From Gracilaria domingensis (lineage: Eukaryota; Rhodophyta; Florideophyceae; Gracilariales; Gracilariaceae): a stretch of DNA of 41,014 nucleotides. This document shows positions 1-41,014 of this stretch, one piece after another; position 1 is the first letter of the stretch; the number at the start of each line of letters is the position of its first letter. The notes beneath the pieces are model-generated. The model searched no databases. It saw nothing but the letters and a program-made list of their open reading frames with translations, and was not told the origin of the DNA. Where the stretch lies: the NCBI GenBank assembly GCA_022539475.1, contig VCMS01000398.1:1-41014 (forward strand), read 5' to 3'. The position numbers and the translations under genes were made by a program.

Positions 1-263
1 TGTCACCCTCACTGCCCAACCACACGGGCTATATCCAGCACCATGATTGCCCCTGTCTCCTTCATCCCATTTCCCGCCAAAACATCTACTGTACACCTCC
101 GCACCTTCCACTATTTAAGCGCCACCTCTCTGTCTCCTGTTTCGCGCTCACATAATCCCTACCCATTTCGCCTCGACCGGCGATATTTTTCTCTTCCACC
201 ATAACCTCACTCGATGGTTATAGCAAAACAGGAAGATATTGCCAGTGGAGGCAAGCTAGGAAG

Positions 264-540
264 TAGTGATTGTACTTAGAGTTGCTCACCCTCTGTCTCG
301 ACTGGGGGCATCTTCTTCTTCCGTCACATCCTGTGTGGGTTGTGAGAAAAAAAGAATATGTCACCACTCGACACCGGATGGGTAACAATGATAGCACGTA
401 GAGTAGCTCATCCTCCCTCTCAGCGTCCACTGGGGATATAATGATGTTCTCTCACATCCTTTCCCTGTTGTGATACAAGAGAAATACATCTCCAATGGAG
501 ACGGAGAATATAGTCGTGATAACACGTAAAGGTAACAATG
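264..540. repeat. Degenerate tandem repeat, about 125-bp unit
   Basis: Two diverged units of about 125 bp lie head to tail, with the start of a third. Each unit holds, in the same order, a GTAGAGT-GCTCA-like block, a CCTC..TCTC block, a GGGG block, TCACATCCT and TTGTGA. The remaining sequence from 1 to 563 is AT- and pyrimidine-rich and I see no gene in it. Unit borders are approximate and identity is only moderate. Confidence 0.5.
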
Positions 541-563
541 TAATAAACAATAAATTTATGCTA

Positions 564-1277
564 CTATCTCTGACCAACCTTTCGAAAACCAGCTATGGCA
601 TGAGCTGGGTTACTCGAGCCAAAGATGGCAGATCCTGCAACTGAAATGTTCGCACCGGCCTTCACTACTCCTTTCACAGTACTCAGTCCAATACCCCCAT
701 CCACCTGTATCCCTATTCTTGGGTACAACTCCCTTGCATGTCGCACCTTATCAAGAGTACCCTCCATGAACGCCTGTCCTCCAAACCCTGGCTCCACCGT
801 CATCAACAATAACATGTCTACAACTCCTTCCTTCATAAGTGCTTATACGACCTTTATAGACGTATTCGGGCGCAACGCAACTCCAACCTGCATTCCCATC
901 CTTTTAATTCGATTACATAATTCCTTCAACACCACGTTCTCCTCCTCAGTTGGTACCTCGCACTTTTCTAGTCCCTTAGCCACACTCTCGATATGAAATG
1001 TGACTCCGTCTGCGCCTGCTTCTGCAAGGTCTTTTATCCAGCGCCCAGGATCTGATACCATCAGATGAAAGTCCAAAAACAATTTCGTATGACTCCGCAA
1101 CGCTTTCACAACAGGCGGTCCAACAGTAAGGTTCGCCACAAAATGACCATCCCTCACATCTATATGCAGCCACTCCGCTCCAGCCTCTTCCATTGCACTC
1201 GATTCATCTGAAAGGCGAGCAAAGTCTGAAGCCAAAATTGATGGCGCTATAATTAAACCAGAATCCATACTGAACAT
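564..1277 (-). pseudogene. RPE: Ribulose-phosphate 3-epimerase, broken by an in-frame stop
   Basis: The conceptual protein matches ribulose-5-phosphate 3-epimerase (D-ribulose-5-P to D-xylulose-5-P; pentose phosphate and Calvin cycles) from end to end. It has the N-terminal APSILASDFA strand, the LHID metal-ligand motif, DGHF, the FHLMV histidine, MTVEPGFGGQ and VDGGIG. Likely start codons are ATG at 1277 or 1268; there is no obvious plastid transit peptide. One TAA (843-845) interrupts the frame just before the MTVEPGFGGQ block, with no frameshift. The usual Met of the DVMDG motif is Arg here (DVRDG) and the Pro of FVPN is Ala. Both changes hit normally conserved positions, so I call a decayed copy. 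The family assignment is secure. Whether the stop is real or a base error cannot be told from the sequence. Confidence 0.85.
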
Positions 1278-1742
1278 CGATAACTTCAGTAACGCCAAAC
1301 CTGTCCTTCCCAGACACACTCCCCTTTTATACCTCAATAGAAAGGAAGATTATGGCAATCCGAGTGAAGCTATAGAACCCGTTCACCTCATTTATGAAGC
1401 CAAAATGGCTCCTTTCATCCTGTATTCAAGCTCCCCGTAACTCGTACTTTACAACTACTTTACAACTCAGGTTCGAAATCAGTTTCATTCATTGCACACT
1501 TTCTACTCTTCCACCTACTTTTCATAAAACATCATCACACTTTGTGGCTTGTCGTCTCATACAAGCCCTATCATTCATTCAGTACAATCACATATCATAC
1601 ATTTCGCTCACTTTCACAAAGTGAACCATGTTCAAGTTCTGCGCTTCCCAACCGTTTGTACTTAAGTATCACTCTTTACCCCAGCAGTTCTCCACCCCAT
1701 CTTCCATTTTTATCGTCACACAAAAACAATCGAACAATTGCA

Positions 1743-2645
1743 ATGAACTCCCAGTCCGACATGCCTCCGACTCCGCCTCCAAGTCCCAGATACTCTGACG
1801 TCCCTCAGGCCTCATCTCTCGCCCGAAGGACTCGGGCCGTTATTGTTGGAAGGGGACGTATAGGTACCATGCTGGCGAACGAAGAAGATATGGTCATTTC
1901 CGCACACGAATTCTGCAGCATGGCTGCTACCTCTCATCTTTCTGATGTACCGATACTAGTTTGTGGAAGAACGAACACCCTGGAGACCGTAATTCAGGCT
2001 TGCCCTTATTCGCTTAGAGAGAATCTCGTTTTCTTCCAGAATGGACACATCATACCATTGGTTTCGAAGCTCGGTGTGGACAAATGTTCAAAAGTTGTCC
2101 TATACGTTGGCGTCCCCTCAAGAAACGCAGCTCCGCAGGATGGTGTCACTCCTCAAAGTCCGGATGGTCTCACTGTCGCAACAGGAAAGTGGGCCTCCAA
2201 CATTGCAGACAGGTTTAGGTCTATGGGTCTCACTTGCGGGGTTGTCGACGAAGACACATTTCTCGTAAGCTATTATGAGGAGTTCGTGTGTCTATCAGCG
2301 TTCAACATCGTCGGGGCCTCAAGAGGTTTCATTTCTATGGACGTAGTCGCTACGGAGTGCAGTACGGCTGTGCTCACAATAATGAAAGAGCTGTTGAAGA
2401 TAGTTTCGCTTAAGACAGGTACTACTTTCAACCTGGAAGATACCGTTGGGCGACTTCTTGCATATGGAAAAACTCTCGTTGGCTTCCTTACTTCTTTCTC
2501 CGACTTTCAGTTTAGGAACGCGTACTTCTACGACTTTTCCCGCCAAGAAAGAAACATCGTAGGCGGTGACCCCGCTCCTTTTCATACAAACTACGTCAAC
2601 GTTGTTAAGGAAAAGGTCTCCCCCTCCCCATTCCCCCAGCTTTGA
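1743..2645 (+). CDS. Rossmann-fold NAD(P)-binding protein, ketopantoate-reductase-like
   Basis: This is a 300-residue protein starting at ATG 1743. Upstream in-frame codons lack an ATG and encode Ser/Pro-rich leader-like sequence. After a Pro/Ser-rich N-terminus of about 30 residues comes a beta strand followed by GRGRIG (residues 36-41), a GxGxxG dinucleotide-binding loop. LVFFQNGHI and the VLYVGV strand resemble the NG-containing loop of 2-dehydropantoate 2-reductase-like and other 6-phosphogluconate-dehydrogenase-superfamily proteins. The C-terminal half should be the helical substrate or dimer domain. The substrate is unknown. A dedicated ketopantoate reductase is only one possibility, because the C-terminal Lys/Glu signature is not evident. 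The gene looks intact and intronless and sits between the RPE pseudogene and an AT-rich spacer. Confidence 0.6.
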   Translation: MNSQSDMPPTPPPSPRYSDVPQASSLARRTRAVIVGRGRIGTMLANEEDMVISAHEFCSMAATSHLSDVPILVCGRTNTLETVIQACPYSLRENLVFFQNGHIIPLVSKLGVDKCSKVVLYVGVPSRNAAPQDGVTPQSPDGLTVATGKWASNIADRFRSMGLTCGVVDEDTFLVSYYEEFVCLSAFNIVGASRGFISMDVVATECSTAVLTIMKELLKIVSLKTGTTFNLEDTVGRLLAYGKTLVGFLTSFSDFQFRNAYFYDFSRQERNIVGGDPAPFHTNYVNVVKEKVSPSPFPQL

Positions 2646-3271
2646 GGTTAGAACACATGACTTTTCGGTGTTGTAAACCTTTTAGAGATAGTTAAACATA
2701 AAAGTTACTTTATCGAAATGACCTGTTCCTATTACATTACTTATATTGTTCGTCCTTCTGTGGTACAAATATGCCCCTTTAAATCCTACATCCCTTATCA
2801 CTAATACCTGGCAAAGTTTTTGCTAGATGGAAAAGGGTCATTCCACATCATTAAAGTGCACGATACTAGTAAGGAAACAAGTACAAAATTGTGATATTTC
2901 TGAACAACTAAGCCTTTGCAATACTTGGGGCACCCGTATAAAGTAAGGTAAACCTTTTATGGGTTTCAACCCTTAATGGAGGTTGTTTTACTGATCTTGA
3001 TTTCTAAGCTCATGTTGAAGATATTCATATTTTTCTTTACCCACTTGAACCCGTACATATAATTTATGACTAAATCATCCTTTCCTTACTGCAAATCGAT
3101 GCAAAAGCTTCTCGTCGTAGTAACGTTCTAAAACAGTACTACAATACCGGTATATGGTCGTTCTTAGACTCTTTTTATACTACGAAACACCTTGTGAACA
3201 TAAATCACATCCTTCTCATTCGTATACCCACACTCATTTGCAAAACGAACCCTTTCGAAAGCTTTCAAAAC
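2646..3271. other. AT-rich intergenic spacer
   Basis: I see no ORF with protein-like composition here. The region is AT-rich and likely holds the 3' region of the dehydrogenase-like gene and the promoter of the HAD phosphatase gene. A TTTTTATAC stretch near 3172 is a possible TATA-like element about 100 bp upstream of the ATG. Confidence 0.3.
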
Positions 3272-4144
3272 ATGTATAACTCAGAAGTTAGAGCCCAAGA
3301 AGTAACTCCTCAGCAGCTGGCTAACGAAATATTCGAAAATGGCTACGCCGTGATTAGTGATATTGACGGTACTCTGAAAAGAGCTGGGGAGAACATTCCT
3401 GCCGAAACAGTCAAATGCATGAAGTACATCAATGCACGCGTTGGTTTCGGAATTGCTACTGGGCGAGATATAGAGGATGCCGAGAGTTTCGTGGAGCACC
3501 TCGGTGGCTACACTTTTGGCATCTCTGGAAACCAAGGCGCACGGGTGAGATTATCGAATGGTACCGAAATTGATCAAGACCTTGACAGGGAAGGCTACGA
3601 AAGATGTGCAGCCGAACTTGAGAGACTTGCACTCTCCTTAAATGAATCGCACGGACTTCACGAAGAGCGTCAACAAGCAGTTGTGAGCACTAGAAAAGAC
3701 AGTGGACTCCCTAACTTCACGTACAATGGACTTTTGAAGTGGAAAACAGAAGTTAACTCCGGTATTTCAAAAGTGTTGACATCCCTTCCGAACGTGGTTG
3801 CGTACCCTCAAGATGAAAACTGTGACATAGGGGACATTCGTTTCACGCAAAATAGTGGGGCGCTAGCCTTGCTTGAAAACGACCCCCAGTTCGACACAAA
3901 TTTAATCGTTGCTTTCGGGAATGCTTCCAATGATGGTCCTCTATATGAAATGGCAACCCTGGCAGTTCTTGTGAAGGAAGACGACCATCCAGCAGCGGTA
4001 ACATATCTTGTTGATGGGGTGGAGGACGTGCATGAGACCATCAGAAGGGTGGCAGAACTGTACGGGTACAGAAAATGCAAGTGTCAATGGTTTAGAAATG
4101 CTCTTGGAATTTGTTTCAAGTGCTACGATGCCTGTAATACTTAG
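3272..4144 (+). CDS. HAD-superfamily hydrolase (Cof/SPP-like phosphatase)
   Basis: This is a 290-residue protein from ATG 3272. The frame is open further upstream but only from a GTG. Haloacid dehalogenase motifs are in order: motif I VISDIDGT (nucleophile Asp30, acid/base Asp32), motif II in GIATGRD, a Lys-containing segment (LKWKTE) as motif III candidate, and motif IV FGNASNDGP (Gly216-Asn217...Asn220-Asp221). The insertion between motifs II and III suggests a C2-capped HAD-IIB phosphatase, the class that includes Cof-type, sucrose- and trehalose-phosphate phosphatases. The substrate cannot be assigned. The C-terminal 20 residues are Cys-rich (CKCQWF, CFKCYDAC), which is unusual. A decayed paralogue lies tail to tail 90 bp downstream. 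Confidence 0.75.
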   Translation: MYNSEVRAQEVTPQQLANEIFENGYAVISDIDGTLKRAGENIPAETVKCMKYINARVGFGIATGRDIEDAESFVEHLGGYTFGISGNQGARVRLSNGTEIDQDLDREGYERCAAELERLALSLNESHGLHEERQQAVVSTRKDSGLPNFTYNGLLKWKTEVNSGISKVLTSLPNVVAYPQDENCDIGDIRFTQNSGALALLENDPQFDTNLIVAFGNASNDGPLYEMATLAVLVKEDDHPAAVTYLVDGVEDVHETIRRVAELYGYRKCKCQWFRNALGICFKCYDACNT

Positions 4145-4232
4145 CTAGGATATGAGATCTCAGTAATAAAAGTGTCGTATATATCTTAATACCCTTTTAT
4201 GATTCATGGTGGTGTTTATCGTGCTGCTTTTA

Positions 4233-4889
4233 CTAGTAGCCGTACAACAGAGCCACGCGCATAATTGTCGAATGTACATCCTCCACGCTTTCGAACAGGT
4301 TGTGTACTACACCCGGGATACAATCTTCTTTGACGTGAACGCCGTACACGCCTATCTCATGCAAAGGCCCGGCGCTCAAAGCACTTCCGAACGTCACGAC
4401 GTCATCCGTATCAATAAATCTCGGTTCATTATCCACAAGATTTGCTCCTCCGCTTCCTTTTGTGTATCGCTTGTCTACAATTTCGCAACTTTTATCGCCG
4501 GGATAGATAACAAACTAATCCATCTTCTGCAACAGGTCCCCAATAGCAGAATCTACTTCTTCTCTCCACTGCCACAGTTTGTTGTACACGAAATTGGGAA
4601 GGCCACTATCACTTCTGGTCTCCACGAACCCCTTCTCATCATCATTCACAATACCATGCCTCCTATTCAAATCCCTTGCCAGGAACAGTAGTCCGTCAAC
4701 AGTGTGGTCAAGGGTGTGATCATTGAACGCAGCCTTAATTTCCTTCTCGTCAGAGAAACGGAGGAAAGCTCCATGATTCGCCGATACACCAAACTTATAG
4801 TCTCCGAGTCCTTCCATTTTTCCCTCCACGTCGCCCACATCACTCCCTGTGACAAGTCCGAAACCAACACGTTCGTCAATGAACTTCAT
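4233..4889 (-). pseudogene. Truncated, inactivated paralogue of the HAD phosphatase
   Basis: The translated sequence aligns collinearly with residues about 50-275 of the HAD gene at 3272-4144. MKFIDERVGFG matches MKYINARVGFG, SDSGLPNFVYN matches KDSGLPNFTYN, and VEDVHSTIMRVALLYGY matches VEDVHETIRRVAELYGY. An in-frame TAG at 4515-4517 breaks the frame without a shift. Motif IV has decayed from FGNASND to FGSALSA, so catalytic residues are gone. The N-terminal part with the DxDGT nucleophile motif is missing. In its place, about 20 bp upstream, module-I dioxygenase sequence begins, so the truncation point is probably the edge of a mobile insertion. The copy arose by inverted duplication and is convergent with its intact relative. 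Confidence 0.85.
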
Positions 4890-4909
4890 ACACTAACAAC
4901 CCACCTGAG

Positions 4910-5545
4910 CTACTCATTATCCTCCGGCTTCTCCACCGTACCCCAACGTGTCGACATCACTCTCCCCTCAAATGGTCCATCGCTACCGTCCTTCCATCCT
5001 TCATCATCGTTGATTATTTGAACAAACGACTTCTGTTCCTCCCCTTTCCGTATATCCCGCATCGCTCCATACTCATTCTCGAAGAAGTTCACCAACTTCC
5101 CCGACACATCTCCGAACTCCCGAACTTTTTCCAACTCCTCTCATTTAGGGACACCATTATCCGTCGCAAAGCCATCAAGCACGCAATATCCATTCTGCCT
5201 TAGCTCAGCTTGCATTCGGGCGAAGAACATTTGCCCAAATTTGTCATGCTCCTTCGCAGCAACCCACAGCACCTCTTCATCACCCATACCTGTCGGCCGA
5301 GTACGAGGATACTGCATACCAAATTTCTCCGCCCGTAGGCGATGTTCACCCCTTGCAGCGTGCCAAAAGACAAGATGGTGTACATCTCTGAGATTCGAGA
5401 CACTTAGCAGCTCCGACCTATGTCCCTTCGGCAAGTGAATGACTCTGAGCCAGGGGTCCTTGTGCTCAATTACGTTCTTCCCTTGCCATTCCTGCGGTCT
5501 CAGCCTGACATACCCGCACCATGATGGGTTCGGTGGGCCTCCCAT
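4910..5545 (-). pseudogene. 2OG-Fe(II) dioxygenase-like module protein, N-terminal fragment (copy I)
   Basis: From ATG 5545 the frame matches the region just upstream of and including the first ~100 residues of the dioxygenase ORF of copy II (32097-33128). VIHLPKGHRSELL pairs with AIHLQKERRGHLL, VHHLVFWHAARGE with VHHAVFWNAAY.GQ, AELRQNGYCVLDGFATDN with AELRERGFCILERFACDN, and IINDDEGW with IINADNGR. A TGA at 5141-5143 interrupts the frame. Homology stops at 4910, before the catalytic HxD motif, where the HAD pseudogene begins. The catalytic core is therefore absent here and this fragment cannot be an enzyme. Compared with copy II, roughly 1.2 kb of ParB C-terminus and linker is missing between this ORF and the ParB-like segment upstream. 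Confidence 0.75.
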
Positions 5546-5969
5546 CTCTTCGTATCAGCAGATTGCAACGCCAAAACGTGGCTAATCGCTTCCACTTTGG
5601 TGCACCAGTCGCTGCCAAATATTGTATAGCTTTCAGAAGATGCTAACCATCTACAATGAAGCACTTCTTCGTTAGGCGTCCCTTGTCAGTATCCCTTTCT
5701 CCCGTAGTAGAATCTTGTAAGGCCACCACTGGAGAACCCATCGACTGCAATATCCCCCGCTTCTCCATACTCTTCACAAGGGCTTCAACGTGGCGTTTAC
5801 TTACTCCGCGGAGTAAATTGGGCGGAGTGTCCACCAGAGTGATGTCAACAGTAACAACAACCATCCGGTTATGATTGAGGTTCACCTTTGGTACCTTCTG
5901 AGGAATTCGTCTGTACGTCTTGCTCCGAATAGGTGCCCCTTGTGTTCCAGACCGCTCGCCAGAAACACT
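5546..5969 (-). pseudogene. ParB-like domain fragment (copy I)
   Basis: This is the same reading frame as the low-complexity protein upstream, separated from it only by a TGA (5970-5972). The segment starting VDITLVDTPPNLLRG, then KRHVEALVKSMEKRGILQ, then KKCFIVDG, matches the ParB/sulfiredoxin-fold N-terminal domain seen in copy II. The frame then hits TAG (5643-5645) exactly inside the DGxHR signature (DG-stop-HLLKAI); DGQHR would need only CAG to TAG. After the stop, the sequence continues in frame with HLLKAIQYL and NLLIRRDGRP, matching copy II's HRLVALKEL and SLWRRKDGQ. The domain is thus recognisable but inactivated. Confidence 0.65.
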
Positions 5970-6797
5970 TCAACGTGCCATTCTTGCGGACAGAAGCACA
6001 ACGTCATCGTCCTGCTGCTCCACAGTTTCTGGTGCAGTTTGGGGTACAGATGGACCAGCTCCTTGTGCGGATTGCGCATCCGCGTCTGGAAGGGGACCTT
6101 CTATGATCTCATCTTCCTCTTCTTGCACAGCCATCCCGTGCTGAACCGTCTGTTTCGACGCAGAAGTTCTCCTTGTGTCGACGGTCTGATTCATCGCAGA
6201 AGATGCCCTTTTCGACGCAGTGGGCTTCGTAGCGGAGGTAGACTTTGTTTGACCTGTCCGCTTCGTAGCTGGGGATGATCTCGTCTCCATAGACCGCTTC
6301 GTAACAAACGACGGACCTGCCCGAGGAGGTGCTACTGATGCGCTACCTCTCGGGGTTGATGAACTTCGAATTGGCTCCGTGCGGCTTGTCGGCGTCATCA
6401 CTTCACTCATAGCGCTCACCGTTCGTCGCTTGGACGCCGGAATGCTGGCTGCCACCGGTTCCATCATTTTCTCATCCCAAGGAGCGGCCGTCCAGAGATC
6501 CTGGATGTATTGTGGAAGATCCAGGCCCTCCGTTCGGTAAGGGTAGAACGTCTGACCGCTTCGACTGATGAGAATATTATGAACCACCACAAGACCTGGG
6601 TCCAATTGCTTCCCGTTCAACTCGCGGCGTAGAACACTTCCAATTCCATGCAACAACGCTTCCCCGACTATCACCTTTTCTTCATCCTCAATATCCATCT
6701 GCAGAGAAACCCGCATTCCACCTTGCAATGGTCGAGTGCTCCGCCGAGTGCGAGGAGTCACGCTTTGCGTACGCTTTCGAACACGAGTTGGCTTCAT
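5970..6797 (-). CDS. Low-complexity basic/acidic module protein (copy I, N-terminal part)
   Basis: Start chosen at ATG 6797 (MKPTRVRKR); the frame is open further upstream to 7016 but without an ATG. The sequence begins basic (RKRTQS..RTRRSTR). It then has a globular-looking stretch with FYPYRTEGLDLPQYIQDLW, which resembles YPYPFKCTDEDFIPKTVVDL in the equivalent ORF of copy II (35251-35982). Next comes a Ser/Thr/Lys-rich repetitive tract (many K-R-T/S and SAMxQTV-like units), and finally an acidic end with QQDDDVVLL, a SUMO-interaction-motif-like sequence. TGA 5970-5972 ends the ORF, but coding similarity runs on in frame into the ParB-like domain. It may therefore be the N-terminal part of one longer protein. 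No enzymatic motif is visible. Confidence 0.5.
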   Translation of the reverse strand: MKPTRVRKRTQSVTPRTRRSTRPLQGGMRVSLQMDIEDEEKVIVGEALLHGIGSVLRRELNGKQLDPGLVVVHNILISRSGQTFYPYRTEGLDLPQYIQDLWTAAPWDEKMMEPVAASIPASKRRTVSAMSEVMTPTSRTEPIRSSSTPRGSASVAPPRAGPSFVTKRSMETRSSPATKRTGQTKSTSATKPTASKRASSAMNQTVDTRRTSASKQTVQHGMAVQEEEDEIIEGPLPDADAQSAQGAGPSVPQTAPETVEQQDDDVVLLSARMAR

Positions 6798-7180
6798 GTT
6801 GAACAGCTGTTGCAGTGAAAGGTGTATATCGACAATACGCTCGCTCTGGACGATACAAGAACGGAGGCGAGCCTTTAAATGGCGACTTACGCTGGGAACC
6901 CCCGCTTTCGGCAGCTCCTCCCAGCGCACTGCCAGTCTCGTCCGTGTCCTGTCCGTGGCCGCTTGCACGCTGATTGTACGCTTTAGAGTCGTGTAGTTCG
7001 CGCAAAGATTACTCACGCGAGCAATGGTCGTGCTCTCTAATCGTGCTCTTCAAATGCTTTGCATAGTAGTCAAGAGTACACTCATTCACTTTCATGCACA
7101 GCCTACTCCCACCAATACACGTGGACAGCGGCGCCAACGTACCGGCGGCCGGGCCTAGCGAAATCACTGCGGGGCGGCGT

Positions 7181-7476
7181 GTTTTGGGAGGTCCCGGGAA
7201 GGCGCCGGAATGTGGCCAGAACGAGCCCGCGGGCGGGGGGGGGTCGGTCGTGTTAGGGTACCTACCCTAACACGACCGGACCCCCCCGCCCGCTGGCATA
7301 AAATCGCACATTTTTCAAAAAATCGCCCAAAACGTGCCCGCGGGCGGGGTGGTCCGGTCGTGTTAGGGTACCTACCCTAACACGACTGACCCCCCCCCGC
7401 CCCCCGCCCGCGGGCACGTTCTGGCCACATTCTGGCGCCTTCCGGAGACCTCCCAAAACACACCCCCCGGCACTTC
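7181..7476. repeat. Palindromic G-rich cluster 1
   Basis: The cluster starts with GTTTTGGGAGG...GTGGCCAGAACG and ends with its reverse complement. Between these lie GCCCGCGGGCGGGG blocks, G/C homopolymer runs, and two 32-bp palindromes at 7246-7277 and 7356-7387. The palindromes have 15-bp arms (GGTCGTGTTAGGGTA) around a CC centre. Short ORFs here are by-products of base composition. No gene is seen. Confidence 0.85.
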
Positions 7477-7713
7477 CTGTACCCACTGCGTCACCTCAGT
7501 GCACCATCCCGTCTTCTCCACCCTCCAGACACTCTCTAATTTCCACGCCCACCAGACCTACTCTAGAGAAGAGGATGGTGTCCAGTGTTAATGATGTGAG
7601 GGACTCCTTGACGTCTGCGCCGTGTTCCACGACGGGGCTGATATACTGGATGCAACGCCGATGGCCCGGCGACCGCCCCTGGCGCAGCAATACTTAAGAG
7701 CGCCATCGATAGC

Positions 7714-7793
7714 AGTCTTTCGTAGTCTAGTGGTAAGCTATGAAACAACTTGCAACATTCAGTAAACTAATCTTTACTAGAGGGTAGGTGTGG
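7714..7793 (+). other. tRNA A-box-like sequence in the palindrome core
   Basis: GTAGTCTAGTGGTAAGC (7722-7738) closely resembles a tRNA D-arm/Pol III A box of the Asp/Glu type. A short AGTAAA..TTTACT stem follows about 50 nt later. I cannot build a convincing anticodon arm or B box, so this is at most a tRNA-derived relic or SINE head. Confidence 0.2.
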
Positions 7794-7885
7794 TGCGCGT
7801 GTGAATTAGGGAGCGTTTGAGGGATGGAGAAGACGGGATGGTGCACTGAGGTGACGCGGTGGGTGCCGGAAGTGCCAAGAGGAGT

Positions 7886-8287
7886 GTTTTGGGAGGTCTC
7901 CGGAGGGTGCCAGAATGTGGCCAGAACGTGCCCGCGGGCGGGGGGGGGGGGGGGGGGCCGTCGTGTTAGGGTAGGTACCCTAACACGACCAGACCACCCC
8001 GCCCGCGGGCACGTTTTGGGCGATTTTTTGAAAAATGTGCGATTTTATGCCGGCGGGCGGGGGGGTCCCGTCGTATTAAGATAGGTACCCTAACACGACC
8101 GGACCCCACCGTCCGCGGGCACGTTTTGGGCGAGTTTTGGAAAAATGTGCCCGCGGGCGGGGGGGTCCGGTCGTGTTAGGGTACCTACACTAACACGACC
8201 GACCCCCCCCCCCCCCCCCGCCCGTGGGCACGTTCTGGCCACATTCCGGCACCCTCCGGAGACCTCCCAAAACACTCCTCCCGGCAC
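7886..8287. repeat. Palindromic G-rich cluster 2
   Basis: This is the inverted, expanded partner of cluster 1. It has the same border blocks, an 18-base G run (about 7940-7957), and three copies of the TTAGGGTA..TACCCTAA palindrome at about 7960-7990, 8070-8100 (left arm mutated) and 8169-8200 (one mismatch). Spacers containing GTTTTGGGCGA and TTGAAAAATGTGC alternate with GCCCGCGGGCGGGG blocks. Confidence 0.85.
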
Positions 8288-8484
8288 TTCCGGCAGTGAT
8301 TTCGCTACACACGCCGTGCACATATATCAAACTAGAGAAAACTAGCGCTTCACACCCACTTGGTCCGCGAATATTAGCACAATACGCGACCTTTGCAATA
8401 GCTCCAAATCGCGACGTGGCGGACACGCGACGCTATCGCACACGCTCCAAGCGGCACGGACACCGACCTCAGAAGGGAGCGGAC

Positions 8485-9911
8485 ATGGACACGGACGAGA
8501 CTGGCAGTGCGCTGGGAGGAGCTGCGGAAAGCGGGGGTGCCCAGCGTAAGTCGGATGATCTAGTCATTGAAAGGCTAAGGGGGGCACTGAAACAGGAGGG
8601 AGATAGGAGTACACGTGCTGGTGAACCTGGGCAGACAGGTCGAAAGAAGCATAAAATTGAGGTGTGCAACGAGTTTCGAGGGGTTGCTCGAGCAGTGTAT
8701 CACAACATACTGACGTGGGCAAGGAGAGAAACAAGTGAGCTATGGCTCGAAGGTGAGTTGCTCACCCGAAATTGAGGTAACCGTGCCGAGAAGGTGGAAG
8801 ACGCAACTGAGAGTGGGGAAGGGCTTATTGAGACGGAGGAAGGTGGTTCATACATGGTTCCTAAAAACCCCGTGGAGCTCTTGGGCAGTTTTGGCATGTT
8901 CACACCGTCGGTAGAGGGGGGGCCAGATGCTTTGCTGAAGAAAATGGTTGAAAGCGAGTTGAAGGAGTTGAGCTGGGAAGGTATTAGAAAAGCATCTCTT
9001 ACCGACAGGCGTATACTGAAACTTTGTGCAGATATGTGCCTTAGGCAGAGAATGCGGCAGACCATGAGTGACATCGTGGGCGTTCGGAAGAGAAATACGA
9101 GGGATAAACTATTTCTGCTCCTGGGGTACCATCTGATTTGGAGAAGAACAAAGCTGGTAGAAGAGAATGCTGACGAACTCACAATGCAGTGGAAGCGCAG
9201 GAGAACATACTGCGTCTTGACGAAAATGGTGTACCGAACACTTCATGGTGGAGAAAAGCCCCATTTGTTGGTCTAAAGTACTCCAATGCGGACAATCTGG
9301 AGGATATGCCGACGGAAGATCAAGACTTGTTCTTCCGAAACCGTGTCGGGGTACAAGTGCTGAAGGAGTTTATTGGGTATGATGTGGAAGACAAGGATAC
9401 GGAGACCTTTTTAGATGGCACAATACTGTTGCTTGCACGTTTGGACGCTTGGGTGTTGACGGTTGTGAGCCTTCTAAGTACGGATGTATCAAGGGGTGGC
9501 CAGAGACAGAAACTGTTTACAAAGAGGTTTGCCCAACTGCTACCTCTGTGTTTAAAGAATGTTCGGGGGGATGTTAGGCAACGTGTCTTGAGGACCAATT
9601 CCAGCGAGTTTCATAATTATGGAACGAGAACGGAAGATTGGACTAAGGTTCTTGGTAATGACATGAGAGAGGCTACATTTGGATATCGAATGCCGTCGAA
9701 CGGAAGACTTTACCTCACTGTGAAAGAACAATTTTTTATTGACAGTGTGAGCCGAAGATTGGGGTCTATTAGCGATTGCTTCGTTGGTGAATGCGAGGAA
9801 GGGGATATGGAGTTCAAGGAAATGGACATGAACGATTTCGGAATTAACACAGGATCACAAGAAAAGGCACCACAAGGTGAACATGTAGAGGATGGAGCCC
9901 TTAATGTTTAA
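8485..9911 (+). pseudogene. Unknown gene beside the foldback, broken by a stop and a frameshift
   Basis: I do not recognise the family. The chosen start is ATG 8485 (MDTDETGSALGG), inside the repeat arm shared with the module-I side. The first part ends at TGA 8773-8775, but the same frame continues at once as a protein-like sequence (MVPKNPVELLGSFGMF, KLFLLLGYHLIWRR) to about 9187. There a one-base slip moves the reading into another frame (EAQENILRLDENGVPNTSWW...) that stays open to 9911. The product would be about 475 residues, mostly alpha-helical, with a Glu/Asp-rich C-terminus. Its stop overlaps the stop of the convergent transposase gene by 4 bp, so both may belong to one DNA transposon (a TnpA-like accessory protein is conceivable but unproven). 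Confidence 0.45.
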
Positions 9912-11128
9912 GGCTGTACAACATCAACGTGCTCAGTTGGTCCTTCATCTGAATCATGATAGAATCGATTGATGTAGAATCGGTGTTGAAACCATTGAAG
10001 TGGAGGACAAAAAAGTGGAGCAGGGTAGTTTGAGCGAACAACATGGACAGTTCCCTGTAGTGCAGAAGCCGGAACCATCCCGTACCAAGGAGTTAACTCT
10101 ACGATAGTCTCCGCTTTGGAATGACGAGGGAACGGAAGAGTGTGCTGCCTTTCATCTTTTGTAGCCCACCGTAAAGATATGCATTTCAATATGGGGTCGA
10201 TGTTTGTTGCGGGGGGTAAAGCCTCGAAATACCGGACGAATGCCACCTCTGGTGCGGTAAGTGCAGAATCAAGGAGAGATATTGGAATCAGAGCGACTAC
10301 CTGGGCAACCCAAGTCTCTGAATCTTCTCCGCTTACCAATACAGTGGAAAACTTTGGATTTCTACTGGGACCAAATGCTGGAGAAGCGAAGACTCGTTGG
10401 ATGATGGGGTATTTGGGTCGTCACAGCTTAAGTGCCTTAGAAGACGAATCGAAGTGTTCAAGAGTCGGAACGAAACTGCCTTTCACAAGGGCCGAATTCA
10501 CCAGAGTTATCCTTGTCTTTTCTGGGAAGTATGTAATAGAGTGCTCATCCAGTGTTTCTTTCACGAGACTGAAGAAAGGAGGAAGGGCCTGTTCACCAAT
10601 TTGGTCAAGAATCGACCTTGTGTCCGTACTTGAGAACATCTCTCTAACAGCAGTCCATGTTTTTGAACTGGACATACTTGAAACACAATGTTAAAGAGCT
10701 CGTAAAGTGAAAGAACGCCCTCTCATTGCAAATCGAGGAAGCTGTGTGAAAGTTCCTGGTAAACCTGGATTACGCTGGTAAGGAGTATTGCCATTCCATT
10801 GCTTTCTAACATGTCCGTGCTCAATGGAGCGAATAGTCTCCTCCACAGCCGTTGTTGTTCTTCTGGACGTCTTTTTGTAGTTTCTCTTAAATAGCAGGTG
10901 TGCATGTTCGTATATGCCTGCGTCGTAGTACTTGATACTTCCCAGACGGCGAATATCGTCCACGAGATGATCGAGAAGATGAAACTTCAGAGTTCTCAGT
11001 CTGGAGGGATGAAAATCCGCCAGAGTCTTTGTTGCGGAACGCTTGAAGGCTTCAATCTCCGAACTAAGACACAGGAGAGAGTTTTCAGTCCAGTACGGGT
11101 CACGATTGTATCTGAATAAGGTCGAAAG
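9908..11128 (-). pseudogene. tnp2/CMC/Plavaka-like transposase, C-terminal part
   Basis: This is the downstream part of a transposase gene whose upstream part lies at 21730-23693, split by the LTR retrotransposon. When the insertion and one copy of its GAAAG duplication are ignored, the reading frame continues unbroken from one side to the other. Near the join, HPSRLRTLKFHLLDHL and then GSIKYYDAGIYEHAHLLFKR correspond to the K-x-H-x-L..H...Y-T/E..E..H region typical of tnp2-type (EnSpm/CMC, Plavaka, KDZ-like) DDE transposases. TAA at 10691-10693 and TGA at 10421-10423 interrupt it without any frameshift. The end has YHDSDEGPTEHVDVVQP. The element is inactive. Confidence 0.75.
11124..11128. 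repeat. Target-site duplication, left copy (GAAAG)
   Basis: The five bases directly before the 5' LTR, GAAAG, are repeated directly after the 3' LTR at 21730-21734. A 5-bp duplication is the expected length for Ty3/Gypsy integration. Confidence 0.95.
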
Positions 11129-11594
11129 TGTAGTATTATGAGCCTTAGGCTTGGTTCCGGATGATCAGTCATTGCTGGTGTGTGGATGGTGGTCCACAGG
11201 TTGTACAAGTGGGGCTTTACCGGCCCCCATAGGTCTATTTATTTCTAACTTGTAGTATTTGTACCATAGGTAGTATAGTTAGTACACGTGGTGCACTGCG
11301 TTACAGTGCACCACTCCAGAGGTTGAGGCGCCTCGTAGCCGATACTTAGGCTGCTCGAGCTGCGTCTCCCTCCTGTGGTAAAGTCAGAGACCCTCTTGGC
11401 AACTACTTGACCCTTAGGTTAGTAAGTACCAACACCCTTCAGGTTTTCAAGCCGTCGCTACGTCGCTCGCCATCTCCTGTAGGCACGACAGTTAGCGCTC
11501 TCCCATTGCACATTCGTACCAGTGGTCTCGCCGTTGGCCCTCATCCTTTGGACCTTTCCACTCCGTGGTTAGTGACCCGTGCCACTATACTACA
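11129..11594 (+). repeat. 5' LTR
   Basis: The LTR runs from TGTAGTATTATG to ACTATACTACA (TG..CA ends) and is 466 bp long. It includes a palindromic GTGCAC..GTGCAC region around 11288-11314. It matches the 3' LTR except for five single-base differences. Confidence 0.97.
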
Positions 11595-11598
11595 TTTC

Positions 11599-11616
11599 TG
11601 GTCTCCCGACCTAGAA
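11599..11616 (+). other. Primer binding site candidate
   Basis: TGGTCTCCCGACCTAGAA begins 4 nt after the 5' LTR. TGG at its 5' end is complementary to a tRNA CCA terminus. I cannot name the primer tRNA from sequence alone. Confidence 0.55.
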
Positions 11617-11719
11617 TTCCGCACGGAAGTGAAGAACGACCTCTAGGAAAGACGAACTACCGGAATTCTACCACTGGATCTGGACTACTGACGGACTGGT
11701 ATATCAAGCAACCGCCTTC

Positions 11720-13900
11720 ATGGATAACAATCAACCCATTCAGGAAGACCCTCGTACACCCGTGGCTCAAGCCACTGGAACTCCTCCACCGCTCGCCGAT
11801 GTCGCCGGACCCTCCGGTGACAACGTGAGTGACCGTCGGAGTACCCGCTCGCAGCCACAGGTTAATCTCCTCATACCCGTGGATAATCCCGAAAGGATTA
11901 ATCGTGACGCCTCTTTGGCTGGAAGACTCCGAGAACGGCTCGACGAGTACCGCTCGCAACTCAACACACCACAGGCAGCACCACAGGAAACCGTTGGTTC
12001 AGTAACTACCGATGGACTTGCCGATGTCCTATGGCCGAAGGTTCGAGAGATGCTCGACGCTCGACTCGAAACCCTTGTGGATCTCCGAGTCTCTGTCGCT
12101 CTCGCAGAGCACGCCGACCAACTGGCTGAACGTGTCCTTCCAAAGGTTCTTGAGTCCGACGCTTTCGTCAACTCGCTTGCCTTAGGTATCCGCCGTGAGG
12201 TGACTCGCCAGGTAGGCCCGCCGCCCTTCGTGGGCGGAATTCAAAGTAATCCATTGGTATCCGTATGGCAACCCCGTTCCGAACCACCGGGAGCAGCTGC
12301 CTTGCCAGCCCCTCCCCGGGTTCAACCACAGGTAGATCAATCGGGCGTACGTCCAGGGGGTAATAGAGACGCCCCTCGGCAAGAAGGCCTAATGGCCGTG
12401 CCACCCGTGAAGTACACCGGGGCCCAGGGCCCCCGAGCAAAAATTGGTTTAGAGGCTGAAGATGAAGAGCCGCCATTGGAAGCTAGAAGCTCTGACCGTA
12501 GGAAGAAGAGAAGTGGAAGAAGGAAGAAGTCGAAGAACCAGAGGAAAAGCTGTAGGAACTCTAGCGGTAGTGAGTCCGATTCGGATTCGTCGAGTTCCAG
12601 TGGCTCAGAAACGGATGAGGCGACTGTTCGACGCCTCAAGCCGTTGGTAACAACCAATGAACTCTTCAAGAGAGTATTGGACTACCGCACGTATCGCCTG
12701 GGCGATCGGTCTGCGCGGTACTCGAGCTCGGTGGCCAAGAAGGTCGCCAGATGGGCCAAACGGATGCAGCTAACCATAACGGAAAAGTTTTCGGGATCCG
12801 ACCCCATTTCTATCCTTAGGTTTCTCAGTCTGTTCCGTACGGCCTGTGATCAGAACGGCATCCACGAGGGTGCCGCTCTGTATCTCTTTCAGTTTTTCCT
12901 TCATGGGCAAGCGCATGACCATGTGGTTTCTAAGATCTCTGGGACTACGGACCCCGTCGATGCAACCGATCGGGAGCTCCTTCGATCCTATCCAGAGGTT
13001 GTGCATTACCTTTTGGAAACTTACGCGACGGATGATGTCATTATGGACGCCCATCAGGAAGTGATATCCTACAGGCAAGGTTCGAACGTAACCGAGAAGG
13101 ATTACGCCGACCAACTTTGGAGAAAGGCCTATAGGTGTGGTAATGTGTTCTTTGAGAACAGGTTGAAGCAGCATTTCATAGCTGGATTGCTGCCTGCCAT
13201 CAGGAAGCACGTTCGCAATCACCATATGGACCATTCGAATCTCTCCTACAGGCAGTTGGTGAATTACGCCGAAGGGTACGGAAAGACCTACAGGACTTCC
13301 CGTCGGGCACCGGATCATGACGCCAGAGGAAGAGCAACTCCTGTCAGGAAGAGTTCTCATGCCCATTTGGTTGAGAGCTCTGAAAGGAGTGCCTCAGGTT
13401 TGTTCGCGGACGACGGTAATGTCTTCGCAGTCTCCTTTGGTTCCGCTCCGTCAGGTGCTCCTTCGATACCGTCGACAGGAACAACTACCCCTTCAGGACA
13501 GCCTACGCCAAAGTATTTCCCAGTTCAGCCACGCAGGGATGTCTTTCAACGCTCCCGTCAGGCTTGCTACATTTGCCTGTCAACGGTTACTCCATGCGAC
13601 TGCATGAAGTTCTTACCGAAGGAAACGAAGGACAAACTCATGGCTTTAAGGAACGAGAACTACCAGGCACGGCGATCCGAAGGAATGTTCAACCGTCAGG
13701 CTCCGCGATACACATCGTCTCCGGGAACTTCGAGGTACGTTACACCAATGGAAACGCCCGTAAAGGCACCAGCGGTAAATAATATCTCGACTCCAGGTGA
13801 CGGTGGAGGACCGGAACACCTTGTGGATGCTCCAGAAGAAGCGCCTGCCAGTGGTCACGCGTACTCCATTAGTGGAGAAACGCAGTCGGAAAAAGCATAG
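11720..13900 (+). CDS. gag: Gag polyprotein of the chromovirus
   Basis: This is a 726-residue ORF from ATG 11720. The N-terminal third is Pro- and charge-rich. A basic RRKKRSGRRKKSKN tract (about residues 260-280) and a Ser/Asp/Glu-rich stretch follow. The Ty3-type capsid region then comes (SILRFLSLFRTACDQNG, HEGAALYLFQFFL, then YRQGSNVTEKDYADQLWRKA). Near residue 616 there is a Cys cluster, CYICLSTVTPCDC. It sits where the CCHC zinc knuckle is expected but has no His and a different spacing. The ORF ends at TAG 13898-13900. The protease frame is open from 13873, so the two overlap by about 28 nt in a -1 arrangement. Confidence 0.9.
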   Translation: MDNNQPIQEDPRTPVAQATGTPPPLADVAGPSGDNVSDRRSTRSQPQVNLLIPVDNPERINRDASLAGRLRERLDEYRSQLNTPQAAPQETVGSVTTDGLADVLWPKVREMLDARLETLVDLRVSVALAEHADQLAERVLPKVLESDAFVNSLALGIRREVTRQVGPPPFVGGIQSNPLVSVWQPRSEPPGAAALPAPPRVQPQVDQSGVRPGGNRDAPRQEGLMAVPPVKYTGAQGPRAKIGLEAEDEEPPLEARSSDRRKKRSGRRKKSKNQRKSCRNSSGSESDSDSSSSSGSETDEATVRRLKPLVTTNELFKRVLDYRTYRLGDRSARYSSSVAKKVARWAKRMQLTITEKFSGSDPISILRFLSLFRTACDQNGIHEGAALYLFQFFLHGQAHDHVVSKISGTTDPVDATDRELLRSYPEVVHYLLETYATDDVIMDAHQEVISYRQGSNVTEKDYADQLWRKAYRCGNVFFENRLKQHFIAGLLPAIRKHVRNHHMDHSNLSYRQLVNYAEGYGKTYRTSRRAPDHDARGRATPVRKSSHAHLVESSERSASGLFADDGNVFAVSFGSAPSGAPSIPSTGTTTPSGQPTPKYFPVQPRRDVFQRSRQACYICLSTVTPCDCMKFLPKETKDKLMALRNENYQARRSEGMFNRQAPRYTSSPGTSRYVTPMETPVKAPAVNNISTPGDGGGPEHLVDAPEEAPASGHAYSISGETQSEKA

Positions 13901-14943
13901 AGGAGCGGCTTGAGGCGAGCCGCCCCTCTGAGGATACTAGCCTCACCGCCAAAGGTGAACAAGTTCTCCCAAGGGAATTTGAGAAGCCTTTGGATACTCA
14001 ACCGCCGAAGCCACAGGACGAAGACAGAAGTTTGGACCAGTGGTGTGACGAAATGGAAGCCGAAGGGGATACGCCAGTTTGTATCCTGCGGAAGGAGAAC
14101 TATAAAGTTAGACACACCATTGGAATAACTGCCTCGAGGACACGGGTCGTGACCAGCGTCCTGGACACTGGGGCAGGACCAAACTTGGTTCATCCGAAGG
14201 TTTTACCGGCTGGTTGGGAGGGTGTGGTGAAGGTTAGAAAGACTCCAAGGGTGACAGATGCATCAAAACGACCGATGGATATTAAAGAAATCATTCCTCT
14301 CTGCCTCCAGATTGGTGACCTTCGGGTCCGTACTTGGTTCCTTGTGTGTCCTACCTTAGGTGCAGAATGTCTCCTTGGGACGTCCTTCATCGACCGATAC
14401 GTGAAGACAATCTACCCCGGCCTCCGGAAAGTTTCCTTCTACCGCACCCGTCCAGTGGCGATTATCGGTTCCAAATCTGGTCCCAACGCTAACCCACGTC
14501 GCCCTCCACTGTCGAAGAATACCGTTTCAAATAAGGTTCGGTTATCACGGGCGATAACGATACCGCCCATGACGCAGATTGCCGCTCTGGCTCACTGCGA
14601 AACCGCTGGTCCGGTGACGCTTCAGAATACTCCGAAGACGATTCAGCGTCACCTTTCTTTAATGGCAAATGGAATCATGGACTGCAGACCGAAGGTTCCC
14701 TTTCTGGTTAATATGAGTAACTTCCGGGACCGCCCGGTACGCTTACCAAAGGGTACTGTCATCGGTATTGCACTACCAGCTCCAATGGCTATCATGGAAA
14801 CCTCATGGGATGAACTGACCCCCAATGACGACGAGGACGTCGAGCCTTGGGAGGGGGAGGTAAACCTTGGAGAAGAATTCGAATCGTACCGTCCACAGGT
14901 TATCGAGCTTCTCCGAGAATTCAAAGCCATGTGGTCTGGCTAA
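13873..14943 (+). CDS. pro: Aspartic protease region of the polyprotein
   Basis: This frame is open after the stop at 13870-13872, lies -1 relative to gag, and overlaps its end. The A-rich GGAAAAAGC just before the gag stop is a possible slippage site. The retropepsin active site is SVLDTGAGPNL (catalytic Asp codon at 14164-14166). The second conserved element is AECLLGTSFIDRY. The region ends in the typical linker to reverse transcriptase (FKAMWSG), followed by TAA 14941-14943. The frame continues directly into pol, so protease and pol are one frame separated by one stop codon. A CAA-to-TAA change (Gln to stop) would explain it; stop readthrough is the alternative. Confidence 0.85.
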   Translation, partial: WRNAVGKSIEERLEASRPSEDTSLTAKGEQVLPREFEKPLDTQPPKPQDEDRSLDQWCDEMEAEGDTPVCILRKENYKVRHTIGITASRTRVVTSVLDTGAGPNLVHPKVLPAGWEGVVKVRKTPRVTDASKRPMDIKEIIPLCLQIGDLRVRTWFLVCPTLGAECLLGTSFIDRYVKTIYPGLRKVSFYRTRPVAIIGSKSGPNANPRRPPLSKNTVSNKVRLSRAITIPPMTQIAALAHCETAGPVTLQNTPKTIQRHLSLMANGIMDCRPKVPFLVNMSNFRDRPVRLPKGTVIGIALPAPMAIMETSWDELTPNDDEDVEPWEGEVNLGEEFESYRPQVIELLREFKAMWSG

Positions 14944-17900
14944 TTGGGAGAGATTCGGGCTACAAAACACGGAATAGACCTTAAGGATGACGCTAAGCCG
15001 GTGTACCAACACCCGTACCGTACAGGCCTTAAGGGACGCGAGATCGTGGCGGAACAACTGGCGAAGATGCGTAAAGCCAACGTCATCGAGCCAGCACCAC
15101 CGCACGAATCCCAATGGGCAAGTCCCTTCGTTCTCGCGGCGAAGAAGGACGGCTCCGTAAGGTTTTGCATTGACTACCGAAGGCTGAACGCGATGACCAA
15201 ACGGGACAGTTATCCCATTCCTAGAATGGATGATTGCCTGGATTCCTTAGGCGAAGCAACAGTATTCACAACGCTGGATGCCAATTGGGGCTATTGGCAG
15301 ATACCACTGCACGACGACGCGAAGCCCCTCACGACGTTCACAACCCATGAAGGATTGTTCCGTTTCACACGGATGCCATTTGGTTTGATGAACGCACCGG
15401 CGACTTTCCAACGGGCAATGGATATAATCCTATCTAGAGTCAAGTGGAAGTTTGCCTTGGTTTATCTGGATGACGTAATTATATTTTCGAAGACCGTTCG
15501 GGAACATTTCACCCATGTGAGGTCAATCCTGAGGATCCTCCGTGAGGCTGGAATAACTCTGAAGCTACCGAAGTGCTTCTTTTTCCAAGCCTCAGTGGAT
15601 TATTTTGGCCACGTGGTTCGTTTTGGAAAGCTTCAAGTCACCAAGAGAACTACAGACGCAATTCGACTGGCGAAACCACCGCGAACTCATACGGAGTTGC
15701 GCTCATTCCTTGGGCTATGCAATATATACCGTAGGTTTGTCCAAGGGTTCTCAAAGATCGCAGCACCTCTGAACGAAATGCTCAAGAAAGGTACGCCGTC
15801 GGAATTTGACTGCCTGACGGATGAACAGTATGAATCATTTCAAACCTTGAAGGATAAGCTACTGAATCCTCCCGTACTGGCACTACCGAAGCCGGATAAA
15901 CCATACATTTTGGACACGGACGCTTCCGATGGACAGATTGGATGTGTTCTCCTACAGGAACAGGAATCTCCGAAGGACTATCGACCTATAGGTTACTGGA
16001 GCAGAACTCTGAACATTGCGGAACGGAACTACAGCACAACCGAGAAGGAATGTCTCGCCATTGTTTGGGCAGTACTAACCTTGAGGCCCTACCTTGAGGG
16101 AGTTCGATTTACCATCAGGACAGATCACCACTCTCTCCGCTGGCTCTTGAATATGACAGACGCGTCCAGCAGGCTAGCGAGGTGGAGGCTACGGCTATCT
16201 GAGTTCGAATATGATGTAACGTACAGGCCGGGAGTGAAGCACCAATCGGCTGATGCACTGAGCCGCATCCTTACTGATGGAGATGATGATACTCCTTTGG
16301 ATGACGAAATACCAACGCCAAACCTCGAAGGATATGAAACAGATCCAGAGGATGACTTCCTGCTGGCGACGGTACAGTGTACCGATGGAGAGGTGGACCC
16401 AACGGAAGTTTATTTAGTTGATTGGCCAACGGAATGTGAGCATGAAGAACTAGACCTGGAGGTTAATGCAATCGTGCCTGAAGAAAAAGAGCTACTTCCC
16501 ATCACGCTGGAAAACCTTCTACAGGCCCAGAAGGATGATGAGTTCTGTAAAGAAAAAGCAGAGCTCGTTGGAACCAAGGGATGCCTCTTTGACTTCGACC
16601 GATTCGGACTACTCTGCCGAAGGTCTCCACTGGATGGTTCTATCCAGAAGGTGATTCCCAAGTCTCTGCAGGCACGGTTCCTTTATCTGGCACACTATCC
16701 ACGCTTCGCTGGTCACCCTGGAGGTACTCGCATGTATCAAACCCTTAAAAAGCATTTCTACTATCCGTTTATGGCTAACGACGTTTGCAACACGGCGAAG
16801 ACCTGTGCTTCCTGCGCAAAAGTTCGTGGAACTCGAGCGCGCCATCAGGCTAAGCTCAAGTTGTTCCCAGCGGCTGGCCCATTGGAGTTTATCGCGATGG
16901 ATATCCTTGGGCCACTCCCGAAGTCGGTGCATGGCAACCAGTTCATCCTGGTTATCACCGACAGGTTTACCAAAACCACAAGGGCTATCCCGCTCAAAAA
17001 CACTACCGCAACGGATGTAGCAATGGCGTTCCTTACGCACTGGGTTTACCCTTATGGTTTGCCTCTCTATCTCCTGACGGATAATGGTAGTCAGTTCGTA
17101 TCGAAGTTCTTTTCGCACGTCTGTGCTACCTTGGGTATCAAGCATGTCACGACGACGGCTTATCATCCGCAGACCAATGGTCAGGCCGAGCGGTTCAACA
17201 AAACGCTGGTTAACCGTTTGGTACACTACACTGCTGAGCACCAACTGGACTGGGATGACTACGTTGAACCATTGGTTTATGCCTACAACACTCAGGTGCA
17301 TAAGTCCACTGGTACCACCCCATTTGATCTCACTCTGACTCGGCAGCCGTTACCATTGGCAGTGGACGTGAAGACATCTTGGTTCCCTCAGAACATTACC
17401 GAAGGTATGACCCCAACGCAGGCTAAGCGCTATGCACGCCGAAGGATTGACGATATACTCCATACGGCCCGCACCACGCTTACGCGAGCCCAGCTCAGGT
17501 ACAAGGCGGACTTTGATAAGTCTGTCCCCTCTACGCCTACCTTTAAGGATGGAGAGTTGGTACTTCTGAATAGGGCACCGTCGGAGAAACCATTGGATGA
17601 TATGGAGCTGGCCTCCCGAAAGCTCTTGCCGCGCTCTACTGGACCCTTCAAGGTTCTGCCATCGACTTCCCATACGGTTACTATCGAGCGCGATGGCCTT
17701 CAAGACACGGTTGCTATCGATCGTGTCTCGTCTGCCCCAGTGGTAACTGCCCCTCCGACGTCGGGTACACAGCAGAAATCCAGTGGAACTGACGCGAGCC
17801 GGGAGCCTACTAACGGTCCCTCCATAGGAACGCCCTCTTCCGAACGGTCGAGTGCAACTGCACCTCCTACGGCTACGCCAAAGGTTGTCACTGCTGATAC

Positions 17901-18309
17901 AACCATGAGTACGGAAGCTTCCGCAGAGGGCGATGACACCAACAGATTCGCTCCTTTGGACGAAATGGACCTTCCTGAGCAGGAATTCGAACCTTTGGTT
18001 GATGGCCCCGCTGCCAAGGATAAGCGCCCTGCGCAGGTTGAAACATCTTCTCCTTCAGGCTTTGGTCCATTGGATACAATGGATTTGCCAGAAGAGGTCT
18101 TACCGAAGGAGTATGTCATCGACCACATTGTCTCCGCTGGTATCGATGACGACGGTAATGTCATCTACAAGGTCCGTTGGTACGGTTATCCACCGGAGTT
18201 TGACCAATGGGAGCCAAGGGAGCACATCCCAGAGAACTTTATCCGAAGGTTTTGGAAGAAACAGGGGCGCACGGAGCGCGCCTTTAAGGAGGGGGCGTAT
18301 GACCCGTAA
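14944..18309 (+). CDS. pol: Pol: reverse transcriptase, RNase H, integrase, chromodomain
   Basis: 1121 codons run on from the protease frame after TAA 14941-14943. Domains in order: reverse transcriptase (SPFVLAAKKDGSVRFCIDYR, then LVYLDDVIIFS with YLDD at residues 174-177); RNase H (ILDTDASDGQIG, YSTTEKECLAIVW, TDHHSLRWL); integrase zinc region (HYPRFAGHPGGTRM then CASC); integrase core D653, D713, E749, giving a D-x59-D-x35-E triad; a GPF-containing C-terminal module (STGPFKVLPS); a Ser/Thr/Pro-rich spacer; and a chromodomain at about residues 1056-1110 (EYVIDHIV, YKVRWYGYP, WEPREHIP). The chromodomain marks it as a chromovirus and suggests targeting to methylated-histone chromatin. The only obvious defect is the upstream stop. 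Confidence 0.96.
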   Translation: MGEIRATKHGIDLKDDAKPVYQHPYRTGLKGREIVAEQLAKMRKANVIEPAPPHESQWASPFVLAAKKDGSVRFCIDYRRLNAMTKRDSYPIPRMDDCLDSLGEATVFTTLDANWGYWQIPLHDDAKPLTTFTTHEGLFRFTRMPFGLMNAPATFQRAMDIILSRVKWKFALVYLDDVIIFSKTVREHFTHVRSILRILREAGITLKLPKCFFFQASVDYFGHVVRFGKLQVTKRTTDAIRLAKPPRTHTELRSFLGLCNIYRRFVQGFSKIAAPLNEMLKKGTPSEFDCLTDEQYESFQTLKDKLLNPPVLALPKPDKPYILDTDASDGQIGCVLLQEQESPKDYRPIGYWSRTLNIAERNYSTTEKECLAIVWAVLTLRPYLEGVRFTIRTDHHSLRWLLNMTDASSRLARWRLRLSEFEYDVTYRPGVKHQSADALSRILTDGDDDTPLDDEIPTPNLEGYETDPEDDFLLATVQCTDGEVDPTEVYLVDWPTECEHEELDLEVNAIVPEEKELLPITLENLLQAQKDDEFCKEKAELVGTKGCLFDFDRFGLLCRRSPLDGSIQKVIPKSLQARFLYLAHYPRFAGHPGGTRMYQTLKKHFYYPFMANDVCNTAKTCASCAKVRGTRARHQAKLKLFPAAGPLEFIAMDILGPLPKSVHGNQFILVITDRFTKTTRAIPLKNTTATDVAMAFLTHWVYPYGLPLYLLTDNGSQFVSKFFSHVCATLGIKHVTTTAYHPQTNGQAERFNKTLVNRLVHYTAEHQLDWDDYVEPLVYAYNTQVHKSTGTTPFDLTLTRQPLPLAVDVKTSWFPQNITEGMTPTQAKRYARRRIDDILHTARTTLTRAQLRYKADFDKSVPSTPTFKDGELVLLNRAPSEKPLDDMELASRKLLPRSTGPFKVLPSTSHTVTIERDGLQDTVAIDRVSSAPVVTAPPTSGTQQKSSGTDASREPTNGPSIGTPSSERSSATAPPTATPKVVTADTTMSTEASAEGDDTNRFAPLDEMDLPEQEFEPLVDGPAAKDKRPAQVETSSPSGFGPLDTMDLPEEVLPKEYVIDHIVSAGIDDDGNVIYKVRWYGYPPEFDQWEPREHIPENFIRRFWKKQGRTERAFKEGAYDP

Positions 18310-18943
18310 GAAACATAGCCACATTGTCCAGAATGGAAGCGATCATCACGAAGTAATACACTTAGCGGAATTTTTCGTTGTCCGCACTCGTAACTGTAAC
18401 TGTAACTTGCTGACTATGCTAACGCGTCACATCATTGGCTTGTTTACAGCGCGCGCGCGGGTTGCAACGCCGCGCAAAGCGCCAAAAAATCCACTGCCAA
18501 TTGCAACAATTTTTTGAAACTGCTTGCCAGGCTGATTTTTGGCCGAAAAGAAAGAATTGGCTGTATCTCCGTTCCTGGGCCACGCACAGACGAACGGACA
18601 CCGGATTCGGAATCTCTAGAATGCGCCGATTCCAGCCCAAATTGAACGATTGCCAGACTGCGCACCACGCTGGCGCCAGGAAGCACGCAGGAACCGTTGG
18701 CATTGTTCAAAAAATCTACCAATTACTTTATTTGATCAACCGATGGCCCTTGGCACTATCTGTGCGCGTTTGTACACCAATGGAGACATACAATACGGCT
18801 CCACAGTAGCAGAGGTGGACAGCTGTTGCCGTGGCAACCGGCTGACCCCGATTGGCTCCGACATGCGCCGCCTATGACGCTGGCCCAGTGCACAGCGGGA
18901 AGAAGCTGAAATACTGTCTGTTGTGACGACCTCTGGAAAGAAC
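18310..18943. other. Retrotransposon internal non-coding region after pol
   Basis: Between the pol stop and the 3' end of the antisense ORF, no ORF has protein-like composition. The stretch contains GC-alternating CGCGCGCG near 18450 and probably serves as 3' sequence for both convergent ORFs. Confidence 0.5.
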
Positions 18944-20764
18944 CTAGATCCGTGCCGAACCATCTTCACCATTAGGACCGCTTGCACCATCTTGCTGACT
19001 CACTTCTGTGGAACTCGCGCGTAGCCTGCGGTGTGAAAGGATCCGATGGGGCGAAGAAAGCATCGCAACGCCCTCACTGGGCGCATCAACCCTCTGTGGA
19101 GCGCCATCACCTCGCTTTTGGCGCTTAAGCGATCCTCCCATTGGTGGCCTAGAAGCAGATTCGGTCATCGAATCAGGAGCTTCTGGGCCTTCGAAGGCCT
19201 GCAGGGTGAGCAACGTCGGCTGCACCCGCTGGTTGAAGGCCTCTACCACCGCCCTCCTGAGTCGCTGCTGGTATCGATTCAGTACCTCTGACAAATCCTT
19301 CTCGAGTTTCTGGGTGTTTTCCTTGAGAATTTCCTCCAGACCTTGAGGCAGTTCTGTTACCAGTCCAACAAGCGACTCGTACCTTCGGGAGCGACGCAGC
19401 CAGGAACGGGCCGTTGTCGCAATGTCTCCGAGCCTCCACTGGCCTTTGTACCCTTGGGTACTCATCTCTCCGGCAAGTTTCTCGAATGCGGCGAGCACCT
19501 CGGGAGCTAGACAGGTCGTGCTGCCCGAAGAGAGGTTTATGGAAACTGGAGGTACTGCACTCGCCTTATGGCAGCTTCCGGCTGGTTCGACGCTAGTTCT
19601 TAGAGTCCCCGAAGCAGCTCCCATGGACGGAGTGGGCGCTGTGGCTGCAGGTTGCACAGTCTCTGCCTCCGTGAGTGGGGCAGTCGCCAAGGGCAAAACG
19701 GGCTCCACGACCTCGGGAACAATAGGTGATTCCGTTGCCTGTTCGACCATCACTACGGCGGAAAAATCTTGCGCACTGTCAGGGATTGCGGGTAAATCCA
19801 ACTCCACGTTGTCTGGCGCTAGGCATGCAGACACAAAACCTCTTCCTCTGGGATAGTAGTCGGGTACTTTCCGACGAGGCACCACCTCTGGATTAGCTCT
19901 CGAAGGGAATGCTGGGTAGGCCTTCCCGTCGTCTTGTTGAGTTGGATGCCGCGAGATAGCTTCGAAGTTATCGTCCTCATAGTTATACCAAAGGTACCCA
20001 GGAGTTGCCGCCCAGTCAACACGGGGGATGTAGTCCAGGAGCCTCGCGACGTCCTCTGGCCAATATTCGGTACCGTGCACGACGTTTTGGATGCCCAACC
20101 CTCGCAGATAGACTATCATCATCTTTGGAAGAGGAACAAAGCGCCCACGAGGACTGGGACAGGCTGCATGGTTCCACACTCGCCAGTCCTTAGTGCGGAT
20201 ATTGCAGCGTACACCATACCTGCAGGTGTCGAGAAAAGCCATGAGGACGAAGACGGCCCACTCCACCGTGAGTACCTGCCACGTTAACCAGCACCGTCGG
20301 TCGTTCGGCGTCAGGATCATTTGACGTGAGTGATACGCGACCAATGGAGGGGTAGGGACTGCCAACAGGTTCGAAACCTTCCAGAAGTCCTCCCAATCGA
20401 CGTCGTGGAATAACGGGAGCCTGAGATAAAGCCCATTGCGGTCGAGACCCTCCATATCGTGGAACTCTACCTGGTGCCAGCTGAACAAATACTTCAGGTT
20501 TGTACGCATCCTTCCTTCAGGTTCCGCCATTTCGTTCCAATGAGGTCGGTCCAGCATCCAATACAGGCGATCGTACGGCTGCTGGAACGCCATCAATCCT
20601 AACAGGTTATGATTTGCCGGTGGAAACGCTATCGAAGGATCGGCGAACTTGCCGTAGATATCCCGGAGGATGTCGTTCACTCGCCGCTGGTAGCTCTCTT
20701 CCTCAAGTGTCCTCAAGAAGGGCATGTCGGTCACGATATGCCCGATACACCCTGGGACGGTCAT
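18944..20764 (-). CDS. Antisense ORF of the chromovirus (main part)
   Basis: This 606-codon ORF from ATG 20764 lies on the strand opposite to gag-pol, between pol and the 3' LTR. The N-terminal half is Trp/Tyr/Leu-rich and globular (YDRLYWMLDRPHWNEM, WQVLTVEWAVFVLMAFLD, LLDYIPRVDWAATPGYLWY). A Pro/Ala/Thr-rich linker follows, then a predicted coiled coil around residues 465-510 (GLEEILKENTQKLEKDLSEV), a basic SLKRQKRG nuclear-localisation-like motif and a low-complexity tail. It resembles no known enzyme. A TGA (20786-20788) separates it from an in-frame upstream ORF (20789-21130), so the ancestral protein was probably about 730 residues. A diverged relative lies at 27513-28840. Its length and conservation argue that it is a real gene, not a shadow of a sense ORF. 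Confidence 0.75.
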   Translation of the reverse strand: MTVPGCIGHIVTDMPFLRTLEEESYQRRVNDILRDIYGKFADPSIAFPPANHNLLGLMAFQQPYDRLYWMLDRPHWNEMAEPEGRMRTNLKYLFSWHQVEFHDMEGLDRNGLYLRLPLFHDVDWEDFWKVSNLLAVPTPPLVAYHSRQMILTPNDRRCWLTWQVLTVEWAVFVLMAFLDTCRYGVRCNIRTKDWRVWNHAACPSPRGRFVPLPKMMIVYLRGLGIQNVVHGTEYWPEDVARLLDYIPRVDWAATPGYLWYNYEDDNFEAISRHPTQQDDGKAYPAFPSRANPEVVPRRKVPDYYPRGRGFVSACLAPDNVELDLPAIPDSAQDFSAVVMVEQATESPIVPEVVEPVLPLATAPLTEAETVQPAATAPTPSMGAASGTLRTSVEPAGSCHKASAVPPVSINLSSGSTTCLAPEVLAAFEKLAGEMSTQGYKGQWRLGDIATTARSWLRRSRRYESLVGLVTELPQGLEEILKENTQKLEKDLSEVLNRYQQRLRRAVVEAFNQRVQPTLLTLQAFEGPEAPDSMTESASRPPMGGSLKRQKRGDGAPQRVDAPSEGVAMLSSPHRILSHRRLRASSTEVSQQDGASGPNGEDGSARI

Positions 20765-20785
20765 CCCGTTGACGGGGACGTGTAA

Positions 20786-21130
20786 TCAACGGTTATACCA
20801 AGCTGTCTCCCGCGCACTCTTGGGCCCACGAGCGACCTCCGGAATGGCAGCAAAGCGGCGTGCGTCGAAGAATTCCTCCTCAAGGCTGAGGTAATGTTGT
20901 ACCGCGTACGGCATCGAGGCGTAACGTGGACCGTTGAAGCTCCGTCCAACGGTGTGGTCGAACGCATCTCCCGGGCGCGTCAGCGCGCCCGACCCCTGCG
21001 GTTGGGGCATTGTGAGGGGAGCTCGGCTGGAAGTTGAACCCTGCGGAGCGGAAGAAGCCTGTGGAAGACGTGGTACTGGGATGCCGTCGTAAGGGTCCCC
21101 CATATCGGTGTCATTACGAGCGGAACTCAT
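20786..21130 (-). CDS. Antisense ORF, N-terminal part
   Basis: 114 codons run from ATG 21130, in the same frame as the 606-codon ORF and split from it only by TGA 20786-20788 (CGA to TGA is a plausible origin). The start MSSARNDTDMGDPYDGIPVPR includes IPVPR, which also occurs near the start of the related ORF at 27513 (MDISEIPVPR). The ATG lies 134 bp inside the 3' LTR boundary, so transcription would have to start in or near the LTR, on its minus strand. Confidence 0.65.
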   Translation of the reverse strand: MSSARNDTDMGDPYDGIPVPRLPQASSAPQGSTSSRAPLTMPQPQGSGALTRPGDAFDHTVGRSFNGPRYASMPYAVQHYLSLEEEFFDARRFAAIPEVARGPKSARETAWYNR

Positions 21131-21253
21131 AACAGACTTCCCTGACGGGCTGGTTTGAATCCTCCGGCGGCAAGGTGCAATTGACTGGCAGGCTGAGACG
21201 TGCTCGGGCGTTTAGACTTTCCGAGTGACTTTCCCGAGACGGCAAAGTCTAAC

Positions 21254-21261
21254 GGGGGAGG
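21254..21261 (+). other. Polypurine tract
   Basis: GGGGGAGG lies two bases before the 3' LTR, in the position expected for plus-strand priming. Confidence 0.75.
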
Positions 21262-21263
21262 TA

Positions 21264-21729
21264 TGTAGTATTATGAGCCTTAGGCTTGGTTCCGGATGAT
21301 CAGTCATTGCTGGTGTGTGGATGGTGGTCCACAGGTTGTACAAGTGGGGCTTTACCGGCCCCCATAGGTCTATTTATTTCTAACTTGTAGTATTTGTACC
21401 ATAGGTAGTATAGTTAGTACACGTGGTGCACTGCGTTACAGTGCACCACTCCAGAGGTTGAGGCGCCTCGTAGCCGATACTTAGGCTGCTCGAGCTGCGC
21501 CTCCCTCCTGTGGTAAAGTCAGAGACCCTCTTGGCAACTACTTGACCGTTAGGTTAGTAAGTACCAACACCCTTCAGGTTTTCAAGCCGTCGCTACGTCG
21601 CTCGCCATCTCCTGTAGGCACGACAGTTAGCGCTCGCCCATTGCACCTTCATACCAGTGGTCTCGCCGTTGGCCCTCATCCTTTGGACCTTTCCACTCCG
21701 TGGTTAGTGACCCGTGCCACTATACTACA
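21264..21729 (+). repeat. 3' LTR
   Basis: This 466-bp LTR has the same TG..CA ends as the 5' LTR. Five substitutions distinguish them, at about 21497, 21547, 21636, 21648 and 21651. Confidence 0.97.
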
Positions 21730-21734
21730 GAAAG
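21730..21734. repeat. Target-site duplication, right copy (GAAAG)
   Basis: GAAAG follows the 3' LTR directly and equals 11124-11128. Confidence 0.95.
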
Positions 21735-23693
21735 CAAGTCCGAGTACTGAGAGAAAACGGTTGTTATTGGGGCAACGTCCTGTTCTCCACAGCATATGTC
21801 AAAGAATGCTCCTATGAAGGGGAAGACCATGTCAAGTGCTTTGTAGTTTTTGGCCTCCAGCATTCCACGGAGATCGTCTTTCGTGAAGATACCATTCAAA
21901 GATTCGCCTTTGTCCTGCGTGGAGAAATCGATATGTAAACCTTTGGCAGAAGAATCCCGTTCTATGGCAGCTAGAATTGCGTTTGCATGGTTGAGGAGTT
22001 GGGTGCGTATCGTTCGAAATGAACGCGATGCAGATGTTCCTATTGTGGTGCACAGGGTGTGTGACTGCAGTCTCTCGATTGTGGCCGTTTTTATCAGCTT
22101 CGAGATGCCGAGATGCAAATTGTGTAATGGTTCAAATGAGAACAGACTGTATGGAGACAATCCCGGGATCATTCCAAGGCTTACGGAAGTTTCGAGGAAC
22201 GAAGGAATGAGAGATATGGAATTTGAACGCATCAGAGTATCCGCTTGAGATCTCCTCTCCCTCGCACGACGTGGACGTCTTTCCGCCTCGTCTTTTTGTG
22301 CATGTTGCAAGATAGCTGTGTATGTCTTTCGGATGCTTTTCGTGTGCTTTTGAGAACGTCTGTTGAATGAGGTGGGAATAGGACTGCATGAAGATGAGCG
22401 AGGGGCTTTGCATCTATGACACCGGCTTTCCGTTTTGGTCCCATGAAGAATGGACAGAATGTCCTTAGCCTCAGGAATATCTGCACAATAACTTGCAAGC
22501 AGAAGATGGCACACTCGACTTAGTTTGTCTTCGCCGATGAACTGAAAACCTTTCTGCGTGAGATTTAGAATAGGCTCCAGGACTTGAAGAAGAGATTATT
22601 GAAAGATTTGCATCCTGGACTCGCGTAGAGACTTGCTAGAAACGAATGGCATTGCGTCTGCTTCAGATGCGGAAACCTCGATCAGTGTGGTAGGGAAGTA
22701 TGCCACTACTGTGAGGTCATCACGGATGCACTTATGACGTAGCTCGTCGGAGAAGTTGAGAAATATGAGGTGAAGAGGATAGGCGGTAACCGATGTTTGC
22801 TTTAAAGTTGTTCAAGACTTATCGGTGCATACCTGCAGAAGACCTACGAAAGATTCACTGTAACTTATTTCTTGGGAGTACCACACTATTCTACTATCCA
22901 AAGAGCCCATGACCATTTCCTTAAGTTTTGAGGTGGCGTCTCTTGCAAGAGAGCCGGACATGGGGTGAGATATTTTCGTGGAGTGGGTCTGAGGTATAGG
23001 GTGGAAGAATGTGTTTTCGTTGTTAGCCAACTGGAGCTGTTTCAAAAGTGTCTGACCGAGGTCTCTCGTGTAGAGGGTGGCGCTGAACTTATATCCTTCT
23101 GGCGAGACAGTTCTTCGATTGAAACCGTCCTTTGAGGCGTATCGTTCGAAAATGGCGTTCTTCAGTTCTGTACAGCGCTTGGAACTTGTTATGGTCTCGT
23201 TGAATCGCTTTTGCGAGAATCGCGGGTACCGAAGTAGCCCAATTAGCTTGTCTGCCTCACGATGACCAAGGTTGGAAGCTACTGAAGCCAGACAAACCGT
23301 GAGATAATCCATATGCAAATCACCGAGGACCTCCTCAGAAGGCACTGGGCGGGAACTGCTTCCGTGGTCTCGCTCTAAGGACGCGGGACCCGGGGAAGGA
23401 GAAACACAATGCGAAGTGTCCGGAATGGGAGGGGCGCACGGAGTGGGGTCAACGATGTCCTCGGACACCGGAGGCTCGGAAAGGCGACAAGGGGCAGTGA
23501 CCGTTTCGGAAGATGCGGCTGCGGGCGCGGAAAGCTTGAGACGCTTGCTTCTCCGAATGGACCGCCTATTGTCGTCTTCAAACTTTGCTTTCAGACGAAA
23601 CGGGCAATGGTTGACATGCTGTTGAAGAGATAAGACTCCTCGGCGAGTAACGAAGGAGCACCCAAGCTTCTTATGTGTACACTAGTAGACCAT
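21730..23693 (-). pseudogene. tnp2/CMC/Plavaka-like transposase, N-terminal and core part
   Basis: The gene starts at ATG 23693 (MVY, then TAG 23682-23684). It continues with a zinc-finger-like CTHKKLGC..LQQHVNHC, as in Plavaka/KDZ-type transposases that begin with a Cys/His finger, and then a basic RRSIRRSKRLK. The middle has SYCADIPEAKDILSILHG followed by CHRCK, and FEPLHNLHLGISKLIK, which resembles the D-x-MH-x-L-x-L-G-V-x-KH segment of tnp2-type transposases. In-frame stops are TAG 23682-23684, TGA 22812-22814 and TAA 22596-22598; there is no frameshift across about 2 kb. The gene is cut at 21730 by the retrotransposon and resumes in frame at 11123. Confidence 0.75.
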
Positions 23694-24062
23694 GGAAAGA
23701 AGAAATGAACGAGAAACGACGACAAAGACTGCAAGGGAAGGTCGTCCGAAGGGAGAAAGAGGTCGAGCGACAGTCAAGATCGATATCATGCTGAGAACGG
23801 AGAATATATTTTGAGTTTAAATCAGGTGCTTTCGTTCAAAAACGAACGTAGGTACACGTCGACCTCAACACAAGAGTGTACTTCTGGTATTATCTACCAC
23901 TGGTTATAAACCTGTGGTTTTCCAACGTTGTACGCTGTACACCTGTCCAATCTCGCACAGATAAATAAATCTCTTCCCTCCGCCGCCGCCGCCGCGCCTC
24001 CGACATCCGACCTTCCGTTACCGTCGTGATCCGTGCCATCCACATCCTCGCGTTATACTCCG

Positions 24063-24137
24063 CTCCGTGCTTCTTTTTTCCTCCCTCTACTTTATGGAGG
24101 CTCCTTAAAGTAGAGGGCGGAAAAAAGTAGGACGGAG
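24063..24137. repeat. Long hairpin A
   Basis: CTCCGTGCTTCTTTTTTCC... pairs with ...GGAAAAAAGTAGGACGGAG. The stem is about 32 bp with about 4 mismatches and a loop of about 10 nt. It lies downstream of a CCG-rich stretch. No coding sequence overlaps it; the ORFs in both directions are compositional. It could be a small foldback element or a hairpin RNA. Confidence 0.75.
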
Positions 24138-24390
24138 TCATCCGTATCTCACGGATGTATTCCGTGCAGTCTATTCGTACGTTATTCCATATCCTTTAAC
24201 GTATCTTTGCTCTAAACTAACCAATCCTCACCGCGTTTCTTCGCGCTCTGCGACATGTAAACGGCAGGAAATAAGCTAATCAGCCTCAACTTCTTCTATT
24301 TGTTCAAGATATAGAACGAGTTGAAGGGTGAAAACGGGAACCCGGTAACCCAAAGCGACGACTGTAAGTACGCGAACAATGGTTCATTTC

Positions 24391-24475
24391 GTTGCGCCAT
24401 AGACTCTAGCTTCGCCTCTTGCGCTACTTTTCAAAAGGAGCGCAAGACGCGAGAAGCTAGAGCCTATTGCGCAAC
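24391..24475. repeat. Long hairpin B
   Basis: GTTGCGCCATAGACTCTAGC... pairs with ...GCTAGAGCCTATTGCGCAAC. The stem is about 41 bp with few mismatches and almost no loop (ACTTTT/AAAAGG at the turn). Its size and shape fit a foldback element or a small-RNA precursor. Confidence 0.8.
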
Positions 24476-24886
24476 AAACCAAGTTGGTTTCTTGGCGATC
24501 TTGGATCTCTGAGTGTTCAGGATAGACGATTCTGGTTTGGTTGGGACGTAGGCTGCTCTCTCGTTTATCGCATCTTGCGGTATGTTTGCTGCATGGGCAT
24601 TCTTGGTGTCCTTGCTTGTGAGTTCTCGCTTCGACACCTTTCGGGCTTTACGATGATGGTGGGCTGGTAATCTAACCGATCCCTTTCCTTCTCCTTCTTC
24701 CTTTTGCGAGTTACTAGGTCCCTCGACTTTTCTAGCGCAACGTTTCTGTTTTGTTTTATCAATGGTACGTTCCATCGCATTTCAAATGTATCCAACGGAT
24801 CATTGACTAACTTACGGATACTTTCTGCTTGCGTATACAGGTAAATGACTTTTGATGCGGACGTAGCTCACGAGTTGCAGGTGCAG

Positions 24887-25051
24887 GTTCCTCAAGTAGG
24901 GAACAATGCATCTGGGCATGGTTCCCTACATGAGGAACGGAGAGGATGAGGCGCTTCGCGTCTAATCCTCTCGGAGCGCGTATTTGTTCTACCGATACCG
25001 CACTTTGGTGCAGGTGCCCTCTGCGGCATCTGCCGCAGATTGCGCCTACAC
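24887..25051. repeat. Array of three adjacent hairpins
   Basis: Hairpin 1 (24887-24938) pairs GTTCCTCAAGTAGGGAAC with GTTCCCTACATGAGGAAC. Hairpin 2 (24940-24972) pairs GAGAGGAT with ATCCTCTC and has an inner AGGCG..CGTCT stem closed by CTTCG. Hairpin 3 (25008-25051) has a TCTGCGGC..GCCGCAGA core. Three stems in about 165 bp, the first two abutting, suggest a structured RNA or a composite foldback. Confidence 0.65.
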
Positions 25052-25337
25052 CCGCTTCATCATGGGGAAATGGTACATGTAATATAGCGAAGTAGTGGTT
25101 AGCAAAAGCGGTCGATAGAAGAATAGATACGAATAAAATGGTATGATTTCATAATGGACATCATCTGTACTAGCAACAGTATTCCATGCGTTGCAGGGTA
25201 TCATTCCGCAGAAGGTATCGTGTAATGTGCACCTTAATGGAAACTGAACCTAGACTTCGCGAAATACCGTTCAGGTAGCCCTCGACTAAAGAACTAGCAC
25301 GAGTGGAAAACCCACCAGTATTTACTGCACAGCGATT

Positions 25338-25437
25338 CTGGACGACCCAAGCAATAATCTTCAAATTTTGAAATAATTGATATCGATATTTTTTCAAAGA
25401 ATTTACTGGACGACCCTTGCCACTTTCTGGACGACCC
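25338..25437. repeat. CTGGACGACCC repeated three times
   Basis: The 11-mer occurs at 25338-25348, 25406-25416 and 25427-25437, all in the same orientation. A fourth copy lies at 35126-35136 in module II. The surrounding sequence (25050-25850) shows no gene I can support. Confidence 0.6.
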
Positions 25438-25855
25438 TCGCCAAAAACTAGCATCTGCAAGAGACAGACGATAGAAACGGATTTGAATTAAAGATCCACA
25501 TAAGACAAAAAATTGCAGTCCACACTCTGATCGGATTGATACAGATAATGTTTACCGCTTGGCACCTGATCAGTTGTTGGCGGCATGGCTGTCGCGCTTG
25601 TGGCTTTGTATTGGATCATCTTTGATGTCCAGTGCGATTCTGGCGCACTGAGTAGCCGGGTCAAACTTTTCACGGAGCAGATATTACTAGTACAAATAGA
25701 GTTCACAGTGTTATCCGTTTTGCTTTATTTCGGATCTTGTGTTCTCGTGCACTGCTGGGCATTACCGCACGGACAACCGTTAGGTTGCAACTCTACTAGG
25801 AACGCCCTGAGGTCAATTGTCGAATAGATACTAGTGTCTGTCCGACCGGCTCTCT

Positions 25856-25892
25856 GGCCTCATACGAGGCCGCTTTGGCCTCATATGAGGCC
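25856..25892. repeat. Two tandem 16-bp palindromes
   Basis: GGCCTCATACGAGGCC (one central mismatch) and GGCCTCATATGAGGCC (perfect) are separated by GCTTT. They could bind a dimeric protein or form a small cruciform. No gene is visible in 25893-26420. Confidence 0.7.
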
Positions 25893-26419
25893 AAGGAGTC
25901 GAAGTAGATTTGTGTAAAATTTTTGTTTATTTTAAGTGCACGAATCAAAACTTCAATAGTTTAAACAGCAGTTTGAACCACACTTCTGGTTCTTTCGTTC
26001 AAATGCTTACACGTGACGCCTATGTAGTCAGTGTAAACGTGCGTGAGTGGTCAACAGACTACAAAAGAGCATTAAAAACCCAAGTTCGAACCTCGCTGAG
26101 TTCAAATTTAAACTCAAAAACTGCTTCGGCGGCTCGACTTATTCAAAATCGCTTTACTTTAGGAACGCATAAGCGCCCACCTGAACGGCAAACAGAAAAA
26201 GGTGACATTTGTGAAGGGGGTAGTTTCGTCAGTGAGTAAAAGTGCATCTTGCAAGTCAGAAACGCAGAGTGATCAAGTAGCGGGTTATAGAAAATCGAAC
26301 TTCTGTTTTGATTCCTTTTCAAAGTACTCATATACTAACATCCAGAGCACAAAAACTTCGAGTTAATGCTGCTCTTGCATATTTTGCATCTTCCCTGGTA
26401 AACCGCAGCTGTTAAAGTT

Positions 26420-27240
26420 TCATCTCTATTCATTCGCTTCCTAGTTTTCTGCTCCAGATGAATACCGGTTCCACCCACTGGCAAGCTAGAATCAACTGTA
26501 AAGCAAAACCCCACCGATGGGATCGTCTCTCAAGGCGTTCGAGTCCTTGCCCTCTAGACGAGGTGAACTCAGTGGTGAGCCCTCCGAACACGGATAGTGC
26601 GGGTGTAAGACCGCCCGTGGTACGGGATATACCTACGGAGGTTGAGGGGTGAACGGGCCTGATCCAGGAATCTGCCGAAAAGTGACGGAATGGTCGGGAG
26701 GAAAGGTACCGTAGAGCGGTGTAAGCCCTAGGTAGAAGGGGGAAAAGGAAGGGAAAAACAAAGGAGGAACCCTCGGCGGGGCGTGCGACAAGTGGCAACA
26801 GACCGGGCGACGGGAGACGGGGGTTGTGTATTAAGCCCATGCGGCAGTAACTCTGTACAGAGACGGAAAAACCACCTGACACAGGTAAGCAGTAATCTGC
26901 AAGAAAAGAAGAGTAAAACAACGGTCCGAAGACGGAAATAAGCCCGAGGGCAACAGCTGTGTAGGTCTGTAGTGCCTGAATGATCCCGAGGGATGAATCC
27001 AGTCCGTACCGTACTCGGCGACCCTCCTGAGGGAGTGGTACACCTCACGCAGGCGAACTTCGTTCAGAGCCAAACTCGGTTACCTCTTATATCGTAAGCG
27101 ATAAATCAGTTAAACTAAATTAAATAATCTAATGCACACCTAAGCAGGTCCATACACGTGGTGCACGTGACAACCCGCGGCAGCGGCCAGTAAAATATCC
27201 GACAATCATAACAAAACATGTGTGAACACACCCATTCCTA
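26420..27240. other. Structured non-coding block, possible diverged LTR on the minus strand
   Basis: The block is compositionally distinct from its AT-rich surroundings and holds many small inverted repeats (CTCTGTACAGAG, CACCTGACACAGGT, GGGTGTAAGACCGCCC). ORFs on both strands look compositional. On the minus strand it has a TATAAG element near 27090 and GTGCACCACGTG near 27150-27170. The chromovirus LTR also contains CACGTGGTGCAC. Its place just upstream of a relative of the chromovirus antisense ORF matches where a 3' LTR would sit in a reversed element. I found no clean TG..CA ends, so this is a guess. Confidence 0.25.
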
Positions 27241-27493
27241 CACACGCGTACACGCGACCAACACTCATCTGCGCCATGTCATGGCCGACCCCGCAGGGTA
27301 CCGTACTTCAATACTGCCGAAAGCATCCCATCCGTAGGCCAATACTCATACCTTCCGAGTACCCGGAATCATCCTTACAAGGGGTTTATGAAATCCTTCT
27401 CCGTGTACCCGGCGAGCACGTTTTGCTCTACATATCCACATCCTTAGCTCAGGAAACATCCGGTTTGCACGCGGAGACTCGTCAGCGAGCGAG

Positions 27494-27501
27494 TATATAA
27501 G
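27494..27501 (+). promoter_or_regulatory. TATA-box-like element
   Basis: TATATAAG lies 11 bp before ATG 27513. That is very close to the start codon, so either transcripts have extremely short leaders or a downstream start is used. Confidence 0.3.
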
Positions 27502-27512
27502 CGTGGTCCACC

Positions 27513-28840
27513 ATGGACATATCCGAGATTCCGGTTCCTCGTCACAACGAGACACACGCGCAAGCGCACTCAACATCTCTGCACTCAGACGATTCAGTAC
27601 TTGAAGTTTCTTCTGCGATCGACGATTCGATGAACCCTCACCTGGGCGACGAGCAGCATTCCCAAGCCGGGGTTCTAAACTTTTCGGGTCCCGCAACTCC
27701 TGCGACACGGTATCTCGGCGGTTTCGCCTCCACTTCTCTGCCTCAGAGTCAACATCACACGACTAAACCGAATCCGGTCGACGTCGCGGCGTGGAATTCC
27801 GCTCAGGCGGTGCCCTTGCTGGCGACTCCACTGGCTGGATAGCGCGTGAATCGCTCCTTGTTCAAGATCCGACTACCGGAGGAAGCTGGGCCTATTCCAG
27901 AGCGCTCTGGTTTCACCCGACAGCGGTTCGCAGCAGTGCGTTGCTGGATTCATACACCGAGAACGGTATGCTGCCTGGCGGCCTACACCGAGATATGGCA
28001 GATTCCTGGGATTGGAGACACCGCGTGGCGGTCGCACCTCACGTATTGTCACGAAAACGGCACGGCTGTGGATACGAAACGCTGGATGAAGCGCGCACGG
28101 CTCTGGCGCGATTGGCATACTTTCGGAAGGATCGAGCCTCGTTCCCCGAGAGGATTCCCGAATCATACGGGTTCGACCTTTCCCGGTTCCGAGCTTACGG
28201 AGAGATGAACTATTGTGCGAACCTCGCGGACTTCCAAGCGGCGGAAAACTTCCCGGAGTCCATGCCGGCGGACATTCTCCTGTTCAACAGGCCTATCCTG
28301 CGAACGGAGTTCCGATATCTACATCGCCCTTCGGGAGAAGGAACCTTCTTCGACAGAGTGCGAAACGAACGCCAATGGCGATCCCGGTTCGGGTATCTGA
28401 TTCCACAGCAGAACATGGAGGTTGAACGTTTGCGTCCGGACGCACTCGCGGGTCGATTCGCTCCACTCCCATTGTGGTGGGCTCACTATGAGGTACCACG
28501 CGGGTGTTTCCCGGAATTGACTCCGTGCATCTCCTATGTGGGGTCACGCATGATTGCGAATCCGCACTCGGAGTATTGGATGCTCTTCATCGCCGAATGG
28601 GACGCTCGCGTTGCCGCGTTTATGCTATGGGAAGCATACGACCAGAACCGTGTTTGTTATTTGCCTCCGAGGTTACGGAATGTGATTAGATCACTGGACT
28701 TATACACAGCGCTCGGTTCCGACGACAACGTCAGCGAGGTCATCAGCCTTATCAATCTCATCGATTCCATTGATTGGAGTACCGTTCCGGCCGAAAACGT
28801 CCCCAGGGGCACTCGTCTGTGTTCTCGTTTTGCTAGTTAG
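27513..28840 (+). pseudogene. Diverged relative of the chromovirus antisense ORF
   Basis: The start MDISEIPVPR and the Ser/Thr-rich N-terminus parallel the antisense ORF of the chromovirus. The frame ends at 27842, but a second frame, open from 27791 to 28840, carries the recognisable core. DILLFNRPILRTEF parallels YWMLDRPHWNEM. EYWMLFIAEWDARVAAFMLW parallels CWLTWQVLTVEWAVFVLMAF. LPPRLRNVIRSLDL parallels LPKMMIVYLRGLGI. LINLIDSIDWSTV parallels LLDYIPRVDWAAT. The C-terminal Pro-rich and coiled-coil part is absent. One frameshift around 27790-27840 is needed to join both parts. No pol or gag sequence is nearby, so it is either a remnant of a related element or a captured gene. Confidence 0.55.
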
Positions 28841-29349
28841 GTGCACTAGAACACGATTATCGGACGAAATTAGTCAAAAAATCTGCAAAAATTGCGTATA
28901 GGGCTATGTGCAAGCAATTAATTTCAATTTTTTGTATACTACGCTTTCATGTACTCAGGCTTTTTCTCCATTCAATGTAGAGCAGTTGACGTACGCCACG
29001 ATTGCAAGTATATGTTCACGAAATGAAAGTATCAGACGCATTATTTGTCTTCGTCTGAGGACATCATGTGATGTCCACCTCTGCCGCCATATTTACGTTC
29101 GCTAATTTTCTGCAAATATTCTAGAATAGTAATCATTACTATGACTACCTAGTACAACATTCATCTTATGGAACCGCGCGCATGCATCTCACCAACCCCA
29201 TACCACTTCAAATTTCATTCTACTTACAAGAGTCCACCGCCGCCACCCTCCTCTATCTCCGCATCTGCGAAAGACAACGGCCCAAACCCTTTCGCCACAT
29301 CATCGTCCCCTTCCTCCTCATTTTCCTCTTCCTCCACATCCTCCCAGCT
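28841..29349. other. AT-rich spacer
   Basis: I see no gene. The stretch is AT-rich with short homopolymers, and lies between the antisense-ORF relative and the 3' end of the minus-strand coiled-coil pseudogene. Confidence 0.3.
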
Positions 29350-30045
29350 CTACTTCTTCTGATATCCCACAACGCTGCTTCCCTTCCACACCGGCTTCGG
29401 AACACACCTGAACCCAACCCTAGTCTTCTTCTTTTTCTCCATCTTCTCCTTCTTCTCCTTTCCAACCTTCGGCCTCACTTCATCCTCCTCCACCTCTAGC
29501 TTCCTCGCCTCGAGTGGCCTCTTCTCCCCGTACCTCCTCTTTCGGCCCCTCTTCTTTCCTTCATTACCCGCAACAACTTCATCCTCACCCAAACTCTCCG
29601 TAGCAGGCACAAAGTCCCTTGCGTCCTCATCTGCATCCACACTAGCCCCATCGACCCCGACCCCAACCCCGTTCACAATCCTCAGCGCAGGAGTCACCAG
29701 AGTACCTCGGATTTGACGTACATCCTGCCGCTTCTCACTGAGTTCCTTCAGCTTCTCCTCCAGCTCCTGCACTCAACCCATCAACTCTTTTTGCCCATCC
29801 TTCAATCCCGTTAGCTCCTTAGCAACAAATCCTGTGACCTTCTTCGTCAGTCGACGAACGTCCTCACCAATGCGGGTTCCCATCGCCCCTGCGCACCCCA
29901 ACATCGCCATCGACCACCATTCCAGCTCAACCTTGGCTTCCCCTTCATCTTCCTCCGCAAAAATTCTCTTAATCTTCTTATGAGACCTCTCCCCATCGCT
30001 GGGATCCCACGGTCACTTCACGTTCGAATGAGACTTGCCGCTCAT
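29350..30045 (-). pseudogene. Coiled-coil, lysine-rich protein with two in-frame stops
   Basis: From ATG 30045 (MSGKSHSNVK) the frame meets TGA 30013-30015, continues as HKKIKRIFAEEDEGEAKVEL, meets a second TGA at 29773-29775, and continues as QELEEKLKELSEKRQDVRQ to 29350. The middle part suggests a leucine/glutamate coiled coil. The C-terminal third is very Lys/Glu-rich with KKRGRKRRYGEKR nuclear-localisation-like tracts. No frameshift is needed over 232 codons. I recognise no family. A nuclear protein is plausible from the basic tracts. With no homologue in the window to confirm the joined frame, this call is cautious. Confidence 0.4.
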
Positions 30046-30079
30046 GATCAGATTTCAATGAGCGGGAACGTATCGGCAA

Positions 30080-30183
30080 GAAGAAGGGAAAGGAAAAGAA
30101 AAGGGACGGAAGGGAACGGGAACGGGAACGGAGGGGAACGGAAACGGAAGGGATCCGAAACGGAAGGGATCCGAAACGGGAGA
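30080..30183. repeat. Purine-rich microsatellite
   Basis: The stretch has GGAACG-type repeats (GGGAACGGGAACGG) followed by two copies of the 17-mer GGAAGGGATCCGAAACG. Nearly all of one strand is purine. Slippage is the likely origin. Confidence 0.7.
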
Positions 30184-30584
30184 TGACGAAACTCTATTCG
30201 TGCGTAGGCGCTCCGTGAACTTATCACGGCGCGAAAACCCTGTCATGTATGTACGCGCTTTCACCACCACTGCCTAGCACCCGTTCTTATCCCTGTGAAA
30301 CAAGTTGTTTCTCAAAAATAATTTCATAAATTCTAGCCCAATTCCCCAGTTTTCAACCGTCTCCCCCTCTTCATATTACCAATTCTTCATCATCCATGTA
30401 CCTTATTTCTTACTTATATCAATGTCTCGTCACATAGTATAGTATAAAAGCAACCAGTCTAATCAATCGTTTATGAAAATCATGTTCTCTACATGTCAGT
30501 AGCCTCCACTTTTAAAGAAGCGTAATAGTAGAGCTGTTTTCCTATGTATTGTAACTCACAAACAGTCCACGTTCTAACAAATAA

Positions 30585-31862
30585 ATGTACTGCATCTCTA
30601 CAACCATCCAAAGCCCCCTTTTCTCTCCTTTGGTACGAATTCGAAAACGAAACTGTTCCGCAATGGCCTTTCGCAATACACACCAGGTACGGGAAATCCC
30701 GCTAAACAATCGACTGCGTTCTGTACGTATCCAGCTGGATGCTTTCCCACATGCAACCTACATCACTTTCAACAACTGCCTTCAGTTACAGTACAACCTC
30801 GATGCTGAAGAAGCTCACATTCGTGGGGTGCAAACTCTCATTACTCCCGCACTGCAGAATGAGCTCAATGAGCTCTATGAAATACTACATGGCACACCCC
30901 GTCACGAAAGTATTCTGGAGCACCCACCCTTCACTCAGGCTATTCGAACTCTCCCATAGCTTTCAAATTATATATATCAGTCAAGATTCTACTCTTGGAA
31001 TCCTCTCAGCGTGCTTTCGCCACCTTCAATGGTGTTATTTGCTTCATTGTTAACGGTAGCCATAGGCGCGCTTTACGGTATCATCAAGCCCGTCTTGGCC
31101 CAAGCGCTTCTATTCAAGCGCTCCTCTCGCTATGCTCAGCTTGGTTTCACCATTCTCTATAGCATTCTGGAGACCATGCTACACATTATTCTCTTCGACC
31201 TCGCCCTTTCTCTACATGCCGCAAGATACGGTACCGTAGCTCTCGGACCGATGATTCCTTCGCACATGACGAGCACCTCCTCCATATTAAGGAATACATA
31301 CTTGGGTATAGCGGTCGCTGGCCTTTTCGCTCTCAATCTCTCCATCTTCGTCACCTATCAACTCCGTCCATCCCCGTCCAATCTTATTGATTCTGTCAGA
31401 GCAGCCTCTATAGCTTTTTTTCCAGGTAAATTTCTATTCGGGCTGTTCACTATCTTCGTGAACGCACTCTCTATCTTCTACTCTACAGGCAACACCTTTA
31501 ACAACATTGTACCGCTCTCGCACCGCGTAGGAACTTGATGGGAAAGGCTCTGTCTCTACATCCGTTGTGTCCTACACTCCTTCAGAAGGGCTCTCTTTTT
31601 CCATGATGTATTGCTCTCCATCAGAATGTTTTTGAACAGAGTGGTCCCAGTATTCTTCGCCCACACGATTTCTGAGTTGCTAGAACCATCAGCTTTTCGT
31701 TTGTACAAAGGCATCCCCCCTCTTCTTACAAACACTCTATTCGTTGGACTTGTTATGTGTGCGGGTATCGTCAAGCACGAACCACGGGTCAACCTCAAGA
31801 GGTACTTGTGTGCACTCAGAGGGCATTCTAGACTCCAGACTCGGCCTCTATTGGAGAAATAA
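30585..31862 (+). pseudogene. Multi-pass membrane protein gene with two in-frame stops
   Basis: The reading frame from ATG 30585 stays the same through three open blocks separated only by TAG 30957-30959 and TGA 31536-31538. The first block (about 124 residues) is soluble-looking. From about 31026 it encodes hydrophobic spans: MVLFASLLTVAIGALYGII, FTILYSILETMLHIILF, LGIAVAGLFALNLSIFV, FLFGLFTIFVNALSIFY and, after the second stop, LLTNTLFVGLVMCAGIV. At least five membrane segments are therefore likely. I recognise no family. If only the middle block is translated, a four-span protein results. The unchanged frame across both stops favours one decayed gene of about 425 codons. Confidence 0.45.
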
Positions 31863-32096
31863 TTTAAACACTAACTACGATAGTTACTAGCACTACTTAG
31901 GTAAAGAACAAACATTCAACTCCTTCTTAATGAAGTCCTTTTGTGGAAACATATGAACATATATATAGCACTTGTGACATAGGTTTTTACGCAAAACAAC
32001 AATCAATATCTTCAAAAACAACAAAACATGGTGACGACATCTCCGGATGTCCACTCGTCAACTGCAATATCATAAAATCATAAATTCATGGCTCGT

Positions 32097-33128
32097 TCAG
32101 TTCTCATCCCCATCCTCTGTCCCTTCCTCCATCCCCTGCGCTTCATATTTCTCGTCTTCTTCGTGGCTGTCCCCTTCCTCGACCATCAACTCATACTCTT
32201 CGTCCTCGTCCTCCCCATCCTCCACCAATTCTATTTCCACCGCAGGACCACCTGTGTTGTCCTTCATTCCCATGAGGTCGTCTTCTTCCACAAAAGTCGG
32301 TCGAAAATGGTGATTCAGATGAACTGCATCCGGCAAACTGTACTTCTCTGGTACCATATGCATATGGTAGCGAAACAGTGAGTTTTCCGGAAATCTTCCA
32401 TCGTTAGTGCTCGCACCGGCATGAAATACATCCCCCCTCCCAATAAACACAGACATAGGTGGGACAAAGAACTTTCTCACCACCATTCCTCGTGCCAACC
32501 CTTCAAATTCGTTTGCTGTTACAGCAAAGTGACTGTGGGATCCTTTACATATCCAAAGTGGGAACGACGCAGTTCCGGAGACCATCACAAAGTACCCCGG
32601 GTTCTTCTTCTCCAGCTTGTCTTCGTTTGTCAAGGTCTCGAAGTCGGTATGTAGTTGCTGTCGCTGGCAAGCCACTCCGGTACATAAGATCCTCCCTCCG
32701 GTCTTCGGTTCATATATTCTCTCATTCGGTTGCTTGTTTTCTTGTAGCCCCAACGCCGCACATATCTGACCAAGCCGAGCATCTAACAACGCCCTCTTCT
32801 TCACAAGCAAATGAGTCTCCGGTCTATTCTCCAGCTCGTCCACTATACCTCTTCTCGTCGTCATATACCTCCCATTGTCCGCGTTGATTATAGAAATCCA
32901 TGTAGTTCGATTCTCTGGTACCCTGAGGTCTGGGGCTTCTTCGAAGCTTTTTTTGAAGAAGTCCAATAACTCGACGCTTACATCCCCATCGATGAGCTTG
33001 CTGGGACTTTCAGCCATCTTCAAAAGGTCGTTGTCACAAGCAAAGCGTTCCAAAATACAGAAACCTCTCTCCCGAAGCTCAGCCTTCTTGTTCACAAAAT
33101 ACATATACGCGACGGAATCATTCTTCAC
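32097..33128 (-). CDS. 2OG-Fe(II) dioxygenase-like protein (module copy II)
   Basis: The open frame of 343 codons begins at a GTG (33128); the first ATG is eight codons in. Homology to copy I shows that the protein extends upstream, in frame, to about 33380 through a TAG (33198-33200). Double-stranded beta-helix iron-ligand features are complete: RQQLHTDFET gives H160-x-D162, GRGDVFHAGASTND gives distal H236, and FRYHMHM gives R253 for the 2-oxoglutarate carboxylate. The HxD-to-H spacing fits the family. Residues 300-343 form an extremely acidic tail. The fold is shared by phytanoyl-CoA-hydroxylase-like, AlkB-like and TET/JBP enzymes. The substrate is unknown, but the link to ParB-like and methyltransferase genes makes a nucleic-acid or chromatin substrate attractive. 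Confidence 0.65.
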   Translation of the reverse strand: MKNDSVAYMYFVNKKAELRERGFCILERFACDNDLLKMAESPSKLIDGDVSVELLDFFKKSFEEAPDLRVPENRTTWISIINADNGRYMTTRRGIVDELENRPETHLLVKKRALLDARLGQICAALGLQENKQPNERIYEPKTGGRILCTGVACQRQQLHTDFETLTNEDKLEKKNPGYFVMVSGTASFPLWICKGSHSHFAVTANEFEGLARGMVVRKFFVPPMSVFIGRGDVFHAGASTNDGRFPENSLFRYHMHMVPEKYSLPDAVHLNHHFRPTFVEEDDLMGMKDNTGGPAVEIELVEDGEDEDEEYELMVEEGDSHEEDEKYEAQGMEEGTEDGDEN

Positions 33129-33200
33129 TGCCTCCGCCCATAGGGTCCCATCATCAACCTCCCCTTCTCCTACCGCCTCGTTGAGAAGTTTCTGACCCTA

Positions 33201-33738
33201 ATACGCAGCATTCCAAAACACAGCATGATGTACTCCTTTAAAGTCTTTCGGCTCGAGCAAATGGCCTCGGCGCTCCTTCTGGAGATGTATCGCATCCATC
33301 CACAGATATACCGACTTAATCCCATCCACTCCAGCAGGCCGCTTGGTAGGAACTGCTTTCAACAATTTCAACCACGAATCCCCCCTCGTAAGGTCCTTCG
33401 TCTGCTTTCTTCAGCCCCGGGGGTAGAATTTCCGGGACTGTGTCGTCGAAAGGATCCGTGTCGTCTCCTCGCGTCTCAACATTCGCCGCTGAATCAGAGT
33501 CCGTGTCGCTGGTGAAGGAGATTTGATGAGCTTTGAGGAAGCTTCTGACCCCTTTCCCTCCGAGCGTACGCAGATGATTGATGACTAATGTTTCATCTTG
33601 GGGCACTTCGCTTACTTTCGCCTTCTTCTGAGCCCTGGGGTTGTTATCGCTCGTCATCTTCCTTCGTCGACGACTTCTTCTGGTGCTCCTTCTCAACCCC
33701 GTACTACTTGACTCCACTAAAACCACGTCGCTTACCAC
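33201..33738 (-). CDS. Linker between ParB-like and dioxygenase parts (module copy II)
   Basis: After TAA 33739-33741 the ParB-like frame continues as VVSDVVLVESSSTGL, a basic RRSRRRRK tract and an acidic Asp/Ser-rich stretch to 33316. At a run of six G (plus-strand C at about 33380-33385) the conserved sequence moves to the dioxygenase frame: GDSWLKLLKAVPTKRPAGVD, then YLWMDAIHLQKERRG and VHHAVFWNAAY, matching copy I. This suggests one ancestral protein in which ParB-like and dioxygenase domains were joined, now split by a stop, a homopolymer frameshift and TAG 33198-33200. Confidence 0.5.
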
Positions 33739-34950
33739 TTACTGAACGTCTTCCCCGGCATTCTTCGCCTTAACAAGTTTAGAACGCGACGCCCGAGTAT
33801 CCGGTTTAGTGACTTGGGTCCTAGGCGTGGTCGCTTTTCCCCCTCCCGCCGTAGCAGACGGCCTCACAGTCAAATTGAAATCCACCCCGACGGACTTTTT
33901 CAGCTTCTCACGAGCATAAGCCACCCTTCTCGATATCTTTCCGCCCCAAAGCTTCTTTGTCGCTGCAGTCTCCAGGCGTGCGGCCTGTGTGGCAAGATAC
34001 TCACGAAGGCTGAGTTTCTCAAACCTAGTGACTTCAATCTGCATCTCGTACACTTCTTTCAGAGACAGTCTCTTTCTTTTCGATACTTCAACGGCCAGCT
34101 CATTTAGGGACCGGGAGCATCTAAAAAAATATTTTCGTATATCTTCAAAGCGGCCCTTCAGTTTGGACTCTCGTCTCCTCGCAAAATATGCTGCCAGAGC
34201 GTCCAGGGTGAAATCGGTTGTGTCGTCATCCATACAAAAGAACTGATCACTGGAGATACATGTAATACCAATTTCATTATACTCGCGACACACACTTTCC
34301 AAATGCTTCAGCAGTCGAGGACTCTCAACCACCTTCAAACCCATCTCCGCAAACCTCGATAGATGCCTGATATGGTACTGACCTATGATTCCGCATACAC
34401 TTAAGCCACCCGCTACAGCGGTCCTTGTCATGTTGTTCAACACTTTCTTCTCCTCTTCAACCATCGCGGTTATAAAGGATACAATGGAATGAACCTTGTC
34501 AGCGAAGTTCATAAGTCGGGCCTGCTTAAGTCCATCGCTCAAAGCATTACCCAGGCTCAGAAGCTGCCTCGTTTTCATCTTTTGTCCATCTTTTCTCCTC
34601 CATAAGGAAACGGTAAGTCCTTTACACAGTTTCGTTATCTTTGCATCCTCCTCACATAGTTCCTTGAGTGCCACAAGACGATGAGCCCCACCTATGAGAA
34701 TACACGTAACTTTCACGCGATTTCCCTCCACCATCTCCTTCTCGGACTTACCCGTGATCAAAATAGCAACACTCATCGTTCCAAGGGCCTGAAGAAACCC
34801 TTTCCTTCGAATCTCCGCCTTGAGAGCTTCAACATGCTCCCGAACTGTCCCTCTCACAGTTGCGTCCGGGATTTCGATTAGGTCGATGGCGACCTTCAAG
34901 GACTCGTACTCATAATGGTCCAGGGTGAACTTGAGCGACGCCAGACTCAT
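33739..34950 (-). CDS. ParB-like domain protein (module copy II)
   Basis: The ORF has 405 codons in the frame open to GTG 34956; ATG 34950 is taken as start, giving 403 residues. Positions below count from the GTG. Residues 20-100 show the ParB/sulfiredoxin-fold N-terminal domain: AIDLIEIPDATVRG, HVEALKAEIRRKGFLQALG, then CILIGGAHRLVALKEL, where GGAHR (89-93) stands for the DGxHR/GxRR signature. In bacterial ParB and related nucleases this domain binds CTP or DNA or acts as a nuclease. Here the role is unknown. The rest is helical and basic and ends in a Lys/Arg-rich tail (TRASRSKLVKAKN), compatible with DNA binding. Upstream, the same frame reaches the low-complexity ORF through two stops (34972-34974, 35074-35076), one of which is followed at once by ATG. 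Confidence 0.65.
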   Translation of the reverse strand: MSLASLKFTLDHYEYESLKVAIDLIEIPDATVRGTVREHVEALKAEIRRKGFLQALGTMSVAILITGKSEKEMVEGNRVKVTCILIGGAHRLVALKELCEEDAKITKLCKGLTVSLWRRKDGQKMKTRQLLSLGNALSDGLKQARLMNFADKVHSIVSFITAMVEEEKKVLNNMTRTAVAGGLSVCGIIGQYHIRHLSRFAEMGLKVVESPRLLKHLESVCREYNEIGITCISSDQFFCMDDDTTDFTLDALAAYFARRRESKLKGRFEDIRKYFFRCSRSLNELAVEVSKRKRLSLKEVYEMQIEVTRFEKLSLREYLATQAARLETAATKKLWGGKISRRVAYAREKLKKSVGVDFNLTVRPSATAGGGKATTPRTQVTKPDTRASRSKLVKAKNAGEDVQ

Positions 34951-35250
34951 ATCCACGTCATTTGAAGGTAATTAATCACCTTCGTCGAATAGTTCAATGA
35001 CGTTTCCAGCTAAGCTCTCCTTCACCAAGACAACGTCATCATCATCCACTTCATCCACATCCACAACTTCCATCTAAGCTCCACTGCGACTCTCAGCCAT
35101 TGCAATCGCTTCAGCAGTTCTATTTCTGGACGACCCAGACTGCAAATTCATCGCTGGTTGCTTCCGTAATGCAGAGACCGCACTCTCTGGAGTTGTGGTC
35201 AATTGTGCAGTTCCTACCTTTGTACCATCCTGGTCTTGCTTAGATGGAGT

Positions 35251-35982
35251 TTAAGGCACAGGCTCAGGCGCTGGGGGCGGTACTTCCTTCCCCCCTTTGT
35301 TCTTCTGTTGTTTGCCTGGTGTTTTGGCCTGGGCCACCTGAGGTGGCAACCGCTTCCCACTCGGTGTACGCGGGGGTTTCGGTGTTTCCGCCATACGCAC
35401 TCGTTTCTCTTCTGTCGTGGACGCCGCATTGGTATGCCCTGATTTCTTACTGGGCATCTGTGGCGTGGTGTTCTGAACGGTTTCACCCGAAGCCATAAAG
35501 TTCAAGTCCCAAGCATAGAAACCCATCTTGTTTAAGTCCACAACGGTCTTCGGAATGAAGTCTTCATCCGTACACTTAAAGGGATACGGGTACGGTGTAT
35601 GGAGCTCCTTCGATACATCAGCTCGCCATATACCGACTGTATCCTCTCCCGGCTTCCGTTCCAGTGTGTGACCATGCATTTCTCTTCGATAGTCTTTGCC
35701 GTCGCCGGCAGACTCGATGGCCACCACATCAGCGGGGCCGATTGGGACCTTGTCCCCTTCATTCCCCGCGATAAGAAGCGTCACTTTGTCCCCCGGTGCT
35801 GGTTTCGCTTTCCCCGGGTTAGAGCTCATACTTGTCTCCGGATTCTGTGCTTCCTCACTACTCTTTTTCCCTCCTTCTTTTGTCTTCTTCGCACTTCGAA
35901 GATGCGGCGCCATGTGGTTGCGAACTTTCCGCGGCTTTCTGGAGCGCCTCATCTGCCGGTTCCCCAATCTTCTTGGCTGCAT
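35251..35982 (-). CDS. Low-complexity basic module protein (copy II, N-terminal part)
   Basis: 243 codons run from ATG 35982. It begins very basic (RRLGNRQMRRSRKPRK), has a central globular-looking segment (ELHTPYPYPFKCTDEDFIPK, then VVDLNKMGFYAWDLNFM) that parallels copy I, and ends Lys/Pro-rich. TAA 35251-35253 stops it, yet the same frame continues for about 100 codons with a DDDDVVLVKESL motif, equivalent to DDDVVLL in copy I, and into the ParB-like ORF. An overlapping frame upstream (to 36199) also looks protein-like (TKLNSNTLYNAAKKIGEPAD), so the true N-terminus may lie there with a frameshift. Function unknown. Confidence 0.5.
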   Translation of the reverse strand: MQPRRLGNRQMRRSRKPRKVRNHMAPHLRSAKKTKEGGKKSSEEAQNPETSMSSNPGKAKPAPGDKVTLLIAGNEGDKVPIGPADVVAIESAGDGKDYRREMHGHTLERKPGEDTVGIWRADVSKELHTPYPYPFKCTDEDFIPKTVVDLNKMGFYAWDLNFMASGETVQNTTPQMPSKKSGHTNAASTTEEKRVRMAETPKPPRTPSGKRLPPQVAQAKTPGKQQKNKGGKEVPPPAPEPVP

Positions 35983-36300
35983 TATATAGCGTGTTTGAAT
36001 TTAGCTTCGTCAAAAACCTATAAAGGTTGAATGCAGAACAAAGCGGTAATCGTATAATGCTCTGATCACGCCAGCAAACGGCGCACCCGCTCGGTTTGAA
36101 CAGGGTACACGCTTCGCTGTCGGTTGAAGTGTCGCACACTTTCGTATCGCAGATTTGTAGTGCAGCTCGTGGAAATGCTCGCGTGAACATTCTCGTCACT
36201 TTTAAGGAGTGGTACAGGCGGTTAGAGAGGGTGTAGAAGGCTTAGATGCGTACCAGACAGCATGATCAACCCTCACGGTTCCCCCCTGGTACCCTCCTGT

Positions 36301-36504
36301 GGTGGCCGGATGCGACGTGTTCAGACCGCGGTCTGGACAGCTATCAGCCGAGTTCATAGCCGAGATCATGGCCATGATACCATAATCTTGGCAAGATTAT
36401 ACTCTACCCATTGAGCTCTTCTCGCTGTCATGGCCATGATCTCGGCTATGAACTCGGCTGACCGCGGTCCAGACCGCGGTCTGAATACGTCTCATCCGGC
36501 CACC
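36301..36504. repeat. Nested near-perfect palindrome
   Basis: The left arm (36301-36377) pairs with the right arm (36428-36504) over about 75 bp. Pairs include GGTGGCCGGATG/CATCCGGCCACC, CAGACCGCGGTCTG in both arms, CAGCCGAGTTCATAGCCGAG/CTCGGCTATGAACTCGGCTG and TCATGGCCATGA in both arms. The 50-nt loop carries the D- and anticodon-arm-like part of a tRNA. Confidence 0.85.
36361..36424 (-). tRNA. tRNA-Gly(GCC)-like sequence, aberrant T arm
   Basis: On the minus strand, AGCTCAATGGGTAGAGT is a textbook D arm/A box. ATAATC-TTGCCAA-GATTAT forms an anticodon arm with a 7-nt loop and anticodon GCC (Gly). CGAGA..TCTCG can form a short acceptor stem. The T arm is replaced by the self-complementary TCATGGCCATGA with no TTCGA loop, so normal tRNA function is unlikely. 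It is a tRNA-derived relic or a tRNA-like element embedded in a palindrome. Confidence 0.45.
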
Positions 36505-37699
36505 CCGCCAGCCTACGGGGGGTGGGAACGCAGGTTGTAGGGTACAACATAGAGCTGAGTAGAGCTGCGCAGAGCACATTTTTCTTTTCACCTCGCAGTT
36601 TATACGTATCTACACAGAGGCAAGAAACAATTTCGCGCGGATTTAGTTTATTCGATGTTGAGTTCGAATGCCGAAGAGCAGAGCCATTCGAGAATGAGGG
36701 TAGTGATGGCAGCACCAATCGCAATTGTACGGGTATTATGATCATGGCTGTTTGTCGTGAAAGCAGTCTCAGAAGGACCCTCATCACGTTCAGTGGCGGG
36801 CGGCGACTGTACAGATCTTGTCATTGACGTGTTCTGCTCTTAGTGTGGGTGCCAAAAAGTGTGTTGGCGCTGCATCATCAACACGGTGTAAGCCAGAAAG
36901 TGCTATCCACGCAATATGCGCTAGCTCGTATCAAACTGAGCGCCTGAGACAGACGTGCAGCCGGGCGGTGGGTGTGTAGCGCAGTCATTAGGCATACCAA
37001 GATCAGCAGCTACGGCCACGGCGGCTGCAGTCGTCAAGGCAGCGCTATTATGGGTGTTTGCGCCTTGCGACGGTCGTCTTCATTGCGTCAAAGGCGCGTC
37101 GGACGCCTGGCGAAAAGGAATGTGAGCGCTGTAAAACGTCATGCTCGTTACTAAATTGGTATTACCAGTACGGGGAGTGGGAAGACCTAAGCTGCATGTT
37201 GTTCCAGACGCTCTTGTTGTTGAGTGCGACGGATGCGGTGGTCAAATGTTGCGATGAGGATAGCGTCTGAACGCTTCGCGCCTGCGCAATGCAACCGCTC
37301 TTTGGATGCCCGTCGGCGTTGGAGCGCAAGCGGCGAGAGTAGAGGCGGAGAGCGTACAGGAGATTTGTATGCAGCCCCATGATTGCGGCTATGATGATGA
37401 TGCAGATAATGATGTGGGGGAGCCAGTCGGTGGCGGAGAACGGCGATTCTGAGTCGTATAGGAGCATATCTCATATGGTCCATGCGCGCTACATCCCCCT
37501 CTACACGTGGCCTGATACCTGCTTCCACAGTCTCCAGACCGCGGTCCAGACCGCGGTCTGAACACGTCGCATCCGGCCACCAGGAGGGTCACTACTAGGT
37601 GATTCTACACAAGTCTGCGTACTACACCCACTCTCGCAACCCTGTTCACACTTTCCTGTGTACGACTAACACCCGCTCAAATACGAATTTGGAATAACG

Positions 37700-37789
37700 G
37701 TTCATCACCGCCGTCTACTACTCTTTCGAGAACTCCTCCAGCGAGTTTCATCGCCACCGTCTATTCCGCTTTCGCGAGTTCTTGCGAGG
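37700..37789 (+). repeat. 45-bp direct repeat upstream of the methyltransferase
   Basis: Two diverged units of about 45 bp (GTTCATCACCGCCGTCTA.. and GTTTCATCGCCACCGTCTA..) end just before ATG 37795. They may lie in the 5' leader. Confidence 0.5.
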
Positions 37790-37794
37790 GTTAC

Positions 37795-40541
37795 ATGGCG
37801 CCCGTCGAAAACATACCCTTCTGTGGTCTTACCAGCAGAGCGATGTCGACTACGGCATCTTCCATGGCATCTACGGAGTCTAGCTCCGGTGAGAAGGATA
37901 TTATGGCGACGCGGTTCCTTCGTTTGTTCAGCATACTTCTCGAGCTGAGAGACTCGTTTGCGGCGTCTCGAGGTGGCATTGGTTCCCCTCGTCAGGTTGG
38001 ATACACGGCTCTGGTTGAGTACGCTATCGCAAACCGTGCCAGTCTGGCTTGTGCACGGGAATTTCTCACGGATGTTACGAAGAGCACGTACGCAAACTAT
38101 ACGCCGCAGGAGCTGGTGAAGACAAGTACCGATGTTAGTTTCATAAGTCGGGTCTACAAGTATGTCCGTATCATTGACGTGGATGACTGGACTCAGGATC
38201 GTCGGGTGAGGGATCTTTTCGAATGGAGTTTGGATAAGAATGTGGATGGCCGGAATTGTTTTATGGAGCGTGTGTTCTGGAATGACTTATTCAAAGAGCA
38301 TGGTCCCGGATCCAAGCAGACGAAGAAAACTACCTTCCGGATTGATCCTGCTACTCGTTTTCAGCAGTTGCTCTATCTATCCCTAGTGAAGCGTATCACT
38401 ATGGAGAGGCGACTCCCAGTCGCGAAGAAGGCGAGGACTGCAACTGGTTCTCGGAGACATGTGCCGTTTGTGGATGGTTTCGTCATTTCAAACCAAGCGC
38501 ACATAAGGCGGATGGGTTATGCTGTGCAAATGGTATGTCTAGGATGGGATTCCTTTGCTTCCAGTCTTGGATTTCGTGACGCAGAACAAATGCTGTTACC
38601 GTTTCTTGCCATGGAGAAAGCGACGCTTTCTTTCAGCGCAATTGAGTCCCGTTCTTCCGGATACAGCCCAGCATCGGTGTTCAAAACATTGGGGATCGAA
38701 TTGAAGCCAACCACAGAGGTCAACGCTACTGTGCCTTGGGTTCACACCCTTTCGGATGATATCGATACCAAACTAATGGATTTGTCAAAAGAGTTCCTGA
38801 CCGATTTGAACAAGGTTGTCTTAAACGGATTTCTGTACAAAATTTCCGCTACTACCAAGTGGGAACTGCTGGAAGGCTTTCGAAGGAAACTTCGGACACG
38901 GTTTCCATCTCGTTTTGATGTTTTCTCCGATGAGTATTTGGCTACTCTTCGTACCGCTATTGTCCAGCTGAACCTGAGACCTTCCCAGCAGCCATCCCGG
39001 GCCACTCTGTCAGGACGTCAGGAAGGAAGTAACACGGTCACGGTGAAGATTGAGGATACGGTTACGGCACAGAGAACAATTTCTTCCAGGCCTATGGCTA
39101 GGGCGGTGGGTAAAAAATCCCGTGAAACATCCGGTGCAGACCCGGGTCCGGTGGATGTCATTGTCATAGACGACCCGGGTGATGATGACGGTGGAGCGCA
39201 CCCCCTTTCTAATTTTCCTGATGGTGTTCTTCCACCTCACGACTTCGACGATGTAAGGACGACGAAGGCTTTCGGTGTGGTCAAAAAGAACATGAAGCAA
39301 CAGTTCTCTATGCATTGCGTTGGTTATGAAGAGTTAGTGAAGGCTCGTGGTACACTGTTCCCTTCCGATAATTCCCTAGAGGGCAATGTTCAACTCGTAC
39401 TCACGGACCCACCTTATGGTATACGTGACAGTGAGTATGATGAGCTTCTCGACGAAGATATGGTTAACACTGCAGAGATGATGGCCTCAATTCTTCGCCA
39501 TGGCGGTCATTTTATAATGTTCTGTACTTTCAAACAGTTAGCGGACTGGGAGGAGATTCTACGTGAGCACAAATCTGCAGTCGGGAGGCAAAGTGCTTCG
39601 TTCTTTGTCGACCCCACACCGATGCAATTCATTCGCTCTCGTACGCACACTTTGAAGAACCCCGGAAGGAACACAACACGGTTGTTCTCTGCAACCGAGT
39701 ATGCCGTGCACGGAGTCCGGAATGGAAACGCGTACGAGGAGCAGAAGGTGATGGTGAACTACAAAAACTTCAACTACGTTCCCACGCAGTACCCGGGCAT
39801 TACTCCATTATCGATCAGGTTCCGCATCTGGGGGCTGGTGAAGGACTCCGTTGGAGGGCAAAGAAGCGTTCCAAAATACACTCGGTTCAGGTTCGCCCCG
39901 AACAGAACCCGAGGGCACTGCTAAAGGAACTCATTGCCACGGTCTCAAATCCCGGAGACGTTGAGGTTGATCCTTATAGTGGAACATTTTCCGGTGCCTT
40001 GGCGTGCATGGACATGGAAGAGCCCCGACGCTTCATTGGATGTGAGAGGGATGAGCAGTGCTTCGCTCATGCTGAACACAATGCTGTAGTGATGTATGCG
40101 AGGAAGGTTTGGGGTAACGAGTTCAACGCAAGAATAACTGTCAGTAATGACGTCGTTCAAGCCTCGTATTTAGTACAGACAAAGTTCCCGGAAGCAAAGC
40201 AAAGAACCTCGCGTATATGGACCGCACCGAAAGGATTCCCGCCATACCAATGTTTCCCGTTTCATATCAATTCCTACATCGCAACGTTTTGCAGAGAACC
40301 GAGTCTCATCGCGCAGCACAAGGAGAAACCAGTGCACGAGTGGCCTCTGAATCTCCAAGGCACATTGGAGAGGATGGATGTACAGAGTTTGTTCGCCGCT
40401 GAAGCAGCAGGTTTATGGTTGTACAGGAAGAGATCAAATATCAAACACCCCATAAGTGGAGATGGAGTGTTCAGTAGTAGATCGTTCTCGGAAGGAGAGG
40501 TTGTTGGGTACTTCTATGGACATTGGTATATCATTACATAA
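37795..40541 (+). CDS. Permuted DPPY-type DNA methyltransferase with SET-like tail (one frameshift)
   Basis: ATG 37795 opens 709 codons to 39924. Residues 1-400 are a helical domain I do not recognise. PVDVIVIDDPGDDD (about 452-464) is SUMO-interaction-like. VQLVLTDPPYG (DPPYG 538-542) is catalytic motif IV of N6-adenine/N4-cytosine DNA methyltransferases. Near 39797 (CCCGGGCAT) a one-base loss shifts the frame. The homologous reading continues as HYSIIDQVPHLG, PEQNPRALLKELI, then DVEVDPYSGTFSGALAC, the SAM-binding motif I (39969-40010), and FIGCERD. Motif IV before motif I is the beta-type permuted order. At the end, SGDGVFSSRSFSEGEVVGYF resembles the start of a SET domain, cut by TAA at 40539-40541. 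The enzyme would methylate DNA in the nucleus. The frameshift may be real decay or a base error. Confidence 0.75.
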
Positions 40542-41014
40542 GCCGACGCAATGCGAAACAGATGAAATAGCCGAAAGCGGAGTGTAGGTGCACGCCTACG
40601 TTTCTCCTCTTCGTTTTGGAGGTATGAATTGTAAGCTCGCAAGCTCGACAAGGGCACGCATGTCACAAGCACGCCTCATCACTATATTCCGAAATCAATA
40701 CTTCATTGCCTGGGTACGATACAACTACTGCTCCTTTCCATGTATAGCGGTACTCTGCTACCACTCAAGATGCTCCCTCGTGTCCGGGATGGGGTCGATG
40801 AGACAGGATTTTGGCTGAGATGGAGCCTTACAAGGCCGCTTACAAACGTTGATTATTCGAGCGTTCCGAGCATACATAGCTACCCATTTGGGTAACATGC
40901 TCGCAAGCTATATCACTACTATTGGTGACGGCTACACTCAGGAATAATATCATACGTATTGGAAATACATGGCGACGAACTGTAACGTATGACTATGGAC
41001 CAGCTATCCATGGC
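40542..41014. other. Region after the methyltransferase; possible SET-domain remainder
   Basis: From 40588 another frame reads YVSPLRFGGMNCKLASSTRA then NQYFIAWVRYNYC. This vaguely recalls the RFxN...AN and AxRxI...YxY end of a SET domain, so it may be the displaced continuation. Beyond 40820 I see only short inverted repeats such as CGAGCATACATAGCTAC..GTAACATGCTCG. Confidence 0.25.

Follow-up and report, generated by a model that had tools for sequence, protein, structure and literature searches.

A divergent gene pair on a red-algal contig

The window analysed here is an entire contig (C398, 41,014 bases) from a red-algal genome of 77.9 Mb, in agreement with the alga-like eukaryote proposed by the first-pass annotation. 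It holds two divergent genes facing each other across a palindromic region (Table 1): a minus-strand gene with a ParB-like and a 2OG-Fe(II) oxygenase-like part, and a plus-strand gene for a predicted DNA methyltransferase with a SET domain. The ORFs described earlier are present on both the minus strand (32097-33197, 33316-33738 and 33739-34971) and the plus strand (37603-39924 and 39567-40541). The minus-strand ORFs had been described as lying in related frames; tblastn with a relative having a single open frame joins them into one broken gene that spans two frames and contains 5 internal stops. The intergenic region is palindromic as claimed, with 3.2 palindromes (arm of at least 7) per kb in 36030-37602 vs 0.58 per kb in 8301-36000.

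Table 1. Positions of the giant element, its genes and neighbouring repeats in the window
Feature	Position	Strand	Basis or remark
Related second family	4931..11164	.	pieces listed separately
Second family, 2OG N-part	4931-5554	-	150 scored matches to this part
Second family, ParB part	5646-5969	-	
Second family, N-part	5970-7049	-	
Second family, palindromic array	7168-8295		
Second family, 458-aa-like gene	8194-9911	+	likeness by eye
Second family, transposase C-part	9908-11164	-	by eye against C8
LTR retrotransposon	11129-21563		LTRs 99% identical; splits second-family transposase
Remainder of second-family Plavaka transposase	21720..23681	-	separated from C-part by LTR retrotransposon
Old giant Plavaka copy	28814..41014	.	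similarity to C253/C231, terminus, contig end
Left terminal repeat of this copy	28814..28828	+	terminus comparison
Accessory ORF, charged	29350..29772	-	homologous DNA in ten copies compared; C8 homologue by eye
Hydrophobic (membrane-like) accessory gene	30585..31862	+	two internal in-frame stops here
2OG-Fe(II) oxygenase-like part, other frame of ParB gene	32100..33380	-	tblastn, 1 stop
Basic N-terminal + ParB-like part	33382..35988	-	tblastn, 4 stops; ParB-like ORF 33739-34971
Palindromic region between divergent genes	36030..37602	.	palindrome density
N-terminal part + first (DPPY) methyltransferase half	37603..39924	+	ATG at 37795
Second methyltransferase half + SET start	39567..40541	+	after frameshift; remaining SET broken up to 41014

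The ParB-like motif reads GGAHR in the window, as annotated, and DGAHR (6/8), DGAYR (1) or DEAHR (1) in eight other aligned copies. Against PHROGs the ParB part matched phrog_3264 (ParB-like) at a best E of 0.0053, with 2 of 9 members matching, a score that does not better the E of 0.0047 (3/8 members) at which the 2OG part hits 'holin', certainly a spurious match; Pfam and PDB sequences gave no ParB match. The iron-ligand set is complete, the earlier H160, D162, H236 and R253 (numbered from GTG 33128) corresponding to H183, D185, H259 and R276 of the stop-to-stop ORF. The HxD...H triad is retained in 10/10 copies read and the arginine in 7/10 (C in one, L in two), those without it including C61 and C140, both with a full ParB-2OG frame. 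In C412 a frameshift lies ahead of the catalytic core and the apparent 1332 aa frame is an artefact of N. No HMM in Pfam, NCBIfam or PHROGs identifies a 2OG oxygenase in this part, PDB sequences are likewise without a match, and AlphaFold runs on alignments of 7 and 8 sequences gave unusably low pLDDT (29.2 and 30.5). Weak matches to TPR (E 0.096), penicillin-binding protein (E 0.059) and 5'-nucleotidase (E 0.43) are unrelated and were discarded. Because no similarity to TET/JBP models or structures was detected (Pfam, NCBIfam, PHROGs, PDB sequences), TET/JBP membership is rejected and the 2OG part is not filed there. The ParB and 2OG assignments rest on motifs, by which the product is probably a DNA-binding oxygenase. 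Protein searches with the ParB part and with residues 370-979 of a ParB-2OG frame gave no relatives outside this genome among the candidates scored; three queries found none in viral contigs either, and a viral origin is rejected for want of relatives in the contigs searched.

A frameshift near 39.9 kb interrupts the methyltransferase gene, whose SET tail is disrupted as well and truncated where the contig ends (41014). Ahead of the frameshift, the first half has a phrog_67 match (E 4.9e-9) and a weak one to Pfam N6_N4_Mtase (E 0.015); beyond it, the second half matches PF01555 (E 2.6e-9). In the family PF01555 is matched across 1-219 of 221 (E 9.8e-9), with DPPY preceding the FxGT (SAM) motif. 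Across copies DPP[YF] and VVD are each present in 10/10 and the following GT in 9/10 (C231 differs), and the closest solved structures are DpnA and CcrM. The SET domain of C8, where the frame is open, covers the full PF00856 model (1-105 of 105, E 2.9e-7, above the cut-off); that of C231 falls below the cut-off (E 0.006), and the usual NH motif is ND in 9/10 copies of the predicted domain. The permuted DPPYG methyltransferase with a SET-like tail is thus upheld by HMMs and by a relative with an open frame, and by its sequence the protein is a beta-class N6A/N4C DNA methyltransferase joined to a SET domain. Profile searches over the cassette support this side of it but not the 2OG side, the ParB part scoring only as given above. 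Nine methyltransferase relatives were found elsewhere, six of them with SET by Pfam and one from Chondrus crispus, where the fusion also occurs.

The left part of the window contains pieces of a related second family, whose transposase is interrupted by an LTR retrotransposon. Stretch 21720-22595 of this transposase matches PF18759 (E 1.2e-7); 22812-23681 has no Pfam match and was linked to it by visual comparison with the C8 homologue. The single second-family copy read retains LHTDF, THAGA and RYHMYMVPE at 48%, VDG is retained in the window's piece, and the GSH, PPxSxFxGRGDVxHAGA and RYHMYMVPE blocks are mostly conserved between families. The window's copy has no methyltransferase between the 2OG/ParB part and the 458-aa-like gene. 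The flank of the giant element's left terminal repeat lies within an ORF that is weakly like an ORF between the LTRs (blastp 19.5%, E 0.007).

A giant Plavaka-type transposon family

The unit had been taken to start at 32097, which did not hold; comparison of the terminus and of relatives places its left end at 28814. From at or near this end the window copy resembles C253 (92-93%) and C231 (89%), and its left terminus, CGTCTGTGTT, matches that of the young family. The right end and transposase lie past the contig end. Between the left end and the ParB-2OG gene are two further accessory genes, of which the hydrophobic one has a 435-aa ORF as its counterpart in C8, C140, C434 and C446 and no match in a Pfam search.

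The younger copies are ~98% identical and ~20 kb long, with a common plan of terminal inverted repeats (TIRs), a Plavaka transposase, a ParB-like + 2OG-like frame (1,326 codons), a divergent methyltransferase + SET frame (1,118 codons) and palindromes between. The TIRs are 15 bp, as in the copy at C25:718754-739206 (20,453 bp, TT target duplication); 2-bp target duplications were seen in 6/12 end pairs and 3-bp duplications in 0/12. The transposase HMM PF18759 was matched at E 6.1e-24 in the C12 copy. A transposase match lies downstream of 22/40 left ends, and 31/40 have a ParB match on the opposite strand, 21 of those at 5.03-5.09 kb, in a spacing count that took in 80/110 ParB matches and 66/84 transposase matches. 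A right end was found for 13 of the 40, and a same-strand methyltransferase match downstream of only 16. Close to the right end are direct repeats of ~190 bp (82-83% alike). The intergenic palindromes keep a fixed place in the element, with a perfect 76-bp palindrome at this site in young copies C434 and C8, while their sequence differs from family to family.

Genome-wide, the ParB-like piece has 110 matches and the methyltransferase-SET piece 69, numbers beyond chance. For 35 of the 52 methyltransferase matches taken in, a divergent ParB partner lies <15 kb away, so that the co-occurrence of both sides predicted earlier holds inside this genome, and the same divergent gene pair is present in two subfamilies. 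What is established for the family comprises its ends with TIRs and 2-bp duplications, its transposase and copy number, its gene order and the amino-acid constraint; the window copy itself is cut before its transposase. Mobility, earlier raised as a possibility, is borne out by this repeat family with its ends, TIRs and transposase, and the cassette almost certainly represents the decayed accessory genes of a giant, CACTA-like DNA transposon of the Plavaka type in a red alga. That it is instead a resident, immobile locus serving the alga for modification or defence, a reading to which the absence of this copy's transposase from the window itself would lend support, is refuted by the repeat structure (110 matches sharing ends, TIRs and target duplications), and has practically no chance of being correct.

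Constraint, host methylation and described systems

Between two subfamilies, the amino-acid sequence is constrained in all four domains: dN/dS is 0.14-0.15 for ParB (3 pairs) and 0.09-0.13 for 2OG (2 pairs), and pN vs pS is 0.21 vs 0.76 for the methyltransferase (1 pair) and 0.19 vs 0.65-0.67 for SET (2 pairs). The usual substrate of TET enzymes is 5mC. No C5-methyltransferase turned up when this genome was searched, which makes 5mC an improbable substrate here. The CpG mutation signature is also absent (singleton transition rate 0.044 at CpG vs 0.045 at other C), and a TET-like action on 5mC is disfavoured on both counts. A search for MT-A70 was uninformative, as no control genome gave a signal.

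Giant elements of Bostrychia moritziana are reportedly Plavaka. The available text of PMC12477816 describes giant EnSpm elements with accessory genes in this species (citing Petroll et al. 2025, Curr Biol), like ours in element kind and host group, and places proteins resembling ParB + methyltransferase in red and green algal transposons (citing Petroll et al. 2025 and an older review). It also describes Sola1-1 of Ectocarpus, encoding a 1104-aa ParB + N4C/N6A methyltransferase protein for which its authors propose self-binding and self-modification. Sola1-1 likewise has a ParB-like DNA-binding domain and an amino-methyltransferase as giant DNA transposon cargo, but in a single protein of a Sola-1 element, whereas here they belong to two divergent genes (ParB-2OG and methyltransferase-SET) beside a Plavaka transposase. 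Fungal KDZ, Plavaka and other transposons encode TET/JBP, with escape from silencing proposed, and Plavaka elements have terminal inverted repeats and 2- or 3-bp target duplications (PMC12730594, in the text available). Our family shares with them a putative dioxygenase aboard a DNA transposon and the 2-bp duplications, but has no detectable TET/JBP similarity, occurs in a genome where no C5-methyltransferase was found, and additionally carries the methyltransferase-SET and ParB parts. Fungal termini are TGT..ACA (PlavakaA) and CATCA..TGATG (PlavakaB), with CA..TG in most of the wider group; because the termini here, CGTCTGTG..CACAGACG, differ from all of these, the family is assigned to neither fungal subgroup. 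In bdelloids, bacterial-type N4CMT with a chromodomain fusion forms a host silencing system with SETDB1 (PMC8885841, available text), similarly pairing an amino-methyltransferase with histone methylation in a eukaryote (SET being a prediction here), whereas in our element methyltransferase and SET are fused and transposon-borne. Amoebidium has Plavaka giant repeats, some of whose genes match solely distant lineages including red algae, but the cargo named in the available text (PMC11244446) is tyrosine recombinases, unlike here. The first-pass annotation knew of no described system of this composition, which calls for qualification: accessory genes aboard giant transposons of algae, ParB + methyltransferase proteins among them, and fungal transposons with TET genes are already in print.

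A proposed self-directed module and its alternatives

The best explanation, to which we give a probability of about 0.7, is a decayed Plavaka accessory module acting as a self-directed epigenetic module and possibly enabling the element to rewrite epigenetic marks on itself. The write-and-oxidise system suggested earlier is plausible in this form, with the DNA methyltransferase and SET domains identified by HMM, although its oxidising side is motif-based. The ParB-like domain would guide the 2OG oxygenase to DNA of the element itself, the intergenic palindromes being the likeliest site, and there the oxygenase would remove or oxidise a mark of host or element origin. The methyltransferase-SET protein would put amino-methylation on DNA, N6A being likelier than N4C, and may also methylate a protein, perhaps a histone. 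Acting together, the two products would sustain expression and mobility of the element or set the timing of its transposition. An anti-silencing or self-marking role is tentative, at slightly less than an even chance. A narrower version, in which a ParB-type protein sits on element-specific palindromes (a eukaryotic, parS-like arrangement), its oxygenase erasing amino-methylation or another non-5mC mark while the fused methyltransferase rewrites the same chromatin, is rather unlikely; under it each family would mark only its own kind, because the palindrome sequence differs between families.

Methylation times transposition in En/Spm and IS10. The enzymes here could similarly serve transposition, methylation and its removal at ends or palindromes timing transposase binding and copy number rather than countering silencing. 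This is fairly unlikely: transposase and accessory genes share one element at similar spacing, the palindromes have a fixed place and direct repeats lie near the right end, but no link leads from the enzymes to the ends and the SET domain is left without an obvious part. The genes might alternatively be passengers or host-benefiting cargo, their constraint stemming from past host function. Giant algal transposons have many accessory genes of unknown function (PMC12477816, available text) and the second family seems, by eye, to carry different genes; the recurrence of the divergent pair in two subfamilies and beside most methyltransferase matches taken in, the constraint across all four domains and the Chondrus fusion argue against it, and we hold it improbable. 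Equally improbable is a reading in which the '2OG' part amounts to a pseudo-enzyme or another beta-rich domain and ParB to a structural DNA-binding or nuclease-like part, leaving only the methyltransferase-SET protein enzymatic. The lack of HMM or model support and the variable arginine fit such a view, but the HxD...H triad kept in all ten copies read, the further blocks largely kept across families and the strong constraint on the 2OG part speak against it.

The proposed self-directed module connects giant transposon expansion in this red-algal genome with a set of genes open to testing, which may both erase and write chromatin marks. With 5mC machinery apparently absent from the genome, the oxygenase would need another substrate, and the methyltransferase-SET fusion, with its Chondrus relative, could methylate both DNA and histones as a single protein. 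The many ~98% identical copies make these marks measurable through ordinary long-read modification calling.

Transposon family and window copy

The first-pass annotation had called the cassette possibly mobile, and the element carrying it is a transposon: a repeat family with shared ends, a 15-bp terminal inverted repeat (TIR), 2-bp flanking matches and a Plavaka transposase (PF18759, E 6e-24). The ParB-like piece has at least 110 genomic matches (102 of 537 candidates scored), falling mainly into two identity tiers, one at about 78-93% with frequent stops, the other at about 64-69% with many stop-free members and frames of up to 1,327 codons. The young copies fetched have a sharp left end and are mostly 97-98% identical to those on contigs C8 and C434 over up to 14 kb; identity in the right part of the C446 copy drops to 82-89%.

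At least 40 left ends, most starting CGTCTGTG (40 of 41 candidates scored), and at least 40 right ends (40 of 58 candidates scored) are present, and the right end of the C12 and C277 copies, ...CCGGAAACACAGACG, yields the 15-bp TIR. Both termini are present in 12 of the 13 end pairs fetched; the two bases flanking the element agree between its ends in six of these 12, and three-base agreement is seen in no pair. By our own arithmetic, this frequency of 2-bp matches has a chance probability (1/16 per pair) of about 4e-5. The six include the 20,453-bp C25 copy and do not include the C12 copy, 19,977 bp end to end. The C12 and C233 copies (pieces L054 and L050), both without target duplication, have left flanks identical over 20 bases and differing right flanks; duplication or recombination between copies is a possible source of the common flank. 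Among the matches listed, a ParB match lies on the opposite strand at 31 of 40 left ends (21 of them at 5.03-5.09 kb), a Plavaka transposase match at 22, and a same-strand downstream MTase match at only 16, a shortfall that deletions, insertions and the incompleteness of the matches listed may partly explain. Among the ends listed, 13 of the 40 left ends pair with a right end 13-39 kb away, four at 19.9-20.8 kb.

All open reading frames and motifs annotated earlier are present in the window, whose copy is 92-93% identical to that on C253 and 89% to that on C231; it belongs to an older subfamily. Six loci of this subfamily (C18, C37, C109, C110, C351, C383), read by eye, show the order ParB, MTase, transposase, with transposase identities of 63-76%. 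The window genes are relics, since five stops interrupt the ParB-2OG gene, which is spread over two frames, and a frameshift breaks the MTase-SET gene, which is cut off at the contig edge; open frames are present elsewhere in the genome.

A second Plavaka family, whose 2OG N-part has at least 150 scored matches, also occupies the window, with no MTase between its 2OG/ParB and 458-aa-like genes in this copy. By eye, the LTR retrotransposon sits within a Plavaka transposase gene. The 415-aa protein, together with the HAD-like hydrolase and pieces, is possibly further cargo.

Neighboring features in the window
Feature	Coordinates	Remarks
Ribulose-phosphate 3-epimerase gene piece	843-1349	PF00834, E 4.9e-37; clear host-type gene
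415-aa protein adjoining second family	1398-2645	also beside second family on C8 (by eye)
HAD-like hydrolase	3074-4144	
HAD-like pieces	4300-4900	by eye
Second Plavaka family	4931-9911	2OG/ParB and 458-aa-like gene
Ty3/Gypsy-type LTR retrotransposon with chromodomain	11129-21563	300-bp LTRs 99% identical
Antisense 606-aa ORF inside the retrotransposon	18944-20764	

The genome searched comprises 77.9 Mb in 680 contigs, the window being the entire contig C398. The host, previously described as alga-like, is taken as a red alga because of 14 phycobilisome-linker matches (10 spread across eight contigs, the other four on C680, a possible plastid contig), 11 LHC matches and a Chondrus relative of the MTase.

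Divergent genes and their proteins

The divergent co-occurrence of the ParB and MTase sides holds in this genome, with a divergent ParB match within 15 kb of 35 of the 52 MTase matches considered, pairs that are not all independent because some contigs look like mutual duplicates. A palindromic region separates the divergent genes in the six regions examined, and in the second family the 458-aa-like gene takes the partner's place across it. The young copies on C434 (L014) and C8 (L021/L022) contain a perfect intergenic 76-bp palindrome, of which C146 has a 50-bp part; palindromes of the older subfamily and second family differ from these. C8 has a further 74-bp palindrome about 500 bp from the first.

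The ParB-like and 2OG-like parts share a single stop-to-stop frame of 1,326-1,327 codons on C61, C140 and C434. The ParB assignment is based on a motif and a match at E 0.0053, and a holin match of the 2OG part that is spurious has a similar E-value; the VDG block of the ParB part recurs in the second family at 35% identity. The 2OG assignment is based on the HxD...H motif, found in 10/10 copies, and on sequence blocks kept at 48% in the single second-family copy read. The putative 2OG-binding R276 is an arginine in seven of the ten copies. Two structure predictions of the 2OG part gave no usable model.

The longest MTase-SET frame, on C12, has 1,118 codons. The MTase part matches almost the entire PF01555 model in C231 (E 9.8e-9), and the SET part matches PF00856 in C8 (E 2.9e-7) but falls short of the cut-off in C231 (E 0.006). 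Scoring the 7,995 candidates with most words in common with the query returned at least nine relatives at 27-40% identity across 80-100% of the query, including a Chondrus crispus 'adenine specific DNA methyltransferase'; six of the nine have both Pfam domains. DPP[YF] is conserved in 10/10 sequences, while in the SET part ND replaces the usual NH in 9/10. DPPY favors N6A over N4C.

Between subfamilies, with one to three pairs per domain, the ParB part has a dN/dS of 0.14-0.15 and the 2OG part one of 0.09-0.13 (synonymous sites near saturation), and pN is 0.21 versus a pS of 0.76 for the MTase and 0.19 versus 0.65-0.67 for SET. These values indicate that the proteins were useful while the subfamilies diverged.

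Methylation background and proposed role

Fungal transposons, Plavaka included, carry TET/JBP genes, according to PMC12730594. A ParB-2OG gene paired with an MTase-SET gene was not found described in the portions consulted of the literature on this theme (PMC11244446, PMC12502185, PMC8885841 and PMC12695648 included), a scope that takes in few subscription journals.

Oxidation of 5mC is an unlikely role, because a C5-methyltransferase domain was not found in the genome (one Pfam family, in a possibly incomplete assembly; the same search was positive in 10 of 14 control genomes), the window has a CpG observed/expected ratio of 0.96 and a young copy one of 0.91 (but 0.74 over the first 1.4 kb), and CpG transitions are no commoner than those at other C in seven copies compared. 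We infer that the most likely role is a self-addressing one, in which the ParB part would direct the protein to the element's own DNA, the oxygenase would remove or oxidize a mark other than 5mC, and the MTase-SET protein would write amino-methyl and protein marks, so that the element would counter silencing or time its transposition.
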